Part shown: positions 1 to 64,000 of the stretch, in pieces | Layout of the letters: each line of letters opens with the position of its first letter | Numbering within the stretch: position 1 is the first letter of the stretch | NCBI RefSeq assembly: GCF_014489845.1 | Contig: NZ_JABURY010000003.1 | Location: 1-64,000 of the forward strand | Length of the DNA: 64,000 nt | Direction: 5' to 3' | Source: Frischella japonica | GTDB taxonomy: Bacteria > Pseudomonadota > Gammaproteobacteria > Enterobacterales > Orbaceae | Notes under the pieces: generated by a model | Databases searched by the model: none | What the model saw: the letters and a program-made list of their open reading frames with translations, nothing else | What the model was told of the DNA's origin: nothing | Translations under genes and position numbers: made by a program

Positions 1-109
1 GCGATGTTGCGGTGGTCCCACCTGACCCATGCCGAACTCAGAAGTGAAACGCCGTGGAGCCGATGGTAGTGTGGGGATTTCCCCATGTGAGAGTAGGTCA
101 CCGCCAGAC
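1..109 (+). rRNA. rrf: 5S ribosomal RNA, 3' part
   Basis: The window opens inside a 5S rRNA gene; roughly the first dozen bases are outside. The internal segment GGTGGTCCCACCTGACC and the later GCCGAACTCAGAAGTGAAAC match the E. coli 5S almost base for base. The 3' strand ending in CCGCCAGAC would close the terminal helix with the missing 5' end. It presumably ends an rRNA operon lying to the left. No strong intrinsic terminator is visible right after it, only a T-run near 123-128. Confidence 0.96.
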
Positions 110-332
110 TATCAATTCAATATTTTTTCATTAATTCTGCTATATCTTATTATAAATTTTCAATGCTCCCTTATTTTATAAAATATTCATAATTTTCCCT
201 TTAGTTAGCGACAATTTTATATCATATTTAATGTTATACCTTTCAATGATGTTTTTTCTATACCAATGGTTTACCTTAATTCTGATATATGTAACAATCT
301 AACCTAAGTAAAGGTTTATTTTGAGGTAGTCG

Positions 333-935
333 GTGATTGATCATGATGGCTACCGTCCAAATGTAGGAATTATTATTTGTAATCGACAGGGTCAGGTATT
401 ATGGGCGCGTCGTTTTGGTCAAAATTCTTGGCAGTTTCCTCAGGGCGGAATTAATAATAATGAAACTCCTGAACAAGCTATGTTTAGGGAATTAAATGAA
501 GAAGTTGGCTTATTGCCTAAAGATGTAAAAATTCTATCAGTGACTAATGGATGGTTAAGGTATAAATTACCCAAACGGATGATACGTTGGGAGAATGAAC
601 CCATTTGTATTGGTCAGAAACAAAAATGGTTTCTTCTGGAATTAGTATCTGATGTTTCAGCGATTAATTTAGCTGCGACACAGATGCCTGAATTTGATGA
701 TTGGTGTTGGGTCAGCTATTGGTATCCAGTCAGGCAAGTCATTTCTTTTAAACGTGATGTTTATCGTAAAGCGATGAAAGAATTTTCTTCATCAGTTTTT
801 TCGATACAAAGCGAAAAAAAAGAAATGCCTATTCAAAACACGACTGAAGTTCCTAAAGTCAATAATTCTGTACATAAGAAGCGTTTTAGTTTCTTTGCAC
901 ATAAACGTAAAAAGAAGAAGTATGTAAAAAAATGA
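333..935 (+). CDS. rppH: RNA pyrophosphohydrolase RppH (Nudix)
   Basis: RppH removes pyrophosphate from the 5' triphosphate of mRNAs and so triggers RNase E-dependent decay. The Nudix box is intact: G38, five residues, E44, then R52-E53-x-x-E56-E57-x-G59. The N-terminus [13 protein letters not shown] follows E. coli RppH closely and uses a GTG start, as in E. coli, with GAGG at 322-325 as ribosome binding site. The protein is 200 aa against 176 in E. coli; the extra C-terminus is Lys/Arg-rich (residues about 180-200) and may help RNA binding (inference). The stop overlaps the lgt start by four bases (ATGA), so ptsP, which sits between rppH and lgt in E. coli, is absent here. Confidence 0.96.
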
Positions 936-1798
936 AACATTATTTATCTTTTCCTAATTTTGACCCCATTATATTTTCAATTGGCCCTGTTTCCTTACAT
1001 TGGTATGGTGCTATGTATTTATTTGGTGTATTAGGGGCATGGTTATTAGCTAATATCCGAATTAAAAAAGACCACAATAGTTGGACTAAAGAGCAAGTTG
1101 AAAATTTATTATTTTGGGGATTTCTTGGTTTGTTTATTGGAGGAAGAGTTGGGTATATACTCTTTTACAATTTTAAAGTTTTTCTTGCTGATCCACTAGT
1201 GCTATTTCGTGTATGGGAAGGTGGTATGTCATTTCACGGAGGTTTAATTGGGACATTAGTGGTTATTGGACTTTTTGCAGTAAAAACGCATAAACGTTTT
1301 TTTGATGTTTCTGATTTTGTTGCACCGTTAATTCCACTAGGCTTAATGTTTGGCCGTTTAGGTAATTTTATAAATGGTGAATTATGGGGACGCGTTACAA
1401 CTTCTCCTGTTGGAATGTTATTTCCAACGTCAAATTTTGCTGATCTTGCCTATGTCAAAAGTCATCCAGAATGGACTGAACTATTTGTTAATTGCGGTTA
1501 TATTTTGCCTCGTCATCCTTCTCAACTTTATGAAATGGTTTTTGAAGGAATAATCCTTTTTATACTTTTGAATGTGTTTATTCGTAAATCTAGACCTACA
1601 GGAAGCGTATCAGGATTATTTTTATTATTATATGGTATTTTCAGATTTGTAATTGAATTTTTTAGACAACCCGATGAACAATTAGGTCTGTTCTTTAATA
1701 TTATCAGTATGGGGCAAATTTTATGCCTACCAATGATTATTTTTGGAATAATATTTTTCTATTTTGCGTATAAATCCCCAAATGGTTTAAAATATTAA
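932..1798 (+). CDS. lgt: Prolipoprotein diacylglyceryl transferase Lgt
   Basis: This inner-membrane enzyme moves diacylglycerol from phosphatidylglycerol to the lipobox cysteine of prolipoproteins, the first step of lipoprotein maturation. The 288-aa protein is hydrophobic with about seven membrane segments. It has the conserved FHGGLIG motif with H102 and the Lgt signature [10 protein letters not shown] with R142. The ATG lies in the stop of rppH (four-base overlap), so the two are probably translationally coupled. Substrates encoded in this window include LpoA and DolP. Downstream thyA follows after 48 bases, as in E. coli. Confidence 0.97.
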
Positions 1799-1846
1799 AC
1801 CTAAATTTGTATTACCCATTGTTAAAATGTATTTATAGGATTAAAA

Positions 1847-2641
1847 ATGAAACAATATTTAGCACTTATGCAAAAAATTTTAGAAGAAGGAACGCCAAAG
1901 TCAGATCGTACTGGCACCGGAACATTGTCAATTTTTGGCTATCAAATGCGTTTTAATTTGCAAGAAGGTTTTCCGTTAGTCACCACAAAGAAATGTCATT
2001 TACGTTCAATTATCCATGAATTACTTTGGTTTTTAAAAGGTGACACGAATATTCAATATTTGAAAGATAATAAAGTTACAATTTGGGATGAATGGGCAGA
2101 TGAAAATGGAAATTTAGGACCTGTTTATGGCAAACAGTGGCGTTCGTGGCAAGCATCTGATGGTCGTCAAATTGATCAAATTAGTCAAGTTATTGAACAA
2201 ATAAAAAACGATCCTGATTCACGTCGAATTATTGTTTCAGCTTGGAATGTTGGCGAATTAGAGCAAATGGCGCTTGCACCTTGTCATGCATTTTTCCAAT
2301 TTTATGTAGCGAATGGTAAATTATCTTGCCAACTTTATCAACGTTCTTGTGATGTGTTTCTCGGTTTACCTTTTAATATTGCTAGTTATGCATTATTAGT
2401 ACATATGATAGCTCAACAATGTAATTTGGAGGTTGGCGACTTTGTTTGGACAGGTGGCGATACTCACTTATATTCCAATCATATGGAACAAACTCAATTA
2501 CAATTAAGTAGAGAACCAAGAGTGTTACCAAAACTAGTTATCAAAAGAAAACCACCTACAATTTTTGATTACGAATTCGAAGACTTTGCAATTGAGGGCT
2601 ATGATCCTTATCCAGCAATTAAAGCGCCAGTGGCGGTATGA
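1847..2641 (+). CDS. thyA: Thymidylate synthase ThyA
   Basis: ThyA makes dTMP from dUMP with methylene-tetrahydrofolate as methyl donor and reductant. The length, 264 aa, equals that of E. coli. The catalytic cysteine is C146 in APCHAFFQF, the phosphate-binding arginines include R126/R127 in [11 protein letters not shown], and the folate/dUMP loop [18 protein letters not shown] is intact. It lies directly after lgt and is followed by a hairpin that may end the transcript. Confidence 0.98.
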
Positions 2642-2653
2642 TGTATTATTATT

Positions 2654-2686
2654 TATGCGGCAATGTTAGCCGCATAGAAACTTTTT
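2654..2686 (+). terminator. Probable intrinsic terminator after thyA
   Basis: A perfect 8-bp stem TATGCGGC / GCCGCATA (2654-2661 and 2669-2676, loop of seven) starts 12 bases after the thyA stop and is followed by GAAACTTTTT. The T-run is short and four bases away from the stem, so termination may be partial. Confidence 0.5.
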
Positions 2687-2818
2687 ATGTGATAAAAATT
2701 TCCCGCTAGAAATAAAATTTTTTGTATGGGCATTCAAAGACTATTTATGGATAAGTATGAAATTAGCTTAACTCTATGCTAAACTAAGCGCCATTATATT
2801 GAGTATTAATAAATTATA

Positions 2819-3901
2819 ATGCAAAAGTTAAACCGTGTTATTTTATATTGTCGTTCAGGTTTTGAGAAAGAGTGTGCCGCAGAAATTACAGATAAGGCTG
2901 CTGAATTAGGGATTTATGGTTTTACTAAATCCTTACCATCAAGTGCTTATGTTGAATTTGAATGCTATCAAGCAGATGAAGCGGAAAAGTTAATCAAAAT
3001 GATTAATTTTAAAACGCTTATTTTTGCTAGACAAATATTTGTTGCGGGAGCGCAATTAACTGAACTATCTAATCAAGATAGAATTACGCCGTTGATTGAG
3101 GCCATTCAAGGTAATATTTCTCGTGCCGGATCCTTGCGTGTTGAAATTCCAGATACTAATGAGGCTAAAGAATTAGCAAATTTTTGTCGAAAGTTTACCG
3201 TACCTTTAAGGCAAGCTTTACGTGCAAATCAAATTTTATTGAAAGTTGAAAACCCGTCAAAACCGGTTATTCATATTTTATTTATTAACAGCACTAGCTG
3301 TTTTATTGGTTACTCATATAGTAATAATAATTCGCCATTTTATATGGGAATTCCAAGGTTAAAATTCCCGCCAGATGCACCTAGTCGTTCTACTTTGAAA
3401 TTAGAAGAAGCTTTTCATGTTTTTATTCCATATGAAGAATGGGATGAACGTTTAAAAGGTGGCATGAATGCCGTTGATTTAGGAGCTAGTCCTGGTGGTT
3501 GGACTTATCAACTTGTCAAACGGAGTATGATGGTTAGTGCTGTTGACAATGGTCCAATGGATAAATTGCTAATGGAATCAGGACAAGTTAAACATTATCA
3601 AGAAGATGGTTTTAAATTTCGACCAAAAAAGAATAGTATCTATTGGTTAGTTTGTGATATGGTAGAAAAGCCGACAAAAGTGACCGCATTAATGGTTGAT
3701 TGGTTAGTTAACGGTTTATGTCGTGAAACTATTTTCAATTTAAAATTACCCATGAAAAAACGTTATGAAGAAGTAAAACAAAATATGTTATTTCTGGAAC
3801 AACAATTAAAAGAACATCGAGTTAATGCCCAGATTCAAGCGAAACAGCTTTATCATGATCGTGAAGAAATTACGATACATGTTCAACGTATTTGGGGATA
3901 A
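2819..3901 (+). CDS. rlmM: 23S rRNA 2'-O-methyltransferase RlmM (C2498)
   Basis: RlmM methylates the ribose of C2498 in 23S rRNA. The N-terminal half (about 1-170) is the THUMP-type RNA-binding part; the C-terminal half is a Rossmann methyltransferase with the SAM motif [13 protein letters not shown] at 220-232. K194 in [11 protein letters not shown] fits the first lysine of the K-D-K-E tetrad used by 2'-O-methyltransferases. Length 360 aa against 366 in E. coli. The ATG at 2819 has no obvious Shine-Dalgarno. A possible -10 (TATGCT) lies near 2774, so it is probably a single-gene unit. Confidence 0.95.
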
Positions 3902-4036
3902 GTTACCTTAAGGTATAACAATGATTTAATTAATACTATTAATTTTCATAGTAAATATTATCTAAATTAAAACTTTTTTACTGTATCAGTTGTTAATTAT
4001 TGCCTACACAATTCAATAAACGAAAGAGATTTTATA

Positions 4037-5965
4037 ATGATTAAGTTGCAAAGATTGTCAGGTTTTCCTTCTGCATGGTTAAATTTTATTAAAGTAAGTT
4101 TGATTGCAATATTGATTAGTTTTTTAACAGGATGTCCTAGTTATATTCCTAAGCAAATAAGTTATGATCAAACTAAAAATGCGCAGTATTATCTATCTCA
4201 AGCTGAAAACGTTTCAGGTAATGAGAAAATTAATTGGCAGTTGCTCGCTATTCGGGCGTTGTTGCTTGAAAATAATGTTAAACAAGCAGTCCAATTATTT
4301 AATCAGCTTCCACAAAATTTAGATGCTGAGCAACTAAAAGAGAAGACCTTATTAGAAGGTGAAATTGCAGTAAAAACTAAACAAAAATTTGATTTTAAAT
4401 CCATATCGCCGACAAGTTTAAGTGAAGAACAAACAATTCGTTACTATAAGATAAAGATTGACTTAGATGGTCTCAAAAAAGATTATAATGCCCAACTTCA
4501 TGATTATATTGAACTTGAAAAATATGGCTCGGTTAACCAACGTCATGATACTATCAATAATACGTGGAATTTTTTAACTAATTTATCTGATAAAAAAATT
4601 AATCAAATTTTAATTTATGCAGATGATTATGTATTACAAGGGTGGATTGATTTACTCTATATTTATAAAAGCAATATAAAAATGTACGCTTTTAATAACC
4701 AAGATGATATTGATGCCGATGCGATAGCTAAATTGGAAGAGGAGCAATATCAAGCTCTCAAAAATGCTGTTAGTGAATGGCAAATACAATATTCAGGTCA
4801 TCCTGCGGCAACTTATCTACCGAGAGATATTTACGGTGAAAAATATCATCTACCAGATGCTGCTGAAAATAGAAAAATTGCATTATTTCTACCATTAAGT
4901 GGTAAGTCTAAAATATTTGGTGAGACAATTCGGTTAGGTTATCAAGATGCTGCTAAAGCATCTTCGCCAGACTTGCAACAAGATATAAATTTTTACGATA
5001 CCAATAGTGATTCTATTGAGAATTTAATCATACGAGCGAAGCAACAAGGTGCACAATTAATTGTAGGACCATTATTAAAACAAAATGTACAAACGCTATT
5101 GCAGTCTGCCAGCGATATTCCAGTGCTAGCATTAAATAAAATTGAAGATATTTCTTTATCGTCTGATTCAGCTACAAAAATCTGCTTTTTTGCTTTATCC
5201 CCAGAAGATGAAGCTAAAGATGCTGCGCAACATATTTATAATGAAAAGAAAAAACAACCATTATTGATTATTCCTCATAATAATCTTGGTGAACGTGTTG
5301 CTAAAAGTTTTGCTCAGCAATGGAATATCGCTCATCCGACATCAAGTCCCGTTTATGTTCAATATTTTGATTCAGCTGAAGAATTGAGTAAGAAAATGAA
5401 TTCTGGCGTGGGTATTGAATTAGAGGGTGTGCCATTAATCACAGCAGATGTTGATCAGAATGGACAAGTTATGCCTAAAAAACAAGTTGAATTTGATGCT
5501 ATTTATATTTATGCTTCGCATGAAGAGCTGACCTTAATTAAATCGATGCTTGAGATGAAATCAAGTGCAGGTAATAACTCTAAAAATACCAGTAGTGTCA
5601 AAACAAGTAAAAAAAATATTCCTGCGCTTTACGCGAGTTCTAGAAGTAATATTGCTAATACTACAACTGATTTTCGTTATGATATGGATCAATTACAACT
5701 AAGTGATATACCTCTAATTATCAAGCACGATGAATATTATTCGCAATTACCTGATTATATTAAAAATGATTATTCTTTGGCTCGTTTATATGCAATGGGA
5801 TTTGATGCCTGGGCGCTATCAAGCCAATTTGATAATTTAGTACCTTATAAGAGCAAAAGTATTGATGGAAAAACAGGAAAATTATCCGTTGCCAATCAAT
5901 GTGATATCTCTCGTAAATTATCATGGATCCGTTATCAAGATGGTAGTGAAATTGCGGTTGATTAA
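4037..5965 (+). CDS. lpoA: Penicillin-binding protein activator LpoA (outer-membrane lipoprotein)
   Basis: LpoA is an outer-membrane lipoprotein that reaches through the periplasm and activates the peptidoglycan synthase PBP1A. A membrane segment ends in the lipobox LTGC with C33 as lipidation site. The region after it is helical and TPR-like (about 35-250). The C-terminal part (about 275-640) resembles a periplasmic ligand-binding fold, seen in segments such as RKIALFLPLSGKSKIFGETI. Length 642 aa against 678 in E. coli; the Pro/Gln-rich linker seen in enterobacteria is shorter. It is the first gene of the lpoA-yraN-diaA-dolP cluster. The region before the lipobox is rather long, so a later start is possible. 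Confidence 0.94.
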   Translation: MIKLQRLSGFPSAWLNFIKVSLIAILISFLTGCPSYIPKQISYDQTKNAQYYLSQAENVSGNEKINWQLLAIRALLLENNVKQAVQLFNQLPQNLDAEQLKEKTLLEGEIAVKTKQKFDFKSISPTSLSEEQTIRYYKIKIDLDGLKKDYNAQLHDYIELEKYGSVNQRHDTINNTWNFLTNLSDKKINQILIYADDYVLQGWIDLLYIYKSNIKMYAFNNQDDIDADAIAKLEEEQYQALKNAVSEWQIQYSGHPAATYLPRDIYGEKYHLPDAAENRKIALFLPLSGKSKIFGETIRLGYQDAAKASSPDLQQDINFYDTNSDSIENLIIRAKQQGAQLIVGPLLKQNVQTLLQSASDIPVLALNKIEDISLSSDSATKICFFALSPEDEAKDAAQHIYNEKKKQPLLIIPHNNLGERVAKSFAQQWNIAHPTSSPVYVQYFDSAEELSKKMNSGVGIELEGVPLITADVDQNGQVMPKKQVEFDAIYIYASHEELTLIKSMLEMKSSAGNNSKNTSSVKTSKKNIPALYASSRSNIANTTTDFRYDMDQLQLSDIPLIIKHDEYYSQLPDYIKNDYSLARLYAMGFDAWALSSQFDNLVPYKSKSIDGKTGKLSVANQCDISRKLSWIRYQDGSEIAVD

Positions 5966-6318
5966 TGTTAGATAAACGTCAATTAGGGCAATATTATGAA
6001 GCATTAGCATGCCGTACATTATGCTCTAATGGTTTAAAGTTAATCGCAAAAAATAGTCAATCTAGATTAGGTGAAATTGATCTGGTGATGCAGGATCAAG
6101 GGTGTTTGGTTTTTGTTGAAGTTCGTTATCGCAAAAATGATTTATTTGGTAATGCTACTTCAACGATAACGCGCGCGAAACAAATTAAAATTATCCATGC
6201 TGCTTATCATTGGATGTTTCAGCAGGATATTAACAGTGAGTTATGTGAATTTCGCTTTGATATCTTTACGTTTACAGGAAAAGATTGGCAATGGATAAAA
6301 AATGCCTTTTCTTTATAG
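5965..6318 (+). CDS. yraN: YraN family protein (UPF0102, nuclease-like fold)
   Basis: A 117-aa protein of the UPF0102/YraN family, whose fold belongs to the PD-(D/E)XK nuclease group; its cellular role is not established. The family motif is visible as RLGEIDL (E37, D39) followed by FVEVRYR (E52, R54), which would be the metal site. The ATG shares one base with the lpoA stop (TAATG), so the pair is probably coupled in translation. The order lpoA-yraN-diaA-dolP is conserved in gammaproteobacteria. Confidence 0.92.
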   Translation: MLDKRQLGQYYEALACRTLCSNGLKLIAKNSQSRLGEIDLVMQDQGCLVFVEVRYRKNDLFGNATSTITRAKQIKIIHAAYHWMFQQDINSELCEFRFDIFTFTGKDWQWIKNAFSL

Positions 6319-6365
6319 AAATACAAGCGATCACAATCTGTGTGATATTATGAGAAATAGCGGTA

Positions 6366-6950
6366 ATGTTAAGTACAATTAAAAATTATTTTACTGAAAG
6401 TATTCAAACTCAAATTGTGATGGCGGAAGCATTAAGTCAACCAATTGAGCAAGCTGCTAACATTATTATTAATGCCTTACTTAATGGTAATAAAGTGTTG
6501 AGTTGTGGTAATAGTATATCTGCGGCGAATGTACAAAATTTTACTGCTCAATTAGTGAGTGGTATTGATATTGAACGTCCTAGTATCCCTGCGATTGCAT
6601 TAGTTAGTGATAATATTTTGATTAGTACGGTAGCAAATCATTACCATCAAGTAAATGATATTTACGCTAAACAGATTCAAGCATTAGCAATGCAAGATGA
6701 TGTATTAATTATTCTTACCACTGACGGTAATGATAAATCAATTATTAGGGCAGTACAGGAAGCTGTTATTAAAGATCTACCTGTTATCGCCATTACTGGT
6801 TGTGATGGTGGTACCGTGGTAGGATTATTGGGTCAGAATGATATTGAAATTAGAATTCCTTCTCATAAAGAAAGAACAATATGTGAAATGCAGTTGTTGG
6901 TATTAAATTGCCTTTGTCAACTTATTGAGAATATGCTTTTTTTACGTTAA
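6366..6950 (+). CDS. diaA: DnaA initiator-associating protein DiaA (SIS domain)
   Basis: DiaA is a SIS-domain protein that forms a tetramer, binds DnaA and promotes timely initiation at oriC. The 194-aa sequence aligns along its whole length with E. coli DiaA (196 aa): the N-terminal helix FTESIQTQI, the SIS segment LSCGNSISAANVQNF (about 46-60), and the C-terminal NCLCQLIENMLF. It resembles GmhA sedoheptulose-7-phosphate isomerase, but synteny with yraN and dolP favours DiaA. The ATG at 6366 has only a weak ribosome binding site. Confidence 0.94.
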   Translation: MLSTIKNYFTESIQTQIVMAEALSQPIEQAANIIINALLNGNKVLSCGNSISAANVQNFTAQLVSGIDIERPSIPAIALVSDNILISTVANHYHQVNDIYAKQIQALAMQDDVLIILTTDGNDKSIIRAVQEAVIKDLPVIAITGCDGGTVVGLLGQNDIEIRIPSHKERTICEMQLLVLNCLCQLIENMLFLR

Positions 6951-7067
6951 ATCGTGTTGATTACTACTGCAAAGAAAATAAAAAAGCATGGTCGATTATA
7001 TGGGTGAGCTTAAATACTAAATTGTATCAAGATTGCCTAACTAATTACAAAAATAGGGGATTGATTT

Positions 7068-7643
7068 GTGAAAAAAATAGTATTACTTATTTCAATAGTT
7101 ACTGGCGCATTGATGTTACAAGGGTGTGTTGCAGCATTTATTGGTGCGGGAGCTGGGGTAGCGAAAATCGCCTCTGATCCTAGAACAACAGGTAAGCAGG
7201 TTGATGATACATCAATTGATTCAAAAATCAGCTTGAAGTTAAAAAATGAAGAAGAGTATTTTAAAGGTTCGCGTATTGTAGCTTCCTCTTATAATGGTAA
7301 TGTTCTTCTTATCGGTCAGGCGAAATCACAAGCTGTTATTAATCGAGCACTAGAATTGGCACATAGTGTTGACGGTGTGGCTAAAATTTATAATCAAATA
7401 CGAGTTGGAAATATTGTGGGAGCTGGAACCATGGCAAATGATGCATGGATCACAACGCATGTGAAAGCTAATTTAATCGCAAATAAAGAGACTAAAGCTC
7501 GTGATATAAAAGTTATTACAGAAGATGGTGAAGTTTTCTTATTGGGTATTGTTAACCACAATGAAGGCGATATTGCTGCTGAAATAGCAAGTAAAACGGC
7601 AAAGGTTAAATTGGTCACAAAAATTTTCACTTATGTGGATTAA
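7068..7643 (+). CDS. dolP: Outer-membrane lipoprotein DolP (YraP, two BON domains)
   Basis: DolP is an outer-membrane lipoprotein with two BON domains that binds anionic phospholipid at division sites and supports envelope integrity and BAM activity. The signal ends in the lipobox LQGC with C20. BON1 spans about 45-115 (SKISLKLKNEEEYF onward) and BON2 about 120-191 (NDAWITTHVKANL onward). The length of 191 aa equals that of E. coli. The start is GTG, with AGGGGA at 7055-7060 as a strong ribosome binding site. A hairpin follows 26 bases after the stop. Confidence 0.96.
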   Translation: MKKIVLLISIVTGALMLQGCVAAFIGAGAGVAKIASDPRTTGKQVDDTSIDSKISLKLKNEEEYFKGSRIVASSYNGNVLLIGQAKSQAVINRALELAHSVDGVAKIYNQIRVGNIVGAGTMANDAWITTHVKANLIANKETKARDIKVITEDGEVFLLGIVNHNEGDIAAEIASKTAKVKLVTKIFTYVD

Positions 7644-7669
7644 CTTGAAAATAAATTACAAACGAGATA

Positions 7670-7692
7670 GCCCCATAGTTAGGGGCTTTAAA
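7670..7692 (+). terminator. Intrinsic terminator after dolP
   Basis: Stem AGCCCC / GGGGCT at 7670-7675 and 7683-7688 with a seven-base loop, followed by TT and then AAAATG. The stem is GC-rich for this genome but the T-run is short. It lies between the plus-strand dolP and the convergent minus-strand csdE, about 70 bases before the csdE stop, so it may act in both directions. Confidence 0.55.
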
Positions 7693-7760
7693 ATGATTGT
7701 TTTAACTAGCGTTCAATTATTTTATGCATAAAAATGTGTTATAGGTGAGTTTTTATTCAA

Positions 7761-8171
7761 TTAGTTCATTGATGCTAAATTTTTTATTTTATTTATGATA
7801 TTTTGCACCCCTAACTGACGGGATTCACTTAATTCATCAATAATTTTTAATCGCTTCAATACTGCGGCAAAATCAAATTCTGCTATTTCGACCGCGGTTT
7901 TACCGTTAGCTAAAATTAGTAAAATAGTCATCAAGCCTTTAACAATACGACCTTCACTATCACCATAAAAATTGAGTTGGTGTTGACTATTTTTTTCTAC
8001 TATTAACCAAACATGATTTTCACAGCCATATATTTGATTTTCAATTGATCGAGCTTCTTCGGGTAAGATTGGCATCAGTTTAGCTAGTTTTATTATTTCT
8101 CGGTAGCGATCTTGCCAAGTATTGAGGGTTGAAAACAAAGCATATAACTGATCTTGGGTGACTAAGGGCAT
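7761..8171 (-). CDS. csdE: Sulfur acceptor protein CsdE (SufE family)
   Basis: CsdE takes the persulfide from the cysteine desulfurase CsdA and hands it on. The acceptor cysteine is C50 in YGCENHVWL, the same motif as in E. coli CsdE (CENRVWL). GDSEGRIVKGLMTILL is the conserved SufE core. It lacks the first ~11 residues of the E. coli protein (136 against 147 aa). It follows csdA on the same strand after a 152-base gap. No ribosome binding site is evident at the ATG. A minus-strand TATAAT lies just upstream (8181-8186), which leaves open an own promoter with a very short leader. SufE is the main alternative, but the CsdA partner next door supports CsdE. Confidence 0.92.
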   Translation of the reverse strand: MPLVTQDQLYALFSTLNTWQDRYREIIKLAKLMPILPEEARSIENQIYGCENHVWLIVEKNSQHQLNFYGDSEGRIVKGLMTILLILANGKTAVEIAEFDFAAVLKRLKIIDELSESRQLGVQNIINKIKNLASMN

Positions 8172-8323
8172 AATATTTAAATTATAATCAATGTAGTACT
8201 ATGATTGTAACATAGTTGAAAAATAATCAGTAAAATTAAATATGCTACAATTAATGACAAGGCATAACGTTTCAATTAATAAAATTTTTCAAAAAGATAA
8301 AATGAGGCTGTTAAATAAGTCTA

Positions 8324-9520
8324 TCATTTTAATATTGATAATGCATTTTCAACCGCAAAAAGAAATTTATCTGCATCAGTTTGTGAATTATATGGCATAA
8401 AGGATGCTCGAATCACACCTTTACAATTTAGGGCTTTTATCAAAGGTTGTGCACACAATTCGCCATTTCGAATGGCAATATTTTGTTCCGTAAGTAAAAT
8501 GGCAATATCATCATGATGAATATCAGTAAAAGAGAAACTTAACAGAGGACTATTTGCTCTACTATGTATTTTGATATTTGGCAATGCACATAATTTTTTA
8601 TAGGTATATCTCACTAAATCAATTGTGTATCGCTCGGCAGTATTACTATCTAGGGTTTTTAACCAATCTAATACCGCATAAAAGCCAATTACTGCAGCAA
8701 TATTTGGCGTGCCAGCTTCAAATTTATACGGAAGATTAGCCGGTTTAAAATCAGTAAAGGAGGTAGTTTTGAGCATTTTCCCCCCGCCTTGCCAACAATT
8801 CATTTGTTGTAATAATTCTGATTTACCGTATAGCACGCCCAAACCTGTTGGTCCATATAATTTATGGGCAGAAAAAGTATAAAAATCGATGTCATATCGT
8901 TGAACATCCATGGCATCATGAATGACACCTTGTGCACCATCGACGACAATGATTGCGTTGTATTGATGAGCTAGTTGGCTAATTTTAGCTATATTAGGTT
9001 GATATCCAGTAACATTTGACATTTGTGTAACAGCAATAATGCGAGTTTTATTTGTCATCAATAATTGTAGATGTTGGGTGGATAATGTACCGTCTGCTTC
9101 AATTTCCCATTTAATTACTTTTGCGCCTGTTTGTTCGGCCACTTGTAACCAAGGAATGAGATTACTATGATGTTCTAGTTCACTGACAATAATTTCATCA
9201 CCTGATTGTAAACGATTTCGTGCATAACTCTGAGCTACAAGGTTAATTGACTCAGTCGCCCCTTTAGTCCAGATAATTTCATGATTAAATGGTGCATTAA
9301 TTAAATCAGCAGCCAGTACTCTCGCTAATTCATATTGTGCATCTAAGGCTAGTGCTTGGGAATGTTTACTTCTTAATACTGTAGTGGCATTAAGATAGTA
9401 ACGATTAGTAGCTTCAATCATGACTAACGGTTTTAAAGCTGTAGCTGCAGAATCAAGATAAATCCCTTCAGATTGTAGAGAAGGAAATTGTGAACGAAAA
9501 AAGATAGGATCAAAATTCAT
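8324..9520 (-). CDS. csdA: Cysteine desulfurase CsdA
   Basis: CsdA is a group II PLP-dependent cysteine desulfurase producing alanine and an enzyme persulfide. The PLP lysine is K220 in FSAHKLYGPTG, the active cysteine is C356 in GELCAQPL, and YLDSAATALKP at the N-terminus is typical of the SufS/CsdA branch. Length 398 aa against 401 in E. coli. Its ATG overlaps the ubiV stop by four bases (9517-9520), so it is translated from the ubiU-ubiV transcript. This places a sulfur donor beside two [4Fe-4S] proteins. It is distinct from the IscS desulfurase encoded in this window at 23146-24360. Confidence 0.95.
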   Translation of the reverse strand: MNFDPIFFRSQFPSLQSEGIYLDSAATALKPLVMIEATNRYYLNATTVLRSKHSQALALDAQYELARVLAADLINAPFNHEIIWTKGATESINLVAQSYARNRLQSGDEIIVSELEHHSNLIPWLQVAEQTGAKVIKWEIEADGTLSTQHLQLLMTNKTRIIAVTQMSNVTGYQPNIAKISQLAHQYNAIIVVDGAQGVIHDAMDVQRYDIDFYTFSAHKLYGPTGLGVLYGKSELLQQMNCWQGGGKMLKTTSFTDFKPANLPYKFEAGTPNIAAVIGFYAVLDWLKTLDSNTAERYTIDLVRYTYKKLCALPNIKIHSRANSPLLSFSFTDIHHDDIAILLTEQNIAIRNGELCAQPLIKALNCKGVIRASFMPYNSQTDADKFLFAVENALSILK

Positions 9521-10395
9521 TTCGTTAACTCAAGTCCGGCAATACCATTCCAATAACCATTACAATCGTGTTTAGATATAATTTTGATTGGAACTTGACC
9601 CGTTTCGTTAGCTTTAAACTGTTGCAACATTGCTAAGGTTTCAATTCCCTGTGGCGATAAACGGACAATATCGACTAAACCTTGCATATCTTTTAGATTA
9701 TTACCTAAATTGTAACAATAACCACTTTGAGTTTGGATACCGTTAAGTACAAAAACTTTCTGTTGCTCTTGAGAAAAAACCTCACGACCAGTAGGATATT
9801 TGATACAACATGTTTCACATTTATCTTTTGGTCTATCTTCAGAGCGCGCAGTAAAACAGCGTGCAGAATAAGCTAATGGAAGGTAACCATAACTAAATAC
9901 TTCTATTTCAAATTGACGTTGAATTTTAAGTGATTCAAATTGATGTAATACATTGAGTAACCAATCGCGTGATAATTCGACAGGCATGCACCATCGAATC
10001 ATCCCCTGTTTTTGTAATAACTTAAGTGTCAATGCGTTATAACAGTTAATTGCCGGGCCGGCGACAAAAGGTAATCGGTGTTCTTGCGCTAAATTGATAG
10101 CGGCTAAGTCATTTGCTTCAATAAGGAATTCACCATTATTGACTAATTGGCGCATTTCATTAATTTCCGATGCCGCTTCCAATAGCGCTAATGTTGATAA
10201 TATAACTTGTTTACCCGAATTAGATACTTCTTTTGCTAAAGCGATCCAGTCGGCAACTTTCATTTCACGACGTTTAGTGCAAACCGTCTCACCCATATAA
10301 ATAATATCGGCCTCACTTTGCATCGCCGCGTGATAAAATTTTTCTGTTTCGATTTTAGGCCAATAATATAAAATTGGACCTAAGGCATATTTCAT
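9517..10395 (-). CDS. ubiV: O2-independent ubiquinone biosynthesis protein UbiV (U32 family)
   Basis: UbiV forms a heterodimer with UbiU and, with UbiT, carries out the ring hydroxylations of ubiquinone synthesis without oxygen. It is a U32 peptidase-like protein holding a [4Fe-4S] cluster. The four known cluster cysteines are all present at the E. coli positions: C39 (GETVCTKRR), C180 (YSARCFTARSEDRPK), C193 and C197 (KCETCC). Length 292 aa, like E. coli YhbV. It lies 45 bases after ubiU and overlaps csdA by four bases. Confidence 0.96.
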   Translation of the reverse strand: MKYALGPILYYWPKIETEKFYHAAMQSEADIIYMGETVCTKRREMKVADWIALAKEVSNSGKQVILSTLALLEAASEINEMRQLVNNGEFLIEANDLAAINLAQEHRLPFVAGPAINCYNALTLKLLQKQGMIRWCMPVELSRDWLLNVLHQFESLKIQRQFEIEVFSYGYLPLAYSARCFTARSEDRPKDKCETCCIKYPTGREVFSQEQQKVFVLNGIQTQSGYCYNLGNNLKDMQGLVDIVRLSPQGIETLAMLQQFKANETGQVPIKIISKHDCNGYWNGIAGLELTK

Positions 10396-10440
10396 AAAAC
10401 TTCCCTTAAGAATAAAGACTAATGTTGCTCAATAGGTATC

Positions 10441-11436
10441 TTATTGCCATTTACGATGATAGGCCCCTAAAGTTGTTTGACTACCTTCTGACACTGAGCC
10501 TAGTATATCCATCCATTGTTTTTCAGCTTGATAAGCATGAGGATTCATCAAATAGCGATCAATTGCCTGACGCCAGACTCTAGTCACTTGCTCGACGTAG
10601 GCGGGGCTACGCTGACGACCCTCAATTTTTACTGATGCAATATTGGCAGAAAATAAATCTGGTAATAGTTCAATCGTATTTAAACTTGTTGGTTCTTCAA
10701 TCGGGTGGTATAAGGTATTTTCAACAAAATAACGACCTTTACATAAAGTTGGGTAACCCGCATTTTCACCTTTCTTATGGCAATCTATTAACACATTGTT
10801 TAAACGCGATTCTAATCCGCGTTCGGTTTCCTCCCAGCGGACAAATTTTGCAGGCGAACAAGCACCAACAGTATTCGGTGATTCTCCTGTTAAATAAGAG
10901 GAAAGGTAACAACGACCTTCCGCCATAATACATAGACTTCCAAAAGCGAACACTTCCAGTGGAATTGGCGATACTTGGGCTAATTGCTTAACTTGATGGA
11001 TTGATAATACTCGAGGTAGCACAATACGATGTGGTTTAAAATTATTATGGTAAAACTTGATTGATTCAATGTTTGTTGATGAAGCTTGAACAGATACATG
11101 ACGTTCAATATCGGGATATTTTTCAGCCGCATAATCAAGTATTGCTAAATCAGCTAAGATTAGGGCATCAGCGCCAATATTTGCTGCCATATCAACGGCA
11201 TTTTGCCAGCGAGAGAAATTATCAGGATGAGCAAAAGTATTTATCGCAATATGCAATTTTTTACCTTTCCTGTGAACATAATCTGATGCTTCGAATAGTC
11301 GTTTTTCATTAAAATTTAGTCCAGCGAAATGGCGAGCATTGGTATCATCTTTTAAACCAATATAAACAGCATCAGCGCCATTATCAATTGCAGTTTTTAG
11401 TGCTGGTAAAGAACCAGCAGGACATAAGAGTTCCAT
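10441..11436 (-). CDS. ubiU: O2-independent ubiquinone biosynthesis protein UbiU (U32 family)
   Basis: UbiU is the partner of UbiV in anaerobic ubiquinone hydroxylation. The [4Fe-4S] ligands seen in E. coli are conserved at identical positions: C169 (FGSLCIMAEGRC), C176, C193 (GACSPAKF) and C232 (YPTLCKGRYF). Length 331 aa, as in E. coli. It is first in a minus-strand unit ubiU-ubiV-csdA. ubiT, which is divergent from ubiU in E. coli, is not here; a LacI-family gene occupies the divergent position, 358 bases away. Confidence 0.96.
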   Translation of the reverse strand: MELLCPAGSLPALKTAIDNGADAVYIGLKDDTNARHFAGLNFNEKRLFEASDYVHRKGKKLHIAINTFAHPDNFSRWQNAVDMAANIGADALILADLAILDYAAEKYPDIERHVSVQASSTNIESIKFYHNNFKPHRIVLPRVLSIHQVKQLAQVSPIPLEVFAFGSLCIMAEGRCYLSSYLTGESPNTVGACSPAKFVRWEETERGLESRLNNVLIDCHKKGENAGYPTLCKGRYFVENTLYHPIEEPTSLNTIELLPDLFSANIASVKIEGRQRSPAYVEQVTRVWRQAIDRYLMNPHAYQAEKQWMDILGSVSEGSQTTLGAYHRKWQ

Positions 11437-11794
11437 AAATAATTATTCCTCAAATATAACCTTAATATTATGCAATAAAACCTTAGTCATTGCGAATATA
11501 AAATCGTGTAATTATCGAGATAAAAGAATTCGTTAAGACAATCTGAGAAATATTATATATGATTTTATCCATGCTTTGATTAAGTACATAATAGCAGTAT
11601 TAGATTAATCGTTGATAATCATATGTTAATTTATATCACGAAGAATTATTGTGCGATATTGTTATTTTGACGTAGTAATTTTTAACTGTATTTCTAAAAT
11701 ATTGCGAATTGTATCGTAAAAATTAGCTAATTTTCTGATCTTTTGACTAATTATTGGTAATTTAAATAAATAATAGTTATAGCCCAAATATATT
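11437..11794. other. Divergent intergenic region between ubiU and a LacI-family gene
   Basis: 358 bases of AT-rich DNA between two divergent genes. No gene is visible. On the minus strand a TATAAT-like -10 lies at 11552-11557, suitable for ubiU. Around 11576-11589 there is one clear FNR half-site (TTGAT on plus, ATCAA on minus), but the other half is poor. I see no complete regulator palindrome. In E. coli ubiUV is oxygen-regulated, so a control site is expected here, but the sequence alone does not show a convincing one. Confidence 0.4.
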
Positions 11795-12880
11795 ATGTCG
11801 AAACGAAAAATTACTTTAAAGGCAATTGCTCAGCGTGCTGGATTATCAATAGCTTCGGTTTCCAGAGTGATACACACACCACATTTAACGCATCGGGATA
11901 CCCAGAGTCGGGTTAATCAAGCTATTTCAGAACTCAATTTTGATGCAAAAGAATTGTTCAAAAATTATCACGCTGTTAACCAAAGTAATACAATTTTAGT
12001 CATTGATAATCAACTTATTCCGAATAGTTTGATTAATCATGGTATTGAATATAAAGCAAAAATGGAAGGGTATAAATTGCTTTATTTACGATTTATTTAT
12101 TTTAACGAAAACGAGATTCAACAAATTATTAGTTATACCATCAATCATCATTTAGATGGTATTTTAATCATCAATGATTCGCCTTATTTAAAGCGCCTAT
12201 TACAATTTCAACATGCATTACCACCGATAGTATTAATTAACCAATTTTCAATGAGTTTACCTTGTATTTATTTCGATCATTTATCCATTGGTTATCAAGC
12301 AACTGAATATTTGCTGAGCTTAGGTCACAGGAATATTGCGATATTATTGGCGGAGGAAGAACGTAATGAGGTTTATCAACTGTTCAACGGCTATCAACAA
12401 GCCTTAGCTCGGGCGAATATAATGGTAAATGATAAATTAATTGCTTATCAATCAGTTAGTTATTCAGCATGTAAAACTGCTTTAAGAACAATGATGAGCA
12501 GCACACAACCACCATCAGCAATCATATGTACTGATTGCTTAAGTTTAAATTTTCTCGATCGAGAGCAACAATCTAATAGTTCATCTGGTTATAGCATTAG
12601 TACAGAAAGTGCTATTTGTGGTGTCATTGATCAATGTCGAGCAATGAAAATTAATATTCCGGAACGATTATCTTTGTTACAGTTTGTACATGATAATTCC
12701 CATAAACCTTATCAACCATTGAACCATATTACCGCGATTTATAAACCACTATTTGAAATGGGAGAACAAGCTATGCTGTTATTAGTTTCAATGCTGAATT
12801 GTGATCAACCGATTCGTCTGGCAAAAATGATTGAATGTGAACTAATCATTCGTCATTCAACGACTAAATTAAATCAATAA
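11795..12880 (+). CDS. LacI-family transcriptional regulator, CytR-like
   Basis: A LacI/GalR repressor with an N-terminal helix-turn-helix (ITLKAIAQRAGLSIASVSRV, residues 6-25), a hinge near 50-58 and a periplasmic-binding-like effector domain. Segments PPIVLINQF and the C-terminus CELIIRHSTTKLNQ resemble the CytR nucleoside repressor (PPMVMANEF, CELIIRGSTRALP). At about residues 255-275 it carries an extra Ser-rich stretch not found in CytR, making it 361 aa against 341. No nucleoside genes lie nearby and no Shine-Dalgarno precedes the ATG, so target and effector are unknown. It is divergent from ubiU and convergent with xseA. Confidence 0.75.
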   Translation: MSKRKITLKAIAQRAGLSIASVSRVIHTPHLTHRDTQSRVNQAISELNFDAKELFKNYHAVNQSNTILVIDNQLIPNSLINHGIEYKAKMEGYKLLYLRFIYFNENEIQQIISYTINHHLDGILIINDSPYLKRLLQFQHALPPIVLINQFSMSLPCIYFDHLSIGYQATEYLLSLGHRNIAILLAEEERNEVYQLFNGYQQALARANIMVNDKLIAYQSVSYSACKTALRTMMSSTQPPSAIICTDCLSLNFLDREQQSNSSSGYSISTESAICGVIDQCRAMKINIPERLSLLQFVHDNSHKPYQPLNHITAIYKPLFEMGEQAMLLLVSMLNCDQPIRLAKMIECELIIRHSTTKLNQ

Positions 12881-12925
12881 TAATAGTCAGATAAAATATC
12901 TTCTGGCGTTAGGTCTATTTTTGTA

Positions 12926-14266
12926 TTAGCTGTCTTTGATGTTAGTCACAGTGCTGATAATTTTTCCTGACAATAGCTTTGTAGTGATTGTTTCACCTAC
13001 TTTAATATTATTGGTACTCGTAATAACATGTTGCTGATAGTCAGTGGTAATAGAATAACCACGTTCTAATGTTGCTAATGGACTAACCATATTCAATTGT
13101 GAGGTTTGAATAACAAATTGATGTTTAGCATTTTGTAGCTGTAAGTTAATATTGGTAAGTAATTGCTGTTTTTTTTGAGAAATTGTTTGCTGATAACGTT
13201 CAATATGATACTTGGGTGTTAATCGTTGTATATTTTGAGTTAAATGATTTAGTTTATTACTATGACTTAGCAACGTTTGCTTTATAGCTAGATGTAGCGC
13301 TTGACGTTGAGCCAGCAATAGTGTCTGTTGTTTTACAAGCTTAACTTGTGGATGTTGGGTTTGTAATCGGTGACGTATGGTTTGTAAGTGTTGATTTTTT
13401 ATTAGCAGTACATGATCAATTGCCATGGCAAGATGTTGCTCTAGCACTTTCAAATCTTTCATTTGATCATGTTTATCACGACTAATCAATTCTGCAGCAG
13501 CAGATGGCGTAGCTGCTCGTAAATCGGCAACAAAATCGGCAATAGTGAAATCGATTTCATGACCAACAGCGCTAATAATGGGTAATTGACTATTAAAAAT
13601 GGATCTGGCAACAACCTCTTCATTAAATGGCCATAAATCTTCCAATGATCCCCCTCCACGACCAACTATTAACACATCACATTCATGTCGTTGATTGGCT
13701 ATTTCAATCATTCTTGCAATTTGAGCCGCAGCACCGTCGCCTTGTACTAGAGATGGGTAAATTATAATCGCTAAACTTGGATCACGACGGTTAAGAATTT
13801 GGCAAATATCATGTAAAGCTGCACCGGTTGAAGAGGTTACTATACCCACAGTTTGAATATTTTTAGGAATCGGTTGCTTGTGAGAGATTTCAAATAACCC
13901 TTCTTGTTGTAATTTCTGTTTGAGCTGTTCAAATCGTTGTTGGAGTAAACCAGCTCCAGCTAGTTGTAATTTATCGATGACTAACTGATATTCACCTCTT
14001 GCTTCATAAAGTGTTACTGATGCACTGACCAAAACTTGTTGACCATTGTGTGGGGTGAATCCAGTTCGAAAGTTGCTATTTCGAAACATAGCACATCGAA
14101 CCTGTGCTGCCTCATCTTTTAATGTAAAATACCAATGACCTGATGTCGGTTTAGAAAAGTTAGATATTTCGCCGATTAACCAAATTTGACCGATACTATC
14201 GGTTAGTAAATCTTTGACCATTTGATTGAGGTCTTTAACAGACAAAATTGCACTATTACCTAACAT
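12926..14266 (-). CDS. xseA: Exodeoxyribonuclease VII large subunit XseA
   Basis: XseA is the catalytic large subunit of exonuclease VII, which degrades single-stranded DNA from both ends together with XseB. It has the N-terminal OB-fold ([13 protein letters not shown], then [10 protein letters not shown] and GHWYFTLKD), the catalytic core with [29 protein letters not shown] and [16 protein letters not shown], and a long Gln-rich coiled coil (about 265-400). Length 446 aa against 456 in E. coli. AAGGG precedes the ATG. xseB is not adjacent. Confidence 0.96.
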
Positions 14267-14484
14267 AAATACCCTTTATCAGCAAACCTTTTTGTTTGAT
14301 TAATTAAAATATTTTATAAATTAATGCTATTACGGTTTTGGGAACGCAGTCATTAATTTTATACATTGCTTTTTTTATACAATCTCATTAATTCATATCT
14401 TGATAAGTGATACGTTTATAGACGTTTGTTAACTTAGTTTTTAGTTCTATAAAACATTGGTTATAATCACTTTATAAATACAAA

Positions 14485-15288
14485 TCAACAGTCAAACTCA
14501 GCCCAAATTGGTGCGTGGTCAGAGGGTTTATCCATACCCCGAATTTCAAGATCAATGCCTGTATTGATACAGTATTGTGTTAACTGCTGACTGGCTAATA
14601 TCAAATCAATTCTTAGTCCCGTATTAGTATCAAAGCCACGAGAGCGGTAATCGAACCATGAATATTGTTTATTCAGTGGATTTTGCGAGCGGAAAGTATC
14701 GACAAAGCCAAGTTGAAAAATTTGCGCCATCCATTGGCGTTCCTCTGGTAAAAATGAACATTTACCCGTTTTTAACCAACGTTTTTTACTCTCTTCTGAC
14801 AAGCCTATATCTAAATCGGTCGGACTAATATTCATATCACCCATGATAATGGTTAATTGTTGATTAAGGGCAGCCGTCTGCAAATAATCAAATAAATCTT
14901 GGTAAAATTTCTGTTTAGTAGGAAATTTAATCGGGTGTTCTCGGTTATCTCCTTGAGGAAAGTAACCATTAATAATTGTAATTTCACCGAGCTTACTGGG
15001 TATTTTGATTTCAATTAAGCGGCATTGTGCATCGTCGGTATCGGTCGGTAATCCATAACGTACGGTATTTGCTACTTGTTTGGTTAATAACGCAACACCA
15101 TAATGACTTTTTTGACCATGGTAATACATGTGATAGCCTAAATGTTCTAGCTCTGCAATTGGAAACAGCTCATTATGAACTTTGGTTTCTTGTAAGCCGA
15201 TTACGTCGGGTTGATATTTATTGATAATAGCTTCAAGTTGATGAATTCTTGCTCTTAGGCTGTTAATGTTAAACGAAATAAATTTCAT
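14485..15288 (-). CDS. xthA: Exodeoxyribonuclease III XthA
   Basis: XthA is the major apurinic/apyrimidinic endonuclease and 3'-5' exonuclease of base-excision repair. Residues typical of the endonuclease/exonuclease/phosphatase fold are visible: N7 ([10 protein letters not shown]), E34 (GLQETKVH), the [11 protein letters not shown] motif (about 150) and H258 (PSDHAPIW). Length 267 aa against 268 in E. coli. It is a single gene with no evident ribosome binding site and an AT-rich 218-base gap to xseA on its 3' side. Confidence 0.97.
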
Positions 15289-15735
15289 AGATAAAAAAAT
15301 GAATGACTAAAGTTATTCATCATGCTAGCAAAAATCCGTTATACTGTTAAGTGGATTAAATTAATATTAGAGTTTTAGGCAGATGAGAAATTAAAGTTTT
15401 ATTTCACATTAGGTTATTTATGTACTAGGTTTAATCTAATAGGTTATGACTGTATTTATTGGTTTGACTAAAAAATTAAGATAGTAACCCACGAAGACTA
15501 ACTAAGATTGAATGTAGAGACTTGGATTGTGGGATTCTTAATGGTCTTTAGCTGCGAATTTATGCTAGGTAGTTACGCAATCTTTTATCTTAATTGCTTA
15601 ATAAATATTTATATAGTTATGGTAAAAAAAGAATATCTTATTTTGATAAATTGGTAAAGGAATGGAGTTAACGTTAATGCATTTTGCAGTATTCTTAATA
15701 CAATAACATATTATTAAAACGTATTTGGGGTTTTT
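15289..15735. other. Intergenic region between xthA and tyrA with a possible structured leader
   Basis: 447 bases between the divergent xthA and tyrA genes. I see no gene. A possible RNA fold lies at 15488-15533: outer stem CCCAC/GTGGG (15488-15492, 15529-15533) and inner stem CTAAG/CTTGG (15502-15506, 15521-15525). A 12-codon frame at 15446-15484 has no usable ribosome binding site and no Tyr/Phe run. No TyrR box of the form TGTAAA-N6-TTTACA was found. GGGG at 15726-15729 serves tyrA. Confidence 0.35.
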
Positions 15736-16857
15736 ATGTCGGTAGAATTAAACAGTTTACGTGATAAGATTGATGAAATCGATCAAGCAATTTTATCTTT
15801 AATTGCCAAGCGACTGGAATTAGTTGCACAAGTCGGGGAAGTAAAAAGCTTGCATGGTCTACCGATTTATGATCCCAAACGCGAATCTACAATGCTAGCA
15901 AAACGACGTTATGAAGCTGAACAGGCAGGTATTCCGCCTAATTTAATTGAGGATATTCTTCGACGTCTTATGCGGGAATCGTACATTAGTGAAAATGATA
16001 AAGGTTTTAAGAAGGTTTATAGTGGTCAGGGATCTGTAGTAATCGTTGGTGGTAATGGGCAAATGGGCAGGCTTTTTACTCGTTTATTCACACTGTCAGG
16101 TTATTATGTAAAAATATTGGGTTCAAAAAATATGCATCAAGCTACAGAAATGGTCGCTGATGCAGCAGTAGTGATTATTACTGTACCAATTAATAAAACA
16201 GTTGAAATAATTAATCAATTACCGGAACTACCACATGATTGTATCTTAACGGATTTTACTTCAATAAAACAAATCCCATTACAAACTATGTTAAATAAAC
16301 ATCGCGGTCCTGTTGTCGGGTTGCACCCTATGTTCGGTCCTGATGTGCCTAATTTAGCAAAGCAAGTTATTGTCTATTGTGACGGACGGCAGGTTGAAAA
16401 ATATCAATGGCTGATTGAACAGATGAAAATTTGGGGGGCAATTCTTTATCCTATTACTGCTAGCGAACATGATAAATGCATGTCATTTATTCAAGCATTA
16501 CGTCATTTTACTTCATTTACATATGGTGTAAATTTACAGCAAGAACAGGCTAATTTGGAGCAACTTATTGCATTATCTTCACCGATTTATCGTTTAGAGT
16601 TGATGATGGTTGGGCGGTTATTTGCACAAGATCCACAGCTTTATGCGGATATCATAATGTCATCTGAGCAAAATATTGAGTTAATTAAACATTACTATCA
16701 ACGATTTGGTGAAATGGTACAATTAATTGATCAGGGTGATAAGCAGCAGTTTATCAAGCATTTTAATCAGGTTACCGAATGGTTCGGTGATTATGCTCAA
16801 CGATTTATAAAAGAAAGCCAATCTTTATTAAAATTAGCAAATGACAATCGTGCTTAA
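15736..16857 (+). CDS. tyrA: Bifunctional chorismate mutase / prephenate dehydrogenase TyrA
   Basis: TyrA turns chorismate into prephenate and then, with NAD+, into 4-hydroxyphenylpyruvate, the tyrosine branch. The chorismate mutase domain is residues 1-90 ([14 protein letters not shown]28, K37). The dehydrogenase domain starts at [14 protein letters not shown] (Rossmann glycines at 105-111) and carries H197 in GLHPMFGP. Length 373 aa, like E. coli, with near-identical C-terminal blocks ([20 protein letters not shown]). aroF, its usual operon partner, is not upstream. It converges on a LacI-family gene 20 bases away. Confidence 0.98.
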
Positions 16858-16877
16858 TTTTAGGAAATGAGCCAATA

Positions 16878-17909
16878 TTATAAGCTAGCTCTAGTTTTGA
16901 TAATGGGGATTAAAAATGATAAGTCTGTTTCAGTATCATCAATATCAGGGCAAATCTGTTTTAATAAAAGTGTTGCTGTGTGTTGACCCATTAGCTCAGC
17001 AGGTAACGCTACAGTTGTTAATGGAGGGACACAGACTTGACTAAATTCACTGTCACCAAACCCACATACAGCCAATTGATAAGGGACTCGAATATGGCGG
17101 CGATGGCATTCGTTAAGTACTCCACCTGCTAATTCGTCAGTAGTACAAATTAAAGCGTCAAGTTCGGGCCAATTTAAAAGCATTTCTGGTAGCAATTCAC
17201 TTCCAGTGGCAAAGCTAGCTGGTTTAGCTGCATTGATAATTCTATGCGTAGGTAGATGATGAGCTAACATTGCTCGATGCCAACCATGCAATCGTTGTTG
17301 AAAAAGATGATATTGTTGATTAGCACACAATAATCCAATATGTCGATAACCTTGTTTGATAACGTACTCTGTTAACATTAACATTGCTAAACTATCATCA
17401 GGTTGAATATTGATATTGATACAAGAGTAAGATTGAATACCGATGTTTATTATCGGTAATGTTTTACGGTGAACAATTTTTTCAATTATAGTTGGATTTT
17501 CTACATAGAATAATACAATAGCGGCAAGATTCTGACTGTACAGTGCATTGATTAATTGTGCTTCGTTTTTATGATAGTGATATGTTTCAATAATTAAGGT
17601 GGTGTAACCATCTTTAGCTAAACTTGTTTGTAACGAATTAAGTAAAATTCTCGTTGAATGGTCACAAATTTTAGTGGTGACGACTGCAATTAATCGATTG
17701 GCAGATGCCGACGCTAATAAGCTCGCCACAACGTTCGGTTTATAACCTAAATCATCTATAGCTGTTTGTATTTTCTTGCGCAATTTATCAGAAACTCGCT
17801 CTGGTGTACGTAATGCCCTTGATACGGTCATGGTGCCCACGCCAGCATATTTGGCCACATCAAATAATGTAATTTGTCCAGTGTTGCGACGTTTCTTCGT
17901 ATCTTGCAT
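16878..17909 (-). CDS. LacI-family regulator, GntR/IdnR-like, divergent from a PTS operon
   Basis: A 343-aa LacI/GalR repressor: helix-turn-helix at residues 13-32 (ITLFDVAKYAGVGTMTVSRA), hinge near 57-64 and a ligand-binding domain. The layout VSRALRTPERVS and the core LDALICTTDELAGGVLNECHRR resemble the gluconate regulators GntR/IdnR of E. coli. Its divergent position, 313 bases from a IIA-IIB-IIC PTS, suggests it represses that operon through the CpG-centred palindrome at 18122-18135 (inference). Enterobacterial ascorbate PTS genes use the DeoR-type UlaR instead, so the inducer here may be another sugar acid. Confidence 0.85.
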   Translation of the reverse strand: MQDTKKRRNTGQITLFDVAKYAGVGTMTVSRALRTPERVSDKLRKKIQTAIDDLGYKPNVVASLLASASANRLIAVVTTKICDHSTRILLNSLQTSLAKDGYTTLIIETYHYHKNEAQLINALYSQNLAAIVLFYVENPTIIEKIVHRKTLPIINIGIQSYSCININIQPDDSLAMLMLTEYVIKQGYRHIGLLCANQQYHLFQQRLHGWHRAMLAHHLPTHRIINAAKPASFATGSELLPEMLLNWPELDALICTTDELAGGVLNECHRRHIRVPYQLAVCGFGDSEFSQVCVPPLTTVALPAELMGQHTATLLLKQICPDIDDTETDLSFLIPIIKTRASL

Positions 17910-18079
17910 TTTTTTTCCTATTGCAGCAAAACTAATAATATATTTTGACTATAACTCATTGCTAAATGACATGAATATAAATTAATGCTTTGACATATGG
18001 TAAGTCAATTTTTGAAATAATAATCAATAATGTTATCTTAGACTGTAACCATTCTTATTTTCTTTTCAATATATAAAGA

Positions 18080-18095
18080 TGTTATCTGTATCACA
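18080..18095 (+). promoter_or_regulatory. Candidate CRP site upstream of the PTS operon
   Basis: TGTTA-TCTGTA-TCACA fits the CRP consensus TGTGA-N6-TCACA with one mismatch. The centre (18087.5) lies about 87 bases before the TATGCT hexamer at 18172-18177, so it would sit near -92 of a start point close to 18180, an allowed class I position. The start point is not known, so the site is tentative. Confidence 0.5.
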
Positions 18096-18121
18096 GAATT
18101 GTTAAAAATTTAATTATTTTT

Positions 18122-18135
18122 TGATAGCGCTATCA
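18122..18135. promoter_or_regulatory. Candidate LacI-family operator
   Basis: The perfect palindrome TGATAGCGCTATCA is centred on CG, the hallmark of LacI/GalR operators. It lies between a LacI-family gene and the PTS operon, about 40 bases before a -10-like hexamer, so bound repressor could block the promoter. The sequence differs from the known GntR operator, so the operator assignment rests on position and symmetry only. Confidence 0.65.
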
Positions 18136-18222
18136 CAATTTTTATATTCTTTAATTTTTATTGTTACATAGTATGCTAACTTTTTAATAGAAAATCACAA
18201 TAATGGCTTTATTGGAGGAAAA

Positions 18223-18666
18223 ATGCTAGCAAAATGGTTAACGCAACAAACGGTAAATGTTGTTGAGTCAGTAGATGATTGGAAACAAGCCATTAGGCTT
18301 TGTGCATCACCATTATTAGAAAATAATGCTATTACACCAGCTTATATCGAAGCAATTTTTCAATTGCACGAAACAATTGGTCCGTATTATGTATTAGCAC
18401 CCGGTATTGCAATGCCACATGCTAGACCAGAACAAGGCGTTAATCGACTTGGGTTATCCATGTTGTTAGTGAAAAAAGGGGTAAAATTTAATTCGTCGGA
18501 GAATGATCCTGTTTACTTAATCACTTTATTAGCAGCGAATGATAGTTCTAGTCATGTTGATATGTTAACTCAATTAGCCGCATTATTCGCTGAATCCAAG
18601 GACATCGAAACAATATTTAAGGCACAAGACCGAGAGCAAGTCTTGGCAGTAATTAATCGTTATTAA
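18223..18666 (+). CDS. PTS IIA component, ascorbate/mannitol-type (UlaC-like)
   Basis: The IIA protein receives phosphate from HPr on a histidine and passes it to IIB. The phosphorylation site is H66 in LAPGIAMPHARPEQG, the same motif as in UlaC (PGLAMPHGRPE). Length 147 aa against 154. It is first in an operon with IIB (32-base gap) and IIC. A strong TTGGAGGA precedes the ATG. Substrate cannot be read from IIA alone; L-ascorbate or another sugar acid is likely from the family. Confidence 0.9.
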   Translation: MLAKWLTQQTVNVVESVDDWKQAIRLCASPLLENNAITPAYIEAIFQLHETIGPYYVLAPGIAMPHARPEQGVNRLGLSMLLVKKGVKFNSSENDPVYLITLLAANDSSSHVDMLTQLAALFAESKDIETIFKAQDREQVLAVINRY

Positions 18667-18698
18667 CACTTATAGTTATAGGTAAAAGGATAAACACT

Positions 18699-18971
18699 AT
18701 GAAAATTATGGCAGTTTGTGGTTCTGGTCTTGGTAGTAGTTTTATGGTTGAAATGAATACTAAAAAAGTTTTGAAAAAGTTAGCGATTGATGCTGAAGTT
18801 ACTCATGCAGATCTTGCATCGGCAACACCTGATCAGGCTGATTTATTTATCATGACTAAAGATTTAGCTGCAAGTTCGGGTATTCCCGCAGATAAATTAG
18901 TCGTTTTGAACAATATTATTGATATCAACGAGTTGGAAGCTAAGCTTGTTGAACATTTTGCTAAGCAATAA
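18699..18971 (+). CDS. PTS IIB component, ascorbate family (UlaB-like)
   Basis: IIB takes phosphate from IIA on a cysteine and gives it to the sugar on IIC. The P-loop-like site is C7 in AVCGSGLGSSFMVEMN. Length 90 aa against 101 for UlaB. It lies between the IIA and IIC genes in the same operon. The GSGLGSSFMVEMN form is common in IIB proteins of the ascorbate and galactitol groups; family-level assignment is sound, substrate less so. Confidence 0.9.
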   Translation: MKIMAVCGSGLGSSFMVEMNTKKVLKKLAIDAEVTHADLASATPDQADLFIMTKDLAASSGIPADKLVVLNNIIDINELEAKLVEHFAKQ

Positions 18972-18992
18972 TCAAATTTATGAGGTGTTGCT

Positions 18993-20360
18993 ATGATTCA
19001 AGAAGTCGTGAAATTTATCGTTGATATTTTAAAAGTACCCGCGGTATTAGTTGGGATTATTGCGATGATCGGACTAATAGCGCAACGTAAATCATTTGCC
19101 GATACAGTTAAAGGAACAGTTAAAACGATTCTCGGTTTTTTGGTGTTAGGAGGTGGTGCTGGTGTCGTCGTTAACTCAATTACACCGCTAGGTGAAATGT
19201 TTGAACATGCTTTTAATTTAAAAGGTTTTGTTCCGAATAATGAAGCGATAGTATCAATGGCTATGAAAGAATATGGTGTGACAACTGCATTGATCATGGC
19301 ATTTGGAATGGTAGCCAATATTGTGGTAGCCCGCTTCACTCGTTTAAAATTCATTTTTCTAACTGGTCATCATACTTTTTATATGGCTTGTATGATTAGT
19401 ATTATTTTGACCGTAGCCGGTTTTACAGATTGGCAGTTAGTCTTTACTGGAGCTTTAGTACTTGGTTTAATAATGGCTTTCTTTCCAGCGCTAGCACAAT
19501 CTCAAATGCGTAAAATTACGGGTAATGATGATGTTGCTTTTGGTCATTTCGGTACATTAGGTTATGTCATAGCTGGCTCGTTAGGACAATTAGTCGGTAA
19601 AGGATCGCGTTCGACAGAAGAGATGAATCTCCCTAAAAACTTGAGTTTTTTACGTGATAGCTCGATTTCGATATCATTAACCATGATGGTCATCTACTTG
19701 ATTTTGGCAATTTGCGCTGGACCTGAATATATAAATACTAAACTCAGTCACGGCGATAACTATTTAGTTTATTCTATTATTCAGGCAATTACTTTTGCTG
19801 CGGGTGTCTTTATCATTCTACAAGGCGTACGTTTAATTCTTGCGGAAATTGTGCCGGCTTTCACTGGATTTTCTGAAAAATTAGTGCCAAATGCTAAACC
19901 TGCTTTGGATTGCCCGGTTGTATTTCCTTATGCGCCAAATGCCGTATTGATTGGTTTTATGTTTAGTTTTCTCGGTGGTTTGGTTGGATTATTTGTCTTA
20001 GGGCAACTAAAATTATCACTTATTTTACCTGGGGTAGTTCCGCATTTCTTTTGTGGTGCAACGGCTGGCGTATTTGGGAATGCGATGGGCGGGCGTCGAG
20101 GGGCAATGCTTGGTGGATTTGTTAATGGTTTATTGGTCACATTTTTACCTGTTTTGCTATTACCCGTATTAGGTTCTATCGGTTTTGGCAATACGACTAC
20201 ATTTTCTGATGTTGATTTCTGCGGTGTTGGTATTATTATCGGTTATATGGCTGAATGGTTCAATAAAGATATCATTATGGGGATTATTGTGGCAATTTTT
20301 GCTTTGCTTGTAATATATAACTATACCGTGAAACCAAAGAAAAGTAATAACGAAGCATAA
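18993..20360 (+). CDS. PTS IIC component, ascorbate family (UlaA-like)
   Basis: IIC is the membrane permease that imports and phosphorylates the sugar. The 455-aa protein has about ten membrane segments and the features of the UlaA/SgaT group: LGGGAGVVVNSITPLG, the loop FLTGHHTFYMAC, and the Gly/Ala-rich HFFCGATAGVFGNAMGGRRGA. UlaA of E. coli is 465 aa. GAGGTG precedes the ATG, 21 bases after IIB. No ula-type catabolic genes (lactonase, decarboxylase, epimerases) follow; a terminator does. Confidence 0.9.
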   Translation: MIQEVVKFIVDILKVPAVLVGIIAMIGLIAQRKSFADTVKGTVKTILGFLVLGGGAGVVVNSITPLGEMFEHAFNLKGFVPNNEAIVSMAMKEYGVTTALIMAFGMVANIVVARFTRLKFIFLTGHHTFYMACMISIILTVAGFTDWQLVFTGALVLGLIMAFFPALAQSQMRKITGNDDVAFGHFGTLGYVIAGSLGQLVGKGSRSTEEMNLPKNLSFLRDSSISISLTMMVIYLILAICAGPEYINTKLSHGDNYLVYSIIQAITFAAGVFIILQGVRLILAEIVPAFTGFSEKLVPNAKPALDCPVVFPYAPNAVLIGFMFSFLGGLVGLFVLGQLKLSLILPGVVPHFFCGATAGVFGNAMGGRRGAMLGGFVNGLLVTFLPVLLLPVLGSIGFGNTTTFSDVDFCGVGIIIGYMAEWFNKDIIMGIIVAIFALLVIYNYTVKPKKSNNEA

Positions 20361-20453
20361 ATTTTAGTTAGTTTAAGAAATGTTATTATTATATAGTAAC
20401 GGCAAGAGAGTATATTTCTTACAGTTTTTAATCATAGATTAATAATTTTATAT

Positions 20454-20478
20454 GGCTCAAGTGAATTGAGCCTTTTTT
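20454..20478 (+). terminator. Intrinsic terminator after the PTS operon
   Basis: Perfect 7-bp stem GGCTCAA / TTGAGCC (20454-20460, 20466-20472), five-base loop GTGAA, followed directly by TTTTTT. It lies 93 bases after the IIC stop and would end the IIA-IIB-IIC transcript. Confidence 0.9.
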
Positions 20479-20705
20479 ATTTGGTGGTAGACATTCTTTT
20501 TTACTTAATAAAAGTGCTTTTAAAATATTCACAGGTAAAAAAGAATTTTCACTATTAAGTAATGTCAGTATTCCTTTTCGATAGAACATATTTAAACGTG
20601 TTTTATGGTTATAAACTCGCTGTAGTTTTGTTATCCCATAATTGCTTATAGCGTAAAATATGAGCAATCAGTCAAGCTGTAGACAAAGTAAATAATTTAA
20701 ACATA

Positions 20706-20719
20706 TCGATAATTATCAA
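20706..20719. promoter_or_regulatory. FNR-like site far upstream of narK
   Basis: TCGAT-AATT-ATCAA matches the FNR consensus TTGAT-N4-ATCAA at nine of ten defined positions. Known narK genes are FNR-activated. The site lies about 330 bases before the best promoter, too far for normal activation, and the DNA is very AT-rich, so chance is a real possibility. Confidence 0.25.
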
Positions 20720-21037
20720 CAATAAAATTAATAGGTTATAAATTAATTAATAAAAGTTTCTTGAAATTTTTTTTGATATTAATTTTTAAAATAGGTTATT
20801 AAAATCATTATCAAATTTGTAGGCAAATAGAGTACTTAACCATCATATGGTTTGTTATTAAATGATTTAAAGTAATGGGTTAATGTTTTCTTTATCCGAC
20901 TAAGTCCTATAAAAAAATGATTTTTCAGCGAAAAAACTAATAAATAAAGTTTGTATCGATTATTAGAAAAAATAAGAAAGTAATTTCTTAATATGCGATT
21001 AAATCCCCAGTTAAAAAATTGTAACCCATTGATATAA

Positions 21038-21065
21038 TTTACATTTATTGCAAATCCTTTATACT
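21038..21065 (+). promoter_or_regulatory. Candidate sigma-70 promoter of narK
   Basis: -35 TTTACA (21038-21043), 16-base spacer, -10 TATACT (21060-21065), about 60 bases before the narK start. A TTGAT half-site at 21029-21033 lies just upstream and could be half of an FNR site overlapping the -35 region, but its second half is poor. Confidence 0.55.
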
Positions 21066-21125
21066 ATTTTTAATTCCAATCAAGGTGTTGGTGATTAATC
21101 TTTTAGCGAAATGGTAGAGGGATAG

Positions 21126-22481
21126 ATGATGAGTTATACTTTGCATACAATACAACAATGGTATCCAGAAGATGATTGGTTTTGGGAAAGAACGGGTAAA
21201 AAAATTGCAAATCGTAATTTAAAAATTTCAATTTGTTGCTTATTACTCAGTTTTTGTGTTTGGATGCTATTTAGTATTATTACTATTCATTTAAACGCAA
21301 TTGGATTCCATTTTTCTAATACGCAATTATTTTTATTAACGGCTATTCCATCTATTTCTGGGGCAATTCTTCGGGTACCTTATTCATTTGTTATTCCAAT
21401 TTTTGGTGGCCGATTTTGGACCGCATTTAGTACCTTTATTTTGATTATTCCTTGTCTATGGCTCGGATATGCGATTAAAAATCCGACTACGTCTTACAGC
21501 GAGTTTGTGTTAATTGCGTTGTTATGTGGTTTGGGTGGTGCTAATTATGCTTCAAGTATGGCAAATATCAGTTTCTTTTACCCTAAAGCACACTTAGGCG
21601 CGGCACTTGGTTTAAATGGTGGATTGGGTAGTTTAGGAGTTAGCGTCATTCAATTAGTCACATCTTTTATTATCTTTTTACCTATGTTTGATGAAAAATG
21701 GATATTATTGGCAAATGGTCAAAAAATTTGGTTGCAGAATGCGGCTTTAATTTGGGTACCGATACTGATTGTTTTATCGGCAATAGCATTATGGAAAATG
21801 AATGACTTACCTGGCATAAAAGCATCGTTTAAATTGCAATCGGTGGTATTGAAAGATAAAATGATGTGGATATTAAGTTTGCCATATTTAGCTACATTTG
21901 GATCTTTTATCGGTTTTTCCGCCGCCTTTGCGATGTTATCTAACACACTCTTTCCCGAAATCAATATAACCTATTTGGCTTTTTGGGGACCTTTGATTGG
22001 AGTGCTGGCGCGACCAATCGGTGGAGTGTTCGCCGATAAATTTAATGGTATTTATATGACTTTAATTAATTATATTTTAATGATTATTTTAGTCATATCT
22101 GTATTTTTATCTCTACCAAATATATTATCAATTGAGGGCTCATTCGTCGGTTTTTATAGCGCTTTTCTATTGATGTTTTTTATAGCTGGATTAGGTAGTG
22201 GCTCAACATTTCAAATGATTGCAACTATATTCCGCCAACATGTCATTGATCGATTAACACTAAAAGGTGTTAATCAAACATTAGCCACGAGAAATGCTAT
22301 GACAGAAACTGCGGCAGCTTTAGGGTTTATATCAGCAATTGGTGCAATTGGTGGTTTTTTTATACCGCAGATATTTAGTTTATCATTGTTATTATTTAAT
22401 TCTGTTTATTATGCTTTAATTGTATTTATTCTTTTTTATATTATTTGTACTATAATTACTAAATTTAGTATTAATAAATAA
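21126..22481 (+). CDS. narK: Nitrate/nitrite porter, NarK family
   Basis: A major-facilitator protein of the NarK/NarU group that exchanges nitrate and nitrite across the inner membrane. It follows E. coli NarK along the whole length: WYPEDDWFWERTGKKIANRN at the N-terminus, R83 in ILRVPYSF and R296 in LARPIGG (substrate arginines), and the two glycine-rich signatures GLNGGLGSLGVS (162-173) and AGLGSGSTFQM. About 12 membrane segments; 451 aa against 463. AGAGGGA precedes tandem ATG codons. No nitrate reductase genes lie in the window. NarU cannot be excluded as name. Confidence 0.92.
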   Translation: MMSYTLHTIQQWYPEDDWFWERTGKKIANRNLKISICCLLLSFCVWMLFSIITIHLNAIGFHFSNTQLFLLTAIPSISGAILRVPYSFVIPIFGGRFWTAFSTFILIIPCLWLGYAIKNPTTSYSEFVLIALLCGLGGANYASSMANISFFYPKAHLGAALGLNGGLGSLGVSVIQLVTSFIIFLPMFDEKWILLANGQKIWLQNAALIWVPILIVLSAIALWKMNDLPGIKASFKLQSVVLKDKMMWILSLPYLATFGSFIGFSAAFAMLSNTLFPEINITYLAFWGPLIGVLARPIGGVFADKFNGIYMTLINYILMIILVISVFLSLPNILSIEGSFVGFYSAFLLMFFIAGLGSGSTFQMIATIFRQHVIDRLTLKGVNQTLATRNAMTETAAALGFISAIGAIGGFFIPQIFSLSLLLFNSVYYALIVFILFYIICTIITKFSINK

Positions 22482-22519
22482 TACTTAAGCTAACTAGATA
22501 AATTTTCTATATGTATATT

Positions 22520-22545
22520 GGGGCACCTAATGGTGCCCCTTTTTT
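22520..22545 (+). terminator. Intrinsic terminator after narK
   Basis: Perfect 8-bp GC-rich stem GGGGCACC / GGTGCCCC (22520-22527, 22532-22539), loop TAAT, followed by six T. It ends narK and insulates the isc operon 113 bases later. Confidence 0.95.
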
Positions 22546-22570
22546 ATACGATTGATTTTAGCTATTGTTA

Positions 22571-22595
22571 ATATCCGACTAAAATACTCAACTAA
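22571..22595 (+). promoter_or_regulatory. IscR type 1 binding site (upstream)
   Basis: The 25 bases starting ATATCCGACTAAAATACTCA agree with the type 1 IscR consensus (ATASYYGACTRWWWYAGTCRRSTAT) at 22 of 25 positions by my alignment. Apo- and holo-IscR behave differently; type 1 sites are read by [2Fe-2S]-IscR to repress isc when clusters are plentiful. It abuts a second site. Confidence 0.8.
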
Positions 22596-22620
22596 ATACT
22601 TGACTAAAAAAAAAGGATAT
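22596..22620 (+). promoter_or_regulatory. IscR type 1 binding site (downstream, overlapping the promoter)
   Basis: The 25 bases starting ATACTTGACTAAAAA have a perfect left half-site but a poly-A centre and a weaker right half (about 19-20 of 25 consensus positions). It starts exactly where the first site ends, giving two boxes in phase at 25-bp spacing. The TTGACT of the site doubles as the -35 element, so bound IscR would block RNA polymerase. Confidence 0.7.
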
Positions 22621-22627
22621 ATACAAT
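22600..22627 (+). promoter_or_regulatory. isc operon promoter
   Basis: -35 TTGACT (22600-22605), 16-base spacer, -10 TACAAT (22622-22627). It sits 31 bases before the iscR ATG and its -35 lies within the downstream IscR site. Confidence 0.75.
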
Positions 22628-22657
22628 ACGCGATTAAAATCAAAAAGGAAATAACTT

Positions 22658-23116
22658 ATGAAATTAACATCAAAAGGTCGCTATGCAGTAACTGCAATGC
22701 TTGATGTTGCACTTCATTCAAAAAAAGGTCCTGTGTCGTTGGCGGATATATCAGTAAGGCAAGCGATTTCGTTGTCTTATCTTGAGCAATTATTCTCGCG
22801 TCTTAGAAAAAATGGCTTAGTCATCAGTGTTAGAGGTCCTGGTGGAGGCTATGTACTTGGTCGTAAAATGAATGAAATTGCCATCAGTTCGATTGTGAAA
22901 GCGGTTGATGAAACTGTCACTGCGACTAAGTGTCATGGCGAGGAAGGTTGTCAGGGTGGTGTTAAATGTTTAACCCATTCATTATGGAATGAGTTAAGTG
23001 AACGAATTGATAGTTTTTTAACGGGTATTACATTGAGTGAGCTCGTCAAAAGTGAAGATGTTAAAACTATCGCCGATAGACAAGATAATGTCATTCGAGT
23101 CAATCACCTTAACTGA
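22658..23116 (+). CDS. iscR: Fe-S cluster regulator IscR
   Basis: IscR is an Rrf2-family winged-helix regulator that senses cluster supply and represses its own operon in the [2Fe-2S] form. The N-terminus [18 protein letters not shown] is typical. The cluster ligands are at the canonical positions C92, C98, C104 and H107 ([16 protein letters not shown]). Length 152 aa against 162; only the variable tail is shorter. AAGGAA precedes the ATG. First gene of the isc operon, behind two IscR boxes. Confidence 0.98.
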
Positions 23117-23145
23117 TTATGAGATATTGATTATTGGAGCGCTAA

Positions 23146-24360
23146 ATGAAACTTCCAATTTATATGGATTATGCTGCAACAACTCCCGTTGATCCTCGGG
23201 TAGCAGAGAAAATGATGCAATATTTAACGCTGGATGGCATATTTGGTAACCCAGCGTCCCGTTCACATCGTTTTGGTTGGCAAGCTGAAGAGGCAGTTGA
23301 TATTGCCCGTAATCAAATTGCTGATTTAATTGGTGCCGATGCTCGTGAGATCGTCTTTACTTCTGGTGCGACTGAAGCAGATAACTTAGCAATTAAAGGT
23401 GCGGCTCACTTTTACAAAGCCAAAGGTAAGCATATTATTACTTGTAAAACTGAACATAAAGCAGTATTAGACACTTGTCGTCAATTAGAACGTGAAGGCT
23501 ATGAAGTTACTTATCTATCACCAGAAACAAATGGTTTAATTGACCTGAAGAAGCTAGAGCAAGCAATACGTGATGATACCATTGTGGTTTCTATTATGCA
23601 TGTAAATAATGAAATCGGTATTATTCAGGATATCGAAAAAATCGGTGAATTATGTCGTAGTCGTGGTATTGTTTTTCATGTCGATGCGACACAAAGTGTT
23701 GGTAAATTACCGATCGATTTAACGAAGTTGAAAGTTGATTTAATGTCCTTTTCTAGTCACAAATTATATGGTCCTAAAGGTATTGGCGGCTTATATGTAA
23801 GACGTAAACCACGTATTCGTATTGAAGCACAGATGCATGGTGGCGGACATGAAAGAGGCATGCGCTCGGGAACTTTACCGGTACATCAAATTGTCGGTAT
23901 GGGTGAAGCCTATCGTATCGCTAAGCAAGAAATGGATAGCGAGATGGCCCGCTTACAGGCATTAAAGCAACGTTTATGGAATGGTTTAAAAGATATTGAT
24001 GAAGTCTATTTGAATGGTTCTATGGAGCATAGTGTCGCAAATATTTTAAATGTAAGTTTCGCTTATGTTGAAGGTGAATCTTTAATGATGGCATTAAAGG
24101 ATTTAGCCGTTTCATCGGGTTCTGCTTGTACTTCTGCAAGTTTAGAGCCATCTTATGTATTACGCGCTCTAGGTTTAAATGATGAATTAGCACATAGTTC
24201 TATTCGTTTTTCGTTAGGTCGATTTAGTACCGAAGAAGAGGTCGATTATGTGATTAAGTTGTTACATGATTCGATTGGTAAATTACGCGATTTATCTCCA
24301 TTATGGGAGATGTTCCAAGACGGTGTTGATTTATCGCAAATCAAATGGTCAGCCCATTAA
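23146..24360 (+). CDS. iscS: Cysteine desulfurase IscS
   Basis: IscS is the housekeeping PLP-dependent desulfurase that feeds sulfur to IscU and to tRNA thiolation. The PLP lysine is K206 ([10 protein letters not shown]) and the mobile catalytic cysteine is C328 ([17 protein letters not shown]), both at E. coli positions; length is the same (404 aa). It lies 29 bases after iscR with TTGGAG before the ATG. Confidence 0.98.
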
Positions 24361-24383
24361 AAACAGTTAAACGAGGAAAAATT

Positions 24384-24764
24384 ATGGCATATAGTGACAA
24401 AGTTGTCGATCATTACGAAAATCCTCGTAATGTTGGTTCATTTGATAAAAATGATCCAAATGTTGGTAGTGGTATGGTTGGCGCACCAGCATGTGGTGAT
24501 GTGATGCGTTTACAGATTAAGGTTAATGACAATGGTATTATTGAAGATGCAAAGTTTAAAACCTATGGTTGTGGTAGTGCTATTGCATCAAGCTCTTTAG
24601 TGACAGAGTGGATTAAAGGTAAGTCTTTAGATGAGGCGAGTGCGATTAAAAATACTGATATTGCTGAAGAGTTGGCGCTACCACCGGTAAAAATTCACTG
24701 TTCGATCTTGGCAGAAGATGCGATAAAAGCAGCCATTGAAGATTATAAAAGTAAGAAAAAATAA
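24384..24764 (+). CDS. iscU: Fe-S cluster scaffold IscU
   Basis: IscU is the scaffold on which [2Fe-2S] clusters are built before transfer by HscA/HscB. The ligands C37, D39, C63 and C106 are present, and the HscA recognition motif LPPVK is at 99-103. The open frame extends 13 codons upstream, into iscS, but MAYSDKVVDHYENPRNVG is the family start and has ACGAGGAA at 24371-24378, so I place the start at 24384 (126 aa; E. coli 128). A 229-base gap separates it from iscA, much longer than in E. coli. Confidence 0.97.
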   Translation: MAYSDKVVDHYENPRNVGSFDKNDPNVGSGMVGAPACGDVMRLQIKVNDNGIIEDAKFKTYGCGSAIASSSLVTEWIKGKSLDEASAIKNTDIAEELALPPVKIHCSILAEDAIKAAIEDYKSKKK

Positions 24765-24993
24765 TATCATTTTTAATCGTGATATGTTTTTTATTATATG
24801 TCATCCACCTCATCTATTGGCCAAATTATAAAAATGGCATGTAGATACATTGAATAAATTATGATATTCCGACATTACGTTGCACTATTTATGCGAAATA
24901 TATTAGATTTTAGTATAAATCTTTCTACATTTAGTAATGAATTTAGATGGTTATTCGGATAATGGTATGGGATACATAATAAAGGAAAAAGAT

Positions 24994-25317
24994 ATGTCAG
25001 TGACTTTAACTGAAAGTGCAGCTAATCGGATACACTCATTTTTAGCTAACCGTGGCAAAGGTATCGGGTTACGTCTTGGCGTCAAAACATCGGGATGCTC
25101 TGGTATGGCTTATGTTCTTGAGTTTGCTGATGAGATATATGACGATGATACAATTTTTGAAGACAAATCAGTCAAAATTATTGTTGATAAAAAAAGCCTT
25201 GTCTATTTAGATGGTACCGAATTAGATTTTGTTAAAGAAGGCTTGAATGAAGGTTTCAAATTCAGCAATCCAAATGTTAAAAATGAGTGTGGTTGTGGTG
25301 AAAGTTTCAATGTCTAG
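24994..25317 (+). CDS. iscA: Fe-S assembly protein IscA (A-type carrier)
   Basis: IscA is an A-type carrier needed mainly for [4Fe-4S] maturation. The three ligands C35, C99 and C101 ([16 protein letters not shown]) are intact. The frame is open for 19 more codons upstream, but [13 protein letters not shown] matches the family start, has AAGGAA before it, and gives 107 aa, exactly the E. coli length. It begins 229 bases after iscU, in the same direction. Confidence 0.97.
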
Positions 25318-25353
25318 TCAGGCATATTGCTTTTGTAAATAAGAGGGGGGGAA

Positions 25354-25875
25354 ATGGAAAAAAATTATTTTAATTTATTGCAATTACCAGTTGTATTACC
25401 CATTGATGGTTCCCTTTTAAGTTTACACTATCAGCAATTACAGCGGCAGTTTCATCCAGATAACTATGCGACAGCGCCAGATAACGAAAAAGCTGCAATT
25501 TTGCAACAATCAGCTTCCATCAATGCTGCTTATCAAACCCTAAAAGATCCTATTAAAGCTGCCGAATATCGGCTAAGTTTAGAAGGAATAAATATTAATG
25601 AAGAGCAGCAAACTATTCATGATAGTCCATTTTTGATGGAACAATTTATGTTGCGAGAGCAACTGGATGATCTTGAACATGCGCAAAATTGGGATGAGTT
25701 AACATTATTTTATGATGAGATGATTGAGCGTAAAAATCAAATTTATGCACAATTATTAGAGTATATTAATCAATCTCATTGGCTAATGGCAAAACAGCAA
25801 TTATATAAGCTACGTTATTATGCAAAATTGATTGAACAGATCGAGCTGCTTCAAGAAAAACAGTTTAATTTATAA
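25354..25875 (+). CDS. hscB: Fe-S co-chaperone HscB (Hsc20)
   Basis: HscB is the J-domain protein that brings IscU to HscA and stimulates its ATPase. The J-domain is residues 1-75 with the HPD motif at 34-36 (QFHPDNYATAP). The C-terminal three-helix bundle (about 85-173) binds IscU. Length 173 aa against 171. GAGGGGG precedes the ATG by five bases. It lies between iscA and hscA, as usual. Confidence 0.97.
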   Translation: MEKNYFNLLQLPVVLPIDGSLLSLHYQQLQRQFHPDNYATAPDNEKAAILQQSASINAAYQTLKDPIKAAEYRLSLEGININEEQQTIHDSPFLMEQFMLREQLDDLEHAQNWDELTLFYDEMIERKNQIYAQLLEYINQSHWLMAKQQLYKLRYYAKLIEQIELLQEKQFNL

Positions 25876-25914
25876 TATCTTATTATTAATCTATTAGTCT
25901 AAAGAGAATATTTC

Positions 25915-27774
25915 ATGGTTTTATTGCAAATCAGTGAGCCAGGGCAGACGGCACCACCACATCAACGACGTGTCGCGGTAGGTATAGATCTTGGTACAAC
26001 TAATTCACTTGTGGCAACGGTGCGAAGTGGGCAAGCTGAAACGTTACCTGATTTAGAAGGGAACCATTTGCTTCCTTCTGTGGTACATTATGGTATTGAT
26101 CATGATGGGAATAGTTTAATTACGATCGGTTATCGTGCTAAGCAAGGGGCTGTTCTTGATCCACACAATACTGTTAGCTCGATTAAAAGGATGATGGGTC
26201 GTCATATTAGTGATATAGATAATAATCATTTACCTTACTCACTTAGCGCAGGCGAAAATGGCGTACCGATTTTAAATTTGGTTAATCGAACTGTTAATCC
26301 GATTCAAGTTTCAGCTGATATTTTACGTGCATTAGTTACAAGAGCAAATGAATCATTAGGTCAAGCACCAGATGGAGTAGTCATAACTGTTCCAGCGTAT
26401 TTTGATGATGGGCAACGTCAGGCAACCAGAGATGCAGCAAACTTAGCCGGATTACATGTATTGCGTTTATTAAACGAACCTACTGCTGCAGCAATTGCCT
26501 ATGGGTTGGATTCTGGGCAGGAAGGGGTTATAGCTGTTTATGATTTGGGGGGCGGCACATTTGACATTTCGATACTCCGGTTAAGTAAAGGAGTATTTGA
26601 AGTTTTAGCTACAGGCGGTGATTCAGCATTAGGTGGCGATGATTTTGATCAACAATTAGCCTTATGGATTGCCGATAAAGCTAAAGTGAGCAATCGTTAT
26701 GATCCGTATTTACAACGGCAATTACTCGACCTGGCAAATCAGATCAAACAGCAGTTATCTATTTATGAACAAGTAAATATTGATTTTAATGGTTGGCACG
26801 GATACCTTTCCCGCCAAGAATTTAATCATTTAATTGAACCTTTAATTAAAAAAACATTATTTTCATGCCGACGCGCATTGAAAGATGCTAATGTGGATAT
26901 CACTGATGTTGTTGAAGTTGTTATGGTTGGCGGATCCACACGTATTCCCTATGTGCGTGACAGAGTTGGCGAATTCTTCGATCAAACGCCGTTAACCTCA
27001 ATTGATCCTGATCGGGTAGTCGCGATTGGTGCCGCGATTCAAGCCGATATCTTAGTGGGGAATAAACCCGATGCCGACATGTTATTACTTGATGTTATTC
27101 CGCTATCATTAGGAGTTGAAACCATGGGGGAGTTAGTGGAAAAAATCATTCCACGTAATACGACCATTCCATGTGCTTATGCCCAAGAGTTTACAACGTT
27201 TAAAGACGGTCAAACTGCGATGATGATCCATGTTTTACAAGGCGAACGTGAAACGGTTGCCGGTTGTCGCTCGTTAGCGCGTTTTACATTACATGGTATT
27301 CCACCGATGCCCGCTGGAGGAGCCCATATTCGGGTAACATTTCAAGTTGATGCTGATGGTTTATTAAGTGTTACAGCTATCGAAAAATCTACCGGTGTGC
27401 AAGCCGCAATACAAATCAAACCATCTTATGGATTAACGGATAAAGAAATTGCACAGATGATTCAAGACTCGTTAAGTCATGCTGAATTTGATAAACAAGC
27501 ACGGCGCCTTGCTGAACAGAGAGTTGAAGCTGCACGAGTATTAGAAAGTTTACAAACGGCCTTGGCACAAGACGCTGATTTATTATCTCGTTCGGAACTT
27601 GATGTGATTCTAATTGAAAAGCAACGCTTAGCTACATTAGCAGAAGAACAAGATAGTAGTGAAATCGAGAGGCAAATTAAGAAAATGGATCACTTAACCC
27701 AAGAATTTGCTGCCAGAAGAATGGATCGTTCCATTAAACATGCATTGGCCGGTCAGCGAGTTGATGATATTTAA
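25915..27774 (+). CDS. hscA: Fe-S chaperone HscA (Hsp70 type)
   Basis: HscA is the specialised Hsp70 that releases clusters from IscU using ATP. The ATPase domain (about 20-380) has [31 protein letters not shown] and [16 protein letters not shown]. The substrate domain (about 390-619) begins [15 protein letters not shown]. Length 619 aa against 616. It lies 39 bases after hscB and 28 before fdx. Confidence 0.98.
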
Positions 27775-27802
27775 GCCTTGAATTTTAAAAAGAGAGCGAA
27801 TT

Positions 27803-28141
27803 ATGCCAAAGATTACTTTTTTACCGAATGCTGATCTTTGCCCAGAAGGTATCACAGTTGAAGCTGAGAAGGGTGAATCAATTTTAGAAGTAGCATTACG
27901 TAATGATATTGAAATTGATCATGCATGTGAAATGTCATGTGCGTGTTCTACATGTCACTGTATAGTACGAAAAGGTTTTGATTCATTAGAACCTAGCGAT
28001 GAACAAGAAGATGATATGCTTGATAAAGCTTGGGGAGTTGAGCCTCATAGTCGTTTAAGTTGTCAAGCCAGAGTTGACGATGAGGATTTGACGGTTGAAA
28101 TTCCTCGTTATAGCTTGAATCATGCAAAAGAAGATCATTAA
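27803..28141 (+). CDS. fdx: [2Fe-2S] ferredoxin Fdx (isc type)
   Basis: This adrenodoxin-like ferredoxin supplies electrons for cluster assembly on IscU. The ligands C42, C48, C51 and C87 are present (CEMSCACSTC; SCQARV), with the extra non-ligand C46 typical of the isc type. Length 112 aa against 111. It is the last isc gene here: iscX, which follows fdx in E. coli, is absent, and the next gene is on the other strand. Confidence 0.97.
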   Translation: MPKITFLPNADLCPEGITVEAEKGESILEVALRNDIEIDHACEMSCACSTCHCIVRKGFDSLEPSDEQEDDMLDKAWGVEPHSRLSCQARVDDEDLTVEIPRYSLNHAKEDH

Positions 28142-28257
28142 TTAATATCACTATGTTGTTTTAAAACTAAGTTAGCTTTTGAATGGGAATTCCCTGATGA
28201 ACTATTCGTTCATATTGGTCTCTTTATTGATATTTTTTTACGGTATGAAGTATTTCT

Positions 28258-29121
28258 TCATTTCTTTTGAGCTAATAACGTTGCAAACCGTAATCGTATG
28301 TGATTACCATTGTGATCTGTTTTATGTAATTGTTCAACATTTTCATTATACTCAATGATATTCCAGTTTTGATAATATTGACGTAATTCTTCTTTTTTAA
28401 AGGTAAATGGAAATGGTATGGAACAAGGGTAATCGGCAGTCGACATTGCGTTCACAATAAGATTGTAACCTTTTGAATTGGTTATATTCTGCATATTGTT
28501 AATGATATCTGAAATTCGATCTGGTTGTAAGAACATCATTACTGAAGTTGATATAATTAAGTCATATTGTCCAGTTAGATTTGCTTGATTGATGTCATAA
28601 ACTTTGGCTTTTATTTTTGTGAGATAGTCCTGTTTAATGATTTGATTGAGATTTTTAATACAATTTTCATTTTTATCGACAGCATCAACATCAAACTCAA
28701 ATAAGTTTAAATATAATGCGTTGCGTCCTGATCCACATCCTAAGTCTAATGCCTTACCTCCAGCTATAATTTTAGTCGCTTTGATCACATTGCTATGTGT
28801 TTGGGGTAAGCCATATTTCTTACGACAATAATCTTTTTTATCACAATAGAAAGATAGTTGGCATTCGATATCGTCTGATACAGTGACAATTTTATGGCGA
28901 TGTTGAGGTATGATAAACGGAGGTTGATTATCCACAGAAAAATAATGCATGCCAGTAATATTTCCAGTGTTATCCAAAGTTGCAAATTCCATTTCACCCT
29001 TAAAAATGGCTAGTTTTATCCAAGTTTCCTCATCTGTGCGGTTTGATTCTCTAAATATTTCTGGAATGGTATTTATGTACCAAATGGGAAAAGTTTTATA
29101 ATTGACTAGGTTTGCTATCAC
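28258..29121 (-). CDS. tehB: SAM-dependent methyltransferase TehB with N-terminal cupin-like domain
   Basis: TehB is a tellurite/selenite methyltransferase giving tellurite resistance. Residues about 1-95 form the small TehB/YeaR-like (DUF1971) domain; the methyltransferase domain follows with the SAM motif KALDLGCGSGRNALYL (123-138). The two-domain form, 287 aa, matches Haemophilus influenzae TehB; E. coli TehB has only the methyltransferase part (197 aa). The ends FTFKKEELRQYYQNWNIIEY and HIRLRFATLLAQKK also match. It stands alone, without tehA. The natural substrate is not known for certain. Confidence 0.92.
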   Translation of the reverse strand: MIANLVNYKTFPIWYINTIPEIFRESNRTDEETWIKLAIFKGEMEFATLDNTGNITGMHYFSVDNQPPFIIPQHRHKIVTVSDDIECQLSFYCDKKDYCRKKYGLPQTHSNVIKATKIIAGGKALDLGCGSGRNALYLNLFEFDVDAVDKNENCIKNLNQIIKQDYLTKIKAKVYDINQANLTGQYDLIISTSVMMFLQPDRISDIINNMQNITNSKGYNLIVNAMSTADYPCSIPFPFTFKKEELRQYYQNWNIIEYNENVEQLHKTDHNGNHIRLRFATLLAQKK

Positions 29122-29367
29122 TTTTCATATTCTCAATATTATATTAATTCGTTGAGCATTATAGGAGGATATTTAGACGTATGCCATTATTTTTTTTGAA
29201 ATTTTTGATATTTTACTGTGTTTTTTTTTATAAAAGCAAAAGAATAATTTGTGTTAGTCATGACATTATAAATGGGTTTTTTAACCTGTAAAAAATGATA
29301 AAGTTTTCAACATATTATTTTGATATTACGGGAATTGATATAAAAAACTTTATCATTTATATATTAT

Positions 29368-30327
29368 TTAAATGCTATTACCAACAGTGAACCACGCTTT
29401 ACGTGAATTAAGAATATCTTGTGCAGACATGACTTTTTTTCCGGATGGTTGTAATTGAGTAATATTTAAAATTCCTGCAGAGGTGGCAACTTGAATACCA
29501 TGCTTATCCGCTTGTATGATCGTGCCAGGTTCCTGCTTACAAGCTTTAAGTATTACATTGGCTTGCCAAACTTTTACTGGTGCTCCATTGATTTCAAAGT
29601 AACTTATTGGCCATGGATTAAAAGCACGAATGCAACGTTCAAGTTGTTCTGCAGGTAAATGCCAATCTAATTTAGCTTCTTGTTTTGAGAGTTTTGCCGC
29701 ATAAGTAACTTGTGATTGATCTTGTTTTTGTGGGTATATTTTTTTTTCGATGATTAGCGTTAAGGCTTTAAGTAAAGCCTCTGGACCTAGTTGAGCTAAT
29801 TTATCATACAATGAAGCACTGGTATCATGCTCTTCAATCATACATTTTTGTTTATATAACATGTCACCACTATCAAGCCCGGCATCCATTTGCATAATGG
29901 TTACGCCTGTTTCTTTATCGCCTGCCCAGCATGCTCGTTGAATTGGTGCAGCGCCACGCCATTTTGGTAATAGTGATCCATGAACATTGATACAACCAAG
30001 TTTTGGCATATCTAGTACAGCTTGCGGTAAAATTAATCCGTAAGCGACCACAATCATAATATCGGCATTAAGTTCAGCAATCATTTGTTGATTTGTTAGT
30101 TCTTTTAGCGTTGCGGGTTGGTAAACTGGTATATGATGTTGTAGGGCTAGTTGTTTTACCGGACTTGCTGTGATTTTATTTCCTCGACCTGCCGGTTTGT
30201 CTGGTTGAGTAAATACCGCTATGACTTGATGTGAAGAATCAAGAAGTGCTTGTAAATGTTTTGCTGCAAAATCGGGTGTACCAGCAAAAATAATTTTTAG
30301 AGGTTGTTTTATGTTATGTTCTATCAT
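29368..30327 (-). CDS. fmt: Methionyl-tRNA formyltransferase Fmt
   Basis: Fmt formylates Met-tRNAfMet using 10-formyltetrahydrofolate. The catalytic core is clear: N114 and H116 in [20 protein letters not shown], and [13 protein letters not shown] with the catalytic aspartate region. The C-terminal OB domain binds tRNA (about 210-315). Length 319 aa against 315. def, its usual operon partner, is absent; an SLC13 permease lies 205 bases upstream instead. AGGT precedes the ATG. Confidence 0.97.
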
Positions 30328-30532
30328 GATAATTACCTGTTATTCTTTGAAGAATGTATAACTCTTCTCTATTTTGTCGTTAACTAGTATATACTTAAAT
30401 GTTATTGATTTGCAGTTATCAGTTTAAGTTAGAACAATATTTATGAGGCCAAAGATTGGTATTTTTTAGCTCAATGTTACCCATTGAGCTAATTAAACAT
30501 AGTTGTTAACTGAGGATAACCCATAAAATTAC

Positions 30533-32428
30533 TTAAAATGGAAAAAAGAGTGGGACTAAGAGAATATCAACAATAAGAACTAGAAAGGTCAATGGTACGC
30601 CAACTTTAACAAAATCACCAAAACTATAACCACCTGGAGCAACAATCATGGTTTTTACCGGTGACGAAACCGGTGTAATAAATGATGCTGAAGTGGCAAT
30701 GGCTACTGTCATAGCAAATGGGTATGGAGAATATCCAAACCCAAGTGCAATATTGATGGCAATTGGTGCAATTAAAATTGCTGTCGCGGTGTTAGTAATA
30801 AATAATCCCACCACAGAACAGAGTAAAAAAATGAAAGTTAATGCGACATATGGTCCATAACCAGAAAGATGTTGTTTGAGTAAATCTGAGAATAAATTAA
30901 TACCACCTGTTTTATTGAGTGCTAGAGCGAAAGGCATCATACCGATAATTAAAATTAAACTAGGCCAGTGAATCGACTTATAAGCGCTTGTCATATCAAT
31001 ACAGCGCGTAAGTCCCATTAATAAACAAGTTATCAATGCTGCTACGACATTTGGCACAATACCGCTTACCATTAATACAATCATGATGGTAAGATTAATT
31101 AATGCCGCAATGGCTTGTGAACTTGCCGGCGCTACATCATCCATATCTGCGGGAAAATCTAACACGACGAAATCATTTGTTTTCGTTTGTAATTTGCGAA
31201 TGGATCCCCAATCGCCACAGACTAATAATGTATCACTAATTTGTAATTTTTCTTCAAATAAGTTATTCGCTTCAATTGGAGCATGGTTACGACGAATACC
31301 GATTACCGTGAGGAAATATTTGCTGCGAAAATCGATTTCATTCAATGTTTTTCCATATAATGATGATTCTGGTAATAGTGCTACTTCCGCCATACCAACT
31401 TCTTTTACTTGATCAGAAAAATATTCGCCACGTAGCACTTTAGGTTCTAAAGAATAAGCCGCTAGGAAATTACGATAATCGGCATCAGAATGACAGAAAT
31501 CCAATAGCAGCACATCACCTTCACGAAATTCAGTCATACTATTGACCGGTATTAAGACTTTTCTAAATTTACGCCAACGTTCTATCCCAATTACGTTAAC
31601 ATCTTGTTGACTCCTAAGATGGAGACTATCGAGCGTTTTACCTATAAAAGATGAACCAGGTAATATTTGAGCTCGGTGGGCTCTACCAGACAATTTATAT
31701 TCTCGAATTAAATCGGTTATCTGTCTACGCGCTGGCGATTGTTGTAATTCATTAGCGGTTTTTTTCGATATGAGCCAATTGCGACTAATAATACAGTAGA
31801 TAATGCCAACCGCTAATACTCCCAGACCAATTGGTGTAATAGAAAAAAATTTGAACTCTTCAAGTGTCGCTCGTTCTAACTCACTGTTAACAACTAAATT
31901 TGGTGGCGTAGCTACTAATGTCATCATGCCACTAATTAATGCAGCAATACATAATGGCATCATTAATTTTTTTACATGTATACCTGAATGAGTGGCAATA
32001 CTGATAACAACGGGAATAAAAATCGCTACAACACCGGTGGAACTCATTACCGATCCTAATAAAGCGACAGCTAACATAATGAGGATAATAATCCGAATAT
32101 CATTCTTACCGGCTACTTTTAAGATGTATTCACTCATCTGATAAGAGATACCGGTTCTAACAAGACTCTCACCAATAATAAATAATAAAGCGATCAAGAC
32201 AATATTAGGGTCACTAAAGCCAGACAATGCTTCGCTAGGTGTTAAAACACCGGTCATTATAATAGCGGTTATAGCAAGTAGTGCAATAATATCCATACGT
32301 AACTTGGTAAAAGAAAATAGGATAATAACGACGAATAATAAGCTACAAGTTGTCAGTAATTGGTAGTGCTCTGCTAATGCGGGAGGTAACAGAGAAAGCA
32401 ATTCTTGGGTAATAGAAGATAGTTTCAA
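30533..32428 (-). CDS. SLC13-family permease with two TrkA-C (RCK-C) domains
   Basis: A 631-aa membrane protein of the SLC13/DASS (ArsB/NhaD-like) superfamily. The N-terminal half (about 20-215) has membrane segments with SSTGVVAIFIPVV and VATPPNLVVNSEL. A soluble middle (about 235-420) holds two TrkA-C/RCK-C domains, each with a family-like start (AQILPGSSFIGKTLDSLHLR and ALLPESSLYGKTLNEIDFRS). The C-terminal half (about 435-631) has more membrane segments with FITNTATAILIAPIAIN and TPVSSPVKTMIVAPGGY. The layout is like that of E. coli YfbS. Probable anion transport (dicarboxylate or sulfate) gated by a ligand on the RCK domains; substrate unknown. Confidence 0.88.
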   Translation of the reverse strand: MKLSSITQELLSLLPPALAEHYQLLTTCSLLFVVIILFSFTKLRMDIIALLAITAIIMTGVLTPSEALSGFSDPNIVLIALLFIIGESLVRTGISYQMSEYILKVAGKNDIRIIILIMLAVALLGSVMSSTGVVAIFIPVVISIATHSGIHVKKLMMPLCIAALISGMMTLVATPPNLVVNSELERATLEEFKFFSITPIGLGVLAVGIIYCIISRNWLISKKTANELQQSPARRQITDLIREYKLSGRAHRAQILPGSSFIGKTLDSLHLRSQQDVNVIGIERWRKFRKVLIPVNSMTEFREGDVLLLDFCHSDADYRNFLAAYSLEPKVLRGEYFSDQVKEVGMAEVALLPESSLYGKTLNEIDFRSKYFLTVIGIRRNHAPIEANNLFEEKLQISDTLLVCGDWGSIRKLQTKTNDFVVLDFPADMDDVAPASSQAIAALINLTIMIVLMVSGIVPNVVAALITCLLMGLTRCIDMTSAYKSIHWPSLILIIGMMPFALALNKTGGINLFSDLLKQHLSGYGPYVALTFIFLLCSVVGLFITNTATAILIAPIAINIALGFGYSPYPFAMTVAIATSASFITPVSSPVKTMIVAPGGYSFGDFVKVGVPLTFLVLIVDILLVPLFFPF

Positions 32429-32782
32429 AATGAGATCATTTTATTATGTGATTTTTACCATATCATACCGTAACTAAATATTCTTGAGCAAGCTAAACAA
32501 TATTAGTATAAAAAATAAACTAACATATCTTTTATCGCTGCTTTATTATCAACATTTGATGCTAATAAAATGAAATAACCACGATACGGCATGGATTTTT
32601 GGTTCATTAATGTTTAAGAAGAGAGAAACAGATATTTATTATTACTGATAAATTATATAAAAATCGATAATATTCAATTTGTTAATTTAAAGTATAATTC
32701 ATGTTGATTTTAATAAATTATTGATTAGCCAAATAGAATCAATTTTGCACAATTAAACAGTTGCATTGATTCGCTTTTTCAG
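32429..32782. other. Intergenic region upstream of the S10 promoter
   Basis: About 350 AT-rich bases between the divergent permease gene and the S10 operon promoter. I see no gene, hairpin terminator or clear operator in it. The S10 promoter -35 (TTGCAT) lies at its right end, 32761-32766. Confidence 0.5.
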
Positions 32783-32788
32783 TATAAT
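32761..32788 (+). promoter_or_regulatory. S10 operon promoter
   Basis: -35 TTGCAT (32761-32766), 16-base spacer, perfect -10 TATAAT (32783-32788). Transcription would start near 32795, giving a leader of about 169 bases before rpsJ, close to the length of the E. coli S10 leader. Confidence 0.8.
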
Positions 32789-32794
32789 ACTCGG

Positions 32795-33275
<481 letters not shown>

Positions 33276-33308
33276 TTCTGGGCTGAAAAGGATTAAGAGG
33301 TCGAAACA

Positions 33309-33935
33309 ATGATTGGTTTAGTCGGTCGAAAAGTGGGAATGACACGAATCTTCACAGAAGAGGGTGTTTCAATTCCTGTAACCGTAATTGAAGTTGAAGC
33401 TAACCGTGTTACTCAAGTGAAAAATATTGAGAAGGATGGTTATCAAGCGATTCAGGTTACTACTGGTAGCAAAAAAGCTAGCCGTGTAAATAAACCTGAA
33501 GCAGGTCATTTTGCTAAGGCTGGTGTTGAAGCTGGTCGTGGTTTATGGGAATTCCGTTTTGAAGAAGGCGAATTCACTGTAGGTCAAAGCATTAATGTCG
33601 ATATTTTTACTGACGTTAAAAAAGTTGATGTTACTGGTACATCTAAAGGTAAAGGATTCGCTGGCGTTACAAAACGTTGGAATTTCCGTACTCAGGATGC
33701 TACACATGGTAACTCTTTGGCACACCGTGGACATGGTTCTATCGGTCAAAACCAAACTCCTGGTAAAGTGTTCAAAGGTCGTAAAATGGCAGGTCACCTA
33801 GGTAATGAACGAGTAACTGTTCAAAACTTAGATATTGTACGTGTTGATGCAGAGCGTAACCTTTTATTAATTAAAGGTGCTGTTCCAGGTGCAATCAATA
33901 GTGACGTAATTGTTAAACCAGCGATTAAAGCTTAA
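33309..33935 (+). CDS. rplC: 50S ribosomal protein L3 (uL3)
   Basis: L3 binds the 3' part of 23S rRNA early in assembly; its long loop reaches the peptidyl-transferase centre. Here 208 aa. The loop [20 protein letters not shown] holds the glutamine that PrmB methylates in E. coli. GAGG precedes the ATG; it lies 33 bases after rpsJ. Confidence 0.99.
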
Positions 33936-33951
33936 CGTCGAGGAGATAGAA

Positions 33952-34566
33952 ATGGAATTAGTAGTTAAAGACGCGCAAGCGCTTTCTGTTTCAGAAACTA
34001 CCTTCGGACGTGATTTTAATGAAGCATTAGTTCACCAAGTTGTTGTTGCATATGCATCAGGAGCTCGTCAAGGAACTCGTGGTCAAAAAACTCGTGCAGA
34101 AGTAGCTGGTTCTGGCAAAAAACCATGGCGTCAAAAAGGTACTGGTCGCGCTCGTTCAGGTTCTGTAAAGAGCCCTATCTGGCGTAGTGGTGGTGTAACA
34201 TTTGCAGCAAAACCACAAGATCATAGCCAAAAAGTTAACCGTAAAATGTATCGTGGTGCACTAAAGAGTATTTTCTCTGAGTTAGTGCGTCAAGATCGTT
34301 TAGTGGTAGTTGAGAAATTCACTGTAGAAGCTCCTAAGACTAAATTATTAATTCAGAAATTAAAAGCAATGGATCTTAATGATGTATTGATTATTTCTTC
34401 TGAAATTGATGAAAATCTTTTCTTAGCTTCACGTAATATCTATAAAGTTGATGTGCGTGATGTTGCTGGTATTGATCCAGTTAGCTTAATTGCATTTGAA
34501 AAAGTTCTCATGACTGTTGATGCAGTGAAACAAGTTGAGGCAATGTTAGAGGAGAAAGTAGCATGA
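33952..34566 (+). CDS. rplD: 50S ribosomal protein L4 (uL4)
   Basis: L4 lines the exit tunnel and represses its own S10 operon through the leader. The frame opens earlier at 33910 inside rplC, but [22 protein letters not shown] is the family start with GAGGAG before it, so I use 33952 (204 aa; E. coli 201). The tunnel loop [20 protein letters not shown] is intact. The stop overlaps rplW by four bases. Confidence 0.98.
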
Positions 34567-34865
34567 TTCTAGAAGAGCGTCTGCTTAAAGTCCTGCGTGC
34601 ACCTCATGTTTCTGAAAAAGCATCTCTTTCAATGGAGAAAAATAACACATTAGTGTTAAAAGTTGCTAAAGATGCTACTAAGAAAGAGATCAAAGCCGCA
34701 GTTGAACAACTATTTGAAGTTAAGGTAAACGATGTTAATACTTTAGTTGTAAAAGGTAAAGTAAAACGTCGTGGTCAACAAATTGGTCGTCGTAGCGACT
34801 GGAAAAAAGCTTACGTCACTTTAGCTGAAGGTCAAAATTTAGACCTTGCAGGCGTCGCTGAGTAA
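34563..34865 (+). CDS. rplW: 50S ribosomal protein L23 (uL23)
   Basis: L23 sits at the tunnel exit and is the docking site for trigger factor and SRP. The 100-aa sequence begins [20 protein letters not shown] and keeps the rRNA-binding [19 protein letters not shown]. Its ATG overlaps the rplD stop (ATGA), implying coupled translation. Confidence 0.99.
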
Positions 34866-34883
34866 TTCGGAGGAGTAAGAACA

Positions 34884-35708
34884 ATGGCAGTTGTTAAGTG
34901 TAAACCTACATCTCCGGGTCGTCGCCACGTTGTTAAAGTGGTTAACCCAGAGTTGCATAAAGGTAAACCTTATGCACCTTTGCTCGATGCAAAGAGCAAA
35001 ACTGGTGGTCGCAATAATAATGGACGTATTACTACTCGCCATATCGGTGGTGGTCATAAACAACATTATCGTATTGTTGATTTTAAACGTAATAAAGATG
35101 GTATTCCTGCTACAGTTGAGCGTTTGGAATATGATCCAAATCGTAGTGCGAATATTGCGTTAGTTTTATATAAAGACGGTGAACGTCGTTATATTCTAGC
35201 TCCAAAAGGCTTAAAAGCCGGAGATCAGATCCAATCTGGTGTTGATGCATCGATTAAAACAGGTAACTGTTTACCAATGCGTAATATCCCTGTTGGTTCT
35301 ACCGTGCACAATATTGAAATGAAACCTGGTAAAGGCGGACAGCTTGCTCGTTCTGCTGGTAGCTATGTTCAAATCATTGCACGTGAAGGTTCATATGTAA
35401 CACTTCGTCTTCGTTCTGGCGAAATGCGTAAAGTATTATCTGATTGTCGTGCTACTATTGGTGAAGTTGGCAATTCAGAACATATGCTTCGCGTATTAGG
35501 TAAAGCTGGTGCAACACGTTGGCGTGGCGTTCGTCCTACTGTTCGTGGTACGGCGATGAACCCAGTAGATCACCCACATGGTGGTGGTGAAGGTCGTAAC
35601 TTTGGTAAACATCCTGTGTCTCCATGGGGTCAAAAAGCCAAAGGATTGAAAACGCGTAGCAACAAACGTACTGATAAGTATATTGTTCGCCATCGCAATA
35701 AGAAATAA
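34884..35708 (+). CDS. rplB: 50S ribosomal protein L2 (uL2)
   Basis: L2 is needed for subunit joining and peptidyl transfer. The 274-aa protein keeps the conserved C-terminal [13 protein letters not shown] with the histidine long linked to peptidyl-transferase function. AGGAG precedes the ATG; 18 bases after rplW. Confidence 0.99.
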
Positions 35709-36005
<297 letters not shown>

Positions 36006-36009
36006 GTAG

Positions 36010-36351
<342 letters not shown>

Positions 36352-36366
36352 GTCTGGAGAATAGCA

Positions 36367-37068
36367 ATGGGTCAAAAAGTAAATCCAAATGGTATCCGAT
36401 TAGGTATTGTCAAACCTTGGACATCTACCTGGTATGCAGATACAAAAGAATTCGCTGATAATTTAGAAGGCGATTTTAAAGTACGCCAATTTCTAAATAA
36501 AGAATTAGCACAAGCGTCAATCTCGAAGATCGTGATCGAGCGTCCAGCTAAGAGCATCCGTGTGACTATTCATACTGCTCGCCCTGGTATCGTAATCGGT
36601 AAAAAAGGTGAAGACGTAGAAAAATTGCGTAATACCGTAGCGAGCATTGCTGGTGTACCTGCACAGATTAACATTGCCGAAGTTCGTAAGCCTGAGCTTG
36701 ATGCAAAATTAGTTGCTGACAGTATCACTGCTCAATTAGAACGTCGTGTTATGTTCCGTCGTGCAATGAAACGTGCAGTACAAAATGCTATGAAAGCTGG
36801 TGCTAAAGGTATCAAAGTTGAAGTTAGTGGCCGTTTAGGCGGAGCAGAAATTGCTCGTAGCGAATGGTATCGTGAAGGTCGTGTACCATTACATACACTT
36901 CGTGCAGACATTGACTATGGACTTTCAGAAGCACTAACTACTTATGGTATTATTGGTGTTAAAGTGTGGATCTTCAAAGGTGAGATCCTTGGTGGTATGG
37001 CTGCCGTTGAACAAGTAGAAAAACCTGCTGCTCAACCGAAAAAGCAGCGTAAAGGCCGAAAACAATAA
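36367..37068 (+). CDS. rpsC: 30S ribosomal protein S3 (uS3)
   Basis: S3 lines the mRNA entry channel and contributes to helicase activity. The 233-aa protein starts [18 protein letters not shown]; the KH motif [13 protein letters not shown] is at about residues 76-88 and RREGRVPLH-like region ([19 protein letters not shown]) is conserved. The C-terminal tail is Lys/Gln-rich. 15 bases after rplV. Confidence 0.99.
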
Positions 37069-37491
<423 letters not shown>

Positions 37492-37683
37492 ATGAAAGCA
37501 AAAGAGCTACGCGAAAAAAGCGTTGAAGAGTTAAATACTGAACTTCTAGACAAATTACGTGAGCAATTTAACTTACGTATGCAGTTAGCAAGCGGTCAGT
37601 TACAACAAACTCATTTAGTTAAACAAGTGCGTCGTGATATCGCACGAATCAAAACGTTATTAACTGAAAAGGCGGGTGCGTAA
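37492..37683 (+). CDS. rpmC: 50S ribosomal protein L29 (uL29)
   Basis: L29 is a small two-helix protein at the tunnel exit next to L23. The 63-aa sequence starts [19 protein letters not shown]. It begins right after the rplP stop with no gap, and its stop shares one base with the rpsQ start (TAATG), so the three are tightly coupled. Confidence 0.99.
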
Positions 37684-37937
37684 TGACTACTAATGTTCGT
37701 ACTCAGCAAGGTCGTGTGATCAGTGACAAAATGGATAAATCTATCGTGGTTGCTATCGAACGTAAAGTGAAACATCCATTATATGGTAAGTTCATTAAAC
37801 GTACGACTAAATTGCATGTACATGATGAGAATAACGAGTGTGGAATTGGTGATACTGTAGAAATTAAGGAATGCCGTCCACTATCTAAGACTAAGTCTTG
37901 GACTCTTGTTCGAGTTGTTGAAAAGGCAGTTATTTAA
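37683..37937 (+). CDS. rpsQ: 30S ribosomal protein S17 (uS17)
   Basis: S17 is a primary 16S rRNA binder with an OB fold. 84 aa, with [20 protein letters not shown] and [18 protein letters not shown] as in E. coli. It is the last gene of the S10 operon; a palindromic terminator follows 30 bases after the stop. Confidence 0.99.
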
Positions 37938-37967
37938 TCTAATCGATTAAAAATTGCACACAATATC

Positions 37968-37997
37968 ATAAACGGCTAATATTAGCCGTTTATTTTA
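37968..37997 (+). terminator. Terminator between the S10 and spc operons
   Basis: A perfect 26-base inverted repeat, ATAAACGGCTAAT followed at once by its reverse complement (37968-37993), then TTTAT. The middle four or so bases would form the loop. It separates rpsQ from the spc promoter. Confidence 0.75.
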
Positions 37998-38020
37998 TAC
38001 TACCCATTTTATTTGAGTGG

Positions 38021-38029
38021 TGTTATACT
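38021..38029 (+). promoter_or_regulatory. spc operon promoter (extended -10)
   Basis: TG-T-TATACT at 38021-38029 is an extended -10 element; no good -35 lies upstream. It is 106 bases before rplN, leaving a leader of roughly 100 bases. Confidence 0.6.
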
Positions 38030-38113
38030 AGGCGCCCTCATGTAAGTGGGATTTTTTGGTTGTCTATTCTTATCCATGGTAGTTGAGGTGGATGAAGGTA
38101 GATTAGACAATAA

Positions 38114-38506
<393 letters not shown>

Positions 38507-38516
38507 GGAGCGGGTA

Positions 38517-38831
38517 ATGGCAGCGAAAATCCGTCGAGAAGATGAAGTTATCGTGTTAACCGGTAAAGATAAAGGTAAGCGCGGTAAAGTTAAAAGCGTT
38601 TTGTCTACAGGCAAAGTGATTGTTGAAGGTATAAATTTGGTGAAAAAACATCAAAAACCAGTACCGCAACTAAACCAAGAAGGTGGGATTGTTGAGAAAG
38701 AAGCAGCTATTAATGTTTCTAACGTAGCAATCTACAATAGTGCTACAGGCAAAGCAGATCGCGTAGGCTTTCGTTTTGAAGACGGTAAAAAAGTCCGTTT
38801 TTATAAGTCTACTAATGAAATAATTAAGTAA
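38517..38831 (+). CDS. rplX: 50S ribosomal protein L24 (uL24)
   Basis: L24 is one of the two assembly-initiator proteins of the 50S subunit. 104 aa, with the KOW motif ([20 protein letters not shown], residues about 9-28). AGGAG precedes the ATG; ten bases after rplN. Confidence 0.99.
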
Positions 38832-38844
38832 TTTGGAGTGTACG

Positions 38845-38892
38845 ATGGCGAAACTGCATGATTACTACAATGCACAGGTAGTAAATAAACTG
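38845..38892 (+). promoter_or_regulatory. Putative S8 translational repressor site in the rplE start
   Basis: The mRNA over the first codons of rplE can form the stem TTACTAC/GTAGTAA (38862-38868, 38878-38884). The stretch GCGAAACTGCATGATTACTA is the same as the S8 target at the start of E. coli rplE as I recall it. In E. coli, S8 binds there, imitating its 16S site, and represses the spc operon. S8 (rpsH) is encoded two genes downstream. Confidence 0.6.
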
Positions 38893-39384
38893 CAAGAACA
38901 GTTTGGCTACAAATCTGTCATGCAAGTCCCTCGGATCGAAAAGATCACCTTGAATATGGGTGTGGGTGAAGCTATTACTGATAAGAAATTATTAGATAAT
39001 GCAGTTGCAGATCTTACTGCAATCAGTGGTCAAAAACCACTTGTCACTAAAGCACGCAAATCAGTTGCTGGTTTTAAAATCCGTCAAGGGTATCCTATTG
39101 GTTGTAAAGTCACACTACGTGGTGAACGTATGTGGGAATTTTTTGAACGTTTAGTTTATATTGCTTTACCTCGTACTCGAGATTTTCGTGGTTTAAGCGC
39201 AAAATCTTTCGATGGTCGTGGTAACTATAGTATGGGTATCCGTGAGCAAATCGTTTTCCCTGAAATCGATTACGATAAAGTTGATCGTGTTCGTGGTTTA
39301 GATATTACTATTACCACTACCGCACAATCAGATGAAGAAGGCCGCGCATTATTGTCAGCCTTTAACTTTCCATTTCGTAAGTAA
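38845..39384 (+). CDS. rplE: 50S ribosomal protein L5 (uL5)
   Basis: L5 binds 5S rRNA with L18 and L25 and contacts P-site tRNA. The frame opens four codons earlier, but [13 protein letters not shown] is the family start with TTGGAG before it, so I use 38845 (179 aa, equal to E. coli). Its first codons also form an S8-type hairpin (see 38845-38892). Confidence 0.98.
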
Positions 39385-39390
39385 AGGTAG

Positions 39391-39705
<315 letters not shown>

Positions 39706-39722
39706 TCAGAGGAGTGTTATAG

Positions 39723-40115
<393 letters not shown>

Positions 40116-40126
40116 GGGAGAAAAAA

Positions 40127-40660
40127 ATGTCTCGTGTTGCAAAAGCACCTGTCGTTGTTCCTGCTGGCGTAGAGGTAAAACTCAATGGTCAGGAAATTAC
40201 GATTAAAGGTAAAAATGGCGAGTTATCTCGTTCTATTAATAATGCTGTTGTTATTAGCCAAGAAGCAAGCGAAATTAAATTTGCTCCACGTAAAGGTGCA
40301 GCAGATGCTTGGGCTCAAGCAGGTACTGCAAGAGCATTAGTTAATGCAATGGTGATTGGTGTTACTACCGGATTCACAAAAAAACTTCAGCTAGTTGGTG
40401 TCGGTTATCGTGCACAACTAAAAGGTAATTCAATCGGATTATCACTAGGATATTCACATCCAATTGAACATGTATTACCTGCAGGTGTAACCGCTGAATG
40501 TCCATCTCAAACTGAAATTATCCTGAAAAGTGCTGATAAACAGTTAATTGGGCAAGTCGCTGCAGATATCCGTGCTTATCGTCGTCCTGAACCTTATAAA
40601 GGTAAAGGTGTTCGTTACGCAGACGAAGTCGTGCGTACTAAAGAAGCTAAGAAGAAGTAA
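40127..40660 (+). CDS. rplF: 50S ribosomal protein L6 (uL6)
   Basis: L6 sits near the factor-binding centre. 177 aa, with the double L6 fold and the conserved [14 protein letters not shown] (residues about 156-169). 11 bases after rpsH. Confidence 0.99.
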
Positions 40661-40669
40661 GGTAACACT

Positions 40670-41023
40670 ATGGATAAGAAATCATCTCGTATCCGTCGTG
40701 CGACGAAAGCACGTAGTAAGATGCGTGAGTTATTGGCAACACGTCTTGTTGTTCACCGTACTCCGCGTCACATTTATGCGCAAATCATTGCACCAAACGG
40801 ATCTGAAGTTCTGGCAGCTGCTTCTACTTTAGAAAAAGCTATCAGTGAAAATTTAAAATATACCGGAAACAAAGAAGCTGCGGCAGCTGTAGGTAAAGCT
40901 ATTGCTGAACGTGCATTGGCAAAAGATATTAAAGATGTTGCTTTTGATCGTTCTGGTTTCCAATATCATGGTCGAGTTCAGGCGCTAGCAGAAGCTGCTC
41001 GCGAAGCTGGCCTACAGTTCTAA
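40670..41023 (+). CDS. rplR: 50S ribosomal protein L18 (uL18)
   Basis: L18 carries 5S rRNA into the 50S subunit. 117 aa; [20 protein letters not shown] and [20 protein letters not shown] are typical. Nine bases after rplF. Confidence 0.99.
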
Positions 41024-41028
41024 GGTAG

Positions 41029-41538
<510 letters not shown>

Positions 41539-41544
41539 TGAACC

Positions 41545-41724
41545 ATGGCTAAAACGATTAAAATCACACAAACACGTAGTTCTATTGGACGTTTACCGAA
41601 GCATAAAGCGACGTTGCGTGGACTAGGATTACGAGGCATTGGTCATACTGTTGAGCGTGAGGATACTCCTGCGATGCGCGGTATGGTTAACCAAGTTTAC
41701 TACATGGTTAAAGTAGAGGAGTAA
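41545..41724 (+). CDS. rpmD: 50S ribosomal protein L30 (uL30)
   Basis: A 59-aa gene between rpsE and rplO that is easily missed because of its size. The translation starts [20 protein letters not shown] and ends [10 protein letters not shown], clearly L30 (E. coli 59 aa). It begins six bases after the rpsE stop and ends six before rplO. Confidence 0.98.
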
Positions 41725-41730
41725 TAAGTA

Positions 41731-42165
41731 ATGCGTTTAAATACTTTATCTCCTGCTGAAGGTTCAAAGCATGCATCTAAGCGTTTGGGTCGGGGTATCG
41801 GTTCAGGTTTAGGTAAAACAGGTGGTCGTGGTATTAAAGGACAAAATTCTCGTTCTGGCGGTGGTGTTCGCCGTGGATTTGAGGGTGGTCAAATGCCATT
41901 ATATCGTCGTTTACCAAAATTTGGCTTTACATCTCGTAAGTCTTTAGTAACTGCAGAAGTTCGTCTTTCTGAATTAATGAAAGTAGAGGCTGATGTTGTT
42001 GATCTAAATTCTCTGAAAGCCGCAAATGTTATTGGTAGCCATATTGAATTTGCGAAAATTATGTTATCAGGTGAAATTACAAAATCTGTAACAGTTCGTG
42101 GAATTAATGTTACTAAAGGTGCAAAAGCTGCAATTGAAGCTGCTGGCGGAAAAATTGAGGAATAA
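41731..42165 (+). CDS. rplO: 50S ribosomal protein L15 (uL15)
   Basis: L15 is a late-assembly 50S protein. 144 aa; the Gly/Arg-rich N-terminal arm ([18 protein letters not shown]) threads into 23S rRNA. Six bases after rpmD and eight before secY. Confidence 0.99.
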
Positions 42166-42173
42166 TTAGAAAG

Positions 42174-43517
42174 ATGGCAAAGCAACCAGGATTTGATTTT
42201 AAAAGCACAAGAGGCGGTAGTAGTGAGCTAACCAGAAGATTAATGTTTGTTCTTTTGGCGCTTATTGTTTTTCGTATCGGTTCTTATATTCCCGTTCCTG
42301 GTATTAATACTGAGGTATTAACAAGATCACTTTCGAAAATGTTAGGTGACAATGGTCTCATTGGCATGTTCAATATGTTCTCTGGTGGAGCATTAAGCCG
42401 AGCTTCAATTTTTACTTTAGGTATTATGCCGTATATTTCTGCATCGATTATTGTGCAGCTATTAACGGCAATTAGCCCTAAGCTTGCTGAGTTGAAGAAA
42501 GAAGGTGAGTCTGGTCGTAAGAAAATCAGTCAGTATACGCGTTATGGTACGTTAGTACTTGCAATTATACAGGCTGTTGGTGTAGCGACTTCTTTACCAA
42601 GGATGGAAGAATTTAAAGATGCTGTAATCAATCCTGGTTTTTCTTTCTATTTCATTGCCTCAGTAAGTTTAGTGACAGGAACAATGTTTCTTATGTGGTT
42701 AGGGGAGCAAATTACAGAACGTGGTGTTGGTAATGGTATCTCAATCATTATTTTCGCTGGTATCGTGGCTGCTCTTCCTCCAGCAATCTATGAAACAATT
42801 GAACAAGCTCGTTCAGGTGAATTGAATCGACTAGTTTTATTAGTTGTTGCCGCGCTTCTTGTCGGTATAACTTATTTTGTTGTGTTTGTTGAGCGTGGTC
42901 AACGTCGTATCGTCGTTAATTATGCGCAACGCCAACAAGGTCGTCGTGTTTATGCTGCGCAAAGTACTCATTTACCTTTGAAAATTAATATGTCAGGTGT
43001 AATTCCTGCTATATTTGCTTCAACAATAATTATGTTACCAGTTATGGCTGCATCATGGTTACAAGGTGATGGTGAGGGGTGGCGTTATATTTTTGTATTA
43101 ATGAGACAGTATTTATCACATGATCAACCGCTTTATATGATTTTATATGCAGCGGCGATTATATTTTTCTGTTTCTTCTATACAGCTTTAGTATTCAATC
43201 CACGTGAGACAGCAGATCAGCTTAAAAAATCGGGTGCGTTTATTCCTGGTATTCGTCCAGGGGAACAAACAGCAAAATATATTGATAAAATCATGACACG
43301 TCTAACGCTTGTCGGATCTCTATATATTACTTTAGTTTGTTTGGTTCCAATGTTTATTACATCTACGTTAAGAGTTCCCGTTCAATTTGGTGGGACATCA
43401 TTGTTAATCGTTGTTGTAGTAATCATGGATTTTATGGCACAAGTACAGACTTTAATGATGCCAAATCGTTATGAGTCAGTTTTAAAGAAAGCTAACCTTA
43501 AAGGTTATGGCCGATAA
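42174..43517 (+). CDS. secY: Protein translocase subunit SecY
   Basis: SecY is the channel of the Sec translocon in the inner membrane, partner of SecE and SecG and receptor for SecA and ribosomes. 447 aa with ten membrane segments. The plug and pore region ([20 protein letters not shown], about 67-86) and the cytoplasmic loop with [18 protein letters not shown] are conserved. It lies in the spc operon between rplO and rpmJ. Confidence 0.99.
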
Positions 43518-43543
43518 GTTAGCCAGAAGTTACGGAGAAAAAC

Positions 43544-43657
43544 ATGAAAGTTCGTGCTTCAGTCAAGAGATTATGCAGAAATTGTAAAATCATTAAACGT
43601 AATGGCATTGTTCGTGTTATTTGCGTTGAAGGTAAGCATAAACAACGTCAAGGTTAA
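43544..43657 (+). CDS. rpmJ: 50S ribosomal protein L36 (bL36, zinc-ribbon form)
   Basis: A 37-aa gene after secY. The translation [20 protein letters not shown] continues to a C-terminal KHKQRQG. The zinc ligands C11, C14, C27 and H32 are kept, so this is the zinc-binding type. GGAG precedes the ATG. It ends the spc gene set, 26 bases after secY. Confidence 0.98.
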
Positions 43658-43713
43658 TTTTTAACTTTTAGTTGTCTAACTTTTGCATATTTTACTTGCC
43701 AAAGTATAGTAAA

Positions 43714-43732
43714 GCTGGCTAGAATAGCCAGC
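43714..43732 (+). terminator. Hairpin between the spc and alpha gene sets
   Basis: Perfect 8-bp stem GCTGGCTA / TAGCCAGC (43714-43721, 43725-43732) with a GAA loop, followed by CTACAAATTTATT, a poor T-run. It may be a weak terminator or a processing/stability element; spc and alpha genes are often co-transcribed. Confidence 0.4.
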
Positions 43733-43752
43733 CTACAAATTTATTATTTGAG

Positions 43753-43850
43753 TTTCCTTTATTTGAGTATCCTGAAAACGGGCTTTTCAGCATAAAGGAA
43801 ATGATATATTTTTATTAACAATAGGAGTGCATAGTGGCCCGTATCGCAGG
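43753..43850 (+). promoter_or_regulatory. Alpha operon ribosome-binding-site pseudoknot (S4 target)
   Basis: The stretch GAGTATCCTGAAAACGGGCT, continuing through the hairpin CTGAAAA/TTTTCAG to GGAGTGCATAGTGGCC at the rpsM start, closely matches the E. coli alpha leader, where a nested pseudoknot including the GTG start binds S4 and blocks translation of rpsM-rpsK-rpsD-rplQ. In addition a perfect 10-bp stem TTTCCTTTAT/ATAAAGGAAA (43753-43762, 43792-43801) encloses the hairpin; I do not know this from E. coli. Confidence 0.8.
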
Positions 43851-44190
43851 CATTAACATTCCTGATCAACAACATGCTGTAATTGCGTTACAAGCAATTT
43901 ATGGTATCGGTAATACCCGCGCTAAGACAATTTGTGCTGAAGCAGGTATTCCTGAACATGTTAAGATCAGAGAACTATCTGAAGATCAGATTGAAAAGTT
44001 ACGTGAACAAGTTGCAAAATTCACTGTTGAAGGTGATTTGCGTCGTGAAGTAACAATGAGTATCAAGCGTTTATTAGACCTTGGTTGTTATCGTGGTATA
44101 CGTCATCGCCGTGGACTTCCAGTTCGTGGTCAACGTACTAAGACTAACGCACGTACCCGTAAAGGGCCGCGTAAGCCTATCAAGAAATAA
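43834..44190 (+). CDS. rpsM: 30S ribosomal protein S13 (uS13)
   Basis: S13 contacts P-site tRNA and bridges to the 50S subunit. 118 aa; [20 protein letters not shown] and [20 protein letters not shown] are family hallmarks. The start is GTG, part of the S4-controlled leader, as in E. coli, with AGGAG at 43823-43827. Confidence 0.99.
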
Positions 44191-44199
44191 TCGGGGTAA

Positions 44200-44595
<396 letters not shown>

Positions 44596-44623
44596 TTTTA
44601 AATTAAACCCTTAGACGTTTTAG

Positions 44624-45262
<639 letters not shown>

Positions 45263-45287
45263 AGTTTAGTACTTAAGAGAGGACACA

Positions 45288-46277
45288 ATGCAGGGTTCTG
45301 TAACAGAGTTTTTAAAACCTCACCTAGTTGAAGTTGTTCAATATAATCAAACACATGCAAAAGTGATTTTAGAACCACTTGAGCGTGGGTTTGGTCATAC
45401 ACTAGGTAATGCACTGCGCCGTATTTTATTATCATCAATGCCGGGATGTGCTGTAACGGAAGTTGAGATCGATGGTGTATTGCATGAATACAGTACTAAA
45501 GAAGGCGTCCAAGAAGATGTGCTTGACATTCTACTAAATTTGAAAAAATTAGCAGTTAAAGTTCACAGCAAAGATGATGTAATGCTTACATTGAACAAAT
45601 CTGGGGCTGGTGTTGTTACAGCTGATGACATTATTCATGATGGTGATGTTGAAATTGTTAATCCAGATCTTGTGATTTGTCATCTTACAGACGCAAATGC
45701 TTCAATTAGTATGCGTATCCGTGTACAGAGAGGGCGTGGATACGTTCCTGCTTCTGCTCGTGTTCGATCAGAAGATGAAGATCGTCCAATAGGACATTTA
45801 TTAGTTGATGCATGTTTCAGCCCAATAGATAGAATTTCGTATTCTGTAGAAGCGGCTCGTGTTGAACAACGTACCGATTTAGATAAATTAGTTATTGATA
45901 TGGAAACTAATGGAACTATCGATCCGGAAGAGTCAATTAGGCGAGCATCTACAATTTTGGCTGAACAACTTGAAGCTTTTGTTGATTTACGTGATGTGCG
46001 TCAACCAGAAGTGAAAGAAGACAAACCTGAATTTGATCCAATTCTTCTGCGTCCAGTAGATGATTTGGAATTAACTGTTCGATCTGCTAACTGTTTAAAA
46101 GCAGAAGCAGTTCATTACATTGGTGATTTAGTCCAACGTACTGAAGTTGAGTTGTTAAAAACACCTAATTTAGGTAAGAAATCTCTTACTGAGATTAAGG
46201 ATGTGCTCGCTTCACGTGGTTTATCTCTTGGTATGCGCTTAGAGAATTGGCCACCGGCGAGTATTGTTGAAGACTAA
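45288..46277 (+). CDS. rpoA: RNA polymerase alpha subunit RpoA
   Basis: Alpha dimerises to start polymerase assembly and its C-terminal domain binds UP elements and activators such as CRP. 329 aa, equal to E. coli. N-terminal domain about 1-235 ([20 protein letters not shown]), linker, then C-terminal domain from about 250 with [20 protein letters not shown] (DNA-binding R265 region) and the helix [13 protein letters not shown]. Between rpsD and rplQ as usual. Confidence 0.99.
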
Positions 46278-46306
46278 TATAAAGTTTATATAAGAAGGAT
46301 AAAGTT

Positions 46307-46699
46307 ATGCGCCATCGTAAAAGTGGTCGTCAGCTTAATCGTAATAGCAGCCATCGTCAGGCGATGTTTCGTAATATGACAAGTTCACTTGTTGAACACG
46401 AAATTATCAAGACAACTTTACCTAAGGCTAAAGAGCTGCGTCGTGTAGTTGAACCTTTAATTACATTAGCTAAAACTGATAGTGTAGCTAATCGCCGTTT
46501 GGCTTTTGCTCGAATCCGTAATGCGGATGCAGTAAAAAAACTATTCTCAGATCTTGGTCCACGTTTTGCAAATCGCCCTGGTGGTTATATTCGCATCATG
46601 AAATGTGGTTTCCGTGCTGGTGATAATGCACCTATGGCATTTATAGAATTAGTTGATCGTCCAGCGACAAGTGAAGCAGTTGAAGCTGTAACTGAGTAA
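46307..46699 (+). CDS. rplQ: 50S ribosomal protein L17 (bL17)
   Basis: L17 borders the tunnel exit. 130 aa; [20 protein letters not shown] and [19 protein letters not shown] are conserved. Last gene of the alpha operon; a strong terminator follows 20 bases later. Confidence 0.99.
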
Positions 46700-46718
46700 G
46701 TAATATTTTTTATAGAAA

Positions 46719-46745
46719 AACCGATAAGAGATTATCGGTTTTTTT
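46719..46745 (+). terminator. Intrinsic terminator after rplQ
   Basis: Perfect 9-bp stem AACCGATAA / TTATCGGTT (46719-46727, 46732-46740), loop GAGA, with a T-run to 46745. It ends the ribosomal-protein block. Confidence 0.95.
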
Positions 46746-46916
46746 ATGTCCAGATATAGTTTAAGAAATATTATTTTTTAATTTAGAACAATTCCTTAAC
46801 TATCTAATTATCTAAATATATCCAACCATAATTAGTTTATTACAGTTAACTGTGTTAATCACGTTTTGCTATTATGGGTTAAAGTTATTATATTTAAGAT
46901 TTGGAATAGCTGTTAA

Positions 46917-47120
46917 TTAATAATGTGGTGGAGGGGTCTCCTCAGTTAAAGAAGCAATGTTAGATTGATGCGTAGCTTGTAATTTTTTCGATAATAGTTT
47001 TAATTGCTCTTTTAGCTTAGTAACTTCACTTTGCAATTGAATAACTATTTGATTTAATTCTTCGATAGTAATATCTTGAAAACTGACTTTTGTTTCGAGT
47101 TCTTCAATTCGATTTTTCAT
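46917..47120 (-). CDS. slyX: SlyX family protein
   Basis: A 67-aa coiled-coil protein of unknown function. The heptad-like EELETKVSFQDITIEELNQI and the C-terminus SNIASLTEETPPPHY match E. coli SlyX (72 aa) closely. In E. coli slyX and slyD are neighbours; here radC lies between slyX and slyD. Confidence 0.93.
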   Translation of the reverse strand: MKNRIEELETKVSFQDITIEELNQIVIQLQSEVTKLKEQLKLLSKKLQATHQSNIASLTEETPPPHY

Positions 47121-47350
47121 TTTTTTTCAGTAAGTTATATTATAAATAATAGATATTATAAATTAAATAGACAATGGATACTAATAATAATGTAATCTGG
47201 TCAATACTGTAAATAGCAAGTTTAAATAATGGTATAATCGACGGTAATGAATATTAAAATAAATAAGCAATCGCAATAAATGATTTAATATTTATAGTAT
47301 GATAGTAATCTGTTATTAAGTATGATGTATTTTATAAGATTGATAATATG

Positions 47351-48013
47351 TTATATCCATCCACGTTCAGCAAAAGACACGTATTCACCTTTACCTATTA
47401 CAAAGTGATCAAGAATACGAATATCCAATAAATTACATGCTTCTTCTATTTGTTGAGTAACTTTGCGATCTGCCTGACTTGGTTCTGCTACTCCTGACGG
47501 GTGATTATGAGCTAGAATAATTGCAGCGGCATTACATTTTAATGCTTTGCGAACTATTTCCCGAGGATGGACTTCTACACAATTATATGTACCTACAAAC
47601 ATTTCTTCACTACATATTACATGATTTTGATTATCAAGAAATATAACTAAAAATACTTCGCGGTCTTTATTCGCTAATTGACTCGCTAAATAATGATGGG
47701 TAAGAGTTGGTGATGTCAATACATTATTTTCAGTCATTTTGAATTTTAAATAACGTTTCGATAATTCGATTACGGCTTGTAATTGTGTATATTTGGTCGT
47801 ACCTAATCCTTTTTTTTGACAAAATACTTGGTGACTAGCATTTATCATATGATAAAGTGAACCAAAATCATTCAACAACATTTGTGATAGTGTTAATACC
47901 GGTATTCCTTTGATTCCTGTCCGTAAAAAAATGGCTAATAATTCATGATCGGCAAGTGATTGCGCACCGAATTTTAGTAACTTTTCTCTTGGCATCATAT
48001 TATTATGCCTCAT
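47351..48013 (-). CDS. radC: RadC family protein (JAB/MPN domain)
   Basis: A JAB-domain protein once linked to DNA repair; its role is unsettled. The JAMM metal motif is complete: HNHPSG with H169 and H171, then D182 in EPSQADRK. An N-terminal helix-hairpin-helix-like region precedes it (about 10-75). 220 aa against 222 in E. coli. It lies between slyX and slyD; in E. coli it is beside rpmB. Confidence 0.93.
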   Translation of the reverse strand: MRHNNMMPREKLLKFGAQSLADHELLAIFLRTGIKGIPVLTLSQMLLNDFGSLYHMINASHQVFCQKKGLGTTKYTQLQAVIELSKRYLKFKMTENNVLTSPTLTHHYLASQLANKDREVFLVIFLDNQNHVICSEEMFVGTYNCVEVHPREIVRKALKCNAAAIILAHNHPSGVAEPSQADRKVTQQIEEACNLLDIRILDHFVIGKGEYVSFAERGWI

Positions 48014-48134
48014 ACGTATTTGATGATTTTTATTAAATACTATAAATAAAAACTAAGAAATGGATAAAAATTTATTCTAAATTGCTAGATAAATCACAAA
48101 ATTGAAGATGCCATTACAGCGGAAAAATGGTTAT

Positions 48135-48159
48135 CAAGGTGCATTAGGAAAGCACCTTG
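48135..48159 (-). terminator. Possible terminator after slyD
   Basis: Perfect 8-bp inverted repeat CAAGGTGC / GCACCTTG (48135-48142, 48152-48159) with a nine-base loop, 21 bases past the slyD stop. On the minus strand it is followed, after a few bases, by CCATTTTTCC. The T-run is not adjacent, so this is moderate evidence. Confidence 0.45.
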
Positions 48160-48179
48160 TAAATGAACAAATTAAAAGG

Positions 48180-48758
48180 CTAGTGTTTACAACCACAACC
48201 ATGGCCACCACAACAGCCGTCATCTTGGTCATCTTCTTCGTGGTCGTGTCCGCCACAACCACAGCTACCATGATCATGATGGTGATGACCATGTGCTCCA
48301 TGTACATGTCCATGAGCAAGTTCTTCTTCAGTTGCTTCTCTAATATCCACAACTTCAACATTAAATTTTAGATCTTGACCGGCTAACATGTGGTTACCAT
48401 CAATAGTCACATTATCGCCATCAATCGCCGTAATTTCTACTGGAACAGGTCCATGATCAGTATCAGCCAGAAAGCGCATACCTACTTCAAGTTCATCGAC
48501 ACCAACAAAAACATCACGCGGTACAGTTTGTACAAGGTTGTCATTATATTCGCCATAAGCATTGTCTGCTTCAATTTCAACATCAAATTTATCGCCTTTT
48601 TGGCGACCTTCTAAAGCATCTTCTAAACCTTTAATTAAATTACCGGCACCATGTAAATATTCTAATGGTGCAACAACGGTTGTTTCGTCAACTAATACAC
48701 CATCTTTAGTGCGAACTTGATATGCTAAACTTACTACTGAATCTTTTGCTATTTTCAT
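48180..48758 (-). CDS. slyD: FKBP-type prolyl isomerase and nickel chaperone SlyD
   Basis: SlyD is a folding helper and supplies nickel to hydrogenase. FKBP domain about 1-70 and 125-147, with the insert-in-flap domain between (EVEIEADNAYGEYNDNLVQT onward). The tail (about 148-192) is rich in His and Cys (HGHVHGAHGHHHHDHG then GCCGGHGCGCKH), the metal-binding part. 192 aa against 196. GGAGAT precedes the ATG on the minus strand. Confidence 0.96.
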   Translation of the reverse strand: MKIAKDSVVSLAYQVRTKDGVLVDETTVVAPLEYLHGAGNLIKGLEDALEGRQKGDKFDVEIEADNAYGEYNDNLVQTVPRDVFVGVDELEVGMRFLADTDHGPVPVEITAIDGDNVTIDGNHMLAGQDLKFNVEVVDIREATEEELAHGHVHGAHGHHHHDHGSCGCGGHDHEEDDQDDGCCGGHGCGCKH

Positions 48759-49004
48759 TTGATCTCCGATTGTTAGCGAGAAAAGATGTTGGAATTTTAT
48801 ATGAAAAATCGATTAAAGTATTCTATTTTTATTAATAAATAAAACAACTAAATATATTAACTACGATTATTTTTGGAGAGTTAGTTACAAGAATCAAATT
48901 TTGGTTAACTATAAATATAAAAGGAGAGTTTTTAGAACAGAATTAACAATCATTTGTTATTCCTTTATAATCATTTTTATGAATCGATAACAACACTTAT
49001 CTAA

Positions 49005-49853
49005 ATGAAGTCAAAAATTCAAGCTTATTGTCAACTTACAAGATTGGATAAACCTGTAGGTACAATGTTATTATTGTGGCCAACTATGTGGGCATTGTGG
49101 TTAACGGGAATACCTACACCGCATTTGTTTATTGTTTTTACGTTGGGTGTTATTATAATGAGAGCCGCTGGCTGTGTAATAAATGATTTTGCTGATCGCA
49201 AATTAGATGGCCATGTAATGCGTACTAAAAATCGTCCATTGGCTAGTGGTAAATTGAATAACAAAAATGCATTAATTATGTTTGTTGTTTTAATTGCGAT
49301 TTCATTTGCTTTATTGTTAACTTTACCGCCCCTTACATGGTTAATTGCGATTTTCGCATTTGGAACAACTTTGTTATACCCTTTTATGAAACGGTATACT
49401 CATCTTCCACAGATAATACTAGGTATTGCATTTAGTTGGTCCATTCCGATGGTTTATGCTGCCACCCTTGCCAAATTTCCTTTAACATGTTGGTTATTAT
49501 TTATAGCTAATATTTGTTGGACGATCGCTTATGATACCGAATATGCGATGGTAGATCGTGAAGATGATATAAAAATAGGTATCAAATCGACGGCAATTTT
49601 ATTTGGGAAATACGATAAACTTATAATTGGTATTTTACAGATTAGTACCGTTTGGATTTTAATGGTTATTGGGATATTGAACCAATTGTCGGGTTATTTT
49701 TATGTTAGCTTGGTTATAGCATCTTTATTATTTATCTATCAACAAGTGATTCTTGTTGATAGAAAAAGAGAACGCTGTTTTCGCGCATTCATAAATAATC
49801 AATATGTTGGGTTAGTGATATTTATTGGTATTTTATTGCATATTATTCAATAA
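49005..49853 (+). CDS. ubiA: 4-hydroxybenzoate octaprenyltransferase UbiA
   Basis: UbiA attaches the polyprenyl chain to 4-hydroxybenzoate, the first membrane step of ubiquinone synthesis. Both aspartate-rich motifs are present: NDFADRKLD (N60, D61, D64, D68) and YDTEYAMVDREDD (about 185-197). About eight to nine membrane segments; 282 aa against 290. ubiC is not upstream. It ends inside the 3' end of the convergent plsB (seven-base overlap), the same arrangement as in E. coli. Confidence 0.97.
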   Translation: MKSKIQAYCQLTRLDKPVGTMLLLWPTMWALWLTGIPTPHLFIVFTLGVIIMRAAGCVINDFADRKLDGHVMRTKNRPLASGKLNNKNALIMFVVLIAISFALLLTLPPLTWLIAIFAFGTTLLYPFMKRYTHLPQIILGIAFSWSIPMVYAATLAKFPLTCWLLFIANICWTIAYDTEYAMVDREDDIKIGIKSTAILFGKYDKLIIGILQISTVWILMVIGILNQLSGYFYVSLVIASLLFIYQQVILVDRKRERCFRAFINNQYVGLVIFIGILLHIIQ

Positions 49854-52276
49854 ATTTCTTCAATGGTTTGCATGACTTGGTTAGTAATTAATGGTTTAAG
49901 CGTATCATTCATTAATTTAATTTTTTCAAAACTCTCTATTTTAGTATCATCAAGGTAACCTAAATCTCGCAACGTAGATACTAGAGTTGAAAATACTCCT
50001 TTATCGAAAAATTCAGGGGCATTAATACCATGTAATACAGATAGCCTTTCAGCAATCAGTCTACTTTCTTTTTCAAGGTTTGCTCGACTTATGGATGGAT
50101 CTTTTTGTAATAGTGAAAAAGTAATTACGTAACGTTGTAGCGTATCTTTGGAAATTGATGCTAATAACTGTAATGATGTTAGCTTCAAATAATTAATAGT
50201 TATTCGTTCGGAAGAATAACTGATAAAATTGATATCGGCAAAACATTGTAATAATTTTTCAATATAGTTCAAGAGCTCTTGCTCATTATAATTAATGAAT
50301 AGTTCGGCTTTAATTAATGGGTAAATTAACTCAATTTGCTTGGTTAATTCATCAAGTGATATACGATTATGCTTAAGTATGATGCGCGCAATAATAGCAG
50401 GAATGATTAACAGATGTTGAATATTATTACGATAATATGTCATTAATACAGCTTGTTCTTGTGTTAAGCTGACAATTTCACCAGCTTCATCTGTAGTTAT
50501 GATAAATTTACCCATCTGCTTGGCGTGTTCGAACAATTGTTCAGCATTTTGCTCAGGAATAGTCACTAAGTCTGAATAAGGGACCGTTTTTAATAAAATG
50601 ACAGCATAATGAATATGTTCGATTAATTGTTTTTTGGTTAACGCATTTTGTTGAGAAGCTAATAAAAATGTACTACATAAATTCATCGCATTAACGGCTG
50701 CCGATGAATTGATACTTTCCATAATATTTTTTGCTAAGAGATTAGATGTTGGCGTTAACCATTGTGGCCTAACTGTACCTGTTTTTTCAATTGCATTTCG
50801 CCAATCAGGAACATGTTGGTTAAGAAATTGATTTAATAAAATGGGTTGACCAAAATTAACATAACCTAAACCTAATTTTTTTAGTTTGAAAAAAGCTTTT
50901 ACTGTTTGCCACAAATTTTCTTTTTTCTTCGCAGCACCACGTAGTTCATTAGCGTAAGTCGCGACCTCTAAAACATGCTCATAACCTATATAAACCGGTA
51001 CAATTGTTATAGGTCTTGGATCTCCACGTAACAGTGTTTGTATAGTCATCATTAACATACCGGTTTTGGGGTCGAGTAGACGACCTGTACGTGAACGTCC
51101 ACCTTCGATAAAATATTCTACTGAATAACCACGAATAAATAATTCGGCTAAATATTCTCGGAAAACTGCGGTATATAATTTATTGCCCCTAAATGACCGG
51201 CGGATGAAAAAAGCACCTAACCGACGGAAAATTGGTCCAGCAGGCCAAAAATTCAGGTTAATCCCAGCTGCAATATGAGGTGGTACGAGCCCTTGTCGGT
51301 AAAGAACATAAGATAAAAGTAAGTAATCCATGTGGCTACGATGACATGGCGCATACACAATTTCATGACCATTTTGCGCTAATTCTCTTATTGGGTCGGC
51401 ATTAGTAACTTTTAAGCCTTGATATAAGCGATTCCATGCCCAAGTTAATATATAATCGGTAATTTTCAGTGCACGATAGGTAAAATTTGCGGCAATTTCA
51501 TTAAGCATAAATAAGGCATTTTTTTTCGCTTTTTCAAGGGAGATATTTTTACTTTTTGCTTCTTCCTTGATTGCCTCACTGATTTCTTGATTATTTAATA
51601 ATTTTTTTAGCATCTGTTGTCTTATCGGTAAGGTTGGTCCGACGGATGCAGTACGTTGTTTGGCAAAATGAATGCGAGCAACCCGTGATAGTTTATGTGC
51701 TAATTCTGATACTTGTTCAGTTTCAGTTGATAAGGCAATATTTTTTAAGGAAACTGTATGTGAAAAACGGGTATAACAATCGCGACCAGTAAAAAGCATT
51801 TTGAAAAATTTACGTGTACCTCCTAAGACTTGTAAAGAAAGTTTTTTCTTACCTTCTTTGTCCGGGGCACGGCTAAACATCACTGAAACAGGCAACATTT
51901 GTACATCAAGCTGAGAATCTTGTTTATGAGCAGTAATGTATTGGTGAAGAATCTCAATTGATTTATTTTTTTGTTGTTTAGACACAAAAATGCCAGGGCC
52001 TTTATCAATATATAAATAAGCCGGTAACAAACCGTTATCGGTTTTTATACCATCTAAAGGATCAGGTAACTGATATTTCTTGCTTAACGTTTGTACGACC
52101 ATTAAATCTATTTTCGAATTATATGGTAAAACATACAAAATAGGCGCCAAACGGTTAATATTTAATTCTTTAATTGGGTCCGTAGGAATTGATTTGCTCT
52201 GGACAAAAAATTCAACCGGTAGGCGAATAAAGGCAAAAGATAGCTTATTCCACCAAGATGTTATCCACTGTAACAT
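49847..52276 (-). CDS. plsB: Glycerol-3-phosphate 1-O-acyltransferase PlsB
   Basis: PlsB acylates glycerol-3-phosphate at the inner membrane, the first step of phospholipid synthesis. The acyltransferase motif HX4D is H312-RSHM-D317 in APCHRSHMDYLL, followed by FFIRRSFRGNKLYTAV and FIEGGRSRTGRLLDPKTGM. 809 aa against 807 in E. coli. It is convergent with ubiA, overlapping seven bases. Confidence 0.97.
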   Translation of the reverse strand: MLQWITSWWNKLSFAFIRLPVEFFVQSKSIPTDPIKELNINRLAPILYVLPYNSKIDLMVVQTLSKKYQLPDPLDGIKTDNGLLPAYLYIDKGPGIFVSKQQKNKSIEILHQYITAHKQDSQLDVQMLPVSVMFSRAPDKEGKKKLSLQVLGGTRKFFKMLFTGRDCYTRFSHTVSLKNIALSTETEQVSELAHKLSRVARIHFAKQRTASVGPTLPIRQQMLKKLLNNQEISEAIKEEAKSKNISLEKAKKNALFMLNEIAANFTYRALKITDYILTWAWNRLYQGLKVTNADPIRELAQNGHEIVYAPCHRSHMDYLLLSYVLYRQGLVPPHIAAGINLNFWPAGPIFRRLGAFFIRRSFRGNKLYTAVFREYLAELFIRGYSVEYFIEGGRSRTGRLLDPKTGMLMMTIQTLLRGDPRPITIVPVYIGYEHVLEVATYANELRGAAKKKENLWQTVKAFFKLKKLGLGYVNFGQPILLNQFLNQHVPDWRNAIEKTGTVRPQWLTPTSNLLAKNIMESINSSAAVNAMNLCSTFLLASQQNALTKKQLIEHIHYAVILLKTVPYSDLVTIPEQNAEQLFEHAKQMGKFIITTDEAGEIVSLTQEQAVLMTYYRNNIQHLLIIPAIIARIILKHNRISLDELTKQIELIYPLIKAELFINYNEQELLNYIEKLLQCFADINFISYSSERITINYLKLTSLQLLASISKDTLQRYVITFSLLQKDPSISRANLEKESRLIAERLSVLHGINAPEFFDKGVFSTLVSTLRDLGYLDDTKIESFEKIKLMNDTLKPLITNQVMQTIEEIY

Positions 52277-52728
52277 AATTTATTTGACTCTAAACATAAC
52301 AATAACAATTAACTAATCATATCAAAATTCAACTTAAAAAGCATCGAATCAATGTTTAAATACTTAAGAATAATAATGTAAAGATATTGATTTATATGAT
52401 AAGTAATATCTTGAATAATTTTTGTTATAATGAATTTGATAATGATATTCATATGATGGATTTATAATGTTGCTTATTAACACAGAAGAAGTATATTTTT
52501 TATCACCAAAGCTATAATAGTGCTTGAGAATCTTTGCATAACAGCGTATACTGCGCTACCTTAATATTGTAGGTGTAATGTGAGAAGTTAGTCTATTTGG
52601 TTATCGAAACTCATCTCAATCGCCTCATAGAATAACTAAAGCCTGACGAGGTAAATGTTCCATTAAACACATTATGTCTAAGGCCTAAGTATACTAAAAT
52701 AGTATAGAAATTTCGGAGAATTATTGAC
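52277..52728. other. Control region and long leader upstream of rpmB
   Basis: 452 bases between the divergent plsB and rpmB. A promoter lies at 52524-52552. The following leader of about 170 bases has no open frame of note; near its end is a small hairpin TATACTA/TAGTATA (52690-52696, 52700-52706) just before the ribosome binding site CGGAGA (52714-52719). The part from 52277 to about 52520 is AT-rich and shows nothing I can name. Confidence 0.5.
52524..52552 (+). promoter_or_regulatory. rpmBG promoter
   Basis: -35 TTGAGA (52524-52529), 17-base spacer, -10 TATACT (52547-52552). It would give a leader of about 170 bases before rpmB. Confidence 0.7.
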
Positions 52729-52965
52729 ATGTCACGAGTATGCCAAGTAACAGGCAAAAAACCACTAGTAGGTAACAATCGTTCACATGCGCTGAATGCT
52801 ACTAAACGTCGTTTTCTGCCAAATCTTCAAACTCATCGTTTTTGGGTTGAGAGTGAAAAACGTTTTGTAAAATTACGTGTATCTGCTAAAGGTATGCGTA
52901 CTATCGATAAAAAGGGTATTGATGCAGTATTAGCTGAAATCCGTGCCCGTGGTGAATCTTACTAA
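52729..52965 (+). CDS. rpmB: 50S ribosomal protein L28 (bL28)
   Basis: L28 is a 50S assembly protein near the E site. 78 aa; [20 protein letters not shown] and [20 protein letters not shown] are nearly those of E. coli. First of a two-gene unit with rpmG, 24 bases apart. Confidence 0.99.
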
Positions 52966-52989
52966 GAAACTATATAAAGGAAAATTATC

Positions 52990-53157
52990 ATGGCTAAAGG
53001 TGTACGTGAAAAAATTAGATTAGTTTCTTCAGCTGGTACAGGTCATTTTTATACTACCAGTAAAAATAAGAGAACTATGCCTGAAAAAATGGAAATCAAG
53101 AAATATGATCCCGTTGTTCGTCAGCATGTGATTTATAAAGAAGCTAAAATCAAATAA
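52990..53157 (+). CDS. rpmG: 50S ribosomal protein L33 (bL33, zinc-free form)
   Basis: A 55-aa gene, [20 protein letters not shown] to VIYKEAKIK, with no CxxC pairs, so the zinc-free type. AAGGAAA precedes the ATG. mutM, which follows rpmG in E. coli, is absent; a terminator follows instead. Confidence 0.98.
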
Positions 53158-53171
53158 TATGTTTTTGTTAT

Positions 53172-53200
53172 AAAAAACCTAGCTTGATGCTAGGTTTTTT
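53172..53200 (+). terminator. Intrinsic terminator after rpmG
   Basis: Perfect 12-bp stem AAAAAACCTAGC / GCTAGGTTTTTT (53172-53183, 53189-53200) with loop TTGAT; the T-run is part of the stem. It starts 15 bases after the rpmG stop. Confidence 0.95.
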
Positions 53201-54089
53201 ATTGTTGTTAATTGTCTTTTAGTAGACGCTATTATTTCTACAATACAGTCTCATTTCATTTTTATCCATTCAGTGCTATAAATGTAATTAACCAATTGCA
53301 AACAGTTAACCTGTTTATCTCAAAGTTATAACTTGTAATAAATAATGATAAATTTTTTGGCCGTCGTTGGTTAATATATGGGGAAACCATACCCACTGAA
53401 TGTCGAGTTGTTGTTATATTGATTGAAGTAATCCGGAATTATACTGAGGGTAAATATTTAGCAATAATAACGTTATACTTGTTAAAGTTAATTTATTTTT
53501 AACAAGTAAAAAATAGAATTCTTCTGAGCAAGAGAGTTTTATTTTGACCAAAACTATAAGAATTCCAATCAAAGTTTTCTCATTTTTATGATTAACAATA
53601 CTAAACATATATGGGGTAGCATTAGCTACTATAAATGAACACTATTGATAATCAATTGTATTATCCACTTTTTCGAGTCGTTTGTTTTGATGTAGCTCAA
53701 CTGTTATTAATTGTTGATGTGTGGCTATGTTGTATAAGAATATTAATGTATTGATTTTGCTGGCAGTTTTTGTATTTATTGCAGCAATAATAATCAAAAT
53801 GATTCCATAAATAATCCAAAATATACATATTTCCAAAAAATATAGATGATTGGTTCATCATTTTTATATTTAACAACAACATAAAAATCATCGCTATCTA
53901 TAAATTATTGTGATTTTTGCTATGGGGAGATAATGTTGTATTTCATCCAGTAAATTAGATTCAGTTTTAGCAACTAGGTAATATTAACGTCGGTGTATTT
54001 CTATGAAAGCAAATGTTATACCCAATTTGAACTTATATAGTAAAATAGTCTCCTTTTAGAAGATTAATAATGATAATGTAGGAGCATAT
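53201..54089. other. Long gene-free region between rpmG and gpmI
   Basis: About 890 bases, the longest stretch here without a gene. It is very AT-rich. It holds a 10-bp inverted repeat ACTTGTTAAA/TTTAACAAGT (53477-53486, 53498-53507), a small hairpin GTAGC-ATTA-GCTAC near 53615, and a 27-codon hydrophobic frame at 53727-53810 without a ribosome binding site. Three minus-strand frames of 64 codons overlap each other and look like chance. The end carries the gpmI ribosome binding site. Confidence 0.5.
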
Positions 54090-55637
54090 GTGAATAATAC
54101 AAATAAACAACCCATCGTTCTTGTTATTTTAGATGGATATGGTCATCGCGAAGATCAGCAAGATAATGCTATTGCGGTAGCACATAAACCTAATATGGAT
54201 AAATTGATTAAAACCTATCCAAACACTTTAATTGATGCATCAAGTATGGAAGTCGGATTACCATTAGGGCAAATGGGGAACTCAGAGGTTGGTCATACTA
54301 ATATTGGTGCTGGTCGCATTGTGTATCAAGATTTAACGAGAGTGTCAAAGGATATCATGGATGGTGAATTTGCTAATAATCCGGTATTAATACAAGCGAT
54401 TGATGATGCAGTGGTGAAAGGTAAGGCTGTGCATATTATGGGGTTACTTTCTGCCGGAGGCGTACATAGCCATGAGGAGCATATTATGGCTATGGTAGAG
54501 CTAGCTGCTGCGCGTAAAGCAGATAAAATCTACTTACATGCATTTTTAGATGGACGTGATACTCCACCAAGGAGTGCTGAGCAGAGTTTAAAAGTGTTTG
54601 CTGATAAATTTAAACATTTAGGTAAAGGACGTATAGCTTCTATAGTTGGACGCTATTATGCGATGGATCGGGATAACCGTTGGGATCGAGTCGAACAAGC
54701 TTATCGCTTATTAGCTGATGCGAAAGGTGAATTTACCTATGCGACTGCAATTGAAGGATTACAAGCAGCTTATACTCGTGATGAAAATGATGAGTTTGTT
54801 AAACCAACGGTAATATGTGCTGCTGATGAAGAAACTGTAAAAATGCAGGATGGTGATAGTTTGATTTTTATGAATTTCCGTGCTGATCGGGCTCGTGAAA
54901 TTTCACGTGCGTTTATTAGCAAAGATTTTGATGGTTTTCAACGTGAGCGAGTGATTAATTTTGCTCATTACGTCTCTTTAACAGAGTATGCAACGGATAT
55001 TCAATCTGAAGTAGCCTACGCTCCGGAAGCTTTAACTAATACTTTAGGTGAATGGTTAGCTAAACATAATAAAACGCAATTACGTATTTCAGAAACTGAA
55101 AAATATGCTCATGTGACCTTCTTTTTTAACGGTGGAATTGAGCAGCCTTTTGATAATGAAGACCGAATTCTTATTAATTCTCCTCAAGTAGCAACTTATG
55201 ATTTACAACCTGAAATGAGTTCTAGTGAATTAACGGATAAATTAACTTCTGCAATTGAAAGTCAAAAGTATGATGTTATTATTTGTAACTATCCAAATGG
55301 TGATATGGTTGGTCATACAGGTGTATTTGATGCTGCGGTTAAAGCAGTTGAAGCTTTAGATAGCTGCATTGGTCGCGTAGTTGAGTCGGTTAATAAAGTA
55401 TCGGGTCAATTATTAATTACAGCGGATCATGGTAATGCGGAAAAAATGCGTGACGAAAAAACCGGTCAAGCACATACTGCGCATACTAATCTTCCTGTAC
55501 CTTTGATTTATGTTGGACCGAAAAAACTTCAAGCTATTAAGGGCGGTAAGTTATCGGATTTAGCCCCGACCATGTTAGCATTGATTGATATGCCAATACC
55601 AAAAGAAATGACTGGTAAAACACTTTTTATTAATTAA
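54090..55637 (+). CDS. gpmI: Phosphoglycerate mutase GpmI (2,3-bisphosphoglycerate-independent)
   Basis: GpmI interconverts 3- and 2-phosphoglycerate using two manganese ions and a phosphoserine. The alkaline-phosphatase-type site is intact: D15 (VILDGYG), the catalytic S65 (QMGNSEVGH) and the late metal site ITADHGNAE. 515 aa against 514 in E. coli (GpmM). The start is GTG with TAGGAG at 54077-54082; the nearby ATG at 54088 is out of frame. It is followed by a terminator and then envC. Confidence 0.97.
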
Positions 55638-55680
55638 TAATTGCAATTACACATTGAGTGTATTCTCATGCTATTATATA

Positions 55681-55719
55681 AAACATAAAGTGGGTCTTTA
55701 TGACCCACTTTATGTTTTA
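55681..55719. terminator. Intrinsic terminator after gpmI
   Basis: A perfect 16-bp stem AAACATAAAGTGGGTC / GACCCACTTTATGTTT (55681-55696, 55702-55717) with loop TTTAT and a following T-rich end. Being A-rich on the left and T-rich on the right, it can serve both strands, but only plus-strand genes flank it. Confidence 0.9.
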
Positions 55720-55853
55720 TAATAACAATTGAATACTTATTTTTGGTTTAGTTTTAAATTAAATATATGTTTAACTATATGTAATAAAAGAATATAGATG
55801 TTTTGGCTAAATATTATACGATATTGTTGTTTGTTTTTTATGCTTAGTTAAAA

Positions 55854-57110
55854 ATGATATTTTTTTGTTATCAAATATTCGATAAATGGTTCATGATGCA
55901 ATATAATGCTTTTTGTTTGTTGGTCATTATATTTGGAGGTTTTGTTACTTCCAATTTTAGTTATGCTGATAATAGGCAAGATTTACAAACCATTCGCCAA
56001 ACAATTCAACAACAGGAACAAAAACTTGCAGAACAAAAACAGCAACGGAATAAGTTAATTTCTGTACTTGAAAAACAAGAAACATCTATAGCCAATTTAC
56101 TAACCTCGCTAGAAAAAAGTGAGAAGGTGCTTTTATCATTAGGTAATGAAATTGCAAAACTTAATGTTGATATTGGCAAGTTAAAGCAGAAGCAAGCAAA
56201 ACAACAACAAATATTAGCTAAACAGCTTGAGAGTGCTTTTAAATTGGGAAAAACAAGTAATATGGAGTTGATATTTTCAGCAAATGAAAGTCAACGTAAT
56301 GAAAGAATTATTACTTATTATGGTTATATTAACCAAGAACGTCAGGATCGGATGAATGAGCTTAAACAGATTCATGATGAATTAAATCAAAAAAAGTCTT
56401 CATTAGAAGAAAAGCAAAAACAGCAAAACGACCTAAAAAATAAACAAAAATTGAAACGTGATGCGTTAATCACGAATCAAAAAGATCGCCATGAAACGAT
56501 TTTAGAATTAGATAAGTCTATGCAACTTAATCAACTAAAACTTGCTGTACTAAGAGAAAATGAAGCGAAATTACAAGCACAAATAACCAAAGCTGAAGCT
56601 GAAAATAAAAGAATTGCCGAAGATGAAGCAAAACAAGCTGCAAAAATTCGAGCCAAACAGCAAGATTACAATTACAATCCAACTAAAGATGAAAGATCAT
56701 TAATGGCTAGAGTGAGCGGTATTGGTAAACCCAATCATCGTTTTAATTGGCCAGTAACTGGGACATTATTACACCGATTTGGTGAACCGCAACAAGGGGA
56801 ACTCAAATGGAAAGGATTAGTGATCAAGGCAATGGAAGGAAGCAAAGTAAGGGCAATTGCTGATGGAAGGGTTATTTTAGCGAATTGGTTACAAGGATAT
56901 GGATTTATTGTCGCATTAGAGCATGGTAAGGGTGATATGACATTATATGGTTATAATCAGCGTGTATTGGTTAATGTAGGTGATAAAATTGAATCCGGAC
57001 AAGAGATAGCCTTAGTTGGAACAAGTGGTGGGCAAGGTAGTGCTGCTCTATATTTTGAAGTTCGTCGTGATGGTAAGGCACTTGATCCAAGTGTATGGCT
57101 AAAGAAATAA
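55854..57110 (+). CDS. envC: Murein hydrolase activator EnvC
   Basis: EnvC is a periplasmic protein recruited by FtsEX that activates the amidases AmiA and AmiB at the septum. A signal peptide ends near FSYA-DNRQ (residue 38 from the first ATG). A long coiled coil follows (about 40-265), then a LytM domain (about 295-418). The zinc ligands of active LytM enzymes are missing (LYFEVRRDG in place of the HxH), as in E. coli EnvC, fitting an activator, not a hydrolase. The start is uncertain: ATG at 55893 gives a more usual signal peptide; neither has a ribosome binding site. Confidence 0.94.
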   Translation: MIFFCYQIFDKWFMMQYNAFCLLVIIFGGFVTSNFSYADNRQDLQTIRQTIQQQEQKLAEQKQQRNKLISVLEKQETSIANLLTSLEKSEKVLLSLGNEIAKLNVDIGKLKQKQAKQQQILAKQLESAFKLGKTSNMELIFSANESQRNERIITYYGYINQERQDRMNELKQIHDELNQKKSSLEEKQKQQNDLKNKQKLKRDALITNQKDRHETILELDKSMQLNQLKLAVLRENEAKLQAQITKAEAENKRIAEDEAKQAAKIRAKQQDYNYNPTKDERSLMARVSGIGKPNHRFNWPVTGTLLHRFGEPQQGELKWKGLVIKAMEGSKVRAIADGRVILANWLQGYGFIVALEHGKGDMTLYGYNQRVLVNVGDKIESGQEIALVGTSGGQGSAALYFEVRRDGKALDPSVWLKK

Positions 57111-57111
57111 A

Positions 57112-57846
57112 ATGATTAGAATATCTTCTTTAATTTCCACTATTTTTTGTTTGATATTACTGTGTTTACCTTCAGCTCAGGCTGGTAAATTGGCAATTGT
57201 AATTGATGATTTTGGATATCGAAAATCTATTGAAGAGCAAATTATTTTATTATCAACAGAGATTACGGTTTCTATTTTACCTAATTCACCGAATGCTGAA
57301 AAAATAGCTTTTTATGCACATGAGCAAGGCAATGATGTTATGATACACCTGCCTATGGCACCAATAAGTAAACAATATCTTGAAAAAGATACGTTAACAC
57401 CTGATATGAGCCAAGAAGAAATACAAAGAATTATTTCCGAAGCTATTTTAAAAGTCCCTTATGCCATTGGTGTAAATAATCATATGGGTAGTAAGATGAC
57501 GACTAATGTGGAAGGTATGCGGAAAGTAATGGAAAGTTTATTAAATTATCCTTTGTTCTTTTTGGATAGTCGTACGATTGCCCAAAGTAAAGCTATGGCC
57601 ATTGCTCGTGAATATCGTATTCCAGCAATAAGACGTGATATATTTCTGGATGATTTAAAAGACGAAAAATCAATTATGATTCAATTTGATTTAGCGATTG
57701 AATTGGCCAGAAAGCATAAGCAGGCGATTGTCATTGGTCATCCCTATTTTGCAACTTTAAATGTGCTTCAACAAAAATTAGCACAATTACCTGATGATAT
57801 TGAACTAGTTAAATTAAGTTCATTAGTCGATAATTTCACTGATTAA
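57112..57846 (+). CDS. yibQ: Divergent polysaccharide deacetylase YibQ
   Basis: A periplasmic protein of the divergent polysaccharide deacetylase family (DUF610); the true substrate is unknown. A signal peptide ends near AQAGK (residues 1-24). The NodB-like core has KLAIVIDDFGYRKS, MIHLPMAP and GVNNHMGSKMT. 244 aa against 319 in E. coli, lacking the long C-terminal extension. It starts one base after the envC stop, as part of the same operon. Confidence 0.92.
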   Translation: MIRISSLISTIFCLILLCLPSAQAGKLAIVIDDFGYRKSIEEQIILLSTEITVSILPNSPNAEKIAFYAHEQGNDVMIHLPMAPISKQYLEKDTLTPDMSQEEIQRIISEAILKVPYAIGVNNHMGSKMTTNVEGMRKVMESLLNYPLFFLDSRTIAQSKAMAIAREYRIPAIRRDIFLDDLKDEKSIMIQFDLAIELARKHKQAIVIGHPYFATLNVLQQKLAQLPDDIELVKLSSLVDNFTD

Positions 57847-58398
57847 ATTTATAAATATCAGAGTTTATCTGTCAAACGGTAAGAAGATTCATTTATAAAT
57901 ATAGATTTAAAAATTATTTATATTTGCGCTACTTCTTTAAGACCCATTAACAAATAAAAACATGATAGATAAATACATCTAAACGTTATGATAATAATTG
58001 ATAATTTTTGCAGTGGTAAAAATTTATCAAATAGTCATCACGTAATATCTCTTGTTATAACGCCATTATTTTAAATATTAAAATTTAAAAATATAGTTAT
58101 TACGTTAAGCTTTTGAGGATTTATTGTATGATTAAAGTTCTATTTTGGGTAAAAACAGGAATAGATATTTATCGATTAGCCGTGTTTTTTAGAGTCCTTT
58201 TTAGTATTTTCAGAAATGGTTAGTAATTAGCGATTTGTTATACTTATGCCTTTTTGATAAGGTTATTGTAGATAAAAATAATGATCTGGCTCAGCTTAAA
58301 AAATAGAGTAAATATTTTGTCACTTAACGCAAACATAAATTTACTTTATTCTTGACCCGGCAATAGCTATTGGAAAATCCTAAACATCAACGGTTAGC
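57847..58398. other. Intergenic region between yibQ and rapZ
   Basis: 552 AT-rich bases between convergent genes. It holds a candidate 31-codon gene at 58128-58223. I see no good terminator for yibQ or rapZ. The rest shows nothing I can name. Confidence 0.45.
58128..58223 (+). CDS. Candidate small hydrophobic protein (31 aa)
   Basis: An ATG frame of 31 codons in an otherwise empty region. The product begins MIKVLFWVKTGIDIYRLAVF and ends RNG; it is hydrophobic with spaced Lys/Arg, so it could lie across or along the inner membrane. GAGG at 58115-58118 stands nine bases before the ATG, an acceptable ribosome binding site. No clear promoter or antisense RNA is visible. I do not recognise a family. 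It may be a real small membrane protein or chance. Confidence 0.35.
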   Translation: MIKVLFWVKTGIDIYRLAVFFRVLFSIFRNG

Positions 58399-59259
58399 TT
58401 AACTTTTATGTAACTGCTTTTCTAGACTGCGATGACGCGTTTGTACTTGTTCGCCTTGTGAAATAAAGATTTTTGTTAACTCTTCCGCAATATATACTGA
58501 GCGATGTTGACCACCCGTGCAACCAATTGAAATAGTAAGATAACTACGATTATTCTTTTTCAATAAAGGTAACCATTGTTGTAAATAATTTGCTGTTTGG
58601 TGTATAAAATCGTTAACTTGTGAATGTTGGTTTAAATATGCTTTTACCGGGTGATCTAATCCTGTTAATTGTCGCAATGTTGGATCCCAATGTGGATTCG
58701 GTAAAAAACGAACATCAAACACAAAATCTGACTCAATGGGTAAGCCATGCTTAAAACCAAATGATTCAAAAACGATCGTAAGTTCGCGCTCTTTTTTGCC
58801 TAATATCCGTTGACGCAAGATATCCGATAATTCATGTACTGATAGATTATCGGTATTAATAATTAAATCGGCATTATCTTTTAATGGTTGTAAATATTGT
58901 TCTTCAAGTTCAATGGCCTGTTCGATTGAGCGTCCTGGTACTGATAATGGATGAATTCTTCTGGTTTCGCTATAGCGGCGAATCAAAGTATTATGGCTAC
59001 TTTCTAAAAATATAGATTGTGCTGTAATTGATGGTGGTAATTGTTGTAATATTTCATTTAGTAGGTTAAAACTAGCTGGCATATTACGAATATCAATACT
59101 TACAGCTACTGGGGAATGATTATTTTCGAGCATTTTTGCAAGATCAGGAAGTAAAGCGATCGGTATATTATCAACACAGTAAAAACCCATGTCCTCTAGT
59201 GCTCTTAATGCGATTGATTTACCTGAACCTGAACGACCACTAACTATCATTAAAAGCAT
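58399..59259 (-). CDS. rapZ: RNase adapter protein RapZ
   Basis: RapZ binds the sRNAs GlmY and GlmZ and guides RNase E to GlmZ, so controlling glucosamine-6-phosphate synthase. N-terminal P-loop domain with Walker A GRSGSGKS (8-15) and [10 protein letters not shown]-terminal RNA-binding domain with [18 protein letters not shown] (about 244-261) and a basic tail ([12 protein letters not shown]). 286 aa against 284. AAGGAT precedes the ATG. In E. coli ptsN precedes it and npr follows; both are absent here. Confidence 0.97.
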
Positions 59260-59430
59260 AATTAAAATCCTTTATTAACGTTAACACATTTTTAGGTTAC
59301 TTGGTTTGATTTCACATTAAAAAATCCACATTGGCAAAAACTTAACTTGCACATCAATTGCACCATAGTATTTTAAAATGCTTTTGTTTTAACAGCTCTC
59401 ATGATTAATAATATTAAGGTTTCGTATTAA

Positions 59431-60864
59431 TTATTTAAGTTGTTTACGTTGGCTTGACGGAGGGATCGATAATGTTTCTCGATATTTGGCTACCGTTCTT
59501 CTGGCTACCATCATTCCCTGTTCTTCAAGTAACATTGCTATTTTACTATCGCTAAGCGGTTTTTTACCATCCTCATTAATAATTAATTTTTTTATTAATG
59601 CCCTAATTGCCATCGAGGATGCTTCTTCTCCTGATTCAGCATTCACACGGTTAGAAAAAAAATATTTTAATTCAAAAACGCCTCGTGGACATTGTAGATA
59701 TTTTTGTGTTGTAACTCGTGAAATCGTGGATTCATGCATATTAATTGCATTAGCGATATCGGCCAAAATCATTGGTTTCATGTATTCTTCGCCATATTCA
59801 AAGAAATTTTGTTGATGTTCTACAATAAATTCACTCACTTTTATTAGCGTGTCATTACGATTTTCTATACTTTTTATTAACCAGTTTGCTTCTTGTAAAG
59901 CTTGTCGAATATATTGCCCATCACTTTCATTAGCTTTTTTCCCCATAGCAGCATAGTGTTGATTAATTTTAAGATGAGGTATGGCTTCGTTATTAAGGAT
60001 GATTTGCCATTTTTTTCCGATCTTTTTGACAAGCACATCCGGAATAACGTAATCAGGTGGTTCTGTGTTCACCGATTGACCTGGATAAGGTTGTAACTGT
60101 TGAATGAGCAGTATCGCGGCTTTTAATTGTTCTTGATTAATATTTAGTTTTTTTAACAGCGTTTTATAATCTTTTTGACCAAGCAGATCAAGATAGTGTG
60201 AAATAATGATTGTACTTATTTCAATATCATGATTAATCGGTGTTAATTGGTGAATTTGTAACAGCATACATTCCTGTAAAGTTCTTGCTCCAATGCCAAT
60301 CGGGTCGAAATGTTGAATACGTTTAAGTACGGCTTCGACTTCAGCAAGTTCTATATCTTGGTTATTTTGTTCTTCCAAAATATCTTCGACAGTACAGGTT
60401 AAATAACCTTGTTCATTGATAGATTGAATAATTGAAACAGCAATTGCGCGATCTTGTTCGCTAAAAGGGGTTAAGTTGAGTTGCCACATCAGATATTCGT
60501 TAAGTGTTTGATGTGTTTCACCTTGATAAACAGTGAGTTCCTCATTTTGATAATCTGAATGAGTTCCAGAAGGCGTGCCTGCGGTATAAATATCATCAAA
60601 TGAAGCATCAAATGGAATATCATCGGGAATATTTTGATTTTCCATCATTTCTCGCGTATCAATTTGTTCTGATTCTTTCACTTGAATAACCGGAATTTCT
60701 TCATAATTATCTTCTTCTTCAAGAAGAGGGTTATTTTCCAGAGCGGTTTGAATTTCCTGACATAGTTCAAAGGTTGATAATTGAAGTAGCCGAATAGCTT
60801 GTTGCAACTGCGGCGTCATAGTCAGCTGTTGAGATAATTTTAATTGTAGATTCGGTTTCATCAT
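59431..60864 (-). CDS. rpoN: RNA polymerase sigma-54 factor RpoN
   Basis: RpoN directs polymerase to -24/-12 promoters and needs an AAA+ activator. Region I is Gln/Leu-rich ([20 protein letters not shown]), the acidic region II follows (about 50-115), then the core-binding domain and the helix-turn-helix. The RpoN box [10 protein letters not shown] is at 454-463. 477 aa, the E. coli length. Its ATG overlaps the lptB stop by four bases. hpf and ptsN, normally next, are missing; rapZ comes 171 bases later. Confidence 0.97.
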
Positions 60865-61586
60865 AACCTGAATTCTTCGCCTAAATAGACCCGCTTAACA
60901 TGTTCATCGTTCAAAATGTTACTTGGGCTCCCCTCAGCTATTAGATGACCTTTGCTTACGATATAAGCACGTTCGCATACATCAAGGGTTTCGCGAACAT
61001 TGTGGTCTGTGATTAATACGCCTATACCTCTATCGCGTAAATCGCGAATAATATTTTTTATATCGATGACAGAGATAGGATCAACGCCAGCGAATGGTTC
61101 ATCTAATAAGATAAATTTTGGATCGGCTGCTAATGCTCTGGCAATTTCAACTCGGCGCCGTTCACCGCCAGATAACGATTGCCCTAAATTTTCTTTAATA
61201 TGACTAATATGGAATTCTTCTAATAGTAGTTCTGCTTTTTCAATGCGTTCTTGTTTGCTAAGTGATTTACGAGTTTCTAAAATTGCCATAATATTATCAA
61301 ATACAGATAAGCGACGAAATATAGATGCTTCCTGTGGAAGATAGCCAATTCCGATTTGTGCTCGCTCATGTAATGGTAATAAACTTATATCTTTATCGTC
61401 GAGATAAATTTTTCCGTCATTTAAAGGGACAATACCAACAACCATGTAAAAAGTAGTCGTTTTACCCGCACCATTTGGTCCCAATAAGCCAACAATTTCT
61501 CCCGAGTTAACGGTTAAGCTGACATTTTTAACAACCTGTCGTTGCTTATAAACTTTGGCTAAATTTGTTGCTCTTAATGTCGTCAT
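60861..61586 (-). CDS. lptB: LPS export ATPase LptB
   Basis: LptB is the ATPase of the LptB2FG transporter, which extracts LPS from the inner membrane. Walker [10 protein letters not shown] (36-44), signature [15 protein letters not shown], Walker [14 protein letters not shown] and the switch histidine in [11 protein letters not shown] are all present. 241 aa, as in E. coli. It lies four bases after lptA and overlaps rpoN by four. Confidence 0.98.
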
Positions 61587-61590
61587 AATA

Positions 61591-62145
61591 TTAATTTATC
61601 TCTTTTACTTGTTCAGGCATAATAATTGTTCTAACTCGTTGTCTGGTATCTGATTGTGCTTCTATTTTTCGCTGTTGAACGTCATAATTAATGATGTTAC
61701 TATTAATATAATTATCTTTTTGCTTAATTTGAGCATTACCTTGCATGGTGACGTCATTTTGTTTCACTCTATAAATTAATTTGTCTGCATTGCCTGTAAT
61801 TTTATAATGTGTATCATTTTTTTGGACCTGTTGTTCAAATAAAACCGGTTGTCCATAGGCAGTAATCGTTTGATCCTCTTTACTTTGAATTTCAGTAATT
61901 ACCACTTTATTCGCTTTAATGGTTATATTATCTTGAATAATGACAACATTACCTGAAAAGGTCATGGTATTTTTTTGAATATCAATTTGCTGATTATCCG
62001 CATCAATCGAAATGGGCATAGCGTTAATTTTCGGATTCTCTGAAGATTCGGCATAACTGAGGGTTGATATGGATATGATAAAACAACTAACCAAAATCGA
62101 TTTTATTTTATTAAGATTAAAACGAGAACCATGAAAATTTTTCAT
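61591..62145 (-). CDS. lptA: LPS transport periplasmic protein LptA
   Basis: LptA forms the periplasmic bridge that carries LPS from LptC to LptD. A signal peptide ends near LSYA-ESSE (residue 32). The OstA-like beta-jellyroll follows ([35 protein letters not shown]). 184 aa against 185. Between lptC (11 bases) and lptB (4 bases). Confidence 0.96.
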
Positions 62146-62156
62146 TTTTAATATCC

Positions 62157-62759
62157 TTAATTAATAGTATTTTCGACTGATTTAGCGTTTGCATTATAAT
62201 AAGTTTTTACATTTTCTAATATATCAGCGGTTTTGTTACGTAAGTTTCCAAATAGTCGATTTCCTTTTGATATGAAAGCTGGTCCTTCAATTGTCACAGG
62301 ATCATCTGATGTAACGATTTGCGTTTTTAAGTCAATTTTGACATTATCAGTAATAATTTTTTCCAATTGTGCATCAGGTAATTGATTTATTAATCGAACA
62401 TTATCGTTCAAATAAAGTATCTTATTGCCCATTAATGTAGCATTATTAGCTTTGATACGCCAAGTTGCGATATTTTCTCGATTATAAGAGGTTATATTAG
62501 GTGCTTCAAATAAAGTTTTCCCAGAATTTTCAAAATATTTAACTTTTGATGCACTCATTTTATAACTTAGATTACCAAATGGGTCGTACAACAACGTTGT
62601 CATCTTATCACTTTGGTAAAGAGGTTGAGACGATAAATCAATTGATGGTATTACTGTATTATCGGAGGTATCATTATTATAAAAATACAAACCAATAACT
62701 AAAATTATTAGTAAAATATAAAGCAAATTTCTTTTAGTCATCATTAATGTATTATGCAC
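62157..62759 (-). CDS. lptC: LPS export protein LptC
   Basis: LptC is a bitopic inner-membrane protein that passes LPS from LptBFG to LptA. One membrane segment at about 12-28 (LLYILLIILVIGLYFY), then a periplasmic jellyroll (LLYDPFGNLSYKMSASKVKY; LFEAPNITSYN). 200 aa against 191. First of the minus-strand lptC-lptA-lptB-rpoN unit. kdsC and kdsD, upstream in E. coli, are absent. Confidence 0.95.
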   Translation of the reverse strand: MHNTLMMTKRNLLYILLIILVIGLYFYNNDTSDNTVIPSIDLSSQPLYQSDKMTTLLYDPFGNLSYKMSASKVKYFENSGKTLFEAPNITSYNRENIATWRIKANNATLMGNKILYLNDNVRLINQLPDAQLEKIITDNVKIDLKTQIVTSDDPVTIEGPAFISKGNRLFGNLRNKTADILENVKTYYNANAKSVENTIN

Positions 62760-62886
62760 CTTATAAATAAACTGTTTAGCTAATTTACTAGCAAATGCTC
62801 TATCATCATTAGAGAGAAAACCTAAAATTTCATAACATCGGGAAGCAGCTATTTTTTATCGCTATTTTACGTTAAATTTGGCAAAA

Positions 62887-63189
62887 TTAATACTTAACAT
62901 TAAATGATGTATAATGATCGTCAATTTTTATTCGTTCAATCCGTAACTGCGCTATAATAGCCGATGTCGGTCCACCTAATTTAAGCCATTGGATTAATTT
63001 ATTAATTTGATTAAATTCACCATGTGCTAAAATTTCAACACTGCCATTGGCTAAATTTTTAACGTAGCCAACTAAATTAAGTTCCTGCGCTTTTTGATAG
63101 GTAAAAAAGCGAAATCCCACCCCTTGTACTTTCCCAGTGACATGAATAATAATGCCACAGTCTGGTTCGATATTGCTAATACAATTCAT
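62887..63189 (-). CDS. yccX: Acylphosphatase
   Basis: A small enzyme that hydrolyses acyl phosphates. The family signature is clear: HVTGKVQGVGFRFFTYQKA with the catalytic arginine, and GYVKNLANGSVEI with the catalytic asparagine. The C-terminal WLKLGGPTSA is also typical. Starts at TTG 63225 and ATG 63204 are possible; I choose ATG 63189 (100 aa) as closest to the usual ~92 aa, but no start has a ribosome binding site. Confidence 0.9.
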   Translation of the reverse strand: MNCISNIEPDCGIIIHVTGKVQGVGFRFFTYQKAQELNLVGYVKNLANGSVEILAHGEFNQINKLIQWLKLGGPTSAIIAQLRIERIKIDDHYTSFNVKY

Positions 63190-63514
63190 TGTAATAATAG
63201 TCATTAATAGTAAATTCTGATTCAATTGTAATCAGAATTGTTTAGTGTGTGAATCAATTTATTATCTTATGAATATTAACGATTCTTTAGATATAAAATT
63301 CATTTTTCTATTTTAGTGAAAATCTAAATGAGAAAAAATCCTATACTCATTCTTATTGAACCTGTAAAATTATTGCCTAAGTGTTCTATCATCTTATACA
63401 TATCAAGTGGTAAAAAATTAATTTTATTTTTATTAAGTAACTTAAAATAATATCCTATAAAGAATAGATGGTGTCTATTTGGTTCAATTATACGAGTTTG
63501 GAGTGACAAATTTA
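63190..63514. other. Divergent region between acylphosphatase gene and macA
   Basis: About 325 AT-rich bases. The macA ribosome binding site GGAG is at 63500-63503. I see no clear promoter, operator or gene; a 61-codon minus-strand frame at 63324-63509 looks like chance. Confidence 0.4.
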
Positions 63515-64000
63515 ATGACGTTTCACAAAAAAATTACAATAAAGCGTATCGCTTTATTGATCATTTTCATATTAATAATGATTTATATTGTTAAATGGAT
63601 TTTTGTCACGCCGACGCCTATTCCTAGATATATTACAACCCAAGTTGAGCGAGGTAACATAGAGAAAACAGTACTCGCTGATGGGAAAATTAGTGCTTTT
63701 AAGCTAGTTAATGTTGGAGCTCAAGTTTCTGGGCAAATAAAGAAATTATATGTAAAGCTTGGTGAAGAAGTGAAAATGGGCGATATGATTGCAGAAATTG
63801 ATGATCTGAAACAGAAAAATGATTTAAAACAATCAGAAGCGTCATTAGCGAGTTTAGAAGCCCAACGTAAAGCAAAAGAAGCTAATCTGAAAAACTATCA
63901 ATTAACTTATAATCGGCAATTAAAATTAGTCAAAAAAGGCGTCGGTATTCAATCAGAACTTGATGCTGCGGAAGCTCAACTTGATTCAATTAAAGCCGAT
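63515..64000 (+). CDS. macA: Macrolide efflux membrane fusion protein MacA-like (5' part)
   Basis: MacA is the periplasmic adaptor of the MacAB-TolC pump, which exports macrolides, enterotoxin and protoporphyrin-like compounds in E. coli. The first 162 residues are in the window: a membrane anchor (about 10-30), the lipoyl half VNVGAQVSGQIKKLYVKLGE (about 66-85) and the start of the helical hairpin. They follow E. coli MacA well. The gene runs off the right edge; macB is expected next. Confidence 0.85.
   Translation, partial: MTFHKKITIKRIALLIIFILIMIYIVKWIFVTPTPIPRYITTQVERGNIEKTVLADGKISAFKLVNVGAQVSGQIKKLYVKLGEEVKMGDMIAEIDDLKQKNDLKQSEASLASLEAQRKAKEANLKNYQLTYNRQLKLVKKGVGIQSELDAAEAQLDSIKAD

Follow-up and report, generated by a model that had tools for sequence, protein, structure and literature searches.

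Conserved joining of the ubiUV and csdA-csdE genes in the Orbaceae and its possible bearing on sulfur supply

UbiU and UbiV are predicted to act as an O2-independent ubiquinone hydroxylase, a heterodimer with two [4Fe-4S] clusters. In E. coli they are encoded in the ubiT/ubiUV locus at 3.30 Mb, near lpoA-yraN-diaA-dolP (3.29-3.30 Mb), which is FNR-controlled and divergent. The cysteine desulfurase CsdA and its sulfur acceptor CsdE are encoded in the csdA-csdE-tcdA locus, which lies close to rlmM at 2.94 Mb; thyA-lgt-rppH follows ~20 kb further on (the rppH-lgt-thyA-rlmM span occupies 2.94-2.97 Mb). The pairs csdAE and ubiUV lie ~358 kb apart, in agreement with an initial annotation of the DNA described here. 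Among the ubiTUV architectures of Pseudomonadota, architecture '4' places ubiV after ubiU with ubiT distant, and FNR sites are reported to precede ubiU in 74% of the cases in which ubiT lies apart (PMC11707229).

To our knowledge, formation of the tRNA modification ct6A is the only firm in vivo role of CsdA-CsdE, whose contribution to Fe-S biology is unsettled. The title of Trotter 2009, a reference of PMC4405576, gives the Suf machinery as CsdA's route to Fe-S. Loss of csdE in E. coli is reported to leave 2% of ct6A and loss of csdA 12% (PMC4405576). E. coli CsdA has also been used as the catalyst for in vitro rebuilding of the UbiUV clusters (PMC6747719), a use that speaks to chemical feasibility only and says nothing on specificity. 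The main system behind UbiUV-dependent ubiquinone in E. coli is reported to be ISC, as the initial annotation had stated; isc loss lowers anaerobic UQ8 to about 15%, and suf loss leaves 60-80% (PMC10470549).

We describe a locus in which these two gene pairs are joined. The ubiUV-csdAE combination appears to be new, although its parts were already known, and apart from the in vitro use of CsdA (PMC6747719) the open-access literature searched offers no published link between ubiUV and csdA. The block resembles architecture '4' in having ubiV after ubiU and ubiT distant, but it includes csdAE, which go unmentioned in the portion of the source that describes that architecture (PMC11707229).

A four-gene block in the window and across the Orbaceae

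The window is a 64,000-nt stretch of the Frischella japonica genome (contig NZ_JABURY010000003.1, positions 1 to 64,000). Four genes are arranged head-to-tail on its minus strand from 11436 to 7761, in the order ubiU-ubiV-csdA-csdE, and that they are joined in this order is near certain. The first, ubiU (10441..11436, minus strand), encodes the U32-family [4Fe-4S] subunit of the hydroxylase, and ubiV (9517..10395, minus strand) the second [4Fe-4S] subunit. These are followed by csdA (8324..9520, minus strand), which encodes a group II cysteine desulfurase, and csdE (7761..8171, minus strand), which encodes a SufE-like sulfur acceptor. Read directly from the minus strand, the ATG of csdA shares 4 nt with the TGA of ubiV (ATGA, 9517-9520), an overlap that the initial annotation had described, and csdE begins after a gap of 152 nt.

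Both hydroxylase subunits give full-length matches above the NCBIfam cut-offs (UbiU, 534.8 bits versus 440 for NF047963; UbiV, 367.5 bits versus 275 for NF047965). CsdA passes TIGR03392 (571.4 bits versus 493.6), although on a second model, NF008126, its 574.2 bits are under the cut-off of 607. CsdE, at 129.1 bits, falls slightly under the threshold of 136.4 for TIGR03391, yet it scores higher as CsdE than on the SufE model (98.5 bits). Identities to the E. coli proteins are 76% for UbiU, 66% for UbiV, 52% for CsdA, and 38% for CsdE.

Alignment with the E. coli proteins places the ligand cysteines of UbiU (C169/C176/C193/C232) at matching positions and indicates that those of UbiV (C39/C180/C193/C197; E. 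coli numbering in PMC6747719) are all retained, which bears out the claim that each protein keeps all four of its [4Fe-4S] cysteines. The PLP lysine K220 and catalytic cysteine C356 of CsdA likewise match E. coli, as does the acceptor cysteine C50 of CsdE, which lies in a GCE(N) motif and is encoded behind csdA. The ligand and catalytic residues of all four proteins are invariant in every aligned Orbaceae row (65 to 67 rows per protein, with several genomes entered more than once). A pattern miss had raised the possibility that some CsdA proteins have lost the catalytic cysteine, and this was ruled out by the alignment, in which all rows have it.

The Orbaceae are insect-gut bacteria. We surveyed 44 genomes of the family from 5 genera, several of them single-contig assemblies, of which 43 have both UbiV and CsdA above cut-offs. 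In all 43 the two genes are adjacent on the same strand, as read by eye from profile-search rows in which the HMM ends are 14-79 nt apart. In the 44th genome (81% complete) CsdA gave no match and UbiV matched U32 paralogues only. The next gene is csdE in 19/19 long loci and 18/18 named loci. The same holds for 28/30 of the short loci, which carry only ~1.5 kb of flank each and include the window itself. Named public Orbaceae records give the identical gene order. Since the join is kept in every Orbaceae genome that holds both genes, it is more than chance, and the survey that the initial annotation had called for thus indicates that the coupling is not confined to this genome.

Within the samples searched, the join is restricted to the Orbaceae. 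Using CsdA and CsdE from both Orbaceae and E. coli as tblastn queries, we found neither csdA nor csdE beside ubiV in 100 loci of other Gammaproteobacteria, in 20 other Enterobacterales, in 62 named Enterobacterales or unnamed-rank bins, or in 39 loci of Pseudomonadota that are not Gammaproteobacteria; some of these non-Orbaceae contigs end near ubiV, which leaves a few flanks short. The class search found UbiV in 101 genomes, the present one among them, with second copies in two genomes left out, and the 39 loci were drawn from 55 such non-gammaproteobacterial genomes with UbiV. In an order search of 217 genomes, read by eye, the nearest same-contig non-Orbaceae ubiV/csdA pair among the matches listed is ~49 kb apart. 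One locus has a distant desulfurase-like match (33% to CsdA) 3.1 kb from ubiV, which is not a case of csdA beside ubiV.

Origin and expression of the block

The gene order in the window is rppH-lgt-thyA-rlmM, then lpoA-yraN-diaA-dolP, and then csdE-csdA-ubiV-ubiU, where lpoA was assigned by a tblastn match and two of the genes are ones that we take to be lgt and thyA. This order indicates that two old neighbourhoods have been interleaved. The arrangement rlmM-ygdD-gcvA-csdA-csdE-tcdA-mltA is retained in three related-family genomes. In a CsdA tree the Orbaceae sequences form one clade (96/100) inside a supported clade with enterobacterial CsdA, including that of E. coli, and this larger clade is separate from SufS and from the sequences of family f22. 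Horizontal acquisition of csdA was ruled out by this placement, which indicates that the gene moved within the genome and was not imported. We infer a single origin of the block, in which csdAE, inherited vertically, changed position; one rearrangement in the Orbaceae ancestor would have moved these genes to the ancestral ubiUV locus on the dolP side, where they came to follow ubiUV.

Compared with the E. coli ubiT/ubiUV locus, the Orbaceae locus has orthologous UbiU and UbiV with identical cluster cysteines, and lpoA-yraN-diaA-dolP nearby, but ubiT is gone and csdAE are positioned behind ubiV. None of the 19 long Orbaceae loci has ubiT, and in this genome ubiT is on another contig (G000:C2:143441-143914), consistent with its having been noted as not adjacent. 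The csdA-csdE order, the catalytic residues, and the presence of a tcdA orthologue in the genome are shared with the E. coli csdA-csdE-tcdA locus, from which the Orbaceae differ in that csdAE lie behind ubiUV and tcdA is on another contig (G000:C11:187264 in this genome).

While gene order to either side of the block has been disrupted in different genera, csdE-csdA-ubiV-ubiU is the only stretch kept in all 19 long loci, most of which come from one genus group and are not independent. The flanking joins are less constant, with dolP-csdE in 15/19, ubiU-lacI in 5/19, and diaA-dolP in 4/19. The ubiV-csdA junction also varies within the family and takes the form of ATGA, TAATG, a longer overlap, or, in locus L147, a gap of 44-47 nt; genome G029 has no overlap.

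A promoter-like element, TTCGCA-N18-CATAAT, which resembles a sigma-70 promoter, is located upstream of ubiU (11467..11496, minus strand) and matches at 12/12 positions, the sole such match in the window. At least 10 of the 12 positions match in 36 of 38 distinct Orbaceae ubiU-upstream sequences with a spacing of exactly 18 nt, and any other spacing tried is found in at most 6 of the 38. Only the sequences of G028 and G029 lack the element, which elsewhere ends ~30-40 nt before ubiU. Because the motif was derived by aligning the same upstream sequences on which it was scored, the evidence for it is its fixed position and spacing across genera and not the score. A terminator-like hairpin lies downstream of csdE (7669..7687, minus strand), as identified by a consensus scan that is not proof of function, and the same kind of scan gave no terminator-like site between csdA and csdE on the minus strand.

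Where the E. coli ubiT/ubiUV locus is FNR-controlled, the Orbaceae have this other conserved promoter-like element. Matches to an FNR site (TTGATNNNNATCAA-like) upstream of ubiU were about as good as those in shuffled sequences in nearly all of the 38, and the shuffle fraction was ~0.04 in 2 of them; the scan has low power since even the known E. coli sites reach just 7/10. With upstream scores at chance level, FNR or anaerobic control of the block is not claimed. The translational overlap, the conserved order, and the element scans together point to ubiU-ubiV-csdA-csdE very probably being produced together from a predicted single operon.

Iron-sulfur machinery and ubiquinone synthesis in the Orbaceae

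In the SUF system (sufABCDSE), too, a group II cysteine desulfurase precedes a SufE-like acceptor, but the Orbaceae differ in that the SufB/SufD core was found in 0/44 genomes, with 14/14 control genomes positive. A SufS-like second desulfurase was likewise not found in this genome, where the CsdA search matches csdA and iscS only. A complete isc operon lies 14.6 kb away in the same window, as the initial annotation had indicated, and presumably comprises iscR (22658), iscS (23146), iscU (24345), iscA (24937), hscB (25354), hscA (25915), and fdx (27803); these names were given by recognition, except for iscS, which was matched in the CsdA search.

All 44 Orbaceae genomes have one UbiH/UbiF/UbiI-family hydroxylase each (TIGR01988, E 1e-30 or better). 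The one in this genome, its sole O2-dependent hydroxylase, scores best on the 2-octaprenylphenol hydroxylase (UbiI-type) model, below the cut-off. COQ7 was considered as a substitute hydroxylase and ruled out, being present in 0/44 genomes. A study of 95 Gilliamella genomes reports that ubiI is the only O2-dependent gene and that ubiquinone-8 is the only likely quinone, and suggests synthesis by the anaerobic route (PMC11325843). Given the single O2-dependent hydroxylase per genome, the lack of COQ7, and the Gilliamella study, UbiUV probably plays a central role, not that of a back-up, in how the Orbaceae make quinone.

In E. coli, TcdA is a proven client of CsdA-CsdE in vivo. Its gene is present in 42/44 Orbaceae genomes, and in most of them the identity to the E. 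coli protein is 65-68%. The two genomes without it are of low completeness; in one further genome the gene is partial and in another it is split over two frames.

Possible roles of CsdA-CsdE in the block

The initial annotation had suggested a sulfur source made together with the two cluster proteins and perhaps dedicated to them. The first part very probably stands, given the conserved join, the promoter-like element, and the terminator-like hairpin. The second is unsupported, as tcdA is retained, the SufB/SufD core is missing, the isc operon is complete, and ISC is reported to be the main system in E. coli (PMC10470549). We lean slightly toward the reading that CsdAE is co-expressed with UbiUV, serves TcdA, and possibly provides a sulfur top-up via ISC, without being an exclusive dedicated donor. 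Since the rearrangement, one transcript would make UbiU, UbiV, CsdA, and CsdE together. CsdA would draw sulfur from cysteine and hand it as a persulfide to CsdE, which would supply TcdA for the ct6A modification, and because this usual partner is retained CsdAE is probably shared. In a cell that lacks SUF, CsdA-CsdE would be the sole such sulfur carrier pair besides ISC, and for that reason CsdE may also pass sulfur into scaffold or repair steps of ISC that act on the UbiU/UbiV clusters.

An alternative that we regard as possible, if somewhat doubtful, is that the join is a historical accident in which a rearrangement brought two old neighbourhoods together and csdA was trapped by its overlap with ubiV, so that CsdAE works for TcdA only and ubiUV is just its source of a promoter. 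The window does mix genes of both E. coli neighbourhoods (2.94-2.97 Mb and 3.29-3.30 Mb), tcdA has been kept in 42/44 genomes, SUF, the known Fe-S route of CsdA, is missing from 44/44, and retention of the block could be explained by one event after which the translational overlap would be costly to undo. However, the block is whole in 19/19 loci even though both flanks broke, and the junction changed form while the genes stayed together, even without the overlap in L147.

That CsdA-CsdE was recruited in the SUF-less Orbaceae, where the only likely quinone (as published for Gilliamella) would depend mainly on UbiUV, as the anaerobic sulfur source for the UbiU/UbiV clusters, via IscU or directly, seems to us unlikely; if true, it would amount to a quinone-dedicated Fe-S supply line replacing SUF. 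Two family-wide facts that the initial annotation had missed, the loss of SUF and of most O2-dependent hydroxylases, make the sulfur-supply idea more interesting. With csdAE also locked behind ubiUV, the Orbaceae, many of which are culturable bee-gut symbionts, are a clean natural system for asking if defined Fe-S targets can obtain their clusters through CSD.

The dedicated-donor reading, in which CsdAE would be the chief supplier of sulfur to the clusters of UbiU and UbiV, whether or not IscU takes part, we consider very improbable. The conserved ubiV-csdA adjacency, the lack of SUF, the probable need for UbiUV in most ubiquinone hydroxylation (PMC11325843), and the in vitro cluster reconstitution supported by E. 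coli CsdA (PMC6747719) would fit such a role, but the isc operon is complete in this genome, anaerobic UQ8 in E. coli reportedly falls to about 15% on isc loss (PMC10470549), and TcdA is still encoded. Two genomes, moreover, have csdA and no UbiV match, which shows csdA to be independent of ubiUV elsewhere. Chance adjacency confined to a single genome, or an artefact of assembly, has a negligible probability and is refuted by the survey, in which the genes are joined in 43/43 genomes holding both, several of them single-contig, and named public records share the gene order.

Gene neighbourhood of the ubiU-ubiV-csdA-csdE block

The isc operon, the Fe-S operon of this genome, occupies positions 22658-28141 of the window, 14.6 kb from csdA, and iscS and csdA were separated by less than 60 kb in 19 of the 22 Orbaceae genomes in which both genes lie on one contig. 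On the other side of the block, rppH-lgt-thyA-rlmM is followed directly by lpoA-yraN-diaA-dolP (333-7643); these regions are fused in the window, whereas in E. coli they lie ~0.3 Mb apart.

Genes near ubiU

A LacI/CytR-like regulator that scores under the CytR cut-off (11795-12880) is divergent from ubiU. It is retained next to ubiU at the loci of two sampled genera (g1 and g3), was looked for and not found at the Gilliamella-group loci (g2), and is represented at the g4 and g5 loci by a relative at 41-44% on the same strand. The gene at 15736-16857, ~4.3 kb from ubiU, is presumably tyrA-like (chorismate mutase/prephenate dehydrogenase), and a tyrA-like gene is likewise close to ubiU at the Orbus loci. 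Prephenate is mentioned in the NCBIfam title for TrhP, a U32 relative.

Exceptional genomes

The two Orbaceae members in which the conserved promoter-like element upstream of ubiU was not found are G028 and G029 (loci L146 and L147), and in G029 a gap of 44-47 nt separates ubiV from csdA. In a single Gilliamella-group genome, tcdA, which encodes TcdA, a client of CsdA-CsdE in E. coli, is broken across two reading frames (G017:C1:696716-697488), reflecting either a frameshift or a sequencing error.
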